A stretch of 64,000 nt of DNA, taken from assembly GCA_022565395.1 (NCBI GenBank), contig JAIUMV010000004.1, positions 124,001-188,000 on the forward strand, written 5' to 3'. The translations under genes and the position numbers were made by a program. The notes beneath the pieces were generated by a model. That model was not told where the DNA came from. It searched no databases and saw only the letters and a program-made list of their open reading frames with translations. Positions 1 through 64,000 of the stretch are shown piece after piece (the first letter of the stretch is position 1; every line of letters begins with the position of its first letter). The stretch comes from Marinobacter sp. Lineage in GTDB: Bacteria; Pseudomonadota; Gammaproteobacteria; Pseudomonadales; Oleiphilaceae.

Positions 1-1
1 A

Positions 2-862
2 CGCACCATAACGCTGCACCAGATTCTGTCTCACCGCGGCGGTATTCCCGGTATTCCCAAAAACACCCCTATCGATGTGTTGTGGAACAAGGACGAGATC
101 TGGCGCTTGCTGTGCGAATCCAAACCCATCGAGGTGGACGGTGCCAAAGTGGCCTACCATGCCATTACCGGCGGCTTTGTGCTGCAACGGGTGCTGGAGA
201 AGGTGACCGGTCAGTCCATCGAGTCCTATCTGGATACCCATTTGCGCCAGCCGCTGGGGATGAAATGGTTTACCTACGGCATTGACGAGGCCAATCTGCC
301 CCAGCTGGCGGAAAACTACATCACCGGTCCCGCCTTGCCCTTCCCGATTTCATGGGCGGTCAAACGTGCGCTGGGCGGGGATATCAATACCGTAGGTGAA
401 GTCGTTAACGACATGCGCTTCCAGGAGGCGGTTATCCCGGCTGGCAACCTGTGTGGTACGGCCGATGAAATAGGGCGCTTCTTCCAGATGATGCTCAATG
501 GCGGTGTCTGGAATGGCCAGAAGATCTGTGAGGCCAACACTATCCGCCGTGCCATTCAGCAATATGGTTCGTTGCAGATAGATCGCACCATGATGGTGCC
601 CATGCGTTTTAGCGCCGGCTTTATGCTGGGGGGTGATCCGGTGGGTCTGTGGGGGCCAAAAAGCCGTTACGCCTTCGGGCATATCGGCCTGATCAACAAG
701 CTGTGCTGGGCGGATGCGGCCAGAGATATCAGCGTCAGCATGCTGACTACCGGTATCCCCATAGTGGCTCACCACCTGCCGGCTCTGGCCATGTTTGTGA
801 ACACCGTATGCCAGCAATTCCCGCTGCTGCCGGAAGATCGTCGCTCCACGGTGGCCGCCTGA
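2..862 (+). CDS. Serine hydrolase, beta-lactamase/esterase fold (5' truncated)
   Basis: This gene enters from the left edge; the frame is open from base 2 and the true start lies outside the window. The visible 286 residues are the C-terminal part of a class C beta-lactamase-related hydrolase (EstB-like esterases, penicillin-binding-protein-like). The segment ITLHQILSHRGGIP matches the conserved stretch that follows the catalytic SxxK motif, which is outside the window. YHAITGGFVL occupies the place of the family Tyr-x-Asn motif, and FGHIG near the C-terminus takes the place of the KTG/HxG box. No Asn is seen in the YHA triplet, which points to an esterase or peptidase-like member rather than a true beta-lactamase. 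Substrate unknown. Confidence 0.8.
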   Translation, partial: RTITLHQILSHRGGIPGIPKNTPIDVLWNKDEIWRLLCESKPIEVDGAKVAYHAITGGFVLQRVLEKVTGQSIESYLDTHLRQPLGMKWFTYGIDEANLPQLAENYITGPALPFPISWAVKRALGGDINTVGEVVNDMRFQEAVIPAGNLCGTADEIGRFFQMMLNGGVWNGQKICEANTIRRAIQQYGSLQIDRTMMVPMRFSAGFMLGGDPVGLWGPKSRYAFGHIGLINKLCWADAARDISVSMLTTGIPIVAHHLPALAMFVNTVCQQFPLLPEDRRSTVAA

Positions 863-894
863 GACAGGTGGGTCTCGTTTGTCAGCTGGGGGGA

Positions 895-1239
895 TTACAG
901 CCCTCCCAGCTGATCCTCCAGAATTGCCAGCACTGAGGACAGAATCTCCTTGAAGTCTGTCAGGGTTTTGGTGCGCTGAATCACCTCGTATTTATGTTCA
1001 TCCAGCCGGTCCAGCTTCGGTACCACCCGCCGTATACCCTCGGTAATCACTTCGTAGGGATAGTGGTGGTCCATCACGCTGAGCTTGTTCAGCTCGGCGA
1101 CTTCCTGATTGAAGATGCTGATGATGTCATACAGCATATCCTTGTGCCGCAGGGTACTGGCTTCCCAGTAGGCGTCATCCAGTAGCTCCAGCAATGACAT
1201 GTATTCGCGGATGGTGTCCGCGACGGATGCTTGGCTCAT
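895..1239 (-). CDS. Small hypothetical protein
   Basis: A 114-residue acidic, largely helical soluble protein with no signal peptide or membrane segment. I do not recognise the family. It begins MSQASVADTIREYMSLLELLDDAYWEAS and carries a heptad-like pattern of Leu/Ile suggesting a helical bundle. It is convergent with the hydrolase on its left. The reading frame is uninterrupted and codon use matches its neighbours, so it is probably real. No function can be proposed. Confidence 0.6.
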   Translation of the reverse strand: MSQASVADTIREYMSLLELLDDAYWEASTLRHKDMLYDIISIFNQEVAELNKLSVMDHHYPYEVITEGIRRVVPKLDRLDEHKYEVIQRTKTLTDFKEILSSVLAILEDQLGGL

Positions 1240-1372
1240 AGGATGGGCGCTCCCCAGTGATCGTTAGTGTGTTTAGGATAGCAGGGGATCAACAGGTTTG
1301 GAGCCCTGGCAAGTCAGGAATGCAGCGCGGGCTGTGAATATGACAAAGTGTGATGTGCGTCTCCACAAAAAA

Positions 1373-1386
1373 TGAACTGACGTTCA
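1373..1386. promoter_or_regulatory. Inverted repeat, possible operator
   Basis: TGAAC-TGAC-GTTCA is a perfect 5-bp inverted repeat with a 4-bp spacer, in the 200-bp divergent gap between the hypothetical gene ending at 895 (leftward) and the small gene starting near 1439-1454. The form is that of a TetR/MarR-type half-site pair. No cognate regulator is adjacent, so this is a weak call. Confidence 0.3.
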
Positions 1387-1453
1387 CCTTTACTTGTCAT
1401 TTGTCAGACTGTCGTGCAAAATACGCTCAACTCAACGGATGAGAGCCCTCACC

Positions 1454-1699
1454 ATGCTGGATGCCGATAGCCGAACCATGAACCGACAGCCCTTGCGGCT
1501 TCACCATCACGAAAGTGTGCTGCATCAGGTGCGAGAGCGCCTGCTGACGGAAATCACCCAGTTGGAGCAGCGCCTCGCTACCCTGCGCAATCACCCCGGA
1601 GAACACGCCGGGCTGATGATCAACACCTATGAGCGCATGATTGCCCGCAAAAAGCACTTCATGGCCACCTGGCAGCTGACGGACATCGGACCTCAGTGA
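1454..1699 (+). CDS. Small hypothetical coiled-coil protein
   Basis: An 81-residue basic, His-rich small protein. The frame stays open upstream to a TTG at 1394 and has in-frame ATGs at 1439 and 1454; none has a clear Shine-Dalgarno, so the start is uncertain. Residues in the middle (RERLLTEITQLEQRLATLRN) form a short coiled coil. No family recognised. It lies alone, with the leftward lipoprotein gene converging on it. Confidence 0.45.
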   Translation: MLDADSRTMNRQPLRLHHHESVLHQVRERLLTEITQLEQRLATLRNHPGEHAGLMINTYERMIARKKHFMATWQLTDIGPQ

Positions 1700-1740
1700 A
1701 ACGCACTTGTGCGTCCGCCTGGTATGTTGCTGTGCCTGGC

Positions 1741-2736
1741 CTACTGACGTTCAGCAATGCTGACGATGGCGAAACTGCCCGCCGGTGTATCGGCGGTTGA
1801 ACAGCTGGCTTTATTGCCATCTGGTACGTTCAGGTCATCGTTGGAGGTAAAGAACTCCGCCCGCGCCATGGCGTAGTCCAGCTCTACCCTCAGGCAGTTG
1901 ATGGTCTGGCCATTCAGCGTCAGAAAGGTGTTCTCACTCAGCACCAGCGTATCCTGCTGCGCCAGGAAATCCTGCACCATGGCAACACGGCCTCGGTTAC
2001 GTAATGTCAGTGAGGCCTCCCGGCGCTCCGGAGCGTTATAGCCCAAGGCGCTGAAACTGCCGGGATCGAACTGGCTGCCGGTTGCCAGACTGAGCAATTC
2101 CGGCTCTTCGCTGATGGGGCCGGATGGTTGACGGGCAGTATACTGCAGCGTGCGTATCACCTTGTTGGAGCTTTGCGGCGTGTAGACCCAGCTCAGGGTG
2201 GAATAGATCCAGGTGCTCTCAGCCAACGGCAGGCCGGCTTGCTCGGCAGACTGGTCACGGAACCGAATCAGCGCACCGTTGCTGCGGGTATTGTAGGTGC
2301 CTGGCGCGTTAAGGCGGATGCGGTCAGCAATATAGCGTCGGCCATCATTGAAGTTGATGACCTGATTCTCGCCGATCATCCAGTTCATCAGGTCCCAGGG
2401 GTTACGGCTTCGGATGTAGGTTTTGCTGTCCCCGCTGGGGCTGGTGCCTGCAAACTGATTGATTTCCTGCCGTAGCAAGGCCACCACGTCCGCCGCCAGT
2501 GGGTGGTTGCCCGCATCGGGTACCGGTTCAATGCCCGTGTAAACATCCCAGAACAGGGTTTCCTGCAGGGCATTGGGGGCAGACTGGGAATTCTCGACGT
2601 TGAACGATGACAAGCTGAGATCCACACTGGCGGCGGGATTGAAGCCGCCGCCCCCGCGCTCTGGCGCTATTATCTTGCAGCTTGGCAGCAGTGCCAGGCT
2701 GACGATGACCGTAAGCAGCGCAAGGCTATGCTTCAT
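1741..2736 (-). CDS. Hypothetical lipoprotein
   Basis: A 331-residue protein beginning with a lipoprotein signal: a basic start, a hydrophobic run and the lipobox LPSC at about residues 17-20, so it should be cleaved and lipidated at Cys20. The mature part starts KIIAPERGGGGFN and is polar, with no repeats or membrane spans. I do not recognise the domain. It stands divergent from the hybrid sensor kinase at 2855. Whether it sits in the inner or outer membrane cannot be decided from sequence. Confidence 0.7.
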   Translation of the reverse strand: MKHSLALLTVIVSLALLPSCKIIAPERGGGGFNPAASVDLSLSSFNVENSQSAPNALQETLFWDVYTGIEPVPDAGNHPLAADVVALLRQEINQFAGTSPSGDSKTYIRSRNPWDLMNWMIGENQVINFNDGRRYIADRIRLNAPGTYNTRSNGALIRFRDQSAEQAGLPLAESTWIYSTLSWVYTPQSSNKVIRTLQYTARQPSGPISEEPELLSLATGSQFDPGSFSALGYNAPERREASLTLRNRGRVAMVQDFLAQQDTLVLSENTFLTLNGQTINCLRVELDYAMARAEFFTSNDDLNVPDGNKASCSTADTPAGSFAIVSIAERQ

Positions 2737-2854
2737 AGGGGCTCCAGCAGGGGTGCGAAAGCGGGTTTAACAGGTTAAAGTGACACCAGGACGTTCCTGA
2801 ACTGCACATACAATAATGTATAACCCCGGTCGTTGCTCGTCTGGAGATCACATT

Positions 2855-5800
2855 TTGCCGACCCTGTTGAGATGCCTGGCTCAGCACATGCTGCTGCTTG
2901 TCCTGTTGGTGGGCTTGCTGCCTGCGCAGGCCTGGGCCAGCCCGTCCTGCAGCAATGGTTCGCTGGTGGTGAGTGCGCGGCAGGCCAGTTATGACCTGGG
3001 GCAGTGTTTCTATTACCTGGAAGACCGGGATCATCAGGTGTCCCTGGCCGACATACTGGCGGGTGAAGCGCCGGCCTTTTCCCAGCACCGTGGTGGCATC
3101 CTGAGTTTTGGTTACACCCGGTCGGTGTATTGGGCCCGCTTCGACTTGCGTCTGGCACCCCGGGAAGCACCCTCGCACTGGGTGTTTGAGCTGGCCTTGC
3201 CGCTGGTGGACGAAGCCACCCTTTATGTGGTGGAGGACGGTGCACTGGTGCATGAACGCAGCATCGGTTACCGGGATGACTGGGCCAGCCGGGATCTGGC
3301 GGTGCCCAACCCGGTGTTCCGCACTGAGCTCAAACCTGACCGTGATATCCAGCTCTATCTGCGCATCAGCACCGTCAATACCTTTCGGATGCCGGTGACC
3401 CTCTGGCATGCCGATGCTTACATCCAGCGGGTATCCGTGGAGGAAGCCTTCCGCGGCATCCTGTTTGGCAGTTTGCTGGCCATCCTTATCTATAACGTAT
3501 TTGTGATGTTTTCGGTACGGCAGCGCAGCTATGTCTACTATGTGTTGTATCTGATCTTTGCCACCGTGTTTATTACCACCGAGCAGGTACACGGCATGCA
3601 GTTGCTTGAAACGCGGCCGGCCCTGTTCGACAAGCAGTATCTGCACTATCACATCATGCTGAGTTGGCTGTTCGGCCTGCTGATGACCCGTGAGTTCCTC
3701 GGTACGCAAACGTATGCCCCCGGGCTTGACCAGGTATTGCGCATCAGTTTGTACGGTGTGATCGTGAGTTTCGTGCTGAGTCTGGGCATGCCCTACCATG
3801 TCGGCATGCAGTGGGTGGTGATCGGCTCCATGGCCCTGTGCGCGGTGGTGATCCTGACTACCCTGGCAGCCTGGCGCCAATACAACCGGGCTGCGGGCGC
3901 CTATTTTCTCGCCTGGACGACGGCACTGACAGGTTTTGTTGCCTATGGCCTGATGGCCATGGGTTTCCTGCCCCTGAATATCTTGACGGCCTATGCGCCG
4001 CAGTTGGGGCTGACGGCTCAGGTGATTCTGTTCTCCTTCGCGCTGGCGGACCGTATCAAACTGGTGCAGGCCGAGGCCATCAACTGGAACGAGCGGGCAC
4101 TGACCAACCTGTGGCGTTACCAGTCCCTGTTTGATAATGCGGTGGAAGGTATTTTCCAGATGTCACTGGATCGTCGCTTTATCACCGCCAACCCGGCGAT
4201 TGCCCGTATACTGGGTTTCCGCAGCAGTCACGCCCTGCTCAAAGCCAACCCTGATGTGCTTGATACCTGCTTCGCCGACACCCGCATTCGCCAGTGGGTG
4301 GTAGAGCGGCTGGAATCCGCCGGTGCGGTAAAGGGTATCGAAGCCCGGTTTCTGGATCGCCAGGGCAAGGAGCGCTGGGCGACCATTTCACTGCAAACCG
4401 TCTACAGTGAGTCGGGCGAGCCGCTGCACCTGGAAGGGACCTGTGTTGATGCCACCGAGCGCCACAAGCGCTATCGGCTGGAGCGGGAACGTGAAAACGA
4501 GCGCATGGAAAAAGAGCTTGCGCGTAACTCGGCGGCGGCGAAAAGCCAGTTCCTCGCCAATATGAGCCATGAGATTCGCACCCCGCTCTCCGCCATTATC
4601 GGTTATGGCGAAACGCTGCTGGATGCGGAGTTGCCGGAGGAAGAAAAGCGTCGCAGTGCTGAGACGGTAGTCAGTAGTGGGCGCCATCTGCTGGATCTGG
4701 TCAATGACATCCTCGACCATTCCAAGATTGACGCCGATAAGCTGGAGGTGGATGTCTGCAAGGTTAGCCTGCCAGATCTGCTGGAGGAAATCCGCGCCAT
4801 CTTTGAACCACGGGCACGGGAAAAAGGGCTGGTCTTTGCCATTATCTGCCAGTATCCCATCCCTGATGCCATCGAAACCGATCCGACCCGACTGCGGCAG
4901 ATCATCATCAATCTTTGTGGGAATGCCCTCAAGTTTACTGATCAGGGCAGTATTGATTTGATCGTGCGCTGTGACCAACAGCGCCAGCGATTGCAGCTTG
5001 AGGTTAAGGATACGGGTATCGGTATCAAGACCGAGCAACTGGGTCGTCTGTTTGATCCCTTTGCCCAGGGCAGTGCCGAGGTGGCCCGCCAGTATGGTGG
5101 CACCGGCCTGGGGCTGGCCATTTCCCGGCGCCTTGCGCAGTTGCTGGGTGGCGATATCCAGGTGCAAAGCCGCTATGGTGAAGGCAGTGTTTTCACGGTG
5201 GAAGTGGCGACTGGCGATCTTGCGGACGCCAGGCTGCTGCAAAATGACCAGCAGCGTTTGCGCACCACCCAGGCCCGCAGCCAGCAACCCATCCCCCGCC
5301 TGAAGGGGCATATCCTGCTGGCGGAAGACAACGACGTAAACCGGAAGCTGGTCAGCCTGCTGGTGGCCCGCACCGGTGCCCAGCTCAGCTTTGCTGAAAA
5401 CGGCGCAGAAGCGCTGGAACAGGCTTTAAAGCGCCGGTTCGACCTGATCCTGATGGATATCCAGATGCCGGTGATGAATGGCCGGGATGCCACTGTGGCG
5501 CTGCGGGAGGCCGGGGTGAACACGCCCATTGTGGCGCTGACAGCAAACGTTATGGTGGAGGATATCGAAGATTACCGTCAGGCGGGTTGCACGGAACACA
5601 TGGCCAAACCTATTGATCGCCAGCGCTTCTTTGCCCTGCTCAGCCGTTACCTGCCCGCGGACCCCCGGGCCGCCGCCAGCAAACCGGGAGGCGACCAAGA
5701 GCAGCGAGCCCTCAGCCGTCTGGTGAAGCAGTTCCGGGAGAGCCTCAGCCCCCGCCTGGTGCGTTTGCAGGTGGCGTTCAGCGATGGTGACATGGATACT

Positions 5801-6025
5801 TTGCGCCGTGAGGTGCACCAGATTAAGGGCACCGCTGGTGCCATGGGCTATGGCCCGATCACCGAACAGGCGCGGGCAGTGGAAGCCTGCCTGCGCGCCA
5901 GCCCGATAGATCGCAATGCGCTGGCGGACGCCTTCGGTATGCTGGTGAGTTTGATTGATCAGGCAAAACTTGATTCCGGGGACTTTGCGGTTCCCGCTTT
6001 ACTGCAGGGAGAAAGCAAACAATGA
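2855..6025 (+). CDS. Hybrid sensor histidine kinase (7TMR-DISM, PAS, HisKA, HATPase, REC, HPt)
   Basis: A multi-domain phosphorelay kinase in the inner membrane. I chose TTG 2855 because a GGAG lies 8 bases upstream and the protein then opens directly with a signal peptide (RCLAQHMLLLVLLVGLLPAQAWA); an ATG at 2816 is in frame but has no Shine-Dalgarno. Order: periplasmic 7TMR-DISM extracellular domain (about 30-175), seven-helix membrane region (about 190-395), PAS (about 415-530), HisKA with SHEIRTPLS and phospho-acceptor His572, HATPase with the DTGIGI and GTGLGLAIS glycine boxes, a receiver with Asp868 (LILMDIQMP), and a C-terminal HPt with HQIKGTAGAMG (His988). The ligand is unknown; 7TMR-DISM proteins often sense carbohydrate-like or small ligands. 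It overlaps the next gene by 4 bases (ATGA). Confidence 0.9.
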   Translation: MPTLLRCLAQHMLLLVLLVGLLPAQAWASPSCSNGSLVVSARQASYDLGQCFYYLEDRDHQVSLADILAGEAPAFSQHRGGILSFGYTRSVYWARFDLRLAPREAPSHWVFELALPLVDEATLYVVEDGALVHERSIGYRDDWASRDLAVPNPVFRTELKPDRDIQLYLRISTVNTFRMPVTLWHADAYIQRVSVEEAFRGILFGSLLAILIYNVFVMFSVRQRSYVYYVLYLIFATVFITTEQVHGMQLLETRPALFDKQYLHYHIMLSWLFGLLMTREFLGTQTYAPGLDQVLRISLYGVIVSFVLSLGMPYHVGMQWVVIGSMALCAVVILTTLAAWRQYNRAAGAYFLAWTTALTGFVAYGLMAMGFLPLNILTAYAPQLGLTAQVILFSFALADRIKLVQAEAINWNERALTNLWRYQSLFDNAVEGIFQMSLDRRFITANPAIARILGFRSSHALLKANPDVLDTCFADTRIRQWVVERLESAGAVKGIEARFLDRQGKERWATISLQTVYSESGEPLHLEGTCVDATERHKRYRLERERENERMEKELARNSAAAKSQFLANMSHEIRTPLSAIIGYGETLLDAELPEEEKRRSAETVVSSGRHLLDLVNDILDHSKIDADKLEVDVCKVSLPDLLEEIRAIFEPRAREKGLVFAIICQYPIPDAIETDPTRLRQIIINLCGNALKFTDQGSIDLIVRCDQQRQRLQLEVKDTGIGIKTEQLGRLFDPFAQGSAEVARQYGGTGLGLAISRRLAQLLGGDIQVQSRYGEGSVFTVEVATGDLADARLLQNDQQRLRTTQARSQQPIPRLKGHILLAEDNDVNRKLVSLLVARTGAQLSFAENGAEALEQALKRRFDLILMDIQMPVMNGRDATVALREAGVNTPIVALTANVMVEDIEDYRQAGCTEHMAKPIDRQRFFALLSRYLPADPRAAASKPGGDQEQRALSRLVKQFRESLSPRLVRLQVAFSDGDMDTLRREVHQIKGTAGAMGYGPITEQARAVEACLRASPIDRNALADAFGMLVSLIDQAKLDSGDFAVPALLQGESKQ

Positions 6026-6582
6026 CCGACAAGAACCGTCGTCAGGAACAACAATCCATGAGCATGATGTACGGCACCTATGCTGACATTCTGTTTGTGC
6101 TGTTTCCGTTTCTGGCCATCCTGATGCAACGTCTTTGGGATGGCGAGCTGGCCGATGCGCTGTTGCGCCCGGATTTGAGCATAGCTGCCGCTATTCTTGC
6201 CGGGCTGGCTATTGGCAAGTTCGTGCTGGGCCTGGTGACCGAGCGGGATCTGGGGCCCCACAAAGAGCGCATCGTGTTCTTTATTGCCCTGACCCTGTTC
6301 CTGGTGCTGGGGCCCGCGCTGATCCTGATTCTAAGCATTGTTGGTGGCCAGCAGGTCCCTGAATTTGTGGCTTTTTTACAACCTGTCTTGCTGGTGATTG
6401 CGATTTCCCTCTACACCACAGCCATCAGTATCAGTAATATGCTCACTCGACCGGGGCGCCCGGCGGGTGCTGAGCGAGGCCCGGCGATGGATGATGCCGG
6501 AATGGACCCGCAAGGGGACGATGGCGGGCGACCAACGCTCAAAGTGCCACCGCGCGCCCAGGGTGGCAGCCGTAGCGCGTGA
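6022..6582 (+). CDS. Four-helix integral membrane protein, kinase-linked
   Basis: A 186-residue protein whose ATG overlaps the stop of the hybrid kinase by four bases, so translation is probably coupled. Four hydrophobic segments are visible (about residues 17-36, 52-72, 84-109 and 115-136), followed by a polar, Pro/Gly-rich cytoplasmic tail of about 45 residues. No recognised domain. Its place between a hybrid kinase and a lone receiver suggests an accessory or target role in the same signalling path; that is inferred from context only. Confidence 0.7.
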   Translation: MTDKNRRQEQQSMSMMYGTYADILFVLFPFLAILMQRLWDGELADALLRPDLSIAAAILAGLAIGKFVLGLVTERDLGPHKERIVFFIALTLFLVLGPALILILSIVGGQQVPEFVAFLQPVLLVIAISLYTTAISISNMLTRPGRPAGAERGPAMDDAGMDPQGDDGGRPTLKVPPRAQGGSRSA

Positions 6583-6598
6583 ATTACGAGGAAACGGA

Positions 6599-6994
6599 AT
6601 GGAAAAGCTAAGTGTACTGGTGGTGGAAGACGATCCGATCATGCGCGAGCTGCTAAAGGACATGCTCTATCAGGCTGGCGCAACCCTGATCACCGACTGC
6701 GAGGACGCGGCGTCTGCACATGCCTGCTTTGCCGCCGAGGTGTTTGACATCATCATGCTGGATCTGGGGTTGCCGGATGCGGATGGCCATCAGGTGATGA
6801 AGGATTTCAAGGGCGCTAATCCGCAACAGCATATTGTGCTGGTTACCGCAGATGACTCTATCGAGAGTATCCAGAAAGCCATCAGCGCAGGCGCCAATGG
6901 CTATGTGGTGAAGCCTTATTCTCTGGAGAAAATCCAGGACGTGCTGAACAACTTTGTCATGATCAACGGTGGGCGCGGCGACCGCATGCACTGA
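6599..6994 (+). CDS. Stand-alone CheY-like receiver protein
   Basis: A 131-residue single-domain response regulator. The start at 6599 follows GAGGAAACGGA. The canonical receiver features are present: the acidic pair in VVEDDP, the phospho-acceptor Asp in IIMLDLGLPD, the Thr in LVTADD, and the Lys in VVKPYS. There is no output domain. It is the third gene after the hybrid kinase and the membrane protein, and could accept phosphate from the HPt domain (His988) of that kinase or act on a separate target by protein contact. Confidence 0.88.
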   Translation: MEKLSVLVVEDDPIMRELLKDMLYQAGATLITDCEDAASAHACFAAEVFDIIMLDLGLPDADGHQVMKDFKGANPQQHIVLVTADDSIESIQKAISAGANGYVVKPYSLEKIQDVLNNFVMINGGRGDRMH

Positions 6995-7021
6995 CCCGCG
7001 CCCGGCATCTGCCTGACGGGT

Positions 7022-7294
7022 TCAGGCCACCTGTCGTGCGATCCAGGAATTGTATTTGGTCGCCAGGGCGCGAACGTAACGGGCTTCGGCCCCGTCCAGA
7101 CTGACCAGCACGCCCTTGAAGATCCAGCCGCGCTCGTACAGACCAAGCACCCGCTGCTCATCATCCAGATTAACCCGCTGGTTCAGTTTCTTGCAGATGG
7201 CATCCAGCAACGGCAGCTTTTCCGGGCGTTTTAGCGGCCCAGGACGAAGGTTGGGCTGCTGATTGCTACCGCGAGTCATGGGTCGTCTTTTCAT
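7022..7294 (-). CDS. Small basic hypothetical protein
   Basis: A 90-residue protein read leftward from an ATG preceded by AAGGAGACCACC, a very good ribosome binding site; the longer open frame upstream lacks one. The N-terminus is very basic (MKRRPMTRGSNQQ), the rest mixed helical, ending KYNSWIARQVA. No family recognised. A strong intrinsic-terminator-like hairpin with a T-run on the same strand lies only about 25 bases before the ribosome binding site (7330-7357), leaving no room for a promoter in between; see findings. Confidence 0.65.
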   Translation of the reverse strand: MKRRPMTRGSNQQPNLRPGPLKRPEKLPLLDAICKKLNQRVNLDDEQRVLGLYERGWIFKGVLVSLDGAEARYVRALATKYNSWIARQVA

Positions 7295-7329
7295 GGTGGT
7301 CTCCTTCTTGATTTTGCCGCTGCAAAACA

Positions 7330-7357
7330 AAAACCCCGGCGCGGCGGCCGGGGTTTT
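7330..7357 (-). terminator. Intrinsic terminator/attenuator hairpin upstream of the 7294 gene
   Basis: Perfect 11-bp arms (AAAACCCCGGC / GCCGGGGTTTT) around a 6-base loop. On the minus strand it is followed by TTTTTGTTTTG, a good rho-independent terminator; on the plus strand only four T follow. Because it precedes the leftward gene at 7022-7294 it would end any transcript arriving from the right, so it is either the end of an upstream small RNA or an attenuator. Confidence 0.6.
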
Positions 7358-7774
7358 CTGGAGCTATCCAACCCGGTCGCCACAGGCTTCCGGGGATGGT
7401 TCGAAAGCCTAACTGGACATGATCTGCGCAGGTACTGCGTGCACCATAAAGCCACCGGTACCCAAGGGGCACTGGTTCGCCTTGCTGTGAATGTTGGCTG
7501 GCATCATGTGCGTGTCCGCGTATCCTGTCGTAACGTTGTCATGTACTTCCGAAGGTGTAGGGACTCCCCTACCTTGCTCACAGTGTATCGCTTATGGGCC
7601 GCTTTGCAACTGCGCAGTTGTTCGCATGCAGTTGGGTGCAATTGGCAAACACTTTCGGCAAACCCGTACAGACGAATACGCGAGGTGGCGGAATAATGGT
7701 GGCCTGTCACGTGTTTTATGTTGTGCTATCCGTCAGGTCACCGGTTGTGGCCAGATTGGCGGAACTCTCCTTTC
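7358..7774. other. Gene-poor stretch, possible small-RNA region
   Basis: About 420 bases with no convincing protein gene: the open frames here have poor starts and run through the downstream terminator. It contains a small hairpin at about 7557-7572 (GTAGGG-ACTC-CCCTAC) and a 32-codon minus-strand frame at 7409-7507 (ATGATGCCAGCC start, no good ribosome binding site). It is bounded on the left by a minus-strand terminator and on the right by a plus-strand terminator, so RNA genes on either strand are possible. I did not recognise 6S, tmRNA or RNase P RNA. Confidence 0.35.
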
Positions 7775-7807
7775 AGCGCGCCTGGTATTCCAGCCGCGCT
7801 TTTTTTA
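7775..7807 (+). terminator. Rho-independent terminator
   Basis: AGCGCGCCTGG, loop TATT, CCAGCCGCGCT (one C-C mismatch), followed immediately by a run of T on the plus strand. No plus-strand protein gene lies upstream within 750 bases, so it may end a non-coding RNA transcribed through 7358-7774. Confidence 0.6.
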
Positions 7808-7840
7808 TGGGTTGCTCCTGTCTTCAACGGCGTTCCGTGA

Positions 7841-8371
7841 TCACTGGTCTACGGCAAGCTGTTGCGCCAGTCGGGGTCCGGCGTGCCGGACCTGCTGCCA
7901 GGTTTCCTGCAGAATCAGGGCATCGTTAGCCGCTCGGTGGACCGGCAGGCCCAGTTCAAGGATGACCCGCTGACGTACTTCTGACCACTGCTGGACCTGG
8001 CTGGGGGACAGCAGCATGGAAATGGACTCCAGCTGAAAGCTGGGGGTCATATCAGCCGCCCGAAACAGCCGGTGCAGCCAGAAGCTGTCAAAGGTCCAGG
8101 CATCGCAGAACACGGCGCCTGCCAGCAGGCTGTTGAGCTCGGCAGCTACGTCTTTGACGCCCAGGCCTTCATCCAGCAGGGTTTGCCGGTCGATGCCATG
8201 AATCTGTTCGGCGCTTTCCGACCAGTCCTGCCAGGTGCCATGGGGACGAATAAGCCAGCTGTGCAGGCTGTGATCAGGCAGGCAGATGCCCACCTCTATC
8301 GGGTAGCTGGCAATGAGGTCGAGGCTGGAAGCCTCAAAGTCAATAAATGCAGGTGCGTCGAGCGCTGTCAT
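7841..8371 (-). CDS. 3'-5' exonuclease, DEDDh family
   Basis: A 176-residue exonuclease of the RNase T / DnaQ superfamily. It has all the DEDDh residues: Asp and Glu in FIDFEASS near residue 10, the middle Asp in FCDAWTFDSFW near residue 90, and the His plus final Asp in HRAANDALIL near residue 145-150. The length equals a bare catalytic domain without accessory parts. It probably degrades single-stranded DNA or RNA 3' ends in the cytoplasm, target unknown. It is divergent from queC and unrelated to that pathway. Confidence 0.85.
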   Translation of the reverse strand: MTALDAPAFIDFEASSLDLIASYPIEVGICLPDHSLHSWLIRPHGTWQDWSESAEQIHGIDRQTLLDEGLGVKDVAAELNSLLAGAVFCDAWTFDSFWLHRLFRAADMTPSFQLESISMLLSPSQVQQWSEVRQRVILELGLPVHRAANDALILQETWQQVRHAGPRLAQQLAVDQ

Positions 8372-8514
8372 ACCGTTTTTCTGATTCTATCCGGCCTTGC
8401 TGGCCGGTGGTGTTGTGGCGACAAGAGCGGAGAGTTTAACCCCGTATGCGCCGGGTAGCGAACCCAGGATGCCATTCCACTGTTACAATACGTCCATCAG
8501 AATTGGAGTTGCCC

Positions 8515-9180
8515 ATGGCTGAAACTGTTGTCGTTATCTATTCCGGAGGGATGGACTCCTATACCCTCCTGCACCGCGCCCTGGCTGCTGGCCATCAGGT
8601 GCACGCCCTGTCATTCAATTACGGGCAGCGTCATGTCCGCGAACTTGATGCTGCCCGTGCCGTCTGCCAGCGCCTGGGCATCAGCCATAAGGTGATCGAC
8701 ATTACCGCCATGCAGGCGGTGATGGCGGGCTCTGCCCTGACCGGCGACCTGGACGTGCCTGAAGGTCACTATGAGGAAGCTAGCATGCAGGCGACGGTTG
8801 TGCCAAATCGCAATATGATTCTGCTGTCCCTCGCCACGGGATATGCCGTTACGCTGGAGGCCCAGGCGGTCTGGTACGGCGCCCATGGTGGTGACCATGC
8901 GATCTATCCGGATTGTCGCCCGGCGTTTGTTGAAAAGATGGATGCCGTCTGCCGTATCGCCAACTACCAGCCCGTGCGTATCGAGGCCCCTTACCTGCGC
9001 TCCAACAAAGGCGAGATTCTGGCGGACGGGCTGGCGATGGGGCTTGATTACCGGGACACCTGGACCTGCTACAAAGGGGGTGAACTCGCCTGTGGCCGAT
9101 GCGGCTCCTGTGTTGAGCGCCTGGAGGCTTTTGCCAGTCAGGGGGTGACCGACCCCTTGCCCTACCAGGAGCAGGCCTGA
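8515..9180 (+). CDS. queC: 7-cyano-7-deazaguanine synthase QueC
   Basis: QueC converts 7-carboxy-7-deazaguanine to preQ0 with ammonia and ATP, in the queuosine tRNA-modification pathway. The 221-residue protein starts at ATG 8515 (TTGGAGTTGCCC upstream); the longer frame has no ribosome binding site. The ATP-pyrophosphatase loop YSGGMDS is at residues 9-15, and the zinc-binding Cys cluster C-x8-C-x2-C-x2-C ([15 protein letters not shown]) lies near the C-terminus. Its stop overlaps the queE start by one base (TGATG), so the two are translationally coupled. Confidence 0.97.
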
Positions 9181-9848
9181 TGTATCGGATCAAAGAAGCC
9201 TTCTACACCCTGCAGGGCGAGGGTGCTCAGGCCGGCCGTGCAGCCGTGTTCTGCCGGTTCAGCAAATGTAACCTGTGGAATGGTCGCGAGGCTGATCGCG
9301 CTCAGGCCATCTGCAACTTCTGTGATACGGACTTTGTCGGCACTGACGGCCAGAATGGTGGTCGCTTCGCCACTGCCGAGGCGCTGGCTGCGCACCTGCG
9401 TGCACTCTGGCCGGGCGACATGCAGGCGCCGGGTGTGCGACCTTACGTGGTCTGCACCGGGGGCGAGCCACTTTTGCAGTTGGACGAAGCGCTGATTGCG
9501 GCGTTACACCAGCAGGGGTTTGATGTGGGGGTGGAAACCAATGGCACCCTGCCGGCCCCGGCGGGCATTGACTGGCTCTGTGTCAGTCCCAAGGCGGATG
9601 CCCCGGTGGTGATCACCCAGTGCGATGAGCTCAAGCTGGTTTACCCTCAGCCGCTGGCCATGCCTGAGCGGTTTCAGGACATTAAGGCCTGCCATTACTT
9701 CCTGTCGCCTATGGCATCAGCACGGCCGCCGCTGGTGGGCGCAGATGCGGTCAAGCAGGCCAATACCCGGGACGCGACAGCCTATTGCCTGGCCCATCCG
9801 CAATGGCGGCTGACCTTGCAGATGCACAAGATTATCGGGATTGACTGA
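9180..9848 (+). CDS. queE: 7-carboxy-7-deazaguanine synthase QueE (radical SAM)
   Basis: QueE makes 7-carboxy-7-deazaguanine from 6-carboxy-tetrahydropterin, the step before QueC. The 222-residue protein shows the family-specific expanded cluster motif C-x14-C-x2-C (KCNLWNG..ICNFCDTDF) instead of the standard C-x3-C-x2-C, which marks the longer gammaproteobacterial/Burkholderia-type QueE. Other features are the TLQGEGAQAGR start, the GGEPLLQLD SAM-contact motif and VSPKAD. QueD and QueF are not in the window. Confidence 0.95.
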   Translation: MYRIKEAFYTLQGEGAQAGRAAVFCRFSKCNLWNGREADRAQAICNFCDTDFVGTDGQNGGRFATAEALAAHLRALWPGDMQAPGVRPYVVCTGGEPLLQLDEALIAALHQQGFDVGVETNGTLPAPAGIDWLCVSPKADAPVVITQCDELKLVYPQPLAMPERFQDIKACHYFLSPMASARPPLVGADAVKQANTRDATAYCLAHPQWRLTLQMHKIIGID

Positions 9849-9881
9849 GGGTGCGCCCAATCCCTGGGCAACGTGTTCTGC

Positions 9882-10949
9882 TTAGATAGCCAGGGCCAGA
9901 TGGCTTGGGCGACGAGCCATGGCAGGCCGCTCACTGTTGCGGTAGCTGCTGGGGCTGACGCCAGTCCAGCGCTTGAAGGCGCGGGTGAAATTGGCAGCGT
10001 CCGCATAGCCCAGGGTGTCGGCAATCTGACTCAGGTTGAGGCGGGTGTTCTGCAGCAGCTCGCAGGCTCGCTCCAGGCGCACCTGGTCTACCAGCACCTG
10101 AAAGCTGATTTCCTCTTCCTGCAGGCGCCGCTTCAGGGTTCGCTCAGAGACAAACAGGGTGCTGGCCACCCGCGCCAGCTTCGGCGGGAAGGGGTGGCTG
10201 GTTTCAATCACCCGGCGCACCCGGGCACCGAAGCCTGCATCCTCGGTCAGTTGCTTGAGGGCATCTTCGCATTGCTGACGCGAGGCATCAGCCAACTGCT
10301 CATCGCTGAACTTCAGCGGCAGCGACAGCTCACTCAATGGCACCACGATGGCATCGTCGTCGTCACCAAATCGCACCGGGACCGGCACCAGATGGCGGAA
10401 GCGCTGGAAGTAACCGGGTTCATTGCAGCGTCGGCGCACATACGAGCCGGGTACCGGACGCCCAAGAAGCTGCACGCCCATGGAAACACAGCCGAACAGC
10501 ATGGCGTCCATGATGAATGTCTGCAGGGGCCCCAGGTCGATGCCGCAGATGACCCGGAATACGGCATGGTCACCCTGTTGTTCCTGTTCAATCTGCAGGT
10601 GTGGTGCCCGCAGTTGCAGATAGCGGGTCATCAGCTCAAGCGCCTCGGAGAGGGTGCGGCTTGCCATCACTGCAGTGCCGAGGGCGCCGTGCAGGGGCAA
10701 ATGCAGTTCCTTGGCCATCATGATGCCGAGGCCCGGCTCACCGCTCTCGATAATGGCGCGGGTGACAAATTCGGTCGCCTGGGATTGGGATACCCGCAGG
10801 TCTGGAGACTGCAGGCGGGCGGGATCCAGGCCGACCCGCAGCAGCAGGGCTCTGTCATCAACCCCGGTGGTTCGTAACAGCTGGGCCAGCAAATGCAGGT
10901 AGATGGCCGGTAGACCCAAGTCCTGTGCCTGTGATACTGAGGCGCGCAT
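9882..10949 (-). CDS. AraC-family transcriptional regulator
   Basis: A 355-residue regulator of the OruR/ArgR-like AraC subgroup: an N-terminal arabinose-binding-like domain (about residues 20-205) and a C-terminal double helix-turn-helix (about 250-345) with VSERTLKRRLQEE and LSQIADTLGYADAANFTRAFKRWTGVSPSSYR. I place the start at 10949, where AGGAATCAGGTC precedes ATG; an earlier ATG at 10964 and the full frame to 11027 are alternatives. The alpha/beta hydrolase on the same strand lies 130 bases upstream and is a possible target, as in similar pairs that control ester or fatty-acid metabolism; this is inference. Confidence 0.9.
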   Translation of the reverse strand: MRASVSQAQDLGLPAIYLHLLAQLLRTTGVDDRALLLRVGLDPARLQSPDLRVSQSQATEFVTRAIIESGEPGLGIMMAKELHLPLHGALGTAVMASRTLSEALELMTRYLQLRAPHLQIEQEQQGDHAVFRVICGIDLGPLQTFIMDAMLFGCVSMGVQLLGRPVPGSYVRRRCNEPGYFQRFRHLVPVPVRFGDDDDAIVVPLSELSLPLKFSDEQLADASRQQCEDALKQLTEDAGFGARVRRVIETSHPFPPKLARVASTLFVSERTLKRRLQEEEISFQVLVDQVRLERACELLQNTRLNLSQIADTLGYADAANFTRAFKRWTGVSPSSYRNSERPAMARRPSHLALAI

Positions 10950-11081
10950 GACCTGATTCCTCATTTTATTGGAATTGTAAGGGATGAAGCACACCTCATT
11001 ATGACGTGTACACTTGTTCCACCCCATGACTTCGATGACGCGTCAAGTGGTGTTGAGGGCCAATAGGAGCGCCCAACTCCG

Positions 11082-12014
11082 CTACCCTGCAGCCGGCACG
11101 CGACGGATAAAGTCCGTTAACACTTGCGCCGAATGCAGGGGGGTTTCCATCATGGGCAGATGCCCGACTCGCCGGAAAACCGTGATCTGTGCCGAGGGTG
11201 TGTGCTGCCGGAACCAGTCCACGCACGCTGTAGGCGTGACCACGTCCCGGTCACCCCACTGCACCAGCAGGGGCCGTTCGCCATCCCGCAAGTGGCGTAA
11301 GGGCGCCCAGGGATCTGCCAGCATGTCACTGAAAATATGTTTGTGCTGACCTTTGCGTTTCAGCAGATCCGGCCCCAGCAGGCCGGTCATCAGTACGCCA
11401 GCCAGGGTAGGTCTGCCGGTGCCGACACTGTTAAACATGGTGTAGATTCCCGGCAGATCCTCGGGAATCAGGGTGGTGCGTTCATGGCCGAAATCAGAAG
11501 GCCGCAGCTCCTGGCCGGGGCTGGACGGAAAGCCGGCGCTGTTAAGCAGGGTCAGGGAGCTGATGGCCGGACCTGCCACGCCCGCCAGCACGGTGGCAAT
11601 GGCGCCGCCCATGGAGCTACCCACCACATGGACATTGTCCAGGCCTCGGGATTGCAGCCAGTGTGCAAGCCGGGCGGCTTGTGCCTCATAGGTATAGTGG
11701 GCGCCCAGCCGGTAATCACTCTCACCGAAGCCAGGCAGGTCAATGGCCAGCAGGTGCCAATCTCTCGGCAGCAGGGGTAGCCAGCCTGCCCAGTTTTCTT
11801 TCATGGCGGCAAAGCCGTGTATCAGCAACACGGTGGGGCGACGGCTGCTGGGGCGGCCGCGTTCCAGCCATACCATGCGATGGTTATCCACAACCGCTTC
11901 ACGCCATGCCGCGCCCTGTAGCAGGCGGTGCCCGGTGCGGGCCAAAGGCCAGAGATCAGGAATCAGGGTGGTTGAACCGGGCAGGCGCTGGCTGAAACGA
12001 CGACTATCTGCAGA
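11082..12014 (-). CDS. Alpha/beta-fold hydrolase (lipase/esterase type)
   Basis: A 310-residue alpha/beta hydrolase. It shows the oxyanion HG motif (LLIHGFAAMKENW), the nucleophile elbow GSSMGG (VVGSSMGGAIAT), an acidic residue in WGDRDVVTP and the catalytic His in RRVGHLPMMETP. The cap region and LPRDWHLLAIDLPGFGESD are typical of carboxylesterase/lipase-type members. ATG 12014 follows GAGAAGTCTT; a GTG at 12044 is also open. A 24-bp near-perfect palindrome covers 12025-12048, immediately upstream of this start, suggesting repressor control. Confidence 0.88.
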   Translation of the reverse strand, partial: SADSRRFSQRLPGSTTLIPDLWPLARTGHRLLQGAAWREAVVDNHRMVWLERGRPSSRRPTVLLIHGFAAMKENWAGWLPLLPRDWHLLAIDLPGFGESDYRLGAHYTYEAQAARLAHWLQSRGLDNVHVVGSSMGGAIATVLAGVAGPAISSLTLLNSAGFPSSPGQELRPSDFGHERTTLIPEDLPGIYTMFNSVGTGRPTLAGVLMTGLLGPDLLKRKGQHKHIFSDMLADPWAPLRHLRDGERPLLVQWGDRDVVTPTACVDWFRQHTPSAQITVFRRVGHLPMMETPLHSAQVLTDFIRRVPAAG

Positions 12015-12024
12015 CATAAGACTT

Positions 12025-12048
12025 CTCAGTAAACATATGTTCACTGAG
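12025..12048. promoter_or_regulatory. 24-bp palindrome, probable repressor operator
   Basis: The sequence reads CTCAGT-AAACATATGTT-CACTGAG, self-complementary over 24 bp except for one mismatched pair. It lies 11 bases before the ATG of the hydrolase. Length and symmetry fit a TetR-family dimer site rather than the direct repeats bound by AraC proteins. The cognate repressor is not next to it. Confidence 0.55.
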
Positions 12049-12124
12049 TGTACTCTGATCAGCGGGTATCGCTTTGGCTAGCTGGCCGCCACCCCCCGGG
12101 CGTTAGGGCAAATGCCTGTCTGCC

Positions 12125-13867
12125 TCAGAATCCGCCAAGGTCGATAATCAGTGGGTTGTGGTCCGAGGATCGCCAGGGGGCGGCGGAGAACAGCTCGCGT
12201 TGTTGTTGCCGGGTTTTGTTGGCCAGACTGTAACCCAGGGCTGGCGGTTCGTCGGCATTGATGTTCCAGGGCTGGGCGGCCAGGACATGGGGTTGCAGGC
12301 GTCGGTCCGCGAGCAGGTAGTCGAGGGTGCCGGCGCGGCCCCGGAAGCGGTAGCTGTGAGCCTCCAAGCCATGAAACTGGGCGACCATGTTGGCGTAGCC
12401 GGCATTGTGCAGTACCTGCAGGGGCGTTTCTTGGGCATAGCTGTTGAGGTCACCAGTGATCAGGGTGCCGCGGAACTGCGCGGGCTTGGGCAGCTGTGAC
12501 AGCCAGGCGGCGAGGGTTTCCGCAGCGCGGGTACGGGTGCGGGCGTAACAGCTCTGGCCGTCGTCCTGATCCCGGTCCGCGCCCTGGGCGCGCTGGCAGC
12601 GCTTGGACTTGAGGTGCAGCACCACCACCCGTAAGGTTTGGCCGCTGTCATTGTGGCGGAACAGCTGCGCCAGCGCTGGTCGGTTGCCCTGGCTGAAGGG
12701 GCCCTGATGCAGGGTGTCAGCATCGCCAATAGCGGTGACCTGATCCCGGCGGTAGAGGATGCCAACCTGTATTTGATCGGTGCCGGTATGCTGCGGGGGT
12801 TGCACACGGACCCATTGCCATTGCTCGCCCAGCCGGGCGGCAAGCCGTGCGACGGTGCTGTCAGCACCGGTACCGTTATTTTCCAGCTCCATCAGGGGCA
12901 GGATATCCGCATCCAGTGCCTGCAGGGCGTTGGTCAGCTTGGCCAGTTGCCGCTCCAGTTCGGCAGGTGACTGTGCGCCACGGGGTGTGGGAAAACCTGC
13001 GTCGCCGAGAAACAGGTTTTCCAGATTGAAGGCTGCAATGCGCAGCTGGCTGCCTTCCGCTCGCGGGATGGGGTCCGGCCGCGGATTGGTGGTGTGGAAT
13101 GTGGGCGGTTGCAGCGGGTGAATGCGCCAGTTACCAAACCGATGATCCAGAATGCCATCCAGATGGCGTACCTGATCGCCGGCGCGAACCGTATGGTCTG
13201 CCCGCAGTGCCGGTGGCGGGAAGGGAATGACCAGGGGGTACTGCTGGCCACGCCCATCATCCAGCCGAATACGATGGCGCTCTTGCTGTGCCGCCAGGGC
13301 GGCAGCAGCAGGGCCTGGCGGCATGATCTGTGTAGGCATCAGCTGTGGCTCTGCCGCCAGGATCAGTTTACCAAAGCGATCCAGCTGGTAGTTATCAATC
13401 ACCGTCAACGGTTGGTTAAAGCTGACACGCATGCCTTCAAAGGTATCCAGCTCCAGATCTTCAGGCCAGGGTAAGACAAGGGGGGACGCAGGTGGCAGTG
13501 GCGCCGGTCCGCAGTCTTTCAGTTGACTGACGTTGCTGAGCTGGCGCCGTCCCTGATAGTCATTGACCCGGGCTGTCAGTCGTACCCGGCGGCCCTCACC
13601 GCCGCCGTCCCGGGCCGTATAGACAAACAGCCCCTTTGACAAGGGGGAGGGATCGCTGTCAGGCTGTTGCAGGAAAAAGCCCCGCAGCCGGTCTGGCCCG
13701 CGAGCGTCCAGGGTCATTACGGCCTCCACGGTCACGGTGGGGAAGCCGTCAGGGCTCATGGCGCGAACAGACGGAATGCTGGTGGCAGGGGCGCCGCACT
13801 GCGCCGCCAGTTGGGCGGGCAGAAGCAGAAGGGCAAGGAGTAGTGGTAGCCAGCGGGGATCAGTCAT
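12125..13867 (-). CDS. Secreted endonuclease, ExeM/NucH type
   Basis: A 580-residue protein with a signal peptide (LLLALLLLPAQLAAQC), an OB-fold segment (about residues 30-190, e.g. RLRGFFLQQ...GLFVYT) and a C-terminal endonuclease/exonuclease/phosphatase domain (about 275-580). The latter has LRIAAFNLENLFLGD, ILPLMELENNGTG with the metal-binding Glu, the TLITGDLNSY Asn/Asp motif and SSDHNPLIIDL with the catalytic Asp-His. This matches extracellular DNases used for nutrient or biofilm DNA. It may be periplasmic, surface-bound or released; there is no lipobox. Confidence 0.9.
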   Translation of the reverse strand: MTDPRWLPLLLALLLLPAQLAAQCGAPATSIPSVRAMSPDGFPTVTVEAVMTLDARGPDRLRGFFLQQPDSDPSPLSKGLFVYTARDGGGEGRRVRLTARVNDYQGRRQLSNVSQLKDCGPAPLPPASPLVLPWPEDLELDTFEGMRVSFNQPLTVIDNYQLDRFGKLILAAEPQLMPTQIMPPGPAAAALAAQQERHRIRLDDGRGQQYPLVIPFPPPALRADHTVRAGDQVRHLDGILDHRFGNWRIHPLQPPTFHTTNPRPDPIPRAEGSQLRIAAFNLENLFLGDAGFPTPRGAQSPAELERQLAKLTNALQALDADILPLMELENNGTGADSTVARLAARLGEQWQWVRVQPPQHTGTDQIQVGILYRRDQVTAIGDADTLHQGPFSQGNRPALAQLFRHNDSGQTLRVVVLHLKSKRCQRAQGADRDQDDGQSCYARTRTRAAETLAAWLSQLPKPAQFRGTLITGDLNSYAQETPLQVLHNAGYANMVAQFHGLEAHSYRFRGRAGTLDYLLADRRLQPHVLAAQPWNINADEPPALGYSLANKTRQQQRELFSAAPWRSSDHNPLIIDLGGF

Positions 13868-14078
13868 CAGCTCAGAGTCCGTTGAGTCAAATGGGTGTCG
13901 TTTTCAGCCAGCATGTTACCAGAGCTTGTCGAGCAGGTGATGTGCCGCTGCCGGCCTTTCCATAAATGGCGATGGTCTCGGCATTTGCGTAATCGCAATC
14001 CCGGGGTATTGCTGCTTTAATGATCAATCGTCGCTTCTGCATACATTCACCTCTCCAGCATCTCCGGAGATTTCCCTT

Positions 14079-15371
14079 ATGACCCGTATGGTGACCTCGC
14101 TGTCCGCGTTGATCCTCAGCATTGTGCTGTTGGTGAGCGGCAATGCCTTCCTGATGACGTTGCTGGGCATACGTCTCAGTATCGAGGAGGTAAACCCAGG
14201 CACCATCGGTTGGATACTGGTGTGTTACTCCATTGGTTTTGTACTGGGCACCCTGTATGTCAACCGAATCATCGAGCGGGTGGGTCATATTCGCGCTTTT
14301 GCGGTGTTTGCGGCTATGGCAGCGGTGGCTTCGCTTTTGTATGCCGTTTCTGTATCTGAGTTTTACTGGGCGGTGCTGCGGGCCCTGTCGGGCTTCAGCA
14401 TGGCCGGTGTTTTGGTGGTGATTGAAAGCTGGTTCAGCAGCCGCGCCACCAACAGTAACCGTGCCACCCTGTTTGCCGTCTACCAGATCGTGTTCTATCT
14501 CTCTGCGGCGGGTGGCCAGCTGATTGTTAACCTGGGTGAGCCAGCCTCCTTTGTGCCGTTCACTGTGGCAGCCATTCTGCTGACGGTGGCGCTGATCCCG
14601 TTGTCCCTGACGCGCATGGAGGCGCCGCCCATTGAGGCGGTTGAGCGGATGTCCTTTTTCGGTCTGTTTCGGGAGTCCTCCAGTGGTATGACGGGGGCGC
14701 TGATCTGTGGTGTGCTGATTGGCTCTTTCTACGCCATGGGGCCGGTGTATGCGACCCTGATCGGCCTGGATGTGTCCCAGACCTCGGTCTTTATGGCCGT
14801 TGCCATTGTGGCGGCCATGGTGCTGGCCTTCCCCCTCGGACGTCTGTGTGACAGGCTTGACCGGCGGCGGGTGATGAGGTGGGTCGCGGTAGCGGCTGCT
14901 GTGTCGGCTCTGATCGCGGTGGTGGCTGCCACTATCAGCTTTGGCCTGCTGTTGCTGTTTGCAGGCCTGTTTGTAGGTCTGTCTGCCTCCATCTACCCCA
15001 TTGCGGTGGCAATCACTAATGACCGCATGGAGCATCATCGCATTGTGGCGGCCAGTGCCACCCTGTTGCTGAGCTACGGTGTAGGCAGCGTGATCGGTCC
15101 GATTACCATGGCGCAATTGGTCAATTGGCTGGGCCCGAAAGGCCTGTTTCTGGGCAATGCAGCGTTCCTGTGTCTGCTGGTTGCAGTGACCAGTTACCGT
15201 ATCAAGACCACGGACGATATTCCGGTGGAAGAGCAGGGCGACTTTGTCATGACCCTGCCCGAAGGCTCGCCGGTATTGGCGGAAATTGACCCCCGTAATG
15301 AAGAGTTCCAGCCATCCCCCGAGGCTGAGGAGATGGAGCAGGAGATTGAGGAGCTGCGTGACGCCAGCTGA
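14079..15371 (+). CDS. MFS transporter, YcaD-like
   Basis: A 430-residue major-facilitator protein with 12 predicted membrane helices and a 45-residue acidic C-terminal tail (ending EMEQEIEELRDAS). The segments GFVLGTLYVNRIIERVGHIRAF and FPLGRLCDRLDRRRVM are the two copies of the MFS loop 2-3 / 8-9 signature. Overall it resembles the YcaD group, for which no substrate is established. It precedes a SlyA-like regulator, with a palindromic operator between them; it may or may not be under that control because it is upstream of the operator. Confidence 0.85.
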   Translation: MTRMVTSLSALILSIVLLVSGNAFLMTLLGIRLSIEEVNPGTIGWILVCYSIGFVLGTLYVNRIIERVGHIRAFAVFAAMAAVASLLYAVSVSEFYWAVLRALSGFSMAGVLVVIESWFSSRATNSNRATLFAVYQIVFYLSAAGGQLIVNLGEPASFVPFTVAAILLTVALIPLSLTRMEAPPIEAVERMSFFGLFRESSSGMTGALICGVLIGSFYAMGPVYATLIGLDVSQTSVFMAVAIVAAMVLAFPLGRLCDRLDRRRVMRWVAVAAAVSALIAVVAATISFGLLLLFAGLFVGLSASIYPIAVAITNDRMEHHRIVAASATLLLSYGVGSVIGPITMAQLVNWLGPKGLFLGNAAFLCLLVAVTSYRIKTTDDIPVEEQGDFVMTLPEGSPVLAEIDPRNEEFQPSPEAEEMEQEIEELRDAS

Positions 15372-15430
15372 TCCGGTCCTTATCCGTCGGCTTCGGTTTT
15401 CCCTTATGTGAAACCTTGTCTTGTTTTCGG

Positions 15431-15453
15431 TAGTTTGCTTGGCTAGCAAACTA
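15431..15453. promoter_or_regulatory. Palindromic operator for the SlyA/MarR regulator
   Basis: TAGTTTGCT and AGCAAACTA form a perfect 9-bp inverted repeat with a 5-base spacer (TGGCT), 44 bases before the regulator start. The TTGCTtggctAGCAA core resembles SlyA-type sites (TTAGCAAGCTAA). Autoregulation is the simplest reading. Confidence 0.6.
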
Positions 15454-15496
15454 TTCTCTGTTTGTATTTTAATCAGAATTAGCCGGAGCCTAAGTC

Positions 15497-15922
15497 ATGA
15501 GAGACCAATTTCCATTTGCGGTAGCACGGGTGACACGCCGCTGGCGCAAGCTGTTGGATGAGCGTCTGAAAGACCTCGGTGTGACACAGGCCCGTTGGAC
15601 TACCATGGTATATCTGCAGCGTGGTGGTGAAGGCCTGACACAACGAGAACTGGCCAGCCTGATGGCCATTGAAAACCCCACCCTGGTGCGCTTGCTGGAC
15701 AGCCTGGAACAGCAAGGCCTGATTGAGCGCCGCCTGTGCCAGCATGACCGCCGCGCGAGGCGTCTGCATCTCACTGCTGACGGTGAGGTTTTCATGGAAA
15801 CCCTCAACAAGCGCGCCGAAGCGCTGCGTGAAGAAATGCTGAATGGGGTGACGGAGCAGGAGTTGTCCGTGGCACTGGACGTGTTTAACAAAATCCTCGT
15901 TAATGGTGAGCGCATCAAATAA
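15497..15922 (+). CDS. SlyA/MarR-family transcriptional regulator
   Basis: A 141-residue winged-helix regulator. The N-terminus FAVARVTRRWRKLLDERLKDLGVTQARWTTMVYLQR is typical of SlyA. The recognition helix lies around LTQRELASLMAIENPTLVRLLDSLEQQGLIERR, and the wing RRARRLHLTADGE follows. It is followed after 25 bases by an EmrB-type drug exporter, a common pairing in which the regulator represses or activates the pump in response to aromatic compounds. The inverted repeat at 15431-15453 is the likely binding site. Confidence 0.92.
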   Translation: MRDQFPFAVARVTRRWRKLLDERLKDLGVTQARWTTMVYLQRGGEGLTQRELASLMAIENPTLVRLLDSLEQQGLIERRLCQHDRRARRLHLTADGEVFMETLNKRAEALREEMLNGVTEQELSVALDVFNKILVNGERIK

Positions 15923-15947
15923 CCCCGTCTGACCCGGAGGTCACGTT

Positions 15948-17354
15948 CTGAGCGATCACAGCCTCTCTGCCCTCCAGCACAGATACGGCACCCGGTGGCG
16001 ATGGTATGCTGTCGCCACGGTGATGCTGGGAACCATGGCTACGGTCCTCAGTGCCACCATTGTCAACGTGGCTCTGCCGGACATCATGGCGGAGTTCGGT
16101 ATTCGTCAGGGCCGGGCCCACTGGCTGGCGACCGGATTTATTGCCGCCATGACCACCACCATGCTGGCGTCCGCCTGGCTGCTGGATCGTTTTGGCATCC
16201 GTCGTTCCCTCGGTGCCGCCATGTTGCTGTTCGCCCTGGTGTCCCTGCTGGGAGGGCTGGCGGCCCATGATGGCTGGTTGATTTTGGCGCGGGTATGTCA
16301 GGGCGCCATTGCCGGTCTGATGCAACCTATGGGTATGTTTCTGGTGTTCCGGGTGTTTCCCCGTGAGCGTCGTGGCACGGCCATGGGCATTTACGGCATG
16401 GGCGTTATCCTTGCGCCTGCTCTGGGGCCCGTGTTGGGCGGTGTGCTGGTGGACCAGCTCAACTGGCGCTATGTGATGTTTGCGCCTGCGCCGGTTACCC
16501 TGCTTGGGGCCTATATGGTTTGGCGGTTTCTGCCTACGCCGGTGGATCCACCAAAGCCCTACCCGTTTGATTTACGTGGCTTCCTGTGGCTGGGGTTGTT
16601 CATGGTGACCAGCCTGGATGCTCTCAATCGCCTGCACGGTGATGGGCCACTGGGCTGGATGCTGGTGGTGAGTGCCAGCCTCGCATTGCTGGCGCTCTGG
16701 CAGTTCGTGCGCCGTGAGCGGCGTGCAGAGCACCCCTTGCTGCAAATCCGGCTGTTTCGTTATCCGGCCTTCCGCTATGCGGTACTGGGCGCCCTTGCAC
16801 TGGGCTTGGCGCTGTTTGGTTCCACCTACCTGATTCCCCTGTTTGTCCAGACCGCGCTGGGTTACAGCGCTACCCAAGCAGGTTTGCTGATGCTGCCTGC
16901 GGGTATCGCCCTGGGTATCGTGTTTCCACTGGGGGGGCGGCTGGCGGATCAGGTGAGTGCGCGTCTGCTGATCGCCACCGGGCTGGTTCTGTTTGCCGCT
17001 TCCGCAATACTCTATGCCCTTTCAGACATTGAGCTGAGCCTGTTCTGGCTTGGTGTCTGGGCGGTGCTGGGCCGCATCGGGCTGGGCTTCATGATGCCGG
17101 CCATGTCCACGGCAGCGCTGAACCCGCTGGCACCACAGGAGCTTGGCGGTGGCTCAGGCGCACTGAATTTCGCCCGCCAGATCGGTGGGGCTTTCGGTAT
17201 CAAACTGGTGGCCCTGACCCTGGAGTATGGCGAGCAGGCCAATGGCTATCCCGGCCTGCAGGCGTTCCATGCGGCCTGGTGGTTGGTGGCGGTTTTCGTA
17301 CTGCTGGCATTGTGGCCCACGTTGAAGATACGCAGTGACCGTGGCTCCAGCTGA
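15948..17354 (+). CDS. MFS multidrug exporter, DHA2/EmrB family
   Basis: A drug:proton antiporter of the 14-helix DHA2 family. The first conventional start is GTG 16020, but it removes half of the first helix and has no ribosome binding site. The frame is open further up to CTG 15948, which sits seven bases after a consensus GGAGG and gives the N-terminus SDHSLSALQHRYGTRWRWYAV, like EmrB homologues. I take CTG as the likely start, giving 468 residues. Motifs: VMLGTMATVLSATIVNVALPDI (helix 1) and ILAPALGPVLGGVLVDQLNWRYVM (motif C of antiporters). Substrates are unknown; the upstream SlyA-type regulator suggests aromatic or antimicrobial compounds. Confidence 0.88.
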   Translation: MSDHSLSALQHRYGTRWRWYAVATVMLGTMATVLSATIVNVALPDIMAEFGIRQGRAHWLATGFIAAMTTTMLASAWLLDRFGIRRSLGAAMLLFALVSLLGGLAAHDGWLILARVCQGAIAGLMQPMGMFLVFRVFPRERRGTAMGIYGMGVILAPALGPVLGGVLVDQLNWRYVMFAPAPVTLLGAYMVWRFLPTPVDPPKPYPFDLRGFLWLGLFMVTSLDALNRLHGDGPLGWMLVVSASLALLALWQFVRRERRAEHPLLQIRLFRYPAFRYAVLGALALGLALFGSTYLIPLFVQTALGYSATQAGLLMLPAGIALGIVFPLGGRLADQVSARLLIATGLVLFAASAILYALSDIELSLFWLGVWAVLGRIGLGFMMPAMSTAALNPLAPQELGGGSGALNFARQIGGAFGIKLVALTLEYGEQANGYPGLQAFHAAWWLVAVFVLLALWPTLKIRSDRGSS

Positions 17355-17394
17355 AGGACTTGTGTCTCGCAGAGCGCGGACGTAGAATGCCCCC

Positions 17395-17517
17395 TACTCC
17401 GGGGGAGTAGTCTCCGCACCCGCGCAATGCGCGGGTCGGGCGATGGTCAACATACTTGAGGCTCATCCTCATGGCCATGGCGTCACCTGCGTTTGTGGGT
17501 GATTGACAAGACCTGGA
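17395..17517 (+). promoter_or_regulatory. yybP-ykoY manganese riboswitch
   Basis: The conserved blocks of this class are seen in order: GGGGAGTAG at about 17402, a GC-rich P2/P3 hairpin (CCCGCGCAATGCGCGGG), GGTCAACATACTTGAGGCTC at about 17446, then ATGGCCATGGCG and the closing GACAAGACCTGG. Known members bind Mn2+ and turn on manganese exporters. Downstream, GGGCGGA (17535) and TCCGCCC (17567) can form a hairpin just ahead of the ribosome-binding area of the 17587 gene, a plausible expression platform. Confidence 0.9.
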
Positions 17518-17586
17518 GCAGTGCCACTTCCAATGGGCGGAGAGTGGGCTGCTCCTGTGTCTGATATCCGCCCTGGATGTCTCTGT

Positions 17587-18156
17587 ATGGAAGCGTTTCT
17601 TGCCTCAACTCTTGCTGTAGCGATCGCTGAGATTGGTGATAAAACTCAGCTCTTATCGCTCTTTCTGGTTGCCAAGTTTGCCAAGCGCACGCCCATTATT
17701 CTGGGTATTCTGGTGGCCACTCTATTGAATCATGCGTTGTCAGCCTGGCTCGGTGCCTGGGTTGCGCAATGGATTCCTGATGCCTGGCTGCCATGGTTGC
17801 TGGCAGGCAGTTTTGTAATTATCGCCTTCTGGTTACTGATCCCTGATAAGGACGAGGGCGGCAATGCGCGCCTGTTGCGCATGGGGGCGTTTACCGCCAC
17901 CACCATCATGTTTTTCCTGGCGGAGATTGGTGACAAGACGCAGGTGGCAACCGTGGTTTTGGCGGCGCGCTACGAGGAAACCACCCTGGTGATTCTGGGT
18001 ACTACTCTGGGCATGCTGCTGGCGAACATTCCGGTCATTCTTGCCGGTGGCTGGATAATGGAGCGGTTGCCGCTGTCGGCAGCGCGCGCCGGGGCCTGCG
18101 GTTTGTTCCTGTTATTGGCGGTCATTACCCTGCTGGCGACGCTCGGGCAGGCATGA
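17587..18156 (+). CDS. mneA: GDT1/UPF0016 family manganese exporter
   Basis: A 189-residue six-helix membrane protein of the TMEM165/GDT1 family. It contains the two diagnostic E-x-G-D-K-[TS] repeats: AEIGDKTQL near residue 14 and AEIGDKTQV near residue 114, which form the cation path. Homologues export Mn2+ (MneA in Vibrio). I start it at ATG 17587; the longer open frame back to 17503 lies inside the riboswitch expression platform and looks non-coding. Control by the yybP-ykoY element just upstream supports the manganese role. Confidence 0.93.
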   Translation: MEAFLASTLAVAIAEIGDKTQLLSLFLVAKFAKRTPIILGILVATLLNHALSAWLGAWVAQWIPDAWLPWLLAGSFVIIAFWLLIPDKDEGGNARLLRMGAFTATTIMFFLAEIGDKTQVATVVLAARYEETTLVILGTTLGMLLANIPVILAGGWIMERLPLSAARAGACGLFLLLAVITLLATLGQA

Positions 18157-18240
18157 GACTGGACGCCGGGAACCCGAGGCGATACCGTAGATCATAGATT
18201 GCTGCAATTGCGTGGTGTGGAACAGCGGATGGTATTGGTG

Positions 18241-19257
18241 ATGTTGAAATATGTCGTGCAGGGGATGTTGCTTGCATTCGGCTTGATGGCCGTGGCCCAT
18301 GCCGGATCCGGCGATATGCCTGAAGAACGACCCCTGTCAGAGCCCCGGGTGTGGCCGCTGCAAGGTGATCTTGCGGGCGGTCTGATGACGTTTGTAACTC
18401 GTTACGAGGATACCTTTGCCAATATCGGCATTCAGGAAAGCCTGGGTTATCTGGAGTTGGTCAAGGCCAATCCCGGTGTGGATCCCTGGTTGCCCGGGGA
18501 GGGGACCCGGATCACCCTGCCGCGCCACTATGTGCTGCCCGATGCACCACGTGAAGGCATAGTGATCAACCTGGCGGAGTATCGTCTGTATCATTTCCGC
18601 GATGGTGGCGTTGAGGTGTTCCCCGTCGGTGTCGGCACTGAGGATAACCCCTCTCCCCTGACCCGGGCGGAGGTGACCATGCGCCTGGAGTCTCCCGCCT
18701 GGTATCCGCCCGCCAGCGTCCGAGCGGAATACGCTGCTGAGGGTCTGGTGGCGCCGCGGATGGTGCCGCCCGGGCCGGAAAACCCCCTGGGACCCTATGC
18801 CCTTATGTTGAGCGCCCGCAGTTACCTGATCCATGGCACCAACAAGCGTTTTGGTATCGGCATGCAGGTCAGTCGTGGCTGTTTCCGCATGTATAACCAT
18901 GATATTTCGCGTTTTATCTATGAGGTGGAGCGCGGTACGCCGGTGGAGATCGTTGATCAGCCGGTGAAAATGGGATTTAGCGGCAAGGAAGTCTGGCTGG
19001 AAGTGCATCGGCGCTTTGAAGACTATGACGATCAGGCTATGGATGAGGTCTGGCAGCAAGTCAGTCGCATGGTGGCCAGCTTCCGCGAGCAGCATCCCGG
19101 TGTTGAGTTGCAGCGGGCGGCCATTGAGCTAGCCGTGGAGCAGGCGGATGGTGTGCCGCGGCTGATCGGTGAGCGGCTGGCGGATCCGTTGCAAACGGCA
19201 GACAGTACATCCCTTGATATGCTCAGTGCCGAGAAAGCCGCAGAGCAAATATTTTGA
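18241..19257 (+). CDS. L,D-transpeptidase (YkuD/ErfK family)
   Basis: A 338-residue periplasmic enzyme starting with a signal peptide (LKYVVQGMLLAFGLMAVAHA). A LysM-like segment (about 60-105; LELVKANPGVDPWLPGEGTRITLP) precedes the YkuD catalytic domain (about 115-245). The active-site motif is HGTNKRFGIG...SRGCFRM, with the nucleophilic Cys. Family members make 3-3 cross-links in peptidoglycan or attach Lpp lipoproteins. Starts at 18199 and 18229 are also open; 18241 gives the cleanest signal peptide. Similar in type to the second enzyme at 22267 but larger. Confidence 0.9.
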   Translation: MLKYVVQGMLLAFGLMAVAHAGSGDMPEERPLSEPRVWPLQGDLAGGLMTFVTRYEDTFANIGIQESLGYLELVKANPGVDPWLPGEGTRITLPRHYVLPDAPREGIVINLAEYRLYHFRDGGVEVFPVGVGTEDNPSPLTRAEVTMRLESPAWYPPASVRAEYAAEGLVAPRMVPPGPENPLGPYALMLSARSYLIHGTNKRFGIGMQVSRGCFRMYNHDISRFIYEVERGTPVEIVDQPVKMGFSGKEVWLEVHRRFEDYDDQAMDEVWQQVSRMVASFREQHPGVELQRAAIELAVEQADGVPRLIGERLADPLQTADSTSLDMLSAEKAAEQIF

Positions 19258-19357
19258 TCTATTGGCCGGGTTTCGGGCGTAATCCTCAGTAGTTCGCTGT
19301 CGGAATGCTATGCTGGTTATCAGCGGCTAACGATCGTAATTCATTGAGGAGTCAGCG

Positions 19358-20824
19358 ATGTTGTTTCAGCTTGCACGTTCCGGACAGGCCCCAAGGTTGG
19401 CCGCCTGGCTCTTTCTCCTGCTGCTGGGCATGGTGCTGGCGGGCCTGTCACTGGTGGCTTCGGTGCAAGCGGAAGATCAGCCAGATAGCCGAAAAACCGG
19501 GCTGATACTCACTGTTGAGGGTGCCATTGGGCCTGCCACCATGGACTATCTCAGCCGTGGCCTGCAACGTGCGGCTGAGGAAAACGCTGAGATCGTTATT
19601 ATCCAGATGGATACCCCCGGTGGACTGATGGATTCCATGCGGGCCATTATCAAGGACATTCTTGCCTCCCCCGTACCTGTCGTTACCTATGTTTCCCCCT
19701 CGGGTGCCCGCGCTGCGAGTGCTGGTACTTTTATCCTTTACGGCAGCCATATTGCAGCCATGGCGCCAGCCACGCATTTGGGCTCTGCGACACCCATACA
19801 GATGGGGGGCATGCCCGGTGCGCCGGAAGAACCACAACCGCGTGAAGAGCGTAGCAGCGAGTCAGAGGCCAGTTATGACAGTGAAGCCTCTGACAGCGCG
19901 GAACCAAGGGAGGCGGAAAAGCGCCGTGGTGCTACCGCGCTGGAGCGCAAGGTGCTGGAGGATGCGGTTGCCTATATCCGTGAATTAGCCGAGAAGCATG
20001 GCCGTAATGCCGATTGGGCAGAGCAGGCGGTGCGGGAAGCAGTCAACCTGGGCTCCCGGGAAGCGCTGGAAATGAATGTGGTGGATGTGGTGGCCACTGA
20101 TCTGCAGGATCTGCTCACCCAGGTGCACGGCCGCACCGTGTCCATGGCCTACGGTGAGCGCACATTGGATACCGCAGACGTGAGTCTGACCCGACTGGAC
20201 CCGGATTGGCGCACCAGCCTGCTGTCGGTCATTACCAATCCCAATGTTGCCTACTTTCTGATGATCATCGGCTTCTACGGCATCATGTTTGAGCTTTCCA
20301 ATCCTGGCAGTCTGGTGCCCGGTGTGATTGGTGCTATCTGCCTTATCCTTGCGCTGTTTTCCTTCCAGGTGCTGTCCGTGAACTACGCCGGGCTGGCGCT
20401 GATACTGTTGGGGCTGGCCTTTATCGTGGCGGAAGTGTTTATGCCCAGTTTCGGGATACTGGGGGTGGGCGGGATCATTGCTTTTGTGGTGGGCTCCATC
20501 ATCCTGATGGATGGCGCCCACCAGGATGTGTCTATCCCCATGGTGGGGGGTATTGCGGCCGTCGCAGCGGGCTTTATGCTGTGGACCGTCACCCGGTTCA
20601 TGACTATCCGGCGGCGCCAGGTGGTCAGCGGTGTGGAGCAGATGAATCATGCCATCGTCCAGGCTCTGGATGAGTTCCAGCCTGTAGGGGCCGGTTTCCG
20701 TGGTCATGTCCGCCTCAATGGCGAGCGCTGGAATGCAGTTGCTGAAAGCCCTGTTCAGCCCGGACAGTCGGTAGAAGTGGTGCGGATCGAAGGATTGACG
20801 GTGCACGTTGCGACCAGATCCTGA
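19358..20824 (+). CDS. NfeD1b-type membrane-bound ClpP-class serine protease
   Basis: A 488-residue protein with a signal/anchor helix (ending LAGLSLVASVQA), a ClpP-like protease domain (about 50-265) with the Gly-rich MDTPGGLMDSM and catalytic Ser region SGARAASAGTFI, a low-complexity acidic insert (about 150-190, ESEASYDSEASDSAEP), about four membrane helices (about 290-415) and a C-terminal OB-fold NfeD domain. The start follows GAGGAG. Next comes a slipin gene, the classic NfeD-stomatin pairing; homologous pairs process or scaffold membrane proteins. Confidence 0.92.
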   Translation: MLFQLARSGQAPRLAAWLFLLLLGMVLAGLSLVASVQAEDQPDSRKTGLILTVEGAIGPATMDYLSRGLQRAAEENAEIVIIQMDTPGGLMDSMRAIIKDILASPVPVVTYVSPSGARAASAGTFILYGSHIAAMAPATHLGSATPIQMGGMPGAPEEPQPREERSSESEASYDSEASDSAEPREAEKRRGATALERKVLEDAVAYIRELAEKHGRNADWAEQAVREAVNLGSREALEMNVVDVVATDLQDLLTQVHGRTVSMAYGERTLDTADVSLTRLDPDWRTSLLSVITNPNVAYFLMIIGFYGIMFELSNPGSLVPGVIGAICLILALFSFQVLSVNYAGLALILLGLAFIVAEVFMPSFGILGVGGIIAFVVGSIILMDGAHQDVSIPMVGGIAAVAAGFMLWTVTRFMTIRRRQVVSGVEQMNHAIVQALDEFQPVGAGFRGHVRLNGERWNAVAESPVQPGQSVEVVRIEGLTVHVATRS

Positions 20825-20910
20825 TGTTCAAGTATTGAAAAACCGTTCGGTGGTGGCCGCTGTGAGGCTGCTGCCGGGCACATTCCCAGAGTCATGTGAC
20901 AGGAGGTTTT

Positions 20911-21681
20911 ATGGTTGGTGATCTGATTCCCTATTTAGCACCGGTGGTGCTGTTATTGGTCATTTTGAGCGCAGCGATCCGAATCCTGCCGGAGTATGAG
21001 CGGGGCGTGGTATTTTTCCTGGGGCGGTTTCAGGGGATAAAAGGGCCGGGTCTGGTGATTATTATTCCCGGGCTGCAACAGATGGTTCGGGTTGATCTGC
21101 GGGTGATTACGCTGGATGTGCCCAGCCAGGATGTGATCTCCAAGGACAACGTGACCGTGCGGGTTAATGCGGTGCTTTACTTCCGGGTTGTGGACCCGGA
21201 GCGCGCCATTATCCGGGTGGAAGACTTTGGCGCCGCTACCAGCCAGTTGGCGCAGACCACCCTGCGGTCCGTCTTGGGCAAGCACGATCTGGATGAGATG
21301 TTGTCTGAGCGGGACAAATTGAATAGTGATATTCAGGAAATTCTTGATGCCCAGACCGAAGAATGGGGTATCAAGGTGGCCAACGTGGAAATCAAGCACG
21401 TGGACCTGAATGAGTCCATGATTCGCGCTATCGCCCGTCAGGCGGAGGCCGAGCGCGAACGGCGGGCCAAGGTTATTCATGCGGAGGGTGAGCTGCAGGC
21501 TTCCAAGAAGCTGGTAGAAGCAGCAGATGAACTCTCCAAGAACCCCAGTGCCATGCAGCTGCGTTATCTGCAAACGCTGGCGGACATGAGTACCAATAAC
21601 ACCTCTACCATTGTGTTCCCGCTACCCATGGATCTGATTAACAGCCTTGTTAAGGATCGGGGTGCCGCAAAGCGGGATTAG
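20911..21681 (+). CDS. Slipin / stomatin-like SPFH protein
   Basis: A 256-residue membrane-associated SPFH protein. ATG 20911 follows AGGAGGTTTT. It has one N-terminal hydrophobic hairpin (about 8-28), then the stomatin signature [28 protein letters not shown] and a C-terminal coiled coil rich in Glu/Arg/Ala ([27 protein letters not shown]). It is cotranscribed with the NfeD protease, and such proteins form oligomeric rings that organise lipid microdomains. A bidirectional terminator follows. Confidence 0.95.
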
Positions 21682-21699
21682 TGTATAGCTGCTGAAAAA

Positions 21700-21730
21700 C
21701 AGAAAAGGCCGGTTAAACCGGCCTTTTCTG
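21700..21730. terminator. Bidirectional intrinsic terminator
   Basis: CAGAAAAGGCCGGTT and AACCGGCCTTTTCTG are perfect 15-bp arms around a single central A. The A/T tracts give a U-run on both strands. It sits between the converging slipin and Lpp-type genes and can end both transcripts. Confidence 0.9.
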
Positions 21731-21749
21731 CATTCGCGGCTTAGCCCAA

Positions 21750-22034
21750 TTATTTGCGGCTAGACTGCTCCAGCATGCGACGAGCGCGCTCGTTCGCTTG
21801 GTCAGCAGACTGCTGGGCAGCTTTGGCAGCAGCCAGAGCTTCGTCTGCAGTACGCTGAGCGTTGTTGGCGCGAGTCAGGGCATTGTTGGCAGTGTTCAGA
21901 GCGTTACCGGCAGTCTGCTCAGCGGAGCTGGCAGAAGCGGCTGCACGATCGATGGCGTCCTGATCGGCGGTGGAGGCACAGCCAGCAGTCAGAGCGATGG
22001 CGGCGGCAAACCCTGCGATAGTCAACTTACGCAT
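21750..22034 (-). CDS. Murein lipoprotein, Lpp/OprI type
   Basis: A 94-residue major outer-membrane lipoprotein. The signal peptide ends in the lipobox LTAGC, so Cys19 is lipidated. The mature part is an Ala-rich heptad coiled coil (AIDRAAASASSAEQTAGNAL, with repeating ALTRANNAQRTADEAL segments) that would trimerise, and the chain ends in Lys (EQSSRK), the residue joined to peptidoglycan in Lpp. An L,D-transpeptidase of the type that makes this linkage is 230 bases away on the same strand. Confidence 0.9.
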   Translation of the reverse strand: MRKLTIAGFAAAIALTAGCASTADQDAIDRAAASASSAEQTAGNALNTANNALTRANNAQRTADEALAAAKAAQQSADQANERARRMLEQSSRK

Positions 22035-22144
22035 TTTACTTTCCCCTTATTGGTCGTTTTGGCGTCCTATGGAATTGGCTTCCATGGTTGCTGATACGTG
22101 TAGCTGCACCAGCGACCGTCAGCATAAGCTGTCGGTTTCGTCAA

Positions 22145-22161
22145 AGAGTGTAAAACACTCT
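22145..22161. other. Short hairpin in the gap before the Lpp-type gene
   Basis: AGAGTGT-AAA-ACACTCT, a perfect 7-bp inverted repeat in the 230-bp gap between the L,D-transpeptidase (ends at 22267) and the Lpp-type gene (starts at 22034), both leftward. It could be a weak transcription stop for the transpeptidase or part of the lipoprotein leader. The rest of this gap must contain the lipoprotein promoter, but I see no clear consensus. Confidence 0.35.
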
Positions 22162-22266
22162 GTGTTCAAATGTTAACTCATGATAGGTAAAAGTTCTTAG
22201 CCACTTACCAGTAATTAATATTGCAGTAACGCTTGGCGGTCGTTTTCGGTTCCCGGAAAGCGCTTG

Positions 22267-22854
22267 TCAGGGATGGATTTTGATGGGTGTGCCATCCGCC
22301 ACCAGGTGCCAGATTTCGTCCATTTCTTCGTTGGTGACAGCGATGCAGCCGTTGGTCCAGTCCAGTCCTGCATAGGCAAAGGCCCAGTCGCCTGCGTCAT
22401 TGGGCAGGCCATGAATCATGATGTGACCGCCGGGGTCCAGGCCCCAGGCTTCCGCCAGCTCACGGTCACGTTCATTGGGGTAGGAAATATGGATTGATTT
22501 GTGGAACTGGCTGTTGGGGTTGCGCCAATCCAGAATGTATTCACCTTCCGGGGTTCGCTGGTCGCCGGCATAAAGCTTGTGACCAACAGGATTCTCCCCC
22601 AGGGAGATCTGATAGCTACGTACCACCTGATTGTCGGCTTTGAGGTGCAGTTGGCGCTTGCCCTTGTAGACCACCACCCGGTCAACCCGGGGCGCTTCCA
22701 GTACCGGATTACGCGGTTTGGGAATGGGCGTATAGGAGGGGTCGAGCATGGCCAGCTCGGCAGTACTGTAGCCAGGTACAGGGTAGTCTGCCCAGGCAGG
22801 GGCGGCAACCAGCCAGCACAAAGTCAGGATCAGAGAGGTAAATCGACTCACCAT
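22267..22854 (-). CDS. L,D-transpeptidase (YkuD), small periplasmic form
   Basis: A 195-residue protein with a signal peptide (MVSRFTSLILTLCWLVAAPAWA) and a single YkuD domain. The catalytic site is HIMIHGLPN...DWTNGCIAVTNEEMDEIW with the nucleophile Cys. VVYKGKRQLHLKADNQVVRSYQISLG is the usual start of the domain. The start at 22854 is preferred over 22866 because the signal peptide is then standard. Its place just upstream of the Lpp-type lipoprotein gene, same strand, suggests that it attaches this lipoprotein to peptidoglycan or forms 3-3 cross-links. Confidence 0.92.
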   Translation of the reverse strand: MVSRFTSLILTLCWLVAAPAWADYPVPGYSTAELAMLDPSYTPIPKPRNPVLEAPRVDRVVVYKGKRQLHLKADNQVVRSYQISLGENPVGHKLYAGDQRTPEGEYILDWRNPNSQFHKSIHISYPNERDRELAEAWGLDPGGHIMIHGLPNDAGDWAFAYAGLDWTNGCIAVTNEEMDEIWHLVADGTPIKIHP

Positions 22855-22952
22855 TATCACGCACAACCGATTAGGGGTAACACAGAAGCCTTCAGCTCCG
22901 TAGTTATAGCATACAGACCTTTCCCGCCGCAGTCCGTCACCGCAACCGTTTG

Positions 22953-23939
22953 TTACGAAGTTAGAGCCAGATCACGTAGCTGTTGGTCCAGTGCTTCAAT
23001 GGGTAACGGCTGGTTAGCGATAATCTCAAGTCGTGAGTCGTCTCGGGCGTCAGCACTGTTTGCGCTGAAGCAGCCGTCAGCCACGTTGATGGCAAGCCAG
23101 CCATCGTCCGTATGGACCACCCCTTTAACGCGCAGGAAGCGCTCGTCCATGATGAAAGCCAAGAGCGCCTGAGGGTTGAACAGCGTAGCGGGGGCAACTC
23201 GCCAGCCCAGGCTGTAATGCCCCTGGCCACGATTGACGCGGCACTGCCAGGGCTCATCGTCAAGGCTGGGTTGGGGGCGCGTGGGGGGCGTCAGTGCGTG
23301 GTTGTGCTGGTGGCTGGCAGGCACATCCACCTGGCGGTCACCGTGGCGACCAGCCAGCCAGGCCATATCCAGCTGCCCGTCCCGGGTAAGGGTAACAAGC
23401 CGCTTGGCCGGCTCCAGTCTTTCCGCCCAGGCGTGAAATGCGTCAATCTCTTCGGCAGAGCAAAGGTCGGTTTTGTTGGCCACCAGCACATCTGCAACGG
23501 CCACCTGGTCCCGGAACTGGTCGCTGGTCTGAACACGTGAGTCACTGAGCTTGCGGGGATCCACCAGTGTGACAATGGTGCCGAGTGACAGCACCTCTCT
23601 ATAGAACTGACCTGTCAGCGTCTCGATGATCTGTGCCGGGTGTCCCAGTCCGGTAGGCTCTATAAGCAACCGGTCTGGCTTGGCCCGCTGAATCAGCATG
23701 TTCAGACCCATCTGCATGGGCAGGCCGGACACGCAGCACATGCAGCCACCGGGAACTTCCCGCACCACCACGCCCTGCTGTTGCATCAGGGCACCATCAA
23801 TCCCCACTTCGCCAAATTCATTCACCAAAACGGCCCAGGTTTCGTCTGTTGGCTTGCGTTGCAGCAGGTCGAGAATGGCGGTGGTCTTGCCTGCGCCTAG
23901 GAAGCCAAGGATCAGGTGAGTGGGTATCGGCTGGGTCAT
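22953..23939 (-). CDS. G3E GTPase, COG0523 (YjiA-like) metal-handling protein
   Basis: A 328-residue GTPase: Walker [10 protein letters not shown] at about residues 12-20, the metal-binding GGCMCC (CxCC motif) near residue 65, LLIEPTGLGHP (switch/Walker B), NKTD (guanine specificity) and a C-terminal CobW_C domain (about 225-325). A His-rich patch (VPASHQHNHAL) precedes that domain. COG0523 proteins act as metallochaperones or zinc-allocation factors under zinc limitation. It is transcribed away from a Zur box at 23994-24008. Confidence 0.93.
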   Translation of the reverse strand: MTQPIPTHLILGFLGAGKTTAILDLLQRKPTDETWAVLVNEFGEVGIDGALMQQQGVVVREVPGGCMCCVSGLPMQMGLNMLIQRAKPDRLLIEPTGLGHPAQIIETLTGQFYREVLSLGTIVTLVDPRKLSDSRVQTSDQFRDQVAVADVLVANKTDLCSAEEIDAFHAWAERLEPAKRLVTLTRDGQLDMAWLAGRHGDRQVDVPASHQHNHALTPPTRPQPSLDDEPWQCRVNRGQGHYSLGWRVAPATLFNPQALLAFIMDERFLRVKGVVHTDDGWLAINVADGCFSANSADARDDSRLEIIANQPLPIEALDQQLRDLALTS

Positions 23940-23993
23940 GGGTATCCATCAGTTGACTTGTCTGCCGGGCATTGTACCATGCTGCGTTATATA

Positions 23994-24008
23994 TGTTATA
24001 ACATAACA
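23994..24008. promoter_or_regulatory. Zur box in a divergent promoter
   Basis: TGTTAT-AAC-ATAACA: perfect 6-bp arms with a 3-base spacer, the same form as the E. coli Zur core (TGTTATANTATAACA). It lies 55 bases before the leftward GTPase and 21 before the rightward GTPase, in an AT-rich gap, so one site can repress both transcripts when zinc is sufficient. Confidence 0.85.
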
Positions 24009-24028
24009 CTTTGAGAGAGGGTCACGTC

Positions 24029-25258
24029 ATGTCGCAGCAACAACGCCTGCCAGTTACGGTGCTATCCGGCTTCCTGGGCGCGGGTAAGACCACGCTGTTG
24101 AACCATGTCCTGAACAATCGTGACGGGCTACGGGTCGCCGTGATCGTCAATGACATGAGCGAAGTGAATATTGATGCGGCGGTGGTGGGTGATCAGGTCC
24201 GCCTTGACCGGGTGGATGAGAAGCTGGTGGAGATGTCCAACGGCTGTATCTGTTGCACCTTGCGGGAAGATTTGCTGATCCAGGTGGCTGCGCTGGCGGC
24301 GGAAGGGCGGTTTGACTATCTGCTGATTGAATCCACCGGTATCTCCGAACCCATGCCGGTGGCAGAAACCTTCACCTTCACCGATGAAGAAGGGCGCTGC
24401 CTGGGCGATGTGGCCCGCCTGGACACTCTGGTGACGGTGGTGGACGGGGTTAACTTCCTGCGGGATTACCTGGAGGCCCCGGAGGTGGGTGATCGGGATC
24501 CCGGTGTGCACCCTGATGACGACCGCAACCTTGCCGACCTGCTTATCGAACAGGTGGAGTTTGCCGACATTCTGGTGCTGAACAAAACCGACCTGCTGAG
24601 CGATGAGGACCGGGATCGGCTGCGGACGATTCTGGCCAGACTGAATCCGGCGGCCGAGCTGATGGAATCCAGCTTTGGCAAGATCGACCCCCGGCGCATC
24701 CTCAATACCGGACGTTTTGATTTTGAAAGAGCGGCCGCAGCGCCAGGCTGGTTGCAGGTGCTGCGTGGTCAGGAGAGCAAAGAGACCGAGGAGTTTGGCA
24801 TCGGCAGCTTTGTCTACCAGGCGCGTCGTCCCTTCCATCCGCAGCGTTTCTACGACTTCCTGGCAGCCGGCTGGCAATTCGGTACCTTGATCCGCTCCAA
24901 AGGCTATTTCTGGTTAGCCAGCCGTTATGACTTTGCCGGTAGCTGGTCCCAGGCGGGCGGCATTATGCACCATGACATGGCCGGCTTGTTCTGGGCGGCC
25001 ATGCCTGAGTCCCAGTGGCCGGAGGACCCGGCTTTCCTGCTGGAAATTCGCAAACGCTGGCAGTCACCTTACGGTGACCGGCGCCAGGAACTGGTGTTCA
25101 TCGGCCAGAGCCTGAATGAAGCCGGCGCCCGGGCTGCACTGGATCGTTGTCTGCTGACAGATGCTGAGCTGGCGGAAGGCCCCTCACGCTGGCGCCATTA
25201 CCCCGACCCCTTCCCGGCCTGGGCCACAGTGCAGGCCGATGATGAGGTGCTGGCATGA
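24029..25258 (+). CDS. Zur-regulated G3E GTPase (ZigA/ZagA-like)
   Basis: A 409-residue COG0523 protein. Start ATG 24029 follows GAGAGAGGGTCACGTC. Motifs are Walker [10 protein letters not shown], CxCC as [34 protein letters not shown], and a large C-terminal CobW_C region with the aromatic [12 protein letters not shown]. Members of this longer subgroup deliver zinc or manage zinc-dependent enzymes under starvation. First gene of a rightward operon (GTPase, DUF1826, porin-like protein, binding protein, permease); the DUF1826 start overlaps its stop by 4 bases. Confidence 0.93.
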
Positions 25259-25896
25259 ACACCAGCCCCTCCCCTGCGCTGCATTATGATGGCTCCGCCG
25301 TTGAGGGGCAGGAGTGGTCTGTGCTCACGGAGATCTTTGATCCGGATATCAACCTGGCCTTGATGTCCCGCCGGGTATCGCCAGCGGTGGTGGCGTTTGC
25401 ACACGCCCTGCTGGCCGCCCGCCCCCACCTGCAACTACGGACCGTGTTGGCAGCGGGTGAAAAGGTTACGTCCATGCTGCCAGACTGGCTGCAGGCACTG
25501 CCCGGTGCCAAGGCCTGGTGTGACGATTTGCAACAGCTGGTGGATGCCTACCAGTGCCTGTTTGATCCTCCTGCCATTGGTCTTCGTCTGCATGGCCTGG
25601 ACGATGTCATGTGCCCTCGCTTCCATGTGGATCGCGTTCCGGTTCGTCTGGTGACCACCTATGTAGGGCCCGCCACGGACTGGATTCGTCACCAGGACGC
25701 CTGTCGTGGTGACGGTCATGGACCGCTTCCGCCGCAAGATGAACAGGTTGTGCGTGCCATGCCCACGGGCGCGGTGGCACTGATGAAAGGCGAAGCCTGG
25801 GACGGCAATGAAGGGCGTGGACTGGTGCATCGCTCGCCGTCCGTACCGGCAGGCCAAAGGCGCCTGGTGCTGACCCTTGACTGGCTATCTGACTGA
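25255..25896 (+). CDS. DUF1826 family protein
   Basis: A 213-residue cytoplasmic protein starting with a 4-base overlap (ATGA) on the GTPase gene. It matches DUF1826, known from zinc-starvation operons. Conserved features seen are [24 protein letters not shown] and a C-terminal LVHRSP. The HVD...H arrangement resembles the facial triad of cupin-fold iron/2-oxoglutarate oxygenases; that is my inference from spacing, not an established function. Confidence 0.8.
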
Positions 25897-25921
25897 TTTT
25901 CGTTGTCTCACGGAGTTACCC

Positions 25922-27031
25922 ATGAAATCCCTGCGTTTGTTGCCTTTATCCATTGCCCTGTCAGCCGCGGCCGCTCTGCCCGCTTACGCTGATCCGATGA
26001 ACCCATCCATCAGCCTGATCCTGGATGGCTATTACAAATCCGGCACGACAGCGCTCAGTGAGCGTGAAAGTGGCTTTGGCCTCGGTCATACCGAGCTGAC
26101 CCTCAGTGCACCGGTAGACGATATGTTTTTTGGCCAGTTGACGGCGGTTCTGGACAACCACCATGGCCATACGGAAATCGAGATTGAAGAGGCGTTTATA
26201 CAGACCCTGCGGTTGCCTTATGGCCTGTCGTTAAAGGCCGGGCGCTTTTTGTCTCAGGTGGGCTATCTGAATAGCCGCCATATGCATGATGATGACTTTG
26301 TCGAACGCCCGGCGGCTTATCGGGCCATGCTTGGCTCCCACTATTTCGATGATGGTGTGCAGTTGAATCTGGTTTTGCCTACGGCCTTCTATTGGCAAAT
26401 TGGCGTTGAGCTGTTCAACGGCAGTCAGCTGACCGGTGGCCATAGTCATGAGGATGTAGGTGTCTTTACGCTCAACACCCGGCTGGGTGCTGATCTTGGC
26501 GAATCCCATAGCTGGCAACTGGGGCTCAGCTATCTGCACAAGGATGGACACGACCACGACCACGACCACGACCACGATCACGACCATGATCACGTGCATG
26601 CTGCTCAGTATACCGGTGAGCACCTCTACATCGCCGACCTGGTCTGGAAATGGTCGCCAGCGGGGAATACCCGTCAGCAGCAGTTGGTGCTGAGTGGTGA
26701 GTTCCTGTATGCCACCGATCCGATTGAGAACGCCCGCTCCGGCGATTATCACCGTGGCTGGTATGGCTCAGCGGTTTACCGTTTCCATCCGCAGTGGCAA
26801 GTGGGCGCGCGATATGGCCAGGCGGATCTCAAGGACGCCCATGGCGATCACTTTCACGGTGACCAGCGTATCCGCGAAACCGATCTTATGGTCAGTTGGC
26901 AGCACTCCCATTTCTCGACCCTGCGCCTGCAGTACACTCATCAGGACACCGTAGGCTTTAACCATGATGACCAGGTGGTCACCCTGCAATACGTCATGAG
27001 TCTGGGTGCTCACGGCGCTCACGCCTACTGA
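25922..27031 (+). CDS. Outer-membrane porin-like protein with His/Asp repeat
   Basis: A 369-residue outer-membrane protein with signal peptide (LRLLPLSIALSAAAALPAYA) and alternating-residue strands throughout. A His-Asp alternating run (GHDHDHDHDHDHDHDH) at about residues 210-227 probably forms a surface or pore loop, and other His clusters occur (NHHGHTE, RHMHDDD, GHSHED, GDHFHGDQ). ATG 25922 follows CGGAG. In this zinc operon it is a plausible outer-membrane zinc entry or zinc-concentrating protein. It has no TonB box or plug domain, so it is not a TonB receptor. Confidence 0.8.
   Translation: MKSLRLLPLSIALSAAAALPAYADPMNPSISLILDGYYKSGTTALSERESGFGLGHTELTLSAPVDDMFFGQLTAVLDNHHGHTEIEIEEAFIQTLRLPYGLSLKAGRFLSQVGYLNSRHMHDDDFVERPAAYRAMLGSHYFDDGVQLNLVLPTAFYWQIGVELFNGSQLTGGHSHEDVGVFTLNTRLGADLGESHSWQLGLSYLHKDGHDHDHDHDHDHDHDHVHAAQYTGEHLYIADLVWKWSPAGNTRQQQLVLSGEFLYATDPIENARSGDYHRGWYGSAVYRFHPQWQVGARYGQADLKDAHGDHFHGDQRIRETDLMVSWQHSHFSTLRLQYTHQDTVGFNHDDQVVTLQYVMSLGAHGAHAY
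26552..26593 (+). repeat. Hexanucleotide tandem repeat encoding (His-Asp)n
   Basis: Seven GAYCAY units, the first four identical (GACCAC), encode the Asp-His alternation in the porin-like protein. The unit length is a multiple of three, so slippage would lengthen or shorten the metal-binding loop without shifting the frame. Confidence 0.9.
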
Positions 27032-27039
27032 GGTTAGCT

Positions 27040-27960
27040 ATGATACTGATTCAGCGGTTTGTGCTTGGCCTTATTATGGCCGGCGCGTTGGTTGCGCCCG
27101 CTCATGCCCGCCTGCAGGTCTTTGCCTGCGAGCCGGAATGGGCCTGGCTGGTGACGGAGCTGCTACCGTCTGCGCAGGTGTTCACCGCCACCCATGCCCG
27201 CCAGGATCCGCATTATGTTGAGGCCAGGCCTGGTTTGATTGCCGCTATGCGTCGGGCTGATCTTGCCGTTTGTACCGGTGCATCTCTGGAGGCGGGCTGG
27301 CTGCCCATGTTGCAACAGCGGTCCGGCAACCGTCGGGTGCAGCCCGGTGCTACCGGGTTGTTTATGGCGGCTGACCACGTCACCTTGCGGCATGACCACG
27401 ACCACGTACACATTGACCGTACATTGGGAGACGTGCACCCGGAGGGAGACCCGCATTTCCAGCTTGATCCCGGTCGTTTGGCAGTGGTAGCTGCAGCGCT
27501 GGCCCAACGGCTTATGGTCCTACAGCCGGAGGAAGCCCTGAGTATTCAGCGGCGCTCGCTGCAATGGCAGGCAAACTGGGCCAGGCACCAGGCCCGGTGG
27601 CGAGTGGCTGCTGCGCAATTGCAAGGGCTGGCTGTAGTCACTCAGCACAGCAGCTTTGACTACCTGCTGTATTGGCTAGGGGTTGAGAAGCGAGCCGATC
27701 TGGAGCCTAAACCGGGCTTGCCCCCAACTGCGAGCCACCTGCGTGATCTTCTGGTGCAACTCCAGCGCACACCTGCCCAGGGTATTTTGGTTGCCAGTTA
27801 CCAGAACGAGCGCCCTGCTGTCTGGCTGTCCCAGCAGACAGGTCTGCCCTACGCTGTCGTGCCCGCAACAGTAGACGAGCGCTCTGGCCATGGGGATATG
27901 GTGGGCTTGATTGACTATCTGATCGCGACGCTGGCGGGCTTCCGGACACTGCCCGAATGA
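27040..27960 (+). CDS. ZnuA-like zinc ABC substrate-binding protein
   Basis: A 306-residue periplasmic metal-binding protein of the cluster A-I family, signal peptide ending APAHA. Likely ligands: the His of TATHARQDPHYVEARP (position 1), the DPHFQLDP His, VVTQHSSFDYL and DERSGHGDMVGL. A short His-rich segment (RHDHDHVHIDR) replaces the longer acidic/His loop of classical ZnuA. The permease gene starts 4 bases inside its end (ATGA). Together with the upstream Zur box this points to zinc capture. Confidence 0.85.
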   Translation: MILIQRFVLGLIMAGALVAPAHARLQVFACEPEWAWLVTELLPSAQVFTATHARQDPHYVEARPGLIAAMRRADLAVCTGASLEAGWLPMLQQRSGNRRVQPGATGLFMAADHVTLRHDHDHVHIDRTLGDVHPEGDPHFQLDPGRLAVVAAALAQRLMVLQPEEALSIQRRSLQWQANWARHQARWRVAAAQLQGLAVVTQHSSFDYLLYWLGVEKRADLEPKPGLPPTASHLRDLLVQLQRTPAQGILVASYQNERPAVWLSQQTGLPYAVVPATVDERSGHGDMVGLIDYLIATLAGFRTLPE

Positions 27961-28718
27961 CAGACTATCTTTGGCTCTGGCCACCCCTGCTGGCTGGGCT
28001 GCTGGTCTCCGTCAGCCTGATACCGTTGGGACATCAGGTGTTACAGCGAGGCGTCGTGTTTATGGATCTCGCCATCGCCCAATGGGCGGTGTTGGGTGCG
28101 TTGCTGGCGCAGACGTTATGGCTCGAGTTACCCAGTCGCTGGGGTAGTCTGTTGGCTGCACTGGTAGGTGCCCTGACGGTTGCCTCGCTGGTACGCCGGC
28201 TACCGGCCTATCGTGAGGCGCTGATTGGAATCCTCTATGTCCTCGCTGCTGCGCTGGCTGTGCTGGCTGTTCATCAGGATCCTCACGGCGCGCAGCGCCT
28301 TGCTCAGGCGCTGACGGGTGATGTTCTTTGGGTGTCTGCGCATGATCTGTGGCCGTTGCTGGCGGCGCTGTTGATAGCGGCGGCGGTGTGGTGGCTGATT
28401 CCCGCCGTTTTGCGGCCGTGGCTGTTCTACCCCCTGTTCGCAGTGGTAGTGACCCTGTCCCTTGAACTTGTTGGACTTTACCTGGTATTCCTGCTGCTGA
28501 TCCTGCCCGCATTGGTGGTCATGCACCTGAGTTCTGGTGGGCACGGGCTGGCCGTACTGTTTGCGGTCTTCGGCTTCAGCGGTGGCGTCGCCGCCTCGGT
28601 GTGGGCGGACTGGCCTACAGGGCCGACCATCGTTGTGGTGATGATACTGCTGGCCCTGGTCTGGCGTGTGCTGGCTGGGGCTGTTGGCGCTGTCAGTGAG
28701 CCCCGTCGGCCATCTTGA
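27957..28718 (+). CDS. ZnuB-like ABC-3 family zinc permease
   Basis: A 253-residue inner-membrane permease of the ABC-3 family with about eight membrane segments. The start LLAGLLVSVSLIPLGHQVLQRGVVFMDLAIAQWAVLG is the family signature (G-x-x-V-x-x-R-x-x-F-x-x-D). It is the last gene of the operon and its end overlaps the convergent antiporter gene by 26 bases. No znuC-type ATPase gene is present in this operon or elsewhere in the window, so the transporter must borrow an ATPase. Confidence 0.88.
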   Translation: MTDYLWLWPPLLAGLLVSVSLIPLGHQVLQRGVVFMDLAIAQWAVLGALLAQTLWLELPSRWGSLLAALVGALTVASLVRRLPAYREALIGILYVLAAALAVLAVHQDPHGAQRLAQALTGDVLWVSAHDLWPLLAALLIAAAVWWLIPAVLRPWLFYPLFAVVVTLSLELVGLYLVFLLLILPALVVMHLSSGGHGLAVLFAVFGFSGGVAASVWADWPTGPTIVVVMILLALVWRVLAGAVGAVSEPRRPS

Positions 28719-30414
28719 GTCCCACCTTGGTGACCCGGTCAGCATCGGTGGCCCGAGCTACCAGCGTCACGGGCCCCAGCACCACTTTGTCTCCCACCAC
28801 CGGATGCCCCTTGGTGCGGCGGGCAAAGCATTCTGCCAGAGACAGGTCCGGGGGCAGCTCGTCAAACTCAATACCATACACTTGCTCGACATCCCCCAGC
28901 AGGGCGTCGCCATTGAGTACAAAGTCACCAAAGAAGGCCCGTTCCAGCAAATGCTCGGGAGACTGACGACCGCTCAGGGACTTACCCAGTTCCGGCAGGG
29001 CATCGGCCTGGGCGAACACCGCAATCACGTCACCGGCCTGTACTTGCAGCGCCGGATTGGGGGCCAGGAATTGCTGCTGCCGGAAGACCCCGGCCAGGGC
29101 GGTCTGCTCTGGCATACGTAGCTTGCTCAAAGGGCGGGCCTCCTGCCATTGCTGCCCCTTGAGGGGGAACAGCATCAGCTCGTTGCTGCCTGCGGCATCC
29201 ACATCCAGCGGCAGGCGCCGGTAAGGCTCGGTTCCCGCCGGTACCTCCAGCTTCAGTTTGCGGGCCAGGGGCGCGAGGGTGGTGCCTTGTACAACCAGCG
29301 ACACCAGCACCACGAAAAAGGCAATATGGAAAATGGCCTGGGACTCCGGCAACCCTACCATGACGGGGAATACCGCCAGCACGATAGGAACCGCCCCTCG
29401 CAATCCCACCCAACTGATAAAGAACTGTTCCCGGCGGTCAAAGCCAAACGGCCACAGGGTGGCAAACACTGCCAAGGGCCTGGCTACGAAAATCAGCGCC
29501 AGCGCCAACACGAGGCCACCTGCCGCCAGGGGCAGCAATTCGCTGGGCTGAACCAGCAGCCCCAGCATCAGGAACAGGCACAGCTGGGCCAGCCAGGCCA
29601 GGCCATCATGCACCTGCAGAATCATGGGCATCATTCGCACGTTCTGGTTGCCGATCACCACGCCCGCCAGATAGATGGCGAGAAAGCCACTGCCGCCGAT
29701 TTCATTGGTGGCAGCAAACAGGGTCATGCCTGCAGCTGTAACCAGCAACGGGTACAGAGACGGGGTTAGCCGCAACCGGTTGGTGACCGCCACAATCAAC
29801 ATACCGCCAGCAACCCCGGCCACGGCACCGACGCCAAACTGCTGCACCAGCATGACCAGGCTGGTCCAGCCTGCTGAGGCGGCGTCGTTGGTGATCAGCT
29901 CCAGCAGCATCAAAGTCAGGAAGATGGCCATGGGATCGTTACTGCCTGACTCGATCTCCAGAGTGGCAGCTACCCGTTCATTAAGATTCAGGCCACGGCC
30001 CTGCAGCAAGGAGAATACGGCGGCGGCATCGGTGGAGGATATAATCGCGCCAATCAAAAGCGCCGTCAGCCAGTGCAGGTCAAACAACAGCCAGGCTGTC
30101 AGGCCTGCCAGTATGGCGGTAATGAAAACCCCCAGGGTGGCCAGTAACAAGGCTGGCCGCAACCCCACCCGGAAGGTTTCAGCACGGGTGCGCATACCGC
30201 CATCAAGCAGAATCACCGCCAGCGCCATATTGGCAATCAGGAACGCCAGCTCAAAGTTGTCAAACTGGATTCCGCCGGCGCCGTCCTCCCCCATAATCAT
30301 GCCGACCACCAGAAACACCAGCAGCACAGGCATACCCAGGCGACTGGATAGCGGGCTCAGCAATATGCTCATGACAAGCATCAGGGCGCCAATGAGGATA
30401 ATGGTGGTGGACAT
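28693..30414 (-). CDS. NhaP2/CvrA-type K+(Na+)/H+ antiporter
   Basis: A 573-residue CPA1 antiporter: about 12-13 membrane helices (1-395), then a cytoplasmic RCK/TrkA_C-like domain (about 400-480) and a CorC_HlyC-like domain at the end. The pore motifs IVLLDGGMRTR-like (ILLDGGMRTRAETF) and ISSTDAAAVFSLLQG with the conserved Asp are present, as is ESGSNDPMAIFLT. Such proteins protect against high internal potassium in alkaline or low-osmolarity conditions. Starts after CGGAGCCCCC. Confidence 0.93.
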   Translation of the reverse strand: MSTTIILIGALMLVMSILLSPLSSRLGMPVLLVFLVVGMIMGEDGAGGIQFDNFELAFLIANMALAVILLDGGMRTRAETFRVGLRPALLLATLGVFITAILAGLTAWLLFDLHWLTALLIGAIISSTDAAAVFSLLQGRGLNLNERVAATLEIESGSNDPMAIFLTLMLLELITNDAASAGWTSLVMLVQQFGVGAVAGVAGGMLIVAVTNRLRLTPSLYPLLVTAAGMTLFAATNEIGGSGFLAIYLAGVVIGNQNVRMMPMILQVHDGLAWLAQLCLFLMLGLLVQPSELLPLAAGGLVLALALIFVARPLAVFATLWPFGFDRREQFFISWVGLRGAVPIVLAVFPVMVGLPESQAIFHIAFFVVLVSLVVQGTTLAPLARKLKLEVPAGTEPYRRLPLDVDAAGSNELMLFPLKGQQWQEARPLSKLRMPEQTALAGVFRQQQFLAPNPALQVQAGDVIAVFAQADALPELGKSLSGRQSPEHLLERAFFGDFVLNGDALLGDVEQVYGIEFDELPPDLSLAECFARRTKGHPVVGDKVVLGPVTLVARATDADRVTKVGLKMADGAH

Positions 30415-30565
30415 GGGGGCTCCGTCAGTATTTGGCCCATGATAGCAGCGATGTGGCTACTTGTTAGGGGAAATTGTGGCTGCGTGGGCCGTGCGGTGGC
30501 GCTGGCTGGGGGTCTGCCGATACACTAAGTCAACCTGACGCTTCCCGTCGCCCGCTGGTTAGCCC

Positions 30566-31342
30566 ATGACTTGTCCGACAGCAGCAATCTGCCCCCCTTT
30601 GCCTCCTGGCTGGGCACCATCTATGCCAGAGGGGCCTTGGCCCCTGGCAACGCCAGATACCGTCATGGCCGGGCTCACCTACAGTCATCACGGCTTGCCG
30701 GAGACAGCTAGCGCTCCCTTTGGCATTCCTCTGCCGCCTGCCATCAGTGGTGCTGCTGCCAAGCGACGGGCGGACTATGTGGCCGGTCGCCTCGCCGCAG
30801 CGCAAGCTCTGCAAGGGCTGACGGGGACCCGCCAGATACCAGGGCGTGACAGTGCCGGTGTGCCGGTGTGGCCCAGGGACGTTGTCGGCTCAATCAGCCA
30901 CAGTCATGGTCGGGCCATGGCGGTGGTGGCACGAAGTTGCCACTATCAGGCCCTGGGCCTGGATATGGAAAGACGGCTGGGCCCGGATGAAGCCGAACGT
31001 GTGGCAAAACGGGTACTGACGGATCATGAGCGCACGCGGCTGGCAGGCCTGCCTGCAGACCAGGCGGCCTTGCTGGTTACTCTTACCTTCTCCTTCAAGG
31101 AAAGTCTGTTCAAGGCCTTGTACCCGCTGGTAGGGCAGAAGTTCTATTTTCCGGACGCGGAAGTGCTCAGCTGGGATGTCGAGGCCGGGACGGCGCGCCT
31201 GCAACTGTGCAAAGAGCTGAGCCCCGAGTGGTTGCCGGGCCGCACGCTGACGGCAACGTATCATCAGTGGGACAATCGTGTGGTGACCCTGCTGCCGGTG
31301 CCTTGTCTTGCCGATGCCCGGGCGGTTGCCAATCGGAGGTGA
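30566..31342 (+). CDS. 4'-phosphopantetheinyl transferase, EntD type
   Basis: A 258-residue enzyme that moves the phosphopantetheine arm of CoA onto carrier proteins. Motifs: RADYVAGRLAAAQAL, GSISHSHGRAMAVVA, LGLDME (magnesium-binding Asp/Glu) and FSFKESLFKALYP, in EntD order and length. It is immediately upstream of the Fur-box-controlled iron locus, consistent with siderophore maturation, yet no NRPS gene is in the window; it may serve synthases elsewhere. No strong ribosome binding site at 30566; starts at 30620 or 30665 are possible. Confidence 0.9.
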   Translation: MTCPTAAICPPLPPGWAPSMPEGPWPLATPDTVMAGLTYSHHGLPETASAPFGIPLPPAISGAAAKRRADYVAGRLAAAQALQGLTGTRQIPGRDSAGVPVWPRDVVGSISHSHGRAMAVVARSCHYQALGLDMERRLGPDEAERVAKRVLTDHERTRLAGLPADQAALLVTLTFSFKESLFKALYPLVGQKFYFPDAEVLSWDVEAGTARLQLCKELSPEWLPGRTLTATYHQWDNRVVTLLPVPCLADARAVANRR

Positions 31343-31350
31343 TGCCCATA

Positions 31351-31365
31351 TGATAATGAGTATCA
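31351..31365. promoter_or_regulatory. Fur box before the two-component operon
   Basis: TGATA-ATGAG-TATCA, within ATGATAATGAGTATCAGAT, matches the Fur consensus core (GATAATGATAATCATTATC) well. It lies 24 bases upstream of the response regulator start and just after the EntD-type gene, so iron should repress the regulator pair. Confidence 0.75.
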
Positions 31366-31388
31366 GATGCATATGAAAGCGATTGTCC

Positions 31389-32093
31389 ATGGCCCCGATG
31401 ACTCAGCGCAAACCACGTATATTGGTCATCGAAGATGACACCAGTCTGAACCAGCAGATTACGACCCTTCTCAAGCATAAAGGCTACCAGGCGGATCAGT
31501 GCTTTGATGGCGATGGCGGCTTGCTGTGCGCCCTCAGCCGGCGCTATGACCTGATTCTACTGGATGTACTGTTGCCCAAGCTGGGCGGCTACGAACTTCT
31601 GGACCGACTGCGTAAAACCCGGCAAACCCCGGTGATGATGCTGACCGCCTGTGGCGCTGAGGAAGAGCGCATTCTTGGTTATCGGTGCGGCGCTGATGAT
31701 TACATGCCAAAGCCTTTTGGCTTTACCGAGCTGATGTTGCGCATCGAAGCTCTCTTGCGGCGCACCCTCGGGCTGGCGGATCAGCGGGCGGACCCGGGCA
31801 AGCTGGTTATTGGGTCATTGGTTTTGCATCGTGGCGACACCCGTGTGACCTACCAGGGTGAGGCGGTGGTGCTGACGCCGATCCAGTTTCGGCTGCTGTG
31901 GGTGCTTGTGCGTCATCAGGGTGAGGCCCTGAGCAAGCCTTACCTGTATCAGAGCGTTCTGGAGCGGGAATTCAGCCGCTATGACCGCAGCCTTGATATG
32001 CACCTGAGCCGGGTTCGTCGCAAGCTGGCGGCGGCGGGCATGGCGCCGGACCGGCTGCAAACGGTTCATGGCAAGGGGTACTGCTTTCTGTGA
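31389..32093 (+). CDS. OmpR-family response regulator, PfeR-like
   Basis: A 234-residue regulator: receiver with acidic pair VIEDDT, phospho-acceptor in LLDVLLPKLGG, Lys in YMPKPF, then a winged-helix OmpR domain (about 135-232; LTPIQFRLLWVLVRHQGEAL, RSLDMHLSRVRRKL, VHGKGYCFL). The start is ATG 31389 or 31398; a TTG at 31383 is also open. Its stop overlaps the kinase GTG by 4 bases. The Fur box in front and TonB receptor behind resemble the Pseudomonas PfeR/PfeS/PfeA siderophore-sensing arrangement. Confidence 0.9.
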   Translation: MAPMTQRKPRILVIEDDTSLNQQITTLLKHKGYQADQCFDGDGGLLCALSRRYDLILLDVLLPKLGGYELLDRLRKTRQTPVMMLTACGAEEERILGYRCGADDYMPKPFGFTELMLRIEALLRRTLGLADQRADPGKLVIGSLVLHRGDTRVTYQGEAVVLTPIQFRLLWVLVRHQGEALSKPYLYQSVLEREFSRYDRSLDMHLSRVRRKLAAAGMAPDRLQTVHGKGYCFL

Positions 32094-33454
32094 GCCGCCG
32101 GCTGTTCTGGAAACTGTGTGGCACCCTTGCCTTTGGCACCTTGCTGTTGTTTTGGGTTATCTCCTTTCTCGGCTCCGAAACCGAGGAGAAAATGAGCTTT
32201 ATAGCCAAAGCACATCAGCAAACCCTCAAGGACTGGGGGCGAACCGCTGAAACCCTGTACCTGGCGGGGGATGAGGCGGCACTGTCTGACTGGCTGACAG
32301 CCTTGCAGCTGGAGGAGGATACCTGGGCGGCGGTGGTGCGTTCTGATGTGATGCCGTTGGCGGACAGCTACCTGTCCGAACAGTTTCAGGAAGGATTTCG
32401 CCTTGGGCGAAATGTCGAGTGGAAGATTCACCTGTATTTTCCCGACAACCCCATCATGGACATCACCTTTGCGGACGGGCATACCCACTTTCTGGTGACC
32501 CTGCCCCAGCGCATGCGGCCAGGCAATTACCTGCCCCAAGCCAAGCTGTTTCTCAAGCTGGCGTTACCCCTCACGGTGCTGGTCATACTGTGCGCAATCA
32601 TCTATCGCCATGTGATGAATCCGTTACGCCAGCTCGAGCTGGCGACCCGGCAGTTCAGTGAGGGCAGCCTGGGGGTGCGAGTGCGGGCTTTGCTTGGCAG
32701 CCGCAACGATGAGCTGGCGGCCCTGGCAGAAACCTTTGACCGAATGGCGGAGCGCACTGGTGGGCTGATCCTGACGCAACGGCGGCTGATTGCCGACCTG
32801 TCCCATGAACTACGTACGCCCCTGACCCGCCTTGATATGGCTGTCAGCTGTGTTGAGGAGGGAATGGACAGCCGCCACCTGTTGCCTCGTATTCGTCGCG
32901 AGTGCCAGATGATGCGCAACCTGGTCGAAGACACCTTGACCCTGGCCTGGCTGGAAAATGAAAAGCCCAGTCTGAAGCAGGAGTCACTGGATCTGACAGA
33001 TTTGCTGGACAGTCTCCTTGAGGACGCCCGCTATGAGTATCCCGGGCACCAACTGAACAGCAGGCTGCCTGAAAGCGCCATCATCACTCATAGCAGCCAC
33101 CGGGCGCTGTCACAGGCGGTGGAGAATATCATCCGCAATGCCTGCCTCTATACCCCGGAAGGGGGCGCTGTCTGGGTTAGCTTGCAAACAGAGGCGGAGG
33201 GCTATCAGCTGACCATTGAGGATGAAGGCCCAGGCGTGCCGGAAGCGCAGCTGGAGCGTATTTTCACACCCTTTTTCAGGGCCGCTGAAGCGCGGGACAG
33301 GCAACCGGGAGGTTATGGGCTTGGCCTGGCGCTGGCCCGTCGCCAGGTTGAGGCAACGGGTGGCTGGATCAGGGCCATTAACCGTGAAGCTGGCGGCCTG
33401 TGCATGTCCCTGTGGTTGCCAGCTGGCGTCCGCAGCCCTGCGCGGGATTTGTAA
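32090..33454 (+). CDS. Sensor histidine kinase, PfeS-like
   Basis: A 454-residue inner-membrane kinase starting at GTG 32090 within the regulator stop (GTGA). It has two membrane helices (about 8-27 and 150-173) around a periplasmic sensor domain of about 120 residues, a HAMP linker (RHVMNPLRQLELATRQF), a HisKA box DLSHELRTPLTRLDMA, and HATPase boxes NIIRNACLY, DEGPGV and GYGLGLALARRQ. Probably senses iron-siderophore in the periplasm and activates the TonB receptor gene downstream. Confidence 0.9.
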   Translation: MSRRLFWKLCGTLAFGTLLLFWVISFLGSETEEKMSFIAKAHQQTLKDWGRTAETLYLAGDEAALSDWLTALQLEEDTWAAVVRSDVMPLADSYLSEQFQEGFRLGRNVEWKIHLYFPDNPIMDITFADGHTHFLVTLPQRMRPGNYLPQAKLFLKLALPLTVLVILCAIIYRHVMNPLRQLELATRQFSEGSLGVRVRALLGSRNDELAALAETFDRMAERTGGLILTQRRLIADLSHELRTPLTRLDMAVSCVEEGMDSRHLLPRIRRECQMMRNLVEDTLTLAWLENEKPSLKQESLDLTDLLDSLLEDARYEYPGHQLNSRLPESAIITHSSHRALSQAVENIIRNACLYTPEGGAVWVSLQTEAEGYQLTIEDEGPGVPEAQLERIFTPFFRAAEARDRQPGGYGLGLALARRQVEATGGWIRAINREAGGLCMSLWLPAGVRSPARDL

Positions 33455-33463
33455 CAATTGTAA
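33449..33463 (+). promoter_or_regulatory. Direct repeat, candidate response-regulator site
   Basis: TTGTAACAATTGTAA contains two TTGTAA copies with a 9-base period, overlapping the kinase stop codon and 84 bases before the TonB receptor start. OmpR-type regulators bind spaced direct repeats, so this could be the PfeR-like target. Weak evidence. Confidence 0.3.
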
Positions 33464-33504
33464 AAACGGTTCACATCGGCAATCCATTAAACAAGAATGC
33501 ACAG

Positions 33505-33523
33505 CAAATGAGAATCTGTGTCA
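33505..33523 (+). promoter_or_regulatory. Probable Fur box before the TonB receptor
   Basis: CAAATGAGAATCTGTGTCA has a good left Fur half (AATGAGAATC) and a weaker right half, 24 bases upstream of the receptor start. Placement supports iron repression of the receptor and ABC operon. Confidence 0.55.
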
Positions 33524-33546
33524 TTATGTGGAGTGCGGATTACACC

Positions 33547-35523
33547 ATGAAAATCGACGCCCCGTTGTTACCCAAAGTCCGGCTAAGCCCCCTGTGGTTA
33601 GCCATGGTTGCCGCCACCGGTGCATCCGGTGTAACGGCGCAGGAGACTGTGTATCGCCTGGACCCTCTGCAGATCAGTGCCGCCAGCGAAACCCGCAGTG
33701 ACCAGGTGGTCGATGCGCAGCAGCTTGAGCGCTTCCAGGCGGATGACCTGGTGGATGTGTTCCAGAGCCTGCCGGATGTGAGCGTGGGCGGGTCTCTGGG
33801 TATCGCGCAGAAAGTTTATGTTCGCGGTATCGAGGATACCTTGCTGAACGTGTCGATAGATGGTGCCAGCCAGGCGGGCACTCTGTTCCATCACAGTGGA
33901 CGCCTGGCGATAGAGCCAGAGTTGCTGAAGCGGATTGAGGTGGATACAGGCGCGGGCCGGGCGACAGCCGGCGCGGGAGCCCTTGGCGGGGCTATCCGTT
34001 TCGAGACCAAGGACCCGGAGGACCTGTTGCGTCCGGGAGAGCAGGCGGGCGGGCTGGTGAAGCTGGGCGGCTTCTCCAACACCGAGGGCTACAAGGCCAA
34101 TCTGACGGTCTTTGGCAGGCTCAATGAACAGTGGAGCGCGCTGGCTTTCGTCAGCCAGGCAGATCACAAACGATTCAGGGATGGCGACGGCGAACGGGTC
34201 GCAGGAACGGACGCGGAACAGCAGCTCGGTTACCTCAAGCTGGTGGGCCAGCTGCCCGCGGGTCAGGTTGTGCGCCTGAGTCATGAGGTCCGCACAGACA
34301 AGGGTGAGCGGCCACAGCGCCCGCAATGGATCGTCAGTGGCTTCAACCGGCTCTATGAACTCGACGGCAGAAGGGACACGACCACGTTCAACTACGGCAT
34401 TGACCCCGCCGGTAACCCCTGGTTGGACGCTTCACTGACCCTGTATAACACCGAAGCCCGGATTGAGCAGAATGTGGCGGACCGTTGGGGGCGCTACTTC
34501 GGTTTTACCCACAGCGCGGGTGGCGATTTGCGTAACCGCAGCCAGCTCGGTGCACATGTCCTGACCTACGGTGTCGATTACCGGAGTGACAAGGTGAATG
34601 CCGGTGATGCGGCCAACAGAAAGGGCGAGGAAGAGACCGGTGAGGTGGCCGGTGTGTATCTGCAAGCTGACTATTGGCTGACTCAGCGCTTGCTGTTGAG
34701 CACGGGCGCTCGCTACGACGACTATCGCCTGACTGACAACAATGATCAGCGCTTCAGTGAGGATGCGGTCAGTCCCAACGTCAATATTGCCTGGGAAGCG
34801 CTGGATGGGCTGACCCTGAAAGCAGGCTATGCCCGGGCCTTCCGGGGGCCGACCACCCGAGACACCTTCAAGATTGACCGGGCGCAGAATGCGCCGGATC
34901 TGAAGGGTGAGCGAGCGGTTAATCGCGAGCTGGGGTTTGATTGGGTGTATCAGGATTTCACCCTGGCGGCAGAGATATACCGTTCAACCATCAAAGATGT
35001 GGTTGCGGATCGGCTGGGTGGGCCGGTGCTTTACGAGAACATCGGTGACCTGACATCGGATGGCTTTCGTGTGTCCACCAGTTACCAGTGGGACCGGGTT
35101 TATCTGGGGTTGGGGTATCACAGTAACGATGCCGAGCTGAATGGCAACCCGCTGACGGTTTACGAGTACAACCTGTTGGGCAACACCGTGGGTGACAGCT
35201 GGGTTGCGGACCTGATCTATCACTGGAACCGCAATCTGGAATTTGGCTGGCAGGGTCGTTTTGTAAAAGGTATCCGCAAGCTGGAAACCTCGGTCGGTAC
35301 CATCGACAAACCCGGTTACGGCGTGCATGACCTGTTCCTGCACTGGCTACCTACCGGGAGTGATGACCTGCGGCTAACGGTCACCGTCAAGAATGTCGCT
35401 GACAAACAGTATCTGGATCATGCCAGTAACGGTGATTTCCAGCACATTCCAGGCTACGAGGGTGTGGTCGGTATGCCCGAACCGGGCAGGGATATTCGCC
35501 TGGGCCTGGCACTTAGATTCTGA
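33547..35523 (+). CDS. TonB-dependent iron/heme or siderophore receptor
   Basis: A 658-residue outer-membrane receptor; ATG 33547 gives a signal peptide ending GVTAQ. A plug domain (about 45-160) contains LVDVFQSLPDVSVGG and VYVRGIEDTLLNVSIDG; the barrel ends in the usual Phe (GLALRF). GALGGAIRFETKDPEDLL and the FRGP...NAPDLKGERA pair resemble the heme/hemoglobin receptor group (FRAP/NPNL), but the PfeRS-like genes in front and the FecBCD-type importer behind fit a siderophore equally well. The ligand stays open. A Fur-like site precedes it. Confidence 0.9.
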   Translation: MKIDAPLLPKVRLSPLWLAMVAATGASGVTAQETVYRLDPLQISAASETRSDQVVDAQQLERFQADDLVDVFQSLPDVSVGGSLGIAQKVYVRGIEDTLLNVSIDGASQAGTLFHHSGRLAIEPELLKRIEVDTGAGRATAGAGALGGAIRFETKDPEDLLRPGEQAGGLVKLGGFSNTEGYKANLTVFGRLNEQWSALAFVSQADHKRFRDGDGERVAGTDAEQQLGYLKLVGQLPAGQVVRLSHEVRTDKGERPQRPQWIVSGFNRLYELDGRRDTTTFNYGIDPAGNPWLDASLTLYNTEARIEQNVADRWGRYFGFTHSAGGDLRNRSQLGAHVLTYGVDYRSDKVNAGDAANRKGEEETGEVAGVYLQADYWLTQRLLLSTGARYDDYRLTDNNDQRFSEDAVSPNVNIAWEALDGLTLKAGYARAFRGPTTRDTFKIDRAQNAPDLKGERAVNRELGFDWVYQDFTLAAEIYRSTIKDVVADRLGGPVLYENIGDLTSDGFRVSTSYQWDRVYLGLGYHSNDAELNGNPLTVYEYNLLGNTVGDSWVADLIYHWNRNLEFGWQGRFVKGIRKLETSVGTIDKPGYGVHDLFLHWLPTGSDDLRLTVTVKNVADKQYLDHASNGDFQHIPGYEGVVGMPEPGRDIRLGLALRF

Positions 35524-35531
35524 GGTGGATT

Positions 35532-36692
35532 ATGAAACAGGGATTGATCAGGGCTGGTTTTGTTGTCTGTCTGCTGATACTACTGCCAGTTGCAGCCCAG
35601 GCTGCCATCACCGTCACCGATATTGCCGGGCGAACGGTTACGGTGCCAGAGCGGGTTGAGCGCATTGTGCTGGGCGAGAGCCGCTATATACCCACCCTGG
35701 CCATCCTGGAGGGTGAACAGGTGCTGGATCGGCTGGTGGGTATGTTGCCCGAGTTCGAAATGACAGACCCAGGGGGCTATGCCCAGTACCGGGCCCGCTT
35801 TCCGGCCATCGAGCAGATTCCCCGAATTGGCCACGCCTCGGCAGACAGTTTCAGCCTGGAACGGGTCGTGGCGCTGCGGGCGGATCTGGCCATTTTCAGT
35901 ATTGAAGGGCACGGCCCCGGTGCTCGTAACAAGGCCCTGATTGAGCGGTTGGAACGGGCCGGTGTGGCGGTAATCTTTATCGACTTCCGCCAGGACCCGC
36001 TGGCCAACACGCCCCGCAGCCTGGCCCTGTTGGGTAAGGTGTTGGGACGGGAGGCGGAAGCAGAGCGTTTCCTGGCCTTCTATCTGGCCCGCATGGCCCG
36101 GGTGCAGGACGCTGTTGCCGCCATTCCCGAGGCGGATTACCCGGCGGTTTTCCTGCACAGCCGTGCCGGTTTGCATGACGCCTGCTGTGAAACCATGGTG
36201 CAGGGCATGATGGGGCACTTCATTACCGCCGCCGGTGCCCACAACGTGGCGGCAAGCCGCGTTCCGGGTGTCAGCGGGGTGATGAACCTGGAATACCTGA
36301 TCACCGAACAACCAGACCGCTATCTGGCCACAGCCATCGGCTCGGCCCAACGCGGAGCCTCTGAGCAGGGGCGTCCCTATGTGATGCTGGGTGCCGGGGT
36401 GTCGGCCGCTGATGCCCGCCAGTCCTTGTATCGGGCAACCCGCCAGCCCGGTTTGCCAGCGCTGACTGCCGTTCAGGAGAACCGAGCGTTTGCCATCTGG
36501 CATCACTTCTACAATACGCCCCTGCATGTGGCCGCCATTGAGGCCATGGCGCGCTGGTTTCATCCGGAACATCTGGCACACCTGAACCCGGAGGATACCC
36601 TGGCTACCTTCTACCGGGAGTTCCAGCCGGTGCCGCTGAACGGTACCTTCTGGATCGGGCTGGATTCAGAGCGGGATAGCCTCCATGAGTAG
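35532..36692 (+). CDS. Iron-siderophore ABC substrate-binding protein
   Basis: A 386-residue periplasmic protein of the FecB/BtuF helical-backbone family, somewhat longer than usual. Signal peptide ends PVAAQAA; the mature part opens with ITVTDIAGRTVTVPERVERIV, the family start. It starts after GAGGTGG nine bases downstream of the receptor and overlaps the permease gene by 8 bases. It should pass ferric siderophore or heme to the permease. Confidence 0.9.
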   Translation: MKQGLIRAGFVVCLLILLPVAAQAAITVTDIAGRTVTVPERVERIVLGESRYIPTLAILEGEQVLDRLVGMLPEFEMTDPGGYAQYRARFPAIEQIPRIGHASADSFSLERVVALRADLAIFSIEGHGPGARNKALIERLERAGVAVIFIDFRQDPLANTPRSLALLGKVLGREAEAERFLAFYLARMARVQDAVAAIPEADYPAVFLHSRAGLHDACCETMVQGMMGHFITAAGAHNVAASRVPGVSGVMNLEYLITEQPDRYLATAIGSAQRGASEQGRPYVMLGAGVSAADARQSLYRATRQPGLPALTAVQENRAFAIWHHFYNTPLHVAAIEAMARWFHPEHLAHLNPEDTLATFYREFQPVPLNGTFWIGLDSERDSLHE

Positions 36693-37773
36693 CTATGCCA
36701 ACCTTGAGGCTGCCACAGGCGCGGATCAGCATCTCAACTTGGCGGCAGCCTACCGGCAGTTTGTCTGGCGCCGGTTTGCCTGCTTGCTGTTGTTGTTGCT
36801 CGGTTGCCTGGTGGCCTTTCTGGTTGATATTGCGTCTGGCCCGGCCAGTCTTGGCTTGATGGAGGTTGTCCAGGGCCTGTTACGCCCGGAAACCCTTGAT
36901 ATGGGCACCCGGGTTATTATTCAGGACATTCGCCTGCCTTACGCCTTGATGGCGGTGGCAGTTGGCGCCTGCCTGGGTTTGGCGGGTGCAGAAATGCAGA
37001 CCGCTCTCAACAACCCCCTGGCCAGCCCCTTCACCCTGGGTGTTGGCGCAGCCGCAACCCTCGGGGCCTCCCTGGTTATCGCCTTCAACCTGTCACTGTT
37101 TGGCCTCGCCGTGCACATCCTGCTGCCCCTGTCGGCCTTCGTGTTTGCTGCGGCAGCCTCGTTGCTGATCCTGGCGCTGTCCCGCGCCCTGGGAGCTTCC
37201 GTGCACGCGGTGGTGCTGTTTGGTATCGCGATGCTGTTTGGCATCAATGCGCTGGTGGGCTTGATTGTGTTCATGGCGGATGCTGAGTCCGTACAGCAGA
37301 TCGTATTCTGGACCATGGGCAGTTTGGCCAGGGCCACTCTCGATCAGGTGGCCGTGGTTGCACTGGTGTTTGCCTGCTGTCTGCCCTTTGCCCTGCGGAA
37401 CGCCTGGGCCATGACCCTGCTGCGCAGCGGCGAGGAACAGGCCCGCAGCCTGGGTGTGCGGGTGGAAAGCATGCGCCTGCGAGTGCTGTTACGGGTCAGT
37501 CTGCTGACGGCCGTAGCCATCGCCTTTGTGGGTGAAATTGGCTTTATTGGCCTGGTGGCGCCCCACATAGCCCGCATGCTGCTGGGGGAGGATCACCGTT
37601 TCCTGCTGCCGGGCAGCGCACTGGCCGGCGCCTTGTTGCTATCGCTGGCTTCAATTGCCAGCAAGCTGCTGGTGCCCGGGGTGCTCTTGCCCGTCGGAAT
37701 CGTCACGGCACTGGTGGGTATCCCGTTGTTTATTGCGCTGATTCTGGCCCGTAGCAGAGAGGCCGTACTATGA
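36685..37773 (+). CDS. FecCD-family ABC permease
   Basis: A 362-residue inner-membrane permease with about ten helices. The family stretches LRLP-like (DIRLPYALMAVAVGACLGLAGAEMQTALNNPLASPFTLG) and EIGFIGLVAPHIARMLLGEDHRFLLPGSALAGA (coupling region) are clear. An N-terminal cytoplasmic extension of about 30 residues precedes the first helix. The gene overlaps both the binding-protein gene and the ATPase gene (ATGA), so the three are one translational unit. Confidence 0.95.
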   Translation: MSSYANLEAATGADQHLNLAAAYRQFVWRRFACLLLLLLGCLVAFLVDIASGPASLGLMEVVQGLLRPETLDMGTRVIIQDIRLPYALMAVAVGACLGLAGAEMQTALNNPLASPFTLGVGAAATLGASLVIAFNLSLFGLAVHILLPLSAFVFAAAASLLILALSRALGASVHAVVLFGIAMLFGINALVGLIVFMADAESVQQIVFWTMGSLARATLDQVAVVALVFACCLPFALRNAWAMTLLRSGEEQARSLGVRVESMRLRVLLRVSLLTAVAIAFVGEIGFIGLVAPHIARMLLGEDHRFLLPGSALAGALLLSLASIASKLLVPGVLLPVGIVTALVGIPLFIALILARSREAVL

Positions 37774-38552
37774 CGTTGCGGCTGCGGAACCTGACCGTCG
37801 GCTACCGGCGCCAACCGGTGTTCAGCCACCTCAGTTTGCCTGATATTCCTCCTGGCAGCCTGGTAGCGGTGGCAGGTCCCAACGCGGTTGGCAAATCCAC
37901 CCTGCTGCGGGCTATCGCGGGCCTGTTGCCCCTACAGGGTGACATTCTGCTGGATGGTCAGGCGCTGGCCGCCTTGCCACCGGCATCCCGCAGGCAGTGC
38001 ATTGGCTACCTGCCGCAGCTTTTGCCGCAACCCGTGCCCCTGGTGGCTTATGAAACCGTCATGAGCGCCTGCCGTGCTGTGGGCGGTGTCGGCGACCTGC
38101 GGCCGCTGGAACAGGCGATCGAGCAGGTCTTTGATGACCTGGGTATTCGTTCGCTGGCGCTGCGGCGCCTGTCCGCCATGTCGGGCGGCCAGCGGCAGAT
38201 GGTCGGCCTGGCCCAGGTGCTTGTGCGCCAGCCGCAGTTGCTGTTGCTGGACGAGCCCACCAGTGCGCTGGACCTGCATTGGCAGCTCAATGTGTTAAAC
38301 GTGGTACGGGCGGCCACACGACGCCAGGGCACCATTGCCCTGCTGGCCAGCCATGACCTAAATCTGGCGCTGCGCTTTTGTGATCAGTTACTGGTGCTTG
38401 CACCCGGCGGGCATGCTGTCCTGGGGCCGCCAGCGGAGGTCCTGACACCGGCCTTGCTGAGTCGCACCTATGGCATTGAAGGGCGCATTGAGCAGTGCTC
38501 CCTCGGCTACCCGATTGTGCTGGCAGATCGACCCAGCGCCTGTAGACCCTGA
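37770..38552 (+). CDS. Iron-siderophore ABC ATPase (FecE-like)
   Basis: A 260-residue ATP-binding subunit: Walker A GPNAVGKSTLL, Q-loop GYLPQLLPQP, signature MSGGQRQMV, Walker B LLLLDEPTSALD and switch His in ASHDLNLALRF. Completes the importer with the two genes before it. The lysine loop and the order match FecE/FhuC-type proteins. Confidence 0.95.
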   Translation: MTLRLRNLTVGYRRQPVFSHLSLPDIPPGSLVAVAGPNAVGKSTLLRAIAGLLPLQGDILLDGQALAALPPASRRQCIGYLPQLLPQPVPLVAYETVMSACRAVGGVGDLRPLEQAIEQVFDDLGIRSLALRRLSAMSGGQRQMVGLAQVLVRQPQLLLLDEPTSALDLHWQLNVLNVVRAATRRQGTIALLASHDLNLALRFCDQLLVLAPGGHAVLGPPAEVLTPALLSRTYGIEGRIEQCSLGYPIVLADRPSACRP

Positions 38553-38578
38553 ACCTTGAACATCCCGGAGACGATCCT

Positions 38579-38869
38579 ATGCCTGCTTTGACGGCCACCA
38601 TCGAAACCACAGAGGCCAGCCGCCTTATCAATCGCCTTTGCAAACACTTCAGCCACAAGACCCCCGCCCAATGGGATGCCGCCGGTGGCAAGGTTACGTT
38701 CGTGATGGGGCAATGCCAGCTGGAGGCTACGCCAGCCAGCCTGCGTCTTACCTGCCGGGCGGAAAGCGCGGACGCATTGCAGGCTGTTGGGGATATTGTC
38801 GGCTCGCATCTGATTCGCTTCGCCAATGGCGCCATAGCACAGGTGGTTTGGGCCGAAGCGACGGACTGA
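38579..38869 (+). CDS. DUF2218 protein
   Basis: A 96-residue cytoplasmic protein of the DUF2218 family, which often accompanies iron-siderophore uptake genes. It begins MPALTATIETTEASRLINRLCKHFSHK and ends IRFANGAIAQVVWAEA. It follows the ATPase by 26 bases with GGAGAC upstream and is probably the last gene of the iron operon. The family function is not established; reductase-like iron release has been suggested only by context. Confidence 0.85.
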   Translation: MPALTATIETTEASRLINRLCKHFSHKTPAQWDAAGGKVTFVMGQCQLEATPASLRLTCRAESADALQAVGDIVGSHLIRFANGAIAQVVWAEATD

Positions 38870-38878
38870 GCCGACGGT

Positions 38879-40264
38879 TCAGTCGGCGGCGGGCACCTGG
38901 GTTGATGCAATCAGGCGTTGCGGGCGGAACTTCAGGAACAGCGCCAGCGCCAGGCCGAAGGTCAGCCATTCCGCCAACGGCAGTGCCACCAGCAATGGCC
39001 AACCGGGCGCCAGGTAGGCAATCAGTATCAGCAACAGGCCGGGCAGTACCAGACTGCGGGACAGGGCCACCATGGCGGAGGGCACGGGTTGGTGCATGGC
39101 GGTGAGATACACCGACAACAAGACGTTGATGCCGTTGATCAGGAACAAGGGCCAGAGGATGGCCAGGTAGCTACCCGCCAGTTCTGCCGCCGTGCGGTCG
39201 CCCTCGGTATCGAGAAACAGCCATATGAGGCCATCACCGGCGAGCCATACCCCCACCACAATGACGGTTGCCAGGGTCAGGATCACCGTGGTGGCACACC
39301 TCATAAAGATGCGTATGCGTTGGGCATTACCCGCACCGAGGTTGTGACTCAGCAGAACATGCATGGCATCCGCAATGCCATAGAACACCATCAGGCTGAG
39401 GAAAATCAGGTAGTTCACCACGGTAAAGGCGGCCACCCCCGCAACCCCCTGGCTGGTGATCAGTAGCCAGTTGATCAACAGCATGATAAGGCCCACCGAT
39501 GCTTCATTTACCCATTCTGACAGTCCGTTTCCTGCTGCTTTGAACACCTCCCGCCATTGCCGCTGGCGCAGAGAGAAGCGAAGGCGTCTACGGCGTTTGA
39601 GGAAGTACAGCAACATGACGGCCAATTGCAGCAGGTGGGCCAGTCCGGTAGCCAGCGCCGCCCCCCTCAGCCCCATATCCAGATAGGCCACCAGCAGTGC
39701 GTCCAGCACAATATTGGCGCCCGCTCCCAGGGTCAGCGCCAGGGTGGCCAGCATGGGAAAGCCGTCCACGCGGATAAAGTAATAAAGCACGATGGACACC
39801 AGCTGCGGCACCATCAACCAGATGATCAGCAGGTAGTACTCTGACATCAGCGGGAACAGTTCAGGCGAGGCCCCCAGCAGCCGGTAGAGGGGTTCGTGGA
39901 ACAACCAGCCAAACCCGGCCGCGGCCAGGGCAAGAATGAAGATAGCCACCAGGCATTTGCTGAACATCGCCGACGCAGCCGGAGGCTGACCTTCACCCAG
40001 ATAGCGCCCAGCCCGGACCGTGCCCCCGATAGCCAGCGCCAGGGCCAGGCCAAACAGAATGGCAAAGTAAGGGATCAGCAGGTTGAGAGCCGCCAGTGCC
40101 TCGGCACCGGCAAAGTTACCGATAAAGATGCCGTCCACGATGTTGGCCGTGGTCAGTGCCAGCAGGCCACCCACGGACGGCAGGGCATAGCGAAAAAACA
40201 CCGGCCAGTAGGGGCCAGACAGCACCGGGTCAGCTAGGGTTGAGTGGGTATCCTGCGCCATCAT
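38879..40264 (-). CDS. MATE-family efflux transporter
   Basis: A 461-residue protein with 12 membrane helices. Typical MATE features are LPSVGGLLALTTANIVDGIFIGNFAGAEALAALN near the start and the pseudo-repeat in the second half (NWLLITSQGVAGVAAFTVVNYL). Two adjacent ATGs (40264, 40261) follow AGGAGTTGT; the second has the better spacing. Possible substrates are cationic drugs or metabolites, exported with Na+ or H+. It converges with the iron operon. Confidence 0.9.
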   Translation of the reverse strand: MMAQDTHSTLADPVLSGPYWPVFFRYALPSVGGLLALTTANIVDGIFIGNFAGAEALAALNLLIPYFAILFGLALALAIGGTVRAGRYLGEGQPPAASAMFSKCLVAIFILALAAAGFGWLFHEPLYRLLGASPELFPLMSEYYLLIIWLMVPQLVSIVLYYFIRVDGFPMLATLALTLGAGANIVLDALLVAYLDMGLRGAALATGLAHLLQLAVMLLYFLKRRRRLRFSLRQRQWREVFKAAGNGLSEWVNEASVGLIMLLINWLLITSQGVAGVAAFTVVNYLIFLSLMVFYGIADAMHVLLSHNLGAGNAQRIRIFMRCATTVILTLATVIVVGVWLAGDGLIWLFLDTEGDRTAAELAGSYLAILWPLFLINGINVLLSVYLTAMHQPVPSAMVALSRSLVLPGLLLILIAYLAPGWPLLVALPLAEWLTFGLALALFLKFRPQRLIASTQVPAAD

Positions 40265-40414
40265 ACAACTCCTGATTGTGGCTGCGGACGGTAGCATGGC
40301 GCGCGGCGCGCGTCAGTAGCAGATATCGCGTACCGCAGGTCACCGATAGCCTGTTGAAAGAAGCGGTTGCAGAGTGCCTTGCGCAGCCTTAATATCATCC
40401 ACGCACATCACCCG

Positions 40415-40488
40415 GCGGGTGTAGTTCAATGGTAGAACGGCAGCTTCCCAAGCTGCATACGAGGGTTCGATTCCCTTCACCCGCTCCA
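40415..40488 (+). tRNA. tRNA-Gly (CCC anticodon)
   Basis: A full cloverleaf: acceptor arms GCGGGTG and CACCCGC, D-arm GTAGTTCAATGGTAGAAC, anticodon stem GCAGC/GCTGC with loop TTCCCAA, T-arm GAGGGTTCGATTCCCTT, then T and encoded CCA. Anticodon CCC reads GGG. A T-run (TTTTTTC) follows directly and could end the transcript. No integrase-like gene or duplicated 3' end nearby, so it is not an occupied attachment site as far as the window shows. Confidence 0.97.
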
Positions 40489-40616
40489 TTTTTTCTCCCC
40501 TGTTGTCGATTTGTCTCACCTCGGAACGACTAGAGGATAACCGCCCGCTGATGGCGGCAACCCCGGATACCTGCTGTGCAGGTGTCAGCCAGTCAATGAC
40601 CACAGGAATTCCCGTT

Positions 40617-40970
40617 ATGCCCTATGTTGATGGTTTTGTCGCGGCAGTACCCACTGCCAACAAAGAACAGTTCCGCAAACATGCCAGTGAGGCCGCAGTG
40701 GTGTTCAAGGACCACGGCGCCCTGACCGTGGTGGAATGCTGGGGTGATGATGTGCCGCAAGGCAAGCTGACCTCCTTCCCCATGGCAGTCAAGTGCCAGC
40801 CGGATGAGACCGTGGTGTTCTCCTGGATTACCTGGCCCTCCCGGGAGGTACGTGACGCGGGCATGAAAAAAGTCATGGATGATCCCCGGATACAGCCTGA
40901 TGTGAACCCCATGCCCTTTGATGGCAAGCGCCTCATCTTTGGCGGCTTTGAGACCCTGGTCAATCTCTGA
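40617..40970 (+). CDS. DUF1428 family protein (YbaA-like)
   Basis: A 117-residue cytoplasmic protein of the DUF1428 (dimeric alpha-beta barrel-like) family. It starts MPYVDGFVAAVPTANKEQFRKHASEAAVVFKDHGAL and ends with PFDGKRLIFGGFETLV, both family features. The start at 40617 gives the standard family length; the open frame upstream is non-conserved. Function unknown in homologues. Confidence 0.88.
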   Translation: MPYVDGFVAAVPTANKEQFRKHASEAAVVFKDHGALTVVECWGDDVPQGKLTSFPMAVKCQPDETVVFSWITWPSREVRDAGMKKVMDDPRIQPDVNPMPFDGKRLIFGGFETLVNL

Positions 40971-40979
40971 CCAGGACCT

Positions 40980-41612
40980 TTAGCCGAGGGTCTGCAGGGC
41001 ATTAGTGAGCAGCCGCTGCCAGTCGTCCCCCTGCAGGTGCTGGTGCCCCGCATCCCCAGTGAAGGCGCTGGAGATAACCACGTCCGGTGACAAAGACTGC
41101 AACGTTTGCAGGCTTTGTCGCAGCAAGGTGCGGTCACTGTGACCGTCGATCATGCCTGCCCGCCATACGCCATGCTTGGCGCGGTAGAGGGTGTCGCCGG
41201 TGAACAGGTAACCCAGGCCGTTGTGGCCGGTGACCAGAAAGCAGCAGCTGCCCGGAGTGTGCCCAGGGGTCGGTATCACTTCGATCCCGGTCATGAGCTG
41301 TTCACGCTGGTTGAACAGTCGATCCGGTGGGCAGATGGCGGCCACCGCCTCCTGCTCGGCTTCATGTATGCCCAGCTTCGCCCCAAACCGCTCGCGGATG
41401 GTAAGCAGCGAGGGCCCCACTTCGTCCTCATGACTGAGCAGCTGCCAGGCAATGCCCCCCAACCGTTCAACGACCGGCCAGGCACTGGCCTGATTGCTGT
41501 TGTAGAACAGCACATTTCCCTCCCTGCGTACCAGCAGATAGGCATGGGTGGTCAGGCCAGGTGCGGGGTGCTCCACGTCGGTTTCCCAGAGATCTGGCAG
41601 TAACTGTTGCAT
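40980..41612 (-). CDS. Metallo-beta-lactamase-fold protein, SoxR-controlled
   Basis: A 210-residue MBL-fold protein, start after AAGGAGTCACCC. The second metal motif is normal (PTPGHTPGSCCF) and the bridging Asp is in LFTGDTLY, but the usual HxHxDH is replaced by LSHEDEVGP, retaining only one His. It may bind one metal or have changed chemistry. Its promoter carries a SoxR box within a 19-bp spacer (41662-41692), so it should be induced by redox-cycling compounds or nitric oxide. SoxR targets outside enterics are often small stress enzymes. Confidence 0.85.
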   Translation of the reverse strand: MQQLLPDLWETDVEHPAPGLTTHAYLLVRREGNVLFYNSNQASAWPVVERLGGIAWQLLSHEDEVGPSLLTIRERFGAKLGIHEAEQEAVAAICPPDRLFNQREQLMTGIEVIPTPGHTPGSCCFLVTGHNGLGYLFTGDTLYRAKHGVWRAGMIDGHSDRTLLRQSLQTLQSLSPDVVISSAFTGDAGHQHLQGDDWQRLLTNALQTLG

Positions 41613-41661
41613 GGGTGACTCCTTGTGATGAGGTTGGGCGTATTGCCAGTAGACGCAGGAC

Positions 41662-41692
41662 AGTGTAAAACCTCAAGTAAACTTGAGGTCAA
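41662..41692 (-). promoter_or_regulatory. SoxR-dependent promoter
   Basis: The SoxR box CCTCAAGTAAACTTGAGG (41671-41688) is nearly identical to the consensus CCTCAAGTTAACTTGAGG. On the minus strand it lies between TTGACC (-35) and TACACT (-10) with a 19-bp spacer, the over-long spacer typical of MerR-family activated promoters. The promoter points to the MBL-fold gene; soxR is divergent. Confidence 0.9.
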
Positions 41693-41716
41693 GCCCCAGT
41701 CAACGGAGGCGCGCGC

Positions 41717-42172
41717 ATGGCAAGAACAACGACGGGCAGTACCCGGGAAGCGGCCCTGAGTGTTGGTGAAGTGGCTGCCCGCAGTGGGGTGGCAGTATCC
41801 ACCATCCATTTTTACGAACAGCAAGGCCTGATTCATGGTTGGCGTAACAGCGGTAACCAGCGGCGTTTTCACCGTGATGTGCTGCGTCGTGTGGCGGTGA
41901 TCAAGGTAGCGCAGCGGCTGGGCCTGCCACTGGCTATGATTGCCGACGCTCTGGCCGCCCTGCCAACGGAGCGCACCGTGACTGCGGCGGACTGGCGCCA
42001 GCTATCGGCAGCCTGGCATGGGGAGCTGACAGAACGGATTGCTTTGTTGAGTCAGCTGAGGGACCAATTGGGGGAATGTATTGGCTGTGGCTGCCTGTCA
42101 CTGGAGGCCTGTCAGCTGAGAAATCCTGATGACCATCTGGCCGGCCAGGGGCCGGGTGCCCATATGCTGTGA
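41717..42172 (+). CDS. soxR: Redox-sensing activator SoxR
   Basis: A 151-residue MerR-family regulator. The DNA-binding domain starts LSVGEVAARSGVAVSTIHFYEQQGLI and the C-terminal [2Fe-2S] ligands are CIGCGCLSLEAC (C-x2-C-x-C-x5-C), exactly the SoxR pattern. ATG 41717 follows GGAGGCGCGCGC. A SoxR box lies in the divergent promoter. No soxS gene is seen, as in most non-enteric species, so SoxR probably acts directly on its targets. Confidence 0.97.
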   Translation: MARTTTGSTREAALSVGEVAARSGVAVSTIHFYEQQGLIHGWRNSGNQRRFHRDVLRRVAVIKVAQRLGLPLAMIADALAALPTERTVTAADWRQLSAAWHGELTERIALLSQLRDQLGECIGCGCLSLEACQLRNPDDHLAGQGPGAHML

Positions 42173-42232
42173 GGCGCGGTCGTGCCGTAGCGTCTATAGT
42201 GTCTCCCGGGCAAGCAGTAACAGGGTGACGTC

Positions 42233-42724
42233 ATGTTCCATATCAGACCGCTGCAAGCGGCCGACTGGCCCGCTGTCTGGGCCTTTATGGCCCCGGTGTT
42301 CCGGGCCGGTGAAACCTATGCCTTTGATCCGGCCATCACGGAGGCGGAGGCTCATCAGGTGTGGGTGGGTACGCCCTTGGCCACGCTGGTGGCGGAGGAT
42401 GCGCAGGGGCAGATTATCGGCACCTATTACCTGAAGGCCAACCAGCCCGGCCTGGGCAGTCATGTGTGCAACTGTGGCTACCTGGTGGCTGAATCGGCCC
42501 GAGGCCAGGGGGTCGCTGCGGCCTTGTGTGAGCACTCCCAGCAATTGGCTGTCGCCCAGGGCTTTCGGGCCATGCAGTTCAATCTGGTAGTGGCCACCAA
42601 CACCGGTGCCGTGCGGTTGTGGCAGAAGCTGGGTTTCGAGATTGCGGGCAGCTTGCCAGGCGCTTTCCATCATCGTCGCCTGGGCTATGTGGATGCTCAC
42701 GTGATGTACAAATCACTGGTGTGA
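42233..42724 (+). CDS. GNAT-family N-acetyltransferase
   Basis: A 163-residue acetyltransferase. The acetyl-CoA binding segment is YLVAESARGQGVAAALCEHSQQLA (R-x-x-G-x-x-A-type loop) and NTGAVRLWQKLGFEIAGSLPGAFHH follows as motif B. The start MFHIRPLQAADWPAVWAFMAPVF is typical of the phosphinothricin/YhhY-like group. Substrate unknown; it stands between soxR and the sulfatase-like gene without clear functional link. Confidence 0.88.
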   Translation: MFHIRPLQAADWPAVWAFMAPVFRAGETYAFDPAITEAEAHQVWVGTPLATLVAEDAQGQIIGTYYLKANQPGLGSHVCNCGYLVAESARGQGVAAALCEHSQQLAVAQGFRAMQFNLVVATNTGAVRLWQKLGFEIAGSLPGAFHHRRLGYVDAHVMYKSLV

Positions 42725-42740
42725 GAACGGGAGACTAAGT

Positions 42741-44465
42741 ATGCAACGACTCGGATGGCTGCTGGTGGCCGTGTGGGCTCTGGCGGCCTGCGACAGCGGC
42801 CCCGTTACCGACTATCCGCCAGCGCCGGCGCCTGAGGCCCTGCGTGCCCACGGTGAAGAGTTCCGGCAGCAGGTGGTGGAGGTGACCGACGGCGTCTACG
42901 TGGCCATTGGCTTTGGTATCGCCAACGCCATCATGATTGAGGGCGACGACGGTATCATCATCGTCGATACCCTGGAGTCGCTGGACATCGCCCGGGAGGT
43001 GATGGCGCTGTTCCGGGTTATTACCGACAAGCCCGTGCATGCGTTGATCTACACTCATTCCCACCCGGACCACATTCTGGGTGCGGCGGCGTTTGTTGAG
43101 CCCGGGCAAGCCGTCGAAGTGATCGCCCATGAAACCCTGGCGCGCAACGCCCAGCAGGTGATGAGCGTGTTGCAGCCCATCATTACCCGCCGCTCCATGT
43201 TCATGTACGGCAACTGGTTGAATGCAGAGGAGCGCACCAACGTCGGCATCGGCCCCTTTGTGGCCTTGCGCCCGGACAGCCAGGTACAGATGCTGCCACC
43301 GACCCTCACTTTCAGTGACCGCCTGGAACTGGACATTGCCGGTGTGCAGCTGGTGCTGGAGCACGCGCCGGGGGAGACGGATGACCATCTCTTTGTCTGG
43401 TTGCCGGAGCGCGGGGTGCTCATGCCCGGTGACAATATCTACAAGGCGTTTCCCAATCTCTACACCCTGCGGGGCACCAGCTATCGAGACCCCCGCGCCT
43501 GGGCCGACAGCCTGGATCGCATGCGCCAGTTGCAGGCCAGTTTTCTGGTGCCCAGCCATGGTCAGCCAGTGGCTGGGCAATCTGCGGTGGCGGAAGCCCT
43601 GACGGTGTACCGGGACGGCATCCGTTATGTGTACGACCAGACGGTACGCCTGATGAATGCCGGCTTGACCGCTGACGATATTGCTGCCCGCCTGCGCCTG
43701 CCACCCCACCTGGCGAGCTCGCCCTGGTTGCAGGGCTTTTACGGCCGGCCCGACTGGAGCGCCCGCAGCATTTATCAGGGGCTGTTAGGTTGGTATGACA
43801 GCAACCCCACCCACTTGAATCCGCTGCCACCCGCTGACCGGGCGCAGCGGGTGATTTCGCTGGCCGGTGGCGATACTGCGCTGATGAGCACCATCGAAGA
43901 GGCCCTTGCGGCGGAAGACTTTGCCTGGGTACTGGAGCTGACAGACCACCTGCTGCGGGTATTTCCTGCCCATACCGGTGCCCGTGATGCCCGCATCAGT
44001 GCCCTGCGCGCCCTGGCGGCGGCAGAGAGCAACCCCAATGCCCGCCATTACTACCTTACCACCGCCGATGAACTGGCGGGCCGATACCGGGTGCCTGATC
44101 GCCTGGTCGAGCCGGACCCCGCCATGCTGGCCAGCCTGCCGCTGGATACCTTTTTTGCCGGCCTGGAAGTGGCCCTGGATGGCGAAGCGGCCTGGGACCT
44201 GCATCAGCGGGTGGCGTTCGAGTTTCCGGATCTGGGGCAGGCCTACACTCTGGAGGTGCGTCGTGGTGTCACGGAGCGGTTGCCAGGTGTACATACCGAG
44301 GCGGATATTCATGTGCGGGTGGACAGCCTGGCCTTCAAGCAACTGCTGGCAGGCCAGCGCAGCCCGGCCCTGGCCCTGGCAGTGGACTTTGACTTCCAGC
44401 GTGGAGGCCGCCTGGGGCTGGCCCGTTTTCTGCGTCTGTTCGGGGCTGATTTAGAAGCTGAATAG
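42741..44465 (+). CDS. Alkylsulfatase-like metallo-hydrolase lipoprotein (SdsA/BDS1 type)
   Basis: A 574-residue protein. The signal ends in the lipobox LAAC (Cys20 lipidated; Asp follows, which in E. coli rules would keep it in the inner membrane). An MBL domain (about 40-310) contains the intact metal site THSHPDH, the HAPGETDDHLFVW His, and SHGQP; an alpha-helical dimerisation domain (about 330-450) and an SCP2-like C-terminal domain (about 455-574) follow. This order is that of alkyl sulfatases hydrolysing SDS-like esters, shorter than SdsA1 (about 650). It could supply alcohols and sulfate from alkyl sulfates. Confidence 0.88.
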   Translation: MQRLGWLLVAVWALAACDSGPVTDYPPAPAPEALRAHGEEFRQQVVEVTDGVYVAIGFGIANAIMIEGDDGIIIVDTLESLDIAREVMALFRVITDKPVHALIYTHSHPDHILGAAAFVEPGQAVEVIAHETLARNAQQVMSVLQPIITRRSMFMYGNWLNAEERTNVGIGPFVALRPDSQVQMLPPTLTFSDRLELDIAGVQLVLEHAPGETDDHLFVWLPERGVLMPGDNIYKAFPNLYTLRGTSYRDPRAWADSLDRMRQLQASFLVPSHGQPVAGQSAVAEALTVYRDGIRYVYDQTVRLMNAGLTADDIAARLRLPPHLASSPWLQGFYGRPDWSARSIYQGLLGWYDSNPTHLNPLPPADRAQRVISLAGGDTALMSTIEEALAAEDFAWVLELTDHLLRVFPAHTGARDARISALRALAAAESNPNARHYYLTTADELAGRYRVPDRLVEPDPAMLASLPLDTFFAGLEVALDGEAAWDLHQRVAFEFPDLGQAYTLEVRRGVTERLPGVHTEADIHVRVDSLAFKQLLAGQRSPALALAVDFDFQRGGRLGLARFLRLFGADLEAE

Positions 44466-44620
44466 TTAGTTTTTACAATGACTTGGCTGCTGGCATGGCC
44501 TGATTTGCCGGGGCCTGCTTTTGCCTGTATGGTTGATGGTCAAAAAACAAGACACACTGCTATGATTTGAACGCGCTTTTACAACCAAACACCCAAAAAT
44601 AACAAGCGAGGAGCAACACC

Positions 44621-46300
44621 ATGTCAGTTGCAGGCGATAAGAAAACCTCTCTCCACTGCCTTTACTACTGGGCATCGAAAACACCGGATAAGGTTTACCT
44701 GACCCAACCTTACCCGGATGGCCGGATTGAAGATATTACCTGGAAGCAGGCCGCAGATCAGGTTTCCCGCATGGCGGCGCACCTGAAATCCCTGGGCCTG
44801 CCGGAACGCAGCAATATCGGTATCCTCGGCAAGAACAGCGCCCACTGGATCATGACGGATCTGGCCATCTGGGCGGCGGGCTTCGTCTCTGTACCCCTCT
44901 ATCCCACCCTGAACGGCGATACCGCGGCCTATATTCTGGAACACAGTGAAGCCAAGCTTCTGTTTCTGGGTAAGATGGACGGTACCGCTGATGGTTGGAA
45001 CGACATCAAAGGCCACCTGCCTGCCGAGCTGCCCATTATCTCCCTGCCCATGTCGCCGCGCCAGGACACCCCCAAGTGGACCGAGATTGTGGCGTCTACG
45101 GAAGCGGGGCAGCCCCATATGCCAGAGCCGGATGACCTGGCCACCATCGTCTATACCTCCGGCAGTACCGGTCGGCCCAAGGGTGTGATGCACAGCTTCC
45201 GCAACATGGTTTCGGCGGCGGAAGGTTTGCAGCAACTGTTCCCGGTCAGTGACGACGAGCGCATGCTGTCCTACCTGCCCCTGGCGCACGTGGCCGAGCG
45301 GGCTGCAGTTGAAACCCTGTCTCTGTATTACGGCTTCCACCTGTATTTTGCCAACTCCCTGGATACCTTCCAGGAAGACTTGCAGCGTGCACGCCCGACC
45401 CTGTTCTTCTCCGTGCCCCGCCTGTGGATGAAGTTCTATCTGGGTGTTACCGCCAAGCTACCGCTGAAGAAGCAGAGAATTCTGTTCAAGATCCCGTTCC
45501 TCAACAAGGTGGTCAAGAAGAAGGTGCTCAACCAGTTGGGCCTGGATCACTGTCGCGCGGCCCTGACGGGGGCGGCCCCGCTGGCACCGGAAATCATCGC
45601 CTGGTACCGCAATCTGGGGCTGGAGCTGCTGGAGGTCTACGGCATGTCCGAGAACTTTGGTTACTCCCATGCCAACCGGCCTGGTAAAGCCAAAGTAGGT
45701 ACCGTCGGTCAGGCCAACCCCGGTGTTGTTCACCGTATTGGTGAGGGCGACGAGGTGCAGGTGAAGAGCCCGGGCCAGATGCTGGGCTACTACAAGAATG
45801 AAGAGAAAACCAAGGAAGACCTGACCGAGGATGGCTTCCTGAAAACCGGTGACATGGGTGAAATTGACGCCCAGGGCTACCTGCGTATTACCGGCCGGGT
45901 GAAGGACCTGTTCAAAACCTCCAAAGGCAAGTATGTGGTACCGGTGCCGCTGGAAAACCGCTTCAACCACCCGAAGGTCGAAGTGGTGTGCGTAGCGGGC
46001 GCCAACCAGCCTCAGCCCTGCGTGCTGGTGTTGCTGTCTGACGATGCCCGCGCCGAGCTGGAGCGCGGTGGAGACCGCAGCGCCCTGGAGCAGGAACTGG
46101 CCGCCGAGGTGGATGCCATCAATGCCGAGGCGGAAGCCCACGAGAAGCTGGCCTTTGCGGTGGTGGTAAAAGATGCCTGGACCATGGAAAACGCCATGCT
46201 GACCCCCACCATGAAGATCAAGCGTAACGTCATCGAAAGCCATTACACGGAAAATATGGCCAACTGGTACAGTCAGAAGAAGAAAGTGGTCTGGGAGTGA
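44621..46300 (+). CDS. AMP-dependent acyl-CoA synthetase
   Basis: A 559-residue adenylate-forming enzyme of the long-chain/bubblegum-like group. Motifs: the P-loop YTSGSTGRPKGVMH, LPLAHVAERA, EVYGMSENFGYSH, the adenylate-binding KTGDMGEIDAQGYLRITGRVKDLFKTSKGKYV, and a C-terminal Lys in PTMKIKR. It starts after GCGAGGAGCAACACC. It activates free fatty acids for beta-oxidation or lipid synthesis; the neighbouring alkylsulfatase-like gene could provide substrates after oxidation, which is inference. Confidence 0.92.
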   Translation: MSVAGDKKTSLHCLYYWASKTPDKVYLTQPYPDGRIEDITWKQAADQVSRMAAHLKSLGLPERSNIGILGKNSAHWIMTDLAIWAAGFVSVPLYPTLNGDTAAYILEHSEAKLLFLGKMDGTADGWNDIKGHLPAELPIISLPMSPRQDTPKWTEIVASTEAGQPHMPEPDDLATIVYTSGSTGRPKGVMHSFRNMVSAAEGLQQLFPVSDDERMLSYLPLAHVAERAAVETLSLYYGFHLYFANSLDTFQEDLQRARPTLFFSVPRLWMKFYLGVTAKLPLKKQRILFKIPFLNKVVKKKVLNQLGLDHCRAALTGAAPLAPEIIAWYRNLGLELLEVYGMSENFGYSHANRPGKAKVGTVGQANPGVVHRIGEGDEVQVKSPGQMLGYYKNEEKTKEDLTEDGFLKTGDMGEIDAQGYLRITGRVKDLFKTSKGKYVVPVPLENRFNHPKVEVVCVAGANQPQPCVLVLLSDDARAELERGGDRSALEQELAAEVDAINAEAEAHEKLAFAVVVKDAWTMENAMLTPTMKIKRNVIESHYTENMANWYSQKKKVVWE

Positions 46301-46325
46301 TCTGAGCCCAGCCAACAGCCAATAG

Positions 46326-46348
46326 AAGGGGGCCACGCGGCCCCCTTT
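46326..46348 (+). terminator. Intrinsic terminator after the acyl-CoA synthetase gene
   Basis: AAGGGGGCC-ACGC-GGCCCCCTT: perfect 9-bp arms and tetraloop, then only one further T (TGC). It lies between the synthetase and the convergent NDH-2 gene and may serve both. Confidence 0.75.
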
Positions 46349-46378
46349 GCTATACCCGTATCTACCGCAAACTATGTG

Positions 46379-47692
46379 TCAGTGCAGTTTCAACCTTGGA
46401 TGCATCGCCCGGCTGATACGGTCCATCACCCAGATAATGCCAGTCCGCAACAGCCCGTGCAGCGCCACTTGGTGCATACGGTAGAGCGACACATAGAACA
46501 TCCGTGCCACCTTGCCTTCAATGAACATGCTGCGACCAGACAGGTTGCCCATCAGATTGCCCACCGCACTGTAACGGCTGAAATTGATCAGTGAGCCATG
46601 GTCCCGGTAGACAAAAGGCACCGCTGGCTTGTTGTCGAGCCGTGCCCGCAGGGTCCGGTACAGGGTTGACGCCTGCTGATGGGCGGCCTGGGCACGGGGT
46701 GGTACCGGGTAGTCCTGACCGGGCTGCGGGCAGGCGGCACAGTCTCCGAAGGCGAAAATGTTGTTGTCTTGGGTGGTTTGCAGTGTCTGCTCCACCACCA
46801 GCTGGTTATTGCGATTGGTGACCAGGCCGTCCAGCCCGGCCAGGAACCCCGGTGCCTTGATACCGGCAGCCCAGATGATCATGTCTGCCGGTAATACCGA
46901 CCCATCCTGCAGGGTCAGTTGTTCCGCTTCAATCTGCGCCACCGGGCTGCCGGTACACACCGTAATGCCCAGCCGCTGCAACTGGCGGGTGGCGGCGCCT
47001 GAGAGCCGCTCCGGCAGGGCCGGCAGTATCCGGGGAGCCGCCTCAATCACGGCAATCTCCACATCCTCCTTGCGTAGGTGGTTCATGCCGTACACCGGCA
47101 GCTCCCGGGAGGCCAGCCGCAGCTCTGCCGCCAGCTCCACGCCGGTGGCACCGGCACCGATTACCGCAATTCGCAGCTTGGTGGGCGCCTCCTCAGCTTT
47201 GGCCTGGTAGTTTTTGCGCAGAAAGGCATTCAGCAACAGGTGGTGAAAGCGTCGAGCCTGGGCCAGGCTGTCCAGAAACAGACAGTGTTCCTGGGCGCCC
47301 GGTGTACCAAAATCGTTGGCGGTGCTGCCCACCGCAATCACCAGGGTGTCATAGTGAATCTGCCGGGCTGGGACCACCTCAGCGCCTTCTGCATCCAGAA
47401 ACGGGTCCAGGGTGATGGTCTGCGCCTGACGATTCAGTCCACGCATACGTCCTAGCTGAAATTCAAAGTGATGACGGCGGGCATGAGCCCGGTAGTTCAC
47501 TTCGTTGGCTTCGGAGTCCATGGAGCCGGCAGCGACTTCGTGCAGCAGGGGTTTCCAGACATGGGTGAGTACGGCGTCCACCAGGGTGATGCGGGCTTTG
47601 CCCCGCTTGCCGAGCTTGTTGCCCAGCCGGGTGACCAGCTCCAGCCCACCGGCGCCGCCGCCAACCACAACAATATGATGAAGATCTGACAT
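46379..47692 (-). CDS. ndh: Type II NADH dehydrogenase (NDH-2)
   Basis: A 437-residue monotopic membrane flavoprotein that passes electrons from NADH to quinone without pumping protons. The FAD Rossmann motif is VVVGGGAGGLELVTRLG at the start, the NADH-binding fold is IAVIGAGATGVELAAELR, and IFAFGDCAACPQP is the second FAD motif. The C-terminal amphipathic region carries the membrane attachment. Start after AAGGTAAATCCTC. Confidence 0.96.
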   Translation of the reverse strand: MSDLHHIVVVGGGAGGLELVTRLGNKLGKRGKARITLVDAVLTHVWKPLLHEVAAGSMDSEANEVNYRAHARRHHFEFQLGRMRGLNRQAQTITLDPFLDAEGAEVVPARQIHYDTLVIAVGSTANDFGTPGAQEHCLFLDSLAQARRFHHLLLNAFLRKNYQAKAEEAPTKLRIAVIGAGATGVELAAELRLASRELPVYGMNHLRKEDVEIAVIEAAPRILPALPERLSGAATRQLQRLGITVCTGSPVAQIEAEQLTLQDGSVLPADMIIWAAGIKAPGFLAGLDGLVTNRNNQLVVEQTLQTTQDNNIFAFGDCAACPQPGQDYPVPPRAQAAHQQASTLYRTLRARLDNKPAVPFVYRDHGSLINFSRYSAVGNLMGNLSGRSMFIEGKVARMFYVSLYRMHQVALHGLLRTGIIWVMDRISRAMHPRLKLH

Positions 47693-47899
47693 GAGGATTT
47701 ACCTTGCAAAGAGTACAGCCAAGGGCCCAGCGCCCGGACGCTTGGCTGTGCTCTCTAATGTGCGCATGTTAACACTTTTTGCCAGCGGCTATGATAATCT
47801 GCCTCACGGCAAGACCTTCTTGCCCGCTTATGGAGAGAGCGCTGTCAGCCTGCTCAGGCAGTCCCACAAGCTGAACAGACCTTATAGGGAGATACGGTT

Positions 47900-48499
47900 A
47901 TGCCAGCCACTGCACAGCCCCTGCAACACACCGCCAGCCTCAACCTGGCAGACCTGGAAGTTGGTGACATTATTGCCACCAGTGCTGACACCAAAAATTC
48001 GCGAACGATTAGGTGGGCAACCAGTAGCCGATATAGTCATGCGATTCTGTACGAGGGTATGGGCTACTGTATCGAAGCAGTGCCGGGTGCAGGCGTGCGA
48101 AAGGTACGACTAGCCCGCGCAATCGGTGACGCGAGCATAGCTAAGGTTTTTCGCCATAAGTTTGCGACAATCACGGACCGGCAGCTTGCTGTAAACTGGG
48201 CCGGCCTGCAGGCGGGCAAGCCTTATGACGTGAGCGGAGCTGCACGTGTTGGCTTGCAGCCAGGAACTAGAACAAGAGTCTTAAGTTATACAACGCTTGG
48301 ATTTCTGATTAGTGTGAGGGATGTTTCAAGTGCAAGGAGCTCAACTGAGGGGCACGATGCCAGCTTTTTCTGCAGTGAATTGATTGCTAGGTCCTTCCAG
48401 GTTGCACAGATACCCATTGTAGATAGACCCGCTCACTTAGCGGGCCCTCAAGAATTTGTAGTTTCCGATAAGCTGGAGCTGGTAGGGCGACTTACATGA
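47900..48499 (+). CDS. YiiX/YebB-like permuted NlpC/P60 cysteine hydrolase
   Basis: A 199-residue enzyme of the permuted papain-like amidase group. The general-base His is in RYSHAILYEG and the nucleophile Cys in SFFCSELIARSF, the order (His before Cys) that marks the permuted fold. LADLEVGDIIATS is the usual opening. No signal peptide, so it is cytoplasmic unless exported otherwise. Start follows GGGAGATACGGTT. Codon use (AGA, AGG, AGT) and lower GC differ from flanking genes, hinting at horizontal gain. Its TGA overlaps the next ATG. Substrate unknown: lipids, peptidoglycan or protein amides. Confidence 0.8.
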   Translation: MPATAQPLQHTASLNLADLEVGDIIATSADTKNSRTIRWATSSRYSHAILYEGMGYCIEAVPGAGVRKVRLARAIGDASIAKVFRHKFATITDRQLAVNWAGLQAGKPYDVSGAARVGLQPGTRTRVLSYTTLGFLISVRDVSSARSSTEGHDASFFCSELIARSFQVAQIPIVDRPAHLAGPQEFVVSDKLELVGRLT

Positions 48500-49080
48500 C
48501 ATTGCCTAGTAATAGCAGAGTTGGCTTGCTTACTCTTTTCGTTTGTTTACTGGTGGGGTGTGGCGATGCATCGGATTACCGAGGGTTTCCTCAGGATCAG
48601 AGCGTTGAAGGGCCTTTCGCCATTGCAGCGCCCTGGCAGGTTATTGAGTTTGAACAGCCACTGCAAATCAACGCCTCGGGAACGCATGGACTGCATTTGC
48701 TCGTTGATGGTGCGCGCTATGCATCTAACGGGATGATCGATCCAAGTGCAGATGCGGAACATCAAACGGTTCTGCTAAGACTTAGCGATAATACGTTGGT
48801 GAGGCCCGAGGTCATTCTAATCGCTGACAATGGTGAAGAGGTGGCGCTCTCTCCGACATCTAATCTCTGGCCTATAACTGGGGGAGTAACCGTTGGTTTT
48901 TCTTTGGATGCTGGCGTTTTTGAGCCGGCCCCATCTTTTCCTGACACTATTCAGGAGTTCACCGCGTTGCGCATACGCAGTGATGAAACCATAGATGTTC
49001 ACTATATTCTCTGGCGTGTAGACCACCATCCTGACCTATACCGCTGCCTCGGCGAGTGCCCCTGGTGGCGGTTTTGGTGA
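48496..49080 (+). CDS. Cassette lipoprotein A, Cys/Trp C-terminal motif
   Basis: A 194-residue lipoprotein; hydrophobic signal with lipobox LVGC, mature start CGDASDYRGFPQD. It overlaps the hydrolase gene by 4 bases (ATGA). No known domain. A predicted beta-rich body ends in HPDLYRCLGECPWWRFW, where two Cys four residues apart could form a disulfide and four Trp/Phe follow. The downstream gene encodes a paralogue with the same N-terminal and C-terminal blocks. Probably envelope-anchored; function unknown. Confidence 0.75.
   Translation: MTLPSNSRVGLLTLFVCLLVGCGDASDYRGFPQDQSVEGPFAIAAPWQVIEFEQPLQINASGTHGLHLLVDGARYASNGMIDPSADAEHQTVLLRLSDNTLVRPEVILIADNGEEVALSPTSNLWPITGGVTVGFSLDAGVFEPAPSFPDTIQEFTALRIRSDETIDVHYILWRVDHHPDLYRCLGECPWWRFW
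49039..49078 (+). repeat. Direct repeat copy 1 (3' end of lipoprotein A)
   Basis: The last 40 bases or so of lipoprotein A (ACCGCTGCCTCGGCGAGTGC and onward to the stop) are almost identical to the end of lipoprotein B at 49653-49692, differing only near the stop codon, although the rest of the two genes has diverged. Codons here are GC-rich and unlike the rest of the gene. Confidence 0.85.
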
Positions 49081-49130
49081 TCCCCCTTCTTTTAAGCTTG
49101 TCAGCTAAATTGTTCGCGTAGGGTGACCTC

Positions 49131-49694
49131 GTGCTAACTAAACGAGCGGCCTTGCTGCTAAGTGTTCTGCTGCTGGGTTGTGACAGCTCAAGCGATTACC
49201 GAGGCTTTCCTCAGGACCGAGAGATCAATCGCCAATTTGAGGTCTCCGCATCTTGGCAGGAACTGAGGCTGGACCCGCCTTTAGAAATCAATCGCGAGGG
49301 AGTTCAGTGGCTCCACCTTTTTGTAGATGGCTCGCTTTATCTTTCACATGGAGCTGTTGTCAGGGAGGATATCGCAAATCATGCCAATTTGTGGCGTTAC
49401 GATGGTGTTCTGGTGGCGCCGGAGGTGGTACTGATAGCAAATACAGGAAAGGAAGTGAGCGTTGCAGCTACAGCCAATATGGGAACTCCGACAGGGGAGC
49501 TTTCTGTCGGGTTCTCGATGTTTGAGAGCGTATTTAAACCCGCACCGCCATTCCCTGAGACCATCCAAAATTTCGTTGCCGTGCGTGTCCGTAGCAATGA
49601 ACCTTTACAGGTGAACCGTATCCGCTGGAGCGTTGATAGCCATCCTGACCTCTACCGCTGCCTCGGCGAGTGCCCCTGGTGGCGGTTCTGGTAG
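49131..49694 (+). CDS. Cassette lipoprotein B, paralogue of A
   Basis: A 187-residue lipoprotein starting at GTG 49131 (AGGGTGACCTC upstream). Lipobox LLGC, mature start CDSSSDYRGFPQD, and the identical C-terminus HPDLYRCLGECPWWRFW. Between, it shares the LHL(L/F)VDG, PEV(I/V)LIA(D/N) and VGFS patterns with protein A but is otherwise well diverged. Asp directly after the lipidated Cys would be an inner-membrane retention signal by E. coli rules, unlike protein A (Gly). Function unknown. Confidence 0.75.
   Translation: MLTKRAALLLSVLLLGCDSSSDYRGFPQDREINRQFEVSASWQELRLDPPLEINREGVQWLHLFVDGSLYLSHGAVVREDIANHANLWRYDGVLVAPEVVLIANTGKEVSVAATANMGTPTGELSVGFSMFESVFKPAPPFPETIQNFVAVRVRSNEPLQVNRIRWSVDSHPDLYRCLGECPWWRFW
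49653..49692 (+). repeat. Direct repeat copy 2 (3' end of lipoprotein B)
   Basis: Matches the end of lipoprotein A at 49039-49078; the copies differ at a single base before the stop codons (TTTTGG versus TTCTGG). The near-identity limited to this end suggests gene conversion or strong constraint. Confidence 0.85.
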
Positions 49695-49781
49695 TGAAGC
49701 CAACAGCAATGTCATGGGCTGACTGAGCGTCCCTTGCTATGATGTGGCCAGTTTTGGACTCTGGCCTTTTAAGGACTTTGC

Positions 49782-50849
49782 ATGACGCCAACCACCCCGC
49801 CTGTACACATGATTCCCCGTTCCTGGCTCTGGCTGTTCGGGCTTGCCGCTATTGTGATCATCATTGGCGGTTTGAAAGCCATCAGCCATATCATTACGCC
49901 CTTTCTGCTGGCCGCCTTCATGGCCATTATCTCCATCCCGCCTTTGAGCTGGATGCAACGCAAAGGTGTGCCTGGGCCGCTGGCGATGATCGTGCTGTTT
50001 CTGGTGGTGGGATTCTCGTTTTTCCTGCTGTTTCTGGCGCTGAAAAATGCGGTGGAGAGTCTGGCAGCCCAGGCGCCCCTGTATCAGGCGCGGCTGGTGG
50101 GTTGGCTGGAATACCTGCGGGTAACCGCGGCAGAGCGGGGCGTGCCGCCTGAGCTGATCCCGCTGACTGTCCCCATGCCGGATGCCGGCACCCTGACCAA
50201 CATTGCCCGCGGTATTGCCGGCGGCGTGGGGCAGTTTACCGCCTATATCTTCTTTGTCCTGCTGGCATTCATGTTCCTGCTGATGGAAGAGCGGACCATG
50301 ATGGACAAGCTCAATGCCGCCTTCCCTGGCCGCCGTCGGGCGCGGGTGCGCATGCGCCACTTCCTGCGCTCGGTGAACCGCTACCTTGCCATCAAGACCA
50401 CCGCCAGCCTGGCCACCGGGTTGATCGTTGGCGTTGGTCTGTCGATTCTGGGGGTGGACTTTGCCATTCTGTGGGGCATTCTGGCGGGGCTGCTGAACTT
50501 CATTCCCACCATCGGTTCCATCATTGCCGCCATTCCGGCGGTGCTCATCGCCCTGCTGGGTCTCGGGGTAACGGAAGCCATGATTGCCCTGACCCTTTAT
50601 GTGGTCACCAACGTGGCTATAGGCAGCATTATCGAGCCCCGCTTTATGGGGCAAACCCTGGGTCTGTCCCCGGTTATCGTACTGGTGTCGTTGCTGGTGT
50701 GGGGCTGGGTGTTTGGCCCGGTGGGTATGCTGTTGTCCATCCTGTTGACCATGATTCTCAAGCTGGCCCTGGAGTCCAGCCCGCAGACTCGCTGGCTGGG
50801 CATCTTGCTGAGTGACCGGGTCAGGAATAAGCGCCGCCAGGCACCCTGA
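49782..50849 (+). CDS. AI-2E family transporter (PF01594)
   Basis: A 355-residue integral membrane protein with about seven helices, of the family that includes TqsA, PerM and Na+/H+ antiporter-like proteins. Family stretches are ISHIITPFLLAAFMAIISIPPLSWMQR, a large amphipathic middle region, and VDFAILWGILAGLLNFIPTIGSIIAAIPAVLIAL. Starts after TTAAGGACTTTGC. Actual substrate in this organism unknown. Confidence 0.9.
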   Translation: MTPTTPPVHMIPRSWLWLFGLAAIVIIIGGLKAISHIITPFLLAAFMAIISIPPLSWMQRKGVPGPLAMIVLFLVVGFSFFLLFLALKNAVESLAAQAPLYQARLVGWLEYLRVTAAERGVPPELIPLTVPMPDAGTLTNIARGIAGGVGQFTAYIFFVLLAFMFLLMEERTMMDKLNAAFPGRRRARVRMRHFLRSVNRYLAIKTTASLATGLIVGVGLSILGVDFAILWGILAGLLNFIPTIGSIIAAIPAVLIALLGLGVTEAMIALTLYVVTNVAIGSIIEPRFMGQTLGLSPVIVLVSLLVWGWVFGPVGMLLSILLTMILKLALESSPQTRWLGILLSDRVRNKRRQAP

Positions 50850-50937
50850 ACAGGCTATCTGACAACCCGTTCACTGGACAGAATAAGGGTAGCACTGCTA
50901 AAACCTCTAGCGTGTCCAAGTGATCAAGGAGCCATGT

Positions 50938-51561
50938 GTGAAGATTCATGTCCAGGGTGTTGCTGAAAATCAGCCCATCCCCGAACGGTTTGCCTTTGGT
51001 GTATTCAATGCGGAAGCCCACATGAGTTTTGGGCCCAACCGCAACCCGGAAGTGAGCTGGACTGATGTGCCGGAAGGTACCCAAAGCTTTGTCATTTTGA
51101 TGGTGGACCCGGATGTGCCCAGCGTGGCGGATGACGTGAACCAGGAAGGCAAGGTGATTCCAGCGTCCCTGTCGCGGGTGGACTTCTTCCATTGGGTGTT
51201 GGTGGATATTCCGGCGTCAGTGACGGTGATTCCTGAAGGCGAAGATAGTGACGGCGTGATGCCGAAAGGCAAGCCAGCCTCCGGCAGCCGTATCGGTAAG
51301 CGAGGCGTGAATAACTATACGCATTTCCTTGCAGGCAATCCCGATATGGCGGGCACTTACACCGGGTACGATGGCCCCTGCCCGCCCTGGAATGACGAAC
51401 TGGTGCATCGCTATCAGTTTGAAGTCTATGCCCTCGACGTACCCAACCTGGGTCTGAAGGGGGAGTTTGAAGGCCAGGCGGTACGCAAGGCCATGCAGGG
51501 CCATGTACTCGATTCTGCAAGGGTTACCGGCACTTATACCTTGAACCCGGTTTTGCGTTAG
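50938..51561 (+). CDS. YbhB/YbcL-type PEBP protein
   Basis: A 207-residue phosphatidylethanolamine-binding-protein family member (Raf kinase inhibitor-like). GTG 50938 follows AAGGAG with a 6-base spacer; the GTG at 50920 is in frame but lies before that site. Motifs: MVDPDVPS (DPDxP), VDFFHWVLVDIP, GYDGPCPPWNDELVHRYQFEVYALD. Cytoplasmic, no signal peptide. Bacterial members have no settled role. Confidence 0.9.
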   Translation: MKIHVQGVAENQPIPERFAFGVFNAEAHMSFGPNRNPEVSWTDVPEGTQSFVILMVDPDVPSVADDVNQEGKVIPASLSRVDFFHWVLVDIPASVTVIPEGEDSDGVMPKGKPASGSRIGKRGVNNYTHFLAGNPDMAGTYTGYDGPCPPWNDELVHRYQFEVYALDVPNLGLKGEFEGQAVRKAMQGHVLDSARVTGTYTLNPVLR

Positions 51562-51742
51562 GTTCGTTGCGCGCTCCCCTGTATGCCTTAACACTATCGG
51601 GGTGGTCAAAAAGTGTACTATGCTAAAAGCGAGGTCGCTACCCTGTTCTATTGTGGTGTGACTGTGTGGTAGCCGCTGGCAAAGGGCAATACCAGAAAGA
51701 GGAGTCAGGGAAAGACCAGGCATAGGTTGGAACGCTGGCGCG

Positions 51743-52528
51743 ATGAATAACCGTGGCTTGGTTCATCTGGGGTTATGTTTGTGCATGGGTTTGGTGCTTG
51801 TTTGGGGCGCCACGGCCCAGGCCGAAGATGTGCTGTTGGTCACAGGTAATAATTATCCTCCGTTTGCGGATGAGAGCCTGCCCGAAGCGGGCGTGCTGAC
51901 GGCGCTGGTACGTGCCGTGTTTGAGCGCATGGGGTACCAGGCCCATATGAAACATATGCCCTGGAATCGCGCCCAGAAAATGGTTCTTGACCACGATGCG
52001 CTGGGCACCTTTCCCTATGTCCGCGATGCTGAGCGTGAACAGCGGTTCCTCTTCTCTGAACCGCTGTATATAGATACGGAGGTCTATTTTGTCCGCGCCG
52101 ACGCCGCTATCCAGTTTCAGCGCCCTGCCGACCTGCGAGGGCTGAAACTCTGCCGGCCCGTTGGCTACAGCGTGGCCTCTTTGCAGCCGGTGCTGGAAAA
52201 CAATCTGGTGGATATGTGGACAACTCAGGATCTTGAAACCTGCTTCCGTCTGTTGGAATTTGGCCGTATTCAGCTGGTGCCCATTGGCCGGAGTGTAGGG
52301 CGGGCGCAGGTGGCAGAGCAGTTTGGTGACCCTGATTACTTCCCGACCCTGGACCCCCCGATCAGCCATAACGGGTTGCACCTGATGATTGCCAAGGACT
52401 ATCCTGGCGCGGAAGCGTTGATTCGGGCTTTTAACCAACAGCTCCGTGACATGGAGGCGGACGGCACCAAGGCCGCGCTGTTTGAGCGTCACCACCACCC
52501 GCTGTCCAGCTCAGCAGAGGGTCAGTAA
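51743..52528 (+). CDS. Periplasmic substrate-binding protein, family 3
   Basis: A 261-residue protein with signal peptide (LGLCLCMGLVLVWGATAQA) and a family-3 bacterial solute-binding fold: VTGNNYPPFADESLPEAGVLTALVRAVFERMGYQ, then FSEPLYIDTEVYFVR. No permease or ATPase is adjacent, so it may be an orphan receptor or feed a distant importer. It lacks a good ribosome binding site (GGCGCG only). The 180-base gap upstream shows no clear riboswitch or promoter. It overlaps the convergent anti-sigma gene by 7 bases. Confidence 0.85.
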   Translation: MNNRGLVHLGLCLCMGLVLVWGATAQAEDVLLVTGNNYPPFADESLPEAGVLTALVRAVFERMGYQAHMKHMPWNRAQKMVLDHDALGTFPYVRDAEREQRFLFSEPLYIDTEVYFVRADAAIQFQRPADLRGLKLCRPVGYSVASLQPVLENNLVDMWTTQDLETCFRLLEFGRIQLVPIGRSVGRAQVAEQFGDPDYFPTLDPPISHNGLHLMIAKDYPGAEALIRAFNQQLRDMEADGTKAALFERHHHPLSSSAEGQ

Positions 52529-52782
52529 TCGCCCTGATTTGATCCGATGCCCTGAGTCAGAGCGCGGTGGATTTCTTCGTCCAGTCGCGCAATATAGTCC
52601 GCGGGCGCTTGCTGACTTGAGTGGGCGGCCATTAGCACGGTGCTTTGTTTCAGTTGGCCAATGAAGGTCCGGCAATGTCTGCACATCATCAGGTGCATAC
52701 GCACTGACAGCTTCCCGCCAGTGCCTAGCTCGCCGTCTATGTAGTCGCTGGCGATAACCGCCAGGTCCTTGCACATCAGCAT
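52522..52782 (-). CDS. Anti-sigma factor, zinc-finger type
   Basis: An 86-residue cytoplasmic protein of the zf-HC2 / ZAS type: MLMCKDLAVIASDYIDGELGTGG...RMHLMMCRHCRTFI contains the H-x3-C-x2-C zinc motif. No membrane segment follows, so it is a soluble anti-sigma factor likely to sense redox state through the zinc site. Its start overlaps the end of the sigma-factor gene, coupling the two. Confidence 0.85.
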   Translation of the reverse strand: MLMCKDLAVIASDYIDGELGTGGKLSVRMHLMMCRHCRTFIGQLKQSTVLMAAHSSQQAPADYIARLDEEIHRALTQGIGSNQGDY

Positions 52783-53396
52783 TCGCCTGTCTCCTGAAAG
52801 CCCTCAACCATCAAGAAAATACGCTGGCGCGCGCGGTGCAGCAAGACACGGAGGTTGGCGGCGCTGACATCCAGCAGGTTACAGACATCCTCTGCCCGGT
52901 GCTGATGAGCTTCATACAGCATCAATGCTGAGCGCTGGTGTTCTGGCAACTGCCCCAGGTGCTTGTCCAGGCAGTCACTTAGTACGTTGTTTTCCAACAG
53001 CGCCTGGGCAGAGTCGCTGGACCTGGCGCTGGGTGGTACTGACCAGCGGCGATTGTCACCAAAGCGTTCAGCCAGCGCTGGGTCCAGAGGGTCATCCGTA
53101 TCCAGTGCCACTTCACGGTGCCGGTCACGAATGCGATTCTTGGCGCGATTGGCCACGATCTGATGCAACCAGGTTTTCAGGCTGGCACGGCCCTCAAAAG
53201 TCTGAATGGCGCTGATCACCGTAAGCCAGGTGTCCTGTACCATGTCTTCAGCGCTGGCCGGGTCCAGGTAGAACCGGGCAACAGCCAACATGCCTGGCGT
53301 GTAAAGCCTGACGGCTTCACGATAGGCTGCCGCATCCCCCTGCTGCAGGCGGCTGACCAAGTCATCTTCAGGGGCGTCCAGCGTATCTGGCCTCAT
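52776..53396 (-). CDS. ECF-family RNA polymerase sigma factor
   Basis: A 206-residue sigma-70 family ECF factor. Region 2: PASAEDMVQDTWLTVISAIQTFEGRASLKTWLHQIVANRAKNRIRDRHRE. Region 4: LDKHLGQLPEHQRSALMLYEAHQHRAEDVCNLLDVSAANLRVLLHRARQRI. Cotranscribed with the anti-sigma factor at 52522. It is divergent from the TVP38-oxidoreductase fusion gene, a candidate target; two TGTAAC elements occur in the shared gap. Confidence 0.92.
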   Translation of the reverse strand: MRPDTLDAPEDDLVSRLQQGDAAAYREAVRLYTPGMLAVARFYLDPASAEDMVQDTWLTVISAIQTFEGRASLKTWLHQIVANRAKNRIRDRHREVALDTDDPLDPALAERFGDNRRWSVPPSARSSDSAQALLENNVLSDCLDKHLGQLPEHQRSALMLYEAHQHRAEDVCNLLDVSAANLRVLLHRARQRIFLMVEGFQETGEC

Positions 53397-53479
53397 GGCA
53401 GGGTCCTTATTGTGCAGTCTATAGTCGGTTTAAAGGGTAGCCAGTGAGTGACGGGAATGCGAAAAAAGTTCCCATAGGC

Positions 53480-53512
53480 TGTAACACTCTCGGTACTTCA
53501 GGGTCTTGTAAC
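53480..53512 (+). promoter_or_regulatory. Candidate ECF promoter elements
   Basis: TGTAAC occurs twice (53480-53485 and 53507-53512), 36-68 bases before the fusion gene start. TGTAAC-like -35 boxes are used by several ECF sigma factors. A matching -10 cannot be assigned with confidence. Confidence 0.3.
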
Positions 53513-53547
53513 TACATTTACATTAAATCATTGCGCAGGAGCGCTTC

Positions 53548-55743
53548 ATGAATAAGAAAAAACTCGTGATTGCCGGCGTTATCCTGGCCGTTCTGGCCCT
53601 GGTGGTCGCCTTTGACGGCCACACCCTGCTCACCCTGGATAACCTGCAACAACATCAGGTCAGCCTGAGCCAATGGATTGGTGACAACCTGCTGGTTGCT
53701 TTGCTGGGCTTTATTGCTATTTACGTTGTGGTCACCGCTCTGTCCCTGCCGGGTGCCGCCATCATGACCCTGGCGGGCGGGGCTTTCTTTGGCAACCTGT
53801 ACGGGTTGCTGGCGGCGTCCATCGCATCCACCGTCGGTGCAACGCTGGCTTTTCTGGCGGCCCGCTTTCTGTTCCGTGACAGCCTGCGCGCCCGCTACAA
53901 AGACACTGTTGCCCGCATGGACAAGGGTATCGAGAAGGACGGCGCCTTCTATCTGGCGACTTTGCGCCTGGTGCCCCTGTTTCCTTTCTTTATGATCAAC
54001 CTGGCCATGGGGCTGACGGGCATGAAGGTGCGCACCTATATGCTGGTGAGCTGGCTGGCCATGCTGCCCGGTACCTTTGTTTTTGTAAACGCGGGTACCC
54101 AGCTGGCCCGTATCGAGTCCATGGGGGATATTGTTTCCGCCAATCTGCTGTTGGCTTTTGTGCTGCTGGGACTGTTCCCGTTGATTGCCAAGTTCGTTAT
54201 TGGCGTGATCCAGCGCCGCCGGGCCTATCGTGGTTTTACCAAGCCTGACCGTTTCGATTACAACCTGCTGGTGATCGGCGGCGGCGCGGCAGGCCTGGTG
54301 TCGGCTTACATTGCAGCGGCGGTGAAAGCCAAGGTAGCGCTGATTGAAAAGCACAAGATGGGGGGCGACTGCCTGAATACCGGCTGCGTGCCGTCCAAGG
54401 CCCTGATCCAGAGCGCCAAGGTGGCGGACAGCATGCGCCACGCTGACCGCTATGGCCTGGAGAGTGTGCCGGTGAAGCCGTCCATGCGTACGCTGATGAA
54501 CCGGGTGCACAAGATCATTGCCGAGGTGGAACCCCATGACTCTCCCGAGCGCTATCAAAAACTGGGGGTGGACTGCATCTCTGGTGAGGCCCGCTTCGTA
54601 TCCCCCTGGGAACTGGAGGTGCAGCACAGCGATGGGCGCACGGAGCGCCTGACCGCCCGCAGCATCATTATTGCCAGTGGTGGCCGCCCGGCCGTACCGC
54701 CTATTCCCGGTTGGGCGGCGATGCAGCCCCTGACCTCAGACACCCTCTGGCGTCTGGAGCATGAGCCCAAACGGCTGCTGGTATTGGGCGGCGGGCCTAT
54801 CGGCTGCGAGCTGAGCCAGGCCTTTGCACGCCTGGGAGTTGAAGTGACGCAGGTAGAGCGGGGCGAGCGCCTGTTGCCCCGTGAGGATGCGGATGTGTCA
54901 GAAGCGGTACTGCGACAGTTCCGTAAAGATGGCATCCACGTGCTGCTGGATCATCGGGCGATGGAATTTACCCGGGACGGCGAGGAAAAAGTGGCTTGGT
55001 GTGAACATAAGGGCCAGCGGGTGCGGATCCCCTTTGATGATGTGCTGGTGGCGGTGGGCCGCAGTGCCAATACTGACACCCTGAATCTGGCGGCCCTGAA
55101 CCTGCAGCCAGAACGTAACGGCACCGTGCCGGTGGATGAGTACCTGAGTGTGGGCGGCTTCCCCAATATCTATGCCTGCGGGGATGTGGCCGGACCTTAC
55201 CAGTTCACCCACGCCGCCGCGCATCAGGCCTGGTATGCCGCCGTGAATGGTCTGTTTGGCAGTTTCAAGCGGTTCCGGGTGGACTATCGGGTTATGCCCT
55301 GGGTCACATTCACGTCCCCGGAAGTAGCCCGGGTGGGCCTGAGTGAGGCGGAAGCCGAGGCGCAGGGAGTGGCTGTAGCGGTAACCCGTTATGACCTGGG
55401 GGATTTGGACCGGGCTATCGCTGAGAGTCGGGCCGGAGGCTTTATCAAGGTGCTGACGGCGCCGGGCAAGGACAAGATACTCGGTGCTACGGTGGTGGGC
55501 CCTCAGGCCGGTGAAATCCTGGCAGAGTTCACCCTGGCCATGAAGCATGGGCTGGGCCTGAACAAGATTCTGGGCACCATTCACCCCTACCCGACCTGGA
55601 ACGAGGCAGCTAAGTACGCGGCGGGGGAATGGAAACGGGCCAACGCACCGCAGGGTATTTTGCGGTTACTGGAAAAGCTGCACCGTATTCGCCGGGGGCG
55701 AGGGGGTGCTGGCGGAGGTGTTGCGGTGGCGAAAAATCGCTAG
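53548..55743 (+). CDS. TVP38/TMEM64 membrane domain fused to FAD disulfide oxidoreductase
   Basis: A 731-residue fusion; start after GCAGGAGCGCTTC. Residues 1-230: a TVP38/TMEM64 (SNARE-associated, DedA-like) membrane domain with IYVVVTALSLPGAAIMTLAGGAFFGNLYG. Residues about 235-720: a class I pyridine-nucleotide disulfide oxidoreductase with FAD motif VIGGGAAGLVSAYIAA, redox-active GGDCLNTGCVPSK, NAD(P)H motif LVLGGGPIGCELSQAF and the C-terminal dimer region with His-x-x-x-x-Glu (HPYPTWNE). It lacks the N-terminal and C-terminal Cys pairs of mercuric reductase. The substrate is unknown; the joint with a membrane domain suggests electron transfer to or from the membrane. Confidence 0.92.
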   Translation: MNKKKLVIAGVILAVLALVVAFDGHTLLTLDNLQQHQVSLSQWIGDNLLVALLGFIAIYVVVTALSLPGAAIMTLAGGAFFGNLYGLLAASIASTVGATLAFLAARFLFRDSLRARYKDTVARMDKGIEKDGAFYLATLRLVPLFPFFMINLAMGLTGMKVRTYMLVSWLAMLPGTFVFVNAGTQLARIESMGDIVSANLLLAFVLLGLFPLIAKFVIGVIQRRRAYRGFTKPDRFDYNLLVIGGGAAGLVSAYIAAAVKAKVALIEKHKMGGDCLNTGCVPSKALIQSAKVADSMRHADRYGLESVPVKPSMRTLMNRVHKIIAEVEPHDSPERYQKLGVDCISGEARFVSPWELEVQHSDGRTERLTARSIIIASGGRPAVPPIPGWAAMQPLTSDTLWRLEHEPKRLLVLGGGPIGCELSQAFARLGVEVTQVERGERLLPREDADVSEAVLRQFRKDGIHVLLDHRAMEFTRDGEEKVAWCEHKGQRVRIPFDDVLVAVGRSANTDTLNLAALNLQPERNGTVPVDEYLSVGGFPNIYACGDVAGPYQFTHAAAHQAWYAAVNGLFGSFKRFRVDYRVMPWVTFTSPEVARVGLSEAEAEAQGVAVAVTRYDLGDLDRAIAESRAGGFIKVLTAPGKDKILGATVVGPQAGEILAEFTLAMKHGLGLNKILGTIHPYPTWNEAAKYAAGEWKRANAPQGILRLLEKLHRIRRGRGGAGGGVAVAKNR

Positions 55744-55780
55744 TTAATAAGTTGAACCGCCCCATTAGTTTCGGTGGTGA

Positions 55781-55880
55781 GTGAGGGGGCCGGCTGCCCG
55801 GGACCGTCCGCAGCATGGATGCTGCGGTCGAGCCTACAGGGATGTATTTACGGCGTGTCCCGGGCAGCCGGCCCCCTCAC
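55781..55880. repeat. 100-bp nested palindromic element
   Basis: Perfect 24-bp arms (55781-55804 GTGAGGGGGCCGGCTGCCCG.. and 55857-55880) enclose 52 bases, inside which CCGCAGCAT-GG-ATGCTGCGG (55808-55827) forms a second hairpin, followed by GAGCCTACAGGGATGTATTT. It lies between the fusion gene and the radical SAM gene. The structure is that of an intergenic REP/MITE-like element and could act as a terminator or RNA-stability element. Confidence 0.85.
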
Positions 55881-55927
55881 TTGCCCGGACACTGTTACTA
55901 AGGCTAAAACAAGATGTTGGAGAGACC

Positions 55928-56893
55928 ATGGCTGTAACCGAAACCCCCACAAAACGCCGGATACCCCTGGTGGATGTTGTGGCACCACGCCATCAGGACA
56001 GCTGGACCCATACCCGGGCCGGCGAGCCTCGTGGCTATATCGACGGTGACCAGCTCAAAGAGCTGTGGATTCACACCGGTACCGCCTGCAACCTGGCCTG
56101 CCCCTTCTGCCTGGAGGGCTCCAAGCCCGGCGACGGCCGTATTCCCGGTATGAAGCTGGCGGATGTGAAGCCTTTTATTCATGAAGCGATGGACATGGGG
56201 GTGGAGCAGTTTTCCTTCACCGGCGGTGAGCCCTTTGTGATCCGCGACTTTATCAACATCCTCGATTACGCCAGCCAGCACCGTCCCTGCTTCGTGCTGA
56301 CCAACGGCACCGAGCCTTTACTGAAACGCACCCACCAGCTGCTGCCCTTGAAAGGCAACCCGTACCCGATCCGCTTCCGGGTCAGCCTGGACTTTCCGGA
56401 CCCTGTCCGTCATGACAAAGATCGTGGCGAGGGCAGTTTTGCCGAAGCCCTGCAGGGCATCAAATGGCTTCATGATCATGGCTTCACGGTCACCATCGCT
56501 CGCCAAATGAGCCCGGGTGAGGATGCTGATGCCGTGCTGGCCGCCTTTCAGGCCATTTTCCGGGCGGAAGGCATTCCCGAGGATCTCGCCTTCACCGCCT
56601 TCCCGGACTTTGGAATCCCCGGCAGTGAAGACGGCAGCCCGGAAATCACCGAAACCTGTATGGAGAAATACCCCACCCGTGAGAGCCGCGCCCACTTCAT
56701 GTGCACCTCAACGCGCATGCTGGTCAAGAAGGGTGAGCAAGTGCGGGTCTACGCCTGCACCCTGGTGGATGATGACCCCGACTACGATCTGGGCGCCACC
56801 CTGCGGGAGAGTTTCGATACCCGCATCATGCTGCGTCATCACCGCTGTTTCAGTTGCTATAAGTTCGGCGCCAGTTGCAGCGCGCCGGTCTAA
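55928..56893 (+). CDS. Radical SAM protein with C-terminal Cys-rich region
   Basis: A 321-residue radical SAM enzyme. Start ATG 55928 follows GTTGGAGAGACC. The [4Fe-4S] motif is C54-x3-C58-x2-C61 (ACNLACPFC); FSFTGGEPFV is the SAM-contact GGEP. A C-terminal block VYACTLVDDD...RCFSCYKFGASCSAPV has about four Cys in a SPASM/twitch-like arrangement, suggesting an auxiliary cluster. It does not look like ArsS, QueE or MoaA. First gene of a three-gene run with a sodium symporter and a phosphoesterase-like protein. Reaction unknown. Confidence 0.85.
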   Translation: MAVTETPTKRRIPLVDVVAPRHQDSWTHTRAGEPRGYIDGDQLKELWIHTGTACNLACPFCLEGSKPGDGRIPGMKLADVKPFIHEAMDMGVEQFSFTGGEPFVIRDFINILDYASQHRPCFVLTNGTEPLLKRTHQLLPLKGNPYPIRFRVSLDFPDPVRHDKDRGEGSFAEALQGIKWLHDHGFTVTIARQMSPGEDADAVLAAFQAIFRAEGIPEDLAFTAFPDFGIPGSEDGSPEITETCMEKYPTRESRAHFMCTSTRMLVKKGEQVRVYACTLVDDDPDYDLGATLRESFDTRIMLRHHRCFSCYKFGASCSAPV

Positions 56894-56932
56894 ACACGTC
56901 GGGTTGAATCAAGCCTTGGAGACAGGTTCCCT

Positions 56933-58315
56933 ATGATCGAGTTTCACTTACCCAGTCTGGTGGCCATACTGGTGGTTACTGCAGTCGTTAGTGTCGCGCT
57001 CGCGCCCCGGGTGCGCACTGCGGACGGCTTTTATCGTGGCTGGAGCGAAGGCGGCCAGGCACCGGGGGTCTGGACCCTCACCTTCTCCCAGGTAACCACC
57101 TGGATATTTGCCCGTTCACTGTTGAATGCCGGGATACTGGGCTATTTCTTCGGCATTGCCGGTGCCCTGGCATACACGGTTTACTATGGCTCTTTCCTCA
57201 CCGGCTGGTTGATCGTGGATCAGCTGCGCTTCCGCCGTGGCTACCCCAATATCCAGACCTTCTTCGCCCAGCGCTTCGGGCGCCTGGGTGTATCGGCCTA
57301 TAACATCCTTATCTCCCTGCGCTTACTGACAGAGGTCTTTGCCAACCTGCTGGTGGTGGGCATTGTGTTTTCCGCCGCCGGGGTGCTGGCGGAAAACCTT
57401 GCGATTATGGCGGTGGCGGTTATTACCCTGTTTTACTCCATGACCGGTGGTTTGCGAGCCTCCCTGCGTACCGATGTGCTGCAGATGACGCTGCTGACCG
57501 TCCTGATGGTGGTTCTGTTCGGCGTCATGCTGATGCACCCGCTGTTTGAGGTGACGGCCCTGATGACCAGCAGCCCGGACTTACGCGGCCCCGGCTGGGT
57601 GCTGATGATAGTGGCCTTCCTGCAGGTACTCAGCTACCCCCTGCATGACCCGGTGATGATGGATCGCGGCTTTGTCTCTGACCGGGACACCACCCGCCGC
57701 AGTTTTATCCATGCCTTCTGGATATCCGCTCTGCTGATTCTCATGTTTGGACTGATGGGTGTATTTGCTGGCCTGCACCGTGAGGGGGGCAATGATTTGT
57801 TGTTCACCCTACAGCAGCTGTTGGGTGCCCCTGCCATGCTGTTGCTGGCCGCCGCTCTGGTGCTCTCTGCCGCTTCTACCATGGACTCGGTGTTTTCCAG
57901 TGTGTCCAAGCTTACGGTGGTGGATATGGGTGTAGGCGGCGGTACCCTGCACAGTGGCCGCTGGGCCATGATCGGCTTTGCCATTGCCGGGCTGGCACTG
58001 GTTTACTGGGGCACCGATGACCTCTATGCGGCAGTGGCTGTGAGCGGTACGGCCTCCCTGTTCCTGACCCCCATTATCCTGATTTCCATCTTCGCCAACC
58101 GGCAGGTAGCGCGCTGGAGTTTTGTGGTCAATTTTGTCGTAGCCATCGGTGCCGCGGCCTTCTATTTTCTCGAAAACGCCGGCTACCTGAATGTGATGGG
58201 GCCACTGACCGGCCTTGAACATACCTACAGTCACCTGCTGGTGGTCACGCTGGTTGTGCTCACTATTGGCATGGGCGCCTTCCTGCTGGGCATGGGGCCC
58301 CGCGCCGATGACTGA
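56933..58315 (+). CDS. Sodium:solute symporter (SSS family)
   Basis: A 460-residue membrane protein with about 11-13 helices, short for the family. Features: GWSEGGQAPGVWTLTFSQVTTWIFARSLLNAG in helix 1 and SAASTMDSVFSSVSKLTVVD in the region of the Na2 site (S/T in helix 8). It is the middle gene of the radical SAM operon and overlaps the next gene by 8 bases, so it likely imports or exports the substrate or product of that pathway. Confidence 0.9.
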   Translation: MIEFHLPSLVAILVVTAVVSVALAPRVRTADGFYRGWSEGGQAPGVWTLTFSQVTTWIFARSLLNAGILGYFFGIAGALAYTVYYGSFLTGWLIVDQLRFRRGYPNIQTFFAQRFGRLGVSAYNILISLRLLTEVFANLLVVGIVFSAAGVLAENLAIMAVAVITLFYSMTGGLRASLRTDVLQMTLLTVLMVVLFGVMLMHPLFEVTALMTSSPDLRGPGWVLMIVAFLQVLSYPLHDPVMMDRGFVSDRDTTRRSFIHAFWISALLILMFGLMGVFAGLHREGGNDLLFTLQQLLGAPAMLLLAAALVLSAASTMDSVFSSVSKLTVVDMGVGGGTLHSGRWAMIGFAIAGLALVYWGTDDLYAAVAVSGTASLFLTPIILISIFANRQVARWSFVVNFVVAIGAAAFYFLENAGYLNVMGPLTGLEHTYSHLLVVTLVVLTIGMGAFLLGMGPRADD

Positions 58316-59267
58316 TACAGAATCTGCCAGCCCGGGGCGCAGTTGCCCGCTACACTACCGCTACCAGCCTGAACAGTTGGTGGCCGACCCTGAGCTGCTG
58401 ACGGGCCCCGGCTTGCTGGTGGCCGGCGGGCTGTATGGCAATCCCTATGCGCTGGCGAGTCTGGAAGCGCGTTGGCAGCGGGAAAGCGGTTTTGAGCTGC
58501 TGTTTAACGGCGACTTCCACTGGTTTGATGTTGAGCCGGGTTGTTTTGCCGAGATCACTGCCAGGGTGCTGCGCCACCGCGCGCAGTTGGGCAATGTAGA
58601 ACTGGAATTGGTGGACCCGTCACCGGGCGCCGGTTGCGGCTGCGCCTACCCGGAGTCCGTCAGCAGCGGCGTAGTGGAGCGGTCAAATCTGATTATGGCC
58701 CGATTGCAGCAAACCCTGGCGGCCTGCGATCCGGAGCTGGCTCAGGGCCTGCGATCTTTGCCCCGCTGGCGTTGCCTGCAATGGCAGGACCAGCGGGTAC
58801 TGGTACTGCATGGCGACCCGGAGTCCCTGGCGGGCTGGGGGCTGTCCCGGGATGCTCTGGCCGATCCGGCACATCAGGCGCGGCTCAGGCGCTGGTTCCG
58901 GCAAACGGATGCAGACCTGATCCTGTGTACCCATACCTGTGAGCCAGCACTCTGGCAGCAGGTGCTGGACGGCAAGCTGCGCACAGTGGTGAACAACGGC
59001 GCTGCGGGCATGGGTAATTTGATGGCAGACCACCGGGGCCTGGCCACTCGCGTGGCCCTGCAGCCTGCGGAGGACGCCATTATCTCTTTGCCGCTGTCCG
59101 TGGGGGTTGTTGAACTGGTGCCGGTGAGCTTTCCTTTGCCAGCTTGGCTGGACCTGTTCGGAACTTGGTGGCCCGCCGGTAGCCCGGCAGAACTATCCTA
59201 TGCACAGCGTATACAGCAAGGAAGTCCACTGGTAGCCAACAATCTGTTGGTCTCTGCACCGGCATAA
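58308..59267 (+). CDS. Degenerate calcineurin-like phosphoesterase
   Basis: A 319-residue protein coupled to the symporter gene (8-base overlap). It resembles metallophosphoesterases: LLVAGGLYGNPYALASLEARW sits where ISDIHGN normally stands, followed by FNGDFHWFD, LVLHGDPESL, CTHTCEP (GHTH region) and VNNGAAGMGNL. The first motif has lost both the Asp and the His of D-x-H, so the metal site is altered. It may bind a phosphorylated ligand or use a changed metal site. Role in the operon unknown. Confidence 0.7.
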   Translation: MTDTESASPGRSCPLHYRYQPEQLVADPELLTGPGLLVAGGLYGNPYALASLEARWQRESGFELLFNGDFHWFDVEPGCFAEITARVLRHRAQLGNVELELVDPSPGAGCGCAYPESVSSGVVERSNLIMARLQQTLAACDPELAQGLRSLPRWRCLQWQDQRVLVLHGDPESLAGWGLSRDALADPAHQARLRRWFRQTDADLILCTHTCEPALWQQVLDGKLRTVVNNGAAGMGNLMADHRGLATRVALQPAEDAIISLPLSVGVVELVPVSFPLPAWLDLFGTWWPAGSPAELSYAQRIQQGSPLVANNLLVSAPA

Positions 59268-59302
59268 GGCGTCCACGGCTTATAGCTGGATAAGGAGCGC
59301 TT

Positions 59303-59365
59303 ATGTCAAAACGGTCAAAGCAGGCTCTTGACCCAGCCGAGGCCCCTTATTGCATAATTGCCTAA
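59303..59365 (+). CDS. Short leader-like ORF, 20 residues
   Basis: ATG 59303 is preceded by ATAAGGAGCGCTT, a consensus ribosome binding site with 6-base spacing, and the frame closes at TAA 59363-59365 after 20 codons (MSKRSKQALDP...YCIIA). It lies between the phosphoesterase-like gene and the sulfate-binding protein gene. It could be a regulatory leader peptide (one Cys codon near the end), a true micropeptide, or chance. Confidence 0.4.
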   Translation: MSKRSKQALDPAEAPYCIIA

Positions 59366-59392
59366 ATATTAATCTTTATATAACTATTTAGG
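59361..59392. promoter_or_regulatory. AT-rich inverted repeat before the sulfate operon
   Basis: CCTAAATA and TATTTAGG (8-bp arms, 16-base AT-rich spacer) lie just before the sulfate-binding protein start, overlapping its AGGA ribosome binding region. Possible regulator (CysB-type) or RNA structure site. Confidence 0.4.
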
Positions 59393-59400
59393 ATATGCAT

Positions 59401-60396
59401 ATGATCAAGCGCTTCCTGGTCGCCGCCACTGCAGCGGTTGTGTTCAGCAGCCCCGCGGTTGCTGGTCAGAGCATTCTGAACAGCTCCTATGATATCGCCC
59501 GCGAGCTGTTCGCCGAGTACAACACCCTGTTTGCTGCCCATTGGCAGGAAACCACCGGCGAGACGCCGGAGATTCGCCAGTCCCACGCCGGCTCTTCTAC
59601 CCAGGCGCAGGCCATCCTGCAGGGCTTGCGTGCCGATGTGGTGACCTATAACCAGGTGACGGATGTGGATATTCTGGCCACCCGTGGCCGGCTGATCCCG
59701 GCGGACTGGCAGCAGCGTCTGCCCAACGCCAGCTCACCTTACTTCTCCGCGCCGGCCTTCCTGGTGCGTGAAGGCAACCCCAAGAACATCCGTAACTGGG
59801 ATGATCTGGTGCGTGAAGACGTACGCATTGTATTCCCTAACCCCAAAACCTCCGGCAACGGTCGTTATACCTACCTGGCGGCCCTGGGTTATGCCCAGCA
59901 GGCTTTCCCTGATGATGAAGCAGCCCAGCACCAGTTCCTGCGCACCTTCCTGTCCCGCGTGGCGGTGTTTGACACCGGTGGCCGCGGCGCCACCAACACC
60001 TTCCTGGATCGTGGCATCGGTGATGTACTGATCACCTTTGAGTCGGAAGTGCTGAACATCCGCGACGAGGCCAAGCAGCACAACCTGGAAGCGGTCATGC
60101 CGAAGGTGAGCTTCAAGGCGGAGTTCCCGGTAGCCTGGATTGACCGCAATATTGCCCGTAACGGTACCGAGGAGCTGGCCCGCAGCTATGTGGAGTACCT
60201 CTACTCTGAGCCAGCCCAGCGTTTGCTGGCCACCTTCAACTACCGGGTTGTAAACGAAACCGTAGCAGCGGAAAATGCCGACCGCTTTCCTCCCGTTGAG
60301 CTGCTAGACATCAACCAGATCACCGGCGGCTGGGAAAACGCAACCCGTGACCATTTTGCCAGCGGAGCCTTGCTGGACCGCCTGCTGACCCGCTGA
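59401..60396 (+). CDS. Sulfate/thiosulfate ABC binding protein
   Basis: A 331-residue periplasmic sulfate-binding protein (Sbp/CysP). Signal peptide ends SSPAVAG, mature start QSILNSSYDIARELF. Ligand-binding features: SHAGSSTQAQAIL, ADVVTYNQVTDVD, NPKTSGNGRYTYLAA and FDTGGRGATNTFLDRGIGDVL. ATG 59401 has AGGA eight bases upstream; the ATG at 59395 does not. Heads the CysT-CysW-CysA importer operon. Confidence 0.95.
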   Translation: MIKRFLVAATAAVVFSSPAVAGQSILNSSYDIARELFAEYNTLFAAHWQETTGETPEIRQSHAGSSTQAQAILQGLRADVVTYNQVTDVDILATRGRLIPADWQQRLPNASSPYFSAPAFLVREGNPKNIRNWDDLVREDVRIVFPNPKTSGNGRYTYLAALGYAQQAFPDDEAAQHQFLRTFLSRVAVFDTGGRGATNTFLDRGIGDVLITFESEVLNIRDEAKQHNLEAVMPKVSFKAEFPVAWIDRNIARNGTEELARSYVEYLYSEPAQRLLATFNYRVVNETVAAENADRFPPVELLDINQITGGWENATRDHFASGALLDRLLTR

Positions 60397-60418
60397 GGGA
60401 CAGCGCTCTGACGGCCTG

Positions 60419-60440
60419 CCGGGCCAGCCAGCTGGCCCGG
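60419..60440 (+). other. Intercistronic hairpin after the binding-protein gene
   Basis: CCGGGCCAGC-CA-GCTGGCCCGG: perfect 10-bp arms with a 2-base loop between the binding-protein and CysT genes, with no T-run. Such hairpins can slow 3' decay and raise the level of binding-protein mRNA over the membrane components. Confidence 0.65.
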
Positions 60441-60475
60441 TGCGGCAATGAATTGACAGTTTCGGAGGCGGTGCC

Positions 60476-61315
60476 TTGGCCTTTGCCATCCCCATACGTA
60501 AGCGTGTGCTGCCCGGGTTCGGACTGAGCCTGGGCATTTCGCTGTTTTTTGTCAGCCTGGTGTTGCTGTTGCCGGTCACCGGCTTGGTGATGCAGACGGC
60601 GGATATGGGGTGGGGCCGCTTCTGGCAGGTGGTCACCGACCCCCGGGTGGTGGCCTCCTACAAGGTGACCCTCACCGCAGCCCTGATTGCCTCCCTGTTC
60701 AATGGTGTCTTCGGCCTGCTGATGGCCTGGATTCTGGTGCGGTATGACTTCTGGGGCAAGCGCCTGCTGGATGGCCTGGTAGACCTGCCTTTTGCCCTGC
60801 CTACGGCGGTGGCGGGCATTGCGCTGTCTGCGCTTTATGCCCAAAGCGGTTGGTACGGGGGCTTTTTTGAGTTCTTTGGTGTGCAGGTGGCTTACACCCC
60901 TGTGGGCATCATGGTGGCCATGGCGTTTACCAGCGTGCCTTTTGTGGTGCGCACCGTACAGCCGGTGCTGGAAGACCTGCCCCTGGAGGATGAAGAGGCC
61001 GCCAGCACCCTTGGCGCCAGTGGTAGCCAGATTTTCCGCCGCATTGTGCTGCCTGCCATCTGGCCTGCCTGGGTCACCGGTATGGCACTGGCCTTCACCC
61101 GCAGCCTGGGTGAGTTTGGTGCGATCATTTTTATCGCTGGCAATATGCCCTATGTCAGTGAGGTGACTTCACTGATGATTTTCGTGCGCCTGCAGGAATA
61201 CGACTACGCCGCCGCCAGCGCTATAGCAGCGGTAATACTGCTGGCGTCCCTGACCCTGCTGCTGTCCATTAACATCTGGCAGGCGCGCTTTCTGCGCCGC
61301 CTGCACGGGCGCTAG
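60476..61315 (+). CDS. cysT: Sulfate ABC permease CysT (CysU)
   Basis: A 279-residue inner-membrane permease with six helices. It starts at TTG 60476, which has GGAGG seven bases upstream. The binding-protein-dependent EAA loop is EDEEAASTLGASGSQIFRRIVLPAIWPAWVTG, the contact point with CysA. FALPTAVAGIALSALYA is the CysT-type helix. Pairs with CysW. Confidence 0.95.
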   Translation: MAFAIPIRKRVLPGFGLSLGISLFFVSLVLLLPVTGLVMQTADMGWGRFWQVVTDPRVVASYKVTLTAALIASLFNGVFGLLMAWILVRYDFWGKRLLDGLVDLPFALPTAVAGIALSALYAQSGWYGGFFEFFGVQVAYTPVGIMVAMAFTSVPFVVRTVQPVLEDLPLEDEEAASTLGASGSQIFRRIVLPAIWPAWVTGMALAFTRSLGEFGAIIFIAGNMPYVSEVTSLMIFVRLQEYDYAAASAIAAVILLASLTLLLSINIWQARFLRRLHGR

Positions 61316-61324
61316 GAGGGTTTC

Positions 61325-62173
61325 ATGCAGCACAGCCGCGGCATTGGTCAGACCCCCTGGGTCCGCCTGACACTCATCAGTGTTGGTGTGGTGTTCAGCG
61401 TGCTGTTCCTGCTGGCACCGGTGGTGTTCATCTTCCAGCGGGCGCTGGAATCCGGGGTGGGCTTTTATGTGCAGACCCTGCTGGACCCCTACACCCGTCA
61501 TGCCATCATGCTGACGCTGCTGGTGGCGGTGGTGACCATTCCGGTGAACCTGATATTCGGGGTGGCTCTGGCCTGGCTGGTGACGCGTTTTGAGTTTACT
61601 GGCCGCAAGGTGCTGATGACCCTGATCGACATCCCCTTTGCGGTGTCACCGGTTGTCGCGGGCCTGCTCTATTTGCTGCTATACGGCAACCAGGGCTGGA
61701 TTGGCAGCTGGCTGGACGACCGGGACATACAGCTGATGTTTGCCTGGCCGGGCCTGATCATGGTCACCATCTTCGTCACCTGCCCCTTTGTCGCCCGGGA
61801 GCTGATCCCCCTCATGCAACAGCAGGGCACCTCTGAAGAGGAAGCGGGCCTTACCCTGGGCGCCAGCGGTTGGCAGGTGTTTCGCCATATCACCCTGCCT
61901 AATGTGCGCTGGGCGCTGCTGTATGGGGTCATTCTCACCAACGCCCGGGCAATGGGCGAGTTTGGTGCCGTCTCGGTGATATCCGGTTCCATTCGCGGCC
62001 AGACCAACACCCTGGCTTTGCATGTGGAGCTGCTGGCACAGGATTTCAATATTGTCGCTGCCTTTGTCAGTGCGTCCCTGCTGGCCTTCCTGGCGCTGGT
62101 CACCCTGGTGGCCAAAAGCCTGATTGAATGGCGAGAGACGCGGCGGCAGCAACAGGAGGAACAGACGGCATGA
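61325..62173 (+). CDS. cysW: Sulfate ABC permease CysW
   Basis: A 282-residue permease, second half of the channel. EAA loop: [51 protein letters not shown] is the CysW signature. Starts after TAGGAGGGTTTC; its stop overlaps the cysA start (ATGA). Confidence 0.95.
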
Positions 62174-63255
62174 GTATCGAGATCCGCGACGTCAACAAAC
62201 GCTTTGGTGATTTTGTCGCCGTCGATAACATGAACCTCAGCATCGGTGAGGGCGAACTCACCGCCCTGCTGGGCCCCTCCGGTTCAGGCAAAACCACCCT
62301 GTTGCGCATTATCGCCGGTCTGGAACAGCAGGATTCCGGCCGTATTCACTTTTACGGCGAAGACACCACCGATGTGCACGTCAGTGATCGGGGCGTGGGG
62401 TTTGTCTTTCAGCACTATGCCCTGTTCCGCCATATGACGGTGTTCGAAAACGTGGCTTTCGGGCTGACGGTCAAGCCCCGCAAGGAGCGGCCCAGCAAAG
62501 AAGAAATCCGTGAAAGGGTGATGAAGGTGCTGAAACTGGTGCAGCTGGACTGGACCGCCAAGCGCTACCCATCCCAGCTCTCCGGTGGCCAGCGCCAGCG
62601 TATCGCCCTGGCCCGGGCACTGGTCATTGAGCCCAAGGTATTGTTGCTGGATGAACCGTTTGGCGCTCTCGACACCAAGGTGCGTACCGAACTGCGCCGC
62701 TGGCTGCGGCGCCTGCATGACGAGATCCACGTCACTAGTGTATTTGTTACCCACGATCAGGAAGAGGCGCTGGAAGTCTCTGACCGGGTGGTGATCATGA
62801 ATCAGGGGCGGCTGGAGCAGCAGGGCACGCCGGAGGATATCTACGACCACCCGGCCAACGCTTTCGTGTTTGATTTTCTGGGTAACGTCAACCAGTTCCG
62901 CGCCCAGGTGCAGCAGGGCCAGGCCCGCGTTGAAGGCCATGCCCTGACCCAGGGCAGCTGGCCCAAAGACCGTAATGGTGAAGGCCTGGCCTATGTGCGG
63001 CCCTACGAAGTGGATGTGCTCAAACAGCCGGAGGGCGATGATCTGCTGCCCGCCACGGTTGAGCTTATCTCCATCATCGGCCCTACGGTGCGGCTGGAGT
63101 TGACCGCGCCAGGCAGCGAGCATCTGGTGCATGCCGAAGTCCCCAAATCCCGCTTCCGCCCCCTGGGCATCCAGCAAGGCGATCAGGTCTGGCTGCGTCT
63201 CAACAACAGCCGGGTATTTCTGGCTGGCGATGTCCTGCCGCCGGTAGGCAGCTAA
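62170..63255 (+). CDS. cysA: Sulfate ABC ATPase CysA
   Basis: A 361-residue ATPase. It begins [20 protein letters not shown]. Walker [16 protein letters not shown]-loop FVFQHYALF, signature [15 protein letters not shown], Walker [12 protein letters not shown] and switch His THDQEEAL are intact, followed by a TOBE regulatory domain (about 240-355; YVRPYEVDV). Start overlaps the cysW stop (ATGA); the longer frame to 62128 is inside cysW. Completes the sulfate importer. Confidence 0.96.
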
Positions 63256-63542
63256 AAAGCGACAGGCTTACCCCTGCTGACACCTGCGCGGGGTTCGGCC
63301 TGGGTTATCCCTGTGCTTTCTTGGTGCGCTTGACTATCCTTTGGAGCCCTAAGTAAAGCATGGCCTCATCTCACTTTATCCGCTGAATCCCTTAGCCTTC
63401 TAAGGCTTTGTTCTGGCTGTAGCTTTTGTAGCACTGTCATGAATCTGACCTTCTTCTGTCATTAAAACCTTATAAACAGTAGGTTGTGGGGCATATTTTG
63501 GTGCGCGAGAGCCTGTGTCTGCCCGTTGCCGGTGCGTTTGAC
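63256..63542. other. Gap before ectA
   Basis: The roughly 290 bases after cysA hold no convincing gene; the open frames are antisense or lack starts. AT content rises toward the ectA promoter. No terminator with a T-run is seen after cysA. Confidence 0.5.
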
Positions 63543-63570
63543 TTGAAAAATATTTCGTGGTCTATATAAT
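63543..63570 (+). promoter_or_regulatory. Sigma-70 type promoter of ectA
   Basis: TTGAAA (63543-63548) and TATAAT (63565-63570) with a 16-bp spacer, 33 bases upstream of the ectA start. The spacer and surroundings are very AT-rich, as in osmotically induced promoters. Confidence 0.65.
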
Positions 63571-63602
63571 TTATGTCTAACTTTTGCTGATAAACGAAAA
63601 CC

Positions 63603-64000
63603 ATGAGTAACGAAGACTCGACAACCACCGCCATCAACCTGCGTAAACCCACCAAGGCTGATGGCTATGCGCTTCACCAGCTGGTGGCGGCTTGCCCCCC
63701 GTTGGACCCCAACTCTGTCTATTGCAACCTGCTGCAATCCAGCCACTTTGCCGACACTGCGGTGGCTGCGGAGCTGAACGGCGAGCTGGTTGGCTTTATC
63801 TCCGGTTACATCCCCCCCGCCCAGCCTGACACGCTGTTTGTCTGGCAGGTGGCGGTTCATGAAAAGGGCCGTGGTCAGGGCCTGGCGAAGCGTATGTTGC
63901 ACGCCATTCTTGAGCGTGAAGCCTGTCAGGCGGTCAGCCATCTGGAGACCACCATCACGCCGGATAACGAAGCGTCATGGGCGCTGTTTCGTTCCTTTGC
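63603..64000 (+). CDS. ectA: Diaminobutyrate acetyltransferase EctA (3' truncated)
   Basis: The first 132 residues of EctA, cut by the right edge of the window. EctA acetylates L-2,4-diaminobutyrate, the first committed step of ectoine synthesis. Seen: INLRKPTKADGYALHQLV, CPPLDPNSVYCNLLQ, and the acetyl-CoA loop VWQVAVHEKGRGQGLAKRMLHAIL, all typical. EctB and EctC are expected just outside. Marks the organism as salt-tolerant. Confidence 0.97.
   Translation, partial: MSNEDSTTTAINLRKPTKADGYALHQLVAACPPLDPNSVYCNLLQSSHFADTAVAAELNGELVGFISGYIPPAQPDTLFVWQVAVHEKGRGQGLAKRMLHAILEREACQAVSHLETTITPDNEASWALFRSF

Follow-up and report, generated by a model that had tools for sequence, protein, structure and literature searches.

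Arsenosugars rank among the main organoarsenic compounds of the marine environment. In bacteria the known route to them depends on the radical SAM enzyme ArsS. ArsS is reported to adenosylate arsenic after methylation by ArsM, in work cited in PMC12159101 and PMC8552651. In the arsinothricin cluster arsQML (PMC8552651) ArsL is likewise an arsenic radical SAM enzyme and stands with ArsM and a transporter, but its partners differ from those of the enzyme treated below. Among the papers searched, none brings together arsenosugar, radical SAM and glycosyltransferase, and none was found to describe the accessory module treated here, which consists of an SSS-type transporter and the phosphoesterase-like protein P0003.

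The locus lies in a stretch of 64,000 nt from Marinobacter sp., the whole of which is called the window. A sequence-only reading had placed here three coupled genes, for a radical SAM enzyme (P0001), an SSS-type transporter (P0002) and a phosphoesterase (P0003). We find them tightly packed on one strand as described (Table 1); 39 nt separate P0001 from P0002, and as the ATG of P0003 overlaps the stop codon of P0002 (ATGACTGA) these two are probably translationally coupled. The preceding gene, P0004, is indeed a membrane-oxidoreductase fusion, of VTT/TVP38 and Mer-like type. It ends 184 nt before P0001, and since this gap contains a very strong hairpin (z -9.2), transcription from P0004 into the radical SAM gene may be discontinuous. 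An Rfam search around the three-gene operon gave no match. The operon 3' of P0003 resembles an ABC importer of the CysPTWA type, with a CysA-type C-terminal domain. The sulfate importer noted earlier is thus present; as part of the system it was rejected, being a local neighbour in a place where Marinobacter relatives usually have the ectoine genes ectA and ectB, and ask, instead.

Table 1. Features of the locus and its surroundings, with positions in the window.
Feature	Position	Strand	Remark
ECF sigma factor, divergent	52776..53396	-	conserved neighbour
zf-HC2 anti-sigma factor	52522..52782	-	conserved neighbour
P0004, fusion of TVP38/VTT and Mer-like pyridine-nucleotide-disulfide oxidoreductase (flavoprotein)	53548..55743	+	conserved neighbour
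Strong hairpin between P0004 and the radical SAM gene	55776..55882	.	may separate transcripts
P0001, radical SAM enzyme, ArsS-like, outside TIGR04167	55928..56893	+	321 aa
CxxxCxxC for the radical SAM [4Fe-4S] cluster, C54/C58/C61	56087..56110	+	invariant in 57 homologues
C-terminal cysteines C259, C277, C307, C310, C317 of P0001	56702..56878	+	align with the ArsS C-terminal cysteines
P0002, SSS-type sodium:solute symporter	56933..58315	+	460 aa
P0003, calcineurin-fold, degenerate metal site, invariant C13/C110/C112/C211	58308..59267	+	319 aa
GGLYGN of P0003	58425..58442	+	stands where the D-x-H-G-N metal motif is expected; neither ligand kept
CGC motif (C110, C112) of P0003	58635..58643	+	kept also in the Roseomonas homologue P0005
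THTC of P0003	58929..58940	+	stands where GHxH is expected, with Cys211 for the last His

P0001 matches Radical_SAM (PF04055) with 69 bits. Besides the CxxxCxxC motif (C54, C58 and C61), six further cysteines (C244, C259, C277, C307, C310 and C317) are invariant in 57 homologues, which confirms the auxiliary Cys-rich C-terminus proposed from the sequence. Among the best 25 of 50 NCBIfam matches P0001 exceeds the cut-off of no curated family. The ArsS model TIGR04167, named arsenosugar biosynthesis radical SAM (seleno)protein, gives 36.4 bits against a curated cut-off of 300, and the best curated match, the Rv1681 family (NF049973, MoeX), gives 106 bits against 380 and is aligned only over residues 44-218, the core being alike. 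The possibility, raised at the outset, that P0001 belongs to a characterised family is therefore not borne out by these two models. An identity as arsinothricin ArsL was likewise rejected, with no ArsL among the best 25 of 50 NCBIfam matches.

The Rv1681 match, a SPASM/twitch-like pattern of C-terminal cysteines and the top structural matches (SkfB, BlsE and SuiB) would suit an ordinary maturase of the SPASM/twitch type and Rv1681 (MoeX) kind, acting on a peptide or a cofactor among incidental neighbours. We regard this as highly improbable: P0001 falls far under the Rv1681 cut-off, its family has glycosyltransferases, arsM, MTAP and transporters as partners, and no conserved precursor peptide was noticed, albeit without a dedicated search. 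A role as peptide maturase was set aside, what speaks for it being limited to the core match.

A profile alignment of the P0001 family with ArsS extends over 271 columns (34-316 to 16-318; E 3.7e-13, about 21% identity), nearly the full length, with five C-terminal cysteines matched. The alignments of the family with PqqE and with a small MoaA-containing set are confined to the core and cover 130-138 columns. If only the radical SAM core is compared, the MoaA-containing set is a better match than ArsS; the C-terminal part by itself scores 25 against ArsS, with 20.6 for the best of 100 shuffles, which is marginal. Because this C-terminal signal is weak and the core lies at least as close to MoaA as to ArsS, our functional argument is built on position and partners, with homology in support. 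Judged by sequence, P0001 is a distant, near-full-length homologue of ArsS with the C-terminal cysteines in register. The two are alike in a length of about 320 aa, an N-terminal radical SAM core, the CxxxCxxC motif and the five aligned C-terminal cysteines; unlike ArsS, P0001 has one more invariant cysteine (C244), and a search of P0001 did not find DUF3641 (PF12345), which gives 192 bits in a true ArsS. They also share genomic partners, as ArsS loci too carry TIGR04283, TIGR04282 and VTT/Mer genes. One ArsS locus has a DUF547 gene, and DUF547 also adjoins the P0001-family gene in some Marinobacteraceae. The earlier statement that P0001 does not look like ArsS hence holds at the level of the family model, but misses a distant homologue in the position of ArsS.

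The set of three genes is conserved. Radical SAM, SSS and P0003 genes occur together in 34 loci, the window and 33 others, nearly all from Marinobacteraceae, so the linkage on which the sequence-only reading had made its proposal depend extends well beyond this genome and usually includes the fusion. Of the 35 loci with an SSS gene, a count that includes the window and leaves out two exact duplicates, 34 have P0003 and 31 have the VTT/Mer fusion. The Marinobacteraceae keep the order of divergent sigma and anti-sigma factors, fusion, radical SAM gene, SSS gene and P0003, with P0001 70-82% identical to its orthologues of the Marinobacteraceae type; genes in related loci were called from open reading frames and similarity, without a gene finder.

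SSS carriers often move compatible solutes, and in Marinobacter relatives ectA, ectB and ask usually lie directly 3' of the set. It might be argued from this that the SSS/P0003 pair handles an osmolyte, ectoine, and lies beside the radical SAM gene by chance synteny in Marinobacter. We give this hardly any credence. In the window the ectoine genes are replaced and the set is kept, and it thus holds together across a synteny break; further, P0003 stands behind arsS on a B. glumae plasmid, and in locus L142 SSS and P0003 are found near VTT/Mer. On these three cases a link to ectoine was rejected as a general feature.

The transporter P0002 reaches 16.1 bits with Pfam SSF (PF00474, cut-off 22.8), and three homologues are above the cut-off with 28.9-38 bits; P0002 is only remotely similar to SGLT1. 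It is 65-66% identical to the SSS proteins beside P0003 in loci L145 and L146 and about 35% identical to those of Marinobacter, hence the carrier appears to have been swapped for another P0003-linked type.

The AlphaFold model of P0003 (pLDDT 88) has a calcineurin-type phosphoesterase fold. The nearest solved folds are the SapH-type Ap4A hydrolase and related metallophosphoesterases (3qfm, 1nnw; Foldseek E 6.8e-11, TM 0.60 by query length). Searching the PDB sequences with the profile of P0003 turned up nothing but a nanobody, by chance. P0003 has the fold and motif order in common with the SapH-type enzymes, but differs in that motif I D-x-H has become G-x-Y, the last His of GHxH is a Cys, and an extra invariant CGC pair is present. 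It keeps D69, N96, H168 and H209 and falls short of the full ligand set (DxH, GDxxD, GNH, H, GHxH), the motifs being assigned from sequence and strand order and not by superposition. The description as a degenerate phosphoesterase was thus apt. Even distant members retain C13, C110, C112 and C211 without exception, and the relatives in L147 and P0005 pass the Pfam cut-off.

Two plasmids extend the comparison. On the B. glumae plasmid a P0003 homologue lies 12 nt 3' of an annotated arsS (TIGR04167, 450 bits), in a cluster that also has MTAP, TIGR04283 and ECF sigma/zf-HC2 genes. A Roseomonas plasmid combines a radical SAM gene of the P0001 family with a phosphonate-type ABC importer, the CGC phosphoesterase P0005, TIGR04282 and Mer/VTT. 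P0005 is distantly homologous to P0003 (E 1.9e-18) and has GGPYSN, GNCE and CGCG; with P0003 it shares the loss of motif I and the presence of the CGC, but it lacks C13 and differs in the THTC region. The Roseomonas and SSS loci thus show that the pairing of an importer with a CGC phosphoesterase recurs, and that the importer can be of at least two kinds. The Roseomonas importer weakly resembles a putative selenate binding protein.

When GTDB genomes were scanned with the radical SAM protein, at least 80 loci were detected, spread over gamma-, beta- and alphaproteobacteria as well as Kiritimatiellota, Planctomycetota, Omnitrophota and further groups. Of the 56 listed loci that fall outside the SSS/P0003 group, 43 have arsM, TIGR04282, TIGR04283 or MTAP no more than about 7 kb away. 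Counted separately, arsM is found in 22 of the 56, TIGR04282 in 30, TIGR04283 in 31, both glycosyltransferases in 28 and VTT/Mer in 22; families were assigned by NCBIfam on representatives and for the remainder by similarity to these, and the "arsenosugar" labels of the TIGR04282 and TIGR04283 glycosyltransferases are NCBI names, given by association. In locus L032 almost all of these genes follow one another, as TIGR04282-arsM-rSAM-arsC-MTAP-TIGR04283 (rSAM, the radical SAM gene). Phylogenetically, the Marinobacter clade falls inside this ArsM- and glycosyltransferase-linked family, and the same supported clade (100/100) contains a Pseudohongiella type with arsM and Halomonadaceae with the two glycosyltransferases beside the radical SAM gene. 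arsM adjoins that gene in two of five close Pseudohongiella-type rows, and in Marinobacter zhejiangensis the locus that holds the complete set includes arsM as well. The sequence-only reading knew of no pathway with this set of genes, which has to be revised, since relatives stand in ArsM/TIGR04282/TIGR04283/MTAP clusters, i.e. in an arsenosugar-type pathway; among the compounds that it named (sulfur-, arsenic- or selenium-containing, or phosphorylated), arsenic would be the right choice.

For comparison a sample of 321 gammaproteobacterial genomes was drawn evenly. ArsS is over its cut-off in 155 of them and in 158 at E 1e-30; TIGR04283 (E 1e-40) is present in 169 and accompanies ArsS in 154, that is, in 154 of the 158 ArsS genomes. 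The P0001-family enzyme occurs in six genomes, none of which has ArsS (p = 0.03, with few positives), and five of these six fall among the 15 TIGR04283 carriers that are ArsS-negative (p = 2e-5 among ArsS-negatives). ArsS over cut-off was also absent from all 35 genomes known to carry the P0001-family gene, which were picked for that gene, the ArsS count among them not being independent of kinship. The P0001-family enzyme fills the ArsS position in genomes without ArsS. P0003 was found in eight of the 321 genomes, four with ArsS, two with the P0001-family enzyme and two with neither; its co-occurrence with one or other enzyme is suggestive, the link (6/8) not being significant (p = 0.28).

A clear arsM relative is present in only 11 of the 35 carrier genomes. 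Among the Marinobacter-type carriers of these 35 none is clear, one 179-bit ArsM-like gene being below cut-off, and arsM was not found in the window genome, where the best match has 62 bits and covers the SAM-binding core only. This genome has a TIGR04283 gene (277 bits) beside a TIGR04282-like gene on another contig, unlinked from P0001. Many genomes without arsM retain the radical SAM gene and both glycosyltransferases, as would be expected if the enzyme performed adenosyl-type chemistry in the same TIGR04282/TIGR04283 pathway on an atom other than arsenic, in a phosphorus, selenium or sulfur compound imported by the transporter. The Roseomonas importer, with its phosphonate type and its likeness to a selenate binding protein, fits this as well. 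Further, ArsS-type genes are very common: ArsS, which roughly one in two gammaproteobacteria of the sample has, appears commoner than arsM or a purely arsenic pathway would suggest, hence a non-arsenical substrate is possible. We nevertheless consider it unlikely, as arsM is nearby in 22 of the 56 loci, L032 also has arsC and an MTAP-like gene, and for ArsS, which is homologous and occupies the same slot, arsenic is the reported target (references cited in PMC12159101).

As a whole the data are best explained, and in our view fairly probably, by P0001 doing the work of ArsS, with the SSS carrier, the fusion and P0003 taking part in the handling of organoarsenicals. This explanation draws on computed observations, namely the conserved linkage, the replacement of ArsS, the shared partners, the homology with matching cysteines and the plasmid pair of P0003 and arsS, and we infer arsenic as the atom attacked. 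P0001 would cleave SAM to a 5'-deoxyadenosyl radical and attach the 5'-deoxyadenosyl group to a dimethylated arsenical in the trivalent state. The product would be a 5'-deoxy-5'-arsino-adenosine, which an MTA-phosphorylase-like enzyme and the TIGR04282 and TIGR04283 glycosyltransferases would turn into an arsenosugar. As no arsM was found in the window genome, the pathway would be completed most simply by taking up a methylated arsenical; the direction of transport would then be inward, most likely through P0002 as the candidate carrier. The Mer-like part of the TVP38/Mer fusion P0004 may supply a reducing step to As(III), and P0003, whose fold is without the ligands of one metal site but has acquired invariant cysteines, may handle or process the nucleoside product. 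The SSS/P0003 module thus probably supplies or handles the organoarsenical in the window genome.

These results suggest that the ArsS-type pathway uses two different radical enzymes and an accessory module. A more far-reaching version is doubtful, and we offer it as speculation: that two radical SAM families serve one arsenosugar-type pathway, and that marine bacteria without arsM use imported methylated arsenicals by means of a dedicated importer (SSS or phosphonate-type ABC) and a new class of phosphoesterase-fold enzymes whose Cys site binds or cuts an organoarsenic nucleoside. If a second enzyme family does occupy the ArsS slot, the pathway would escape a search for arsS in Marinobacter, relatives of Halomonas, Pseudohongiella, Oceanospirillaceae, nitrifiers and others. 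The importer and the Cys-bearing phosphoesterase offer a testable handle on the remaining steps of the pathway, and the absence of arsM from many carriers makes the arsenic action of the "arsenosugar" genes directly testable.

The SSS symporter of the window looks to have been replaced in place by a different symporter type linked to P0003, the degenerate calcineurin-fold phosphoesterase, because it is about 35% identical to the symporters of the Marinobacteraceae relatives (L022-L031), against about 80% for the ArsS-like radical SAM enzyme. A strong hairpin precedes the radical SAM gene; it is single-copy within the window, its central stretch was not found in the related loci compared, and it may be either a terminator or a repeat.

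Features and their coordinates
Feature	Locus	Coordinates	Setting
Strong hairpin	window	55776-55882	gap separating the TVP38/VTT-Mer fusion gene P0004 from the radical SAM gene
SSS symporter	window	56933-58315	
Radical SAM copy	L205, Marinobacter adhaerens HP15 plasmid pHP-187	9001-9961	frameshifted, unannotated
Cluster with second, TrsS-like radical SAM gene	L206, Roseomonas plasmid	4013-14888	

On pHP-187 the frameshifted copy is followed by the SSS symporter gene, without P0003. A DUF547 gene lies directly upstream of the radical SAM gene in some Marinobacteraceae (L025, L030/L067, L040), and in L183 the gene directly upstream of ArsS is likewise a DUF547 gene. A radical SAM subfamily with 33-36% identity (L034-L038) also occurs in genomes of the same family; its neighbours are mostly a PfkB kinase together with an MFS carrier, not the symporter and P0003 set, and one genome with this subfamily has arsM elsewhere.

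The TrsS-like enzyme of the Roseomonas cluster is 52% identical to a radical SAM protein near arsS in B. glumae (L207), and the cluster also holds DUF547 proteins, a chalcone-isomerase-like protein and a DoxX-type protein; we regard these as candidate further members of the ArsS-type pathway. ArsS itself (TIGR04167) scored above cut-off in 155 of 321 gammaproteobacterial genomes and is commoner than expected of a rare arsenic pathway.
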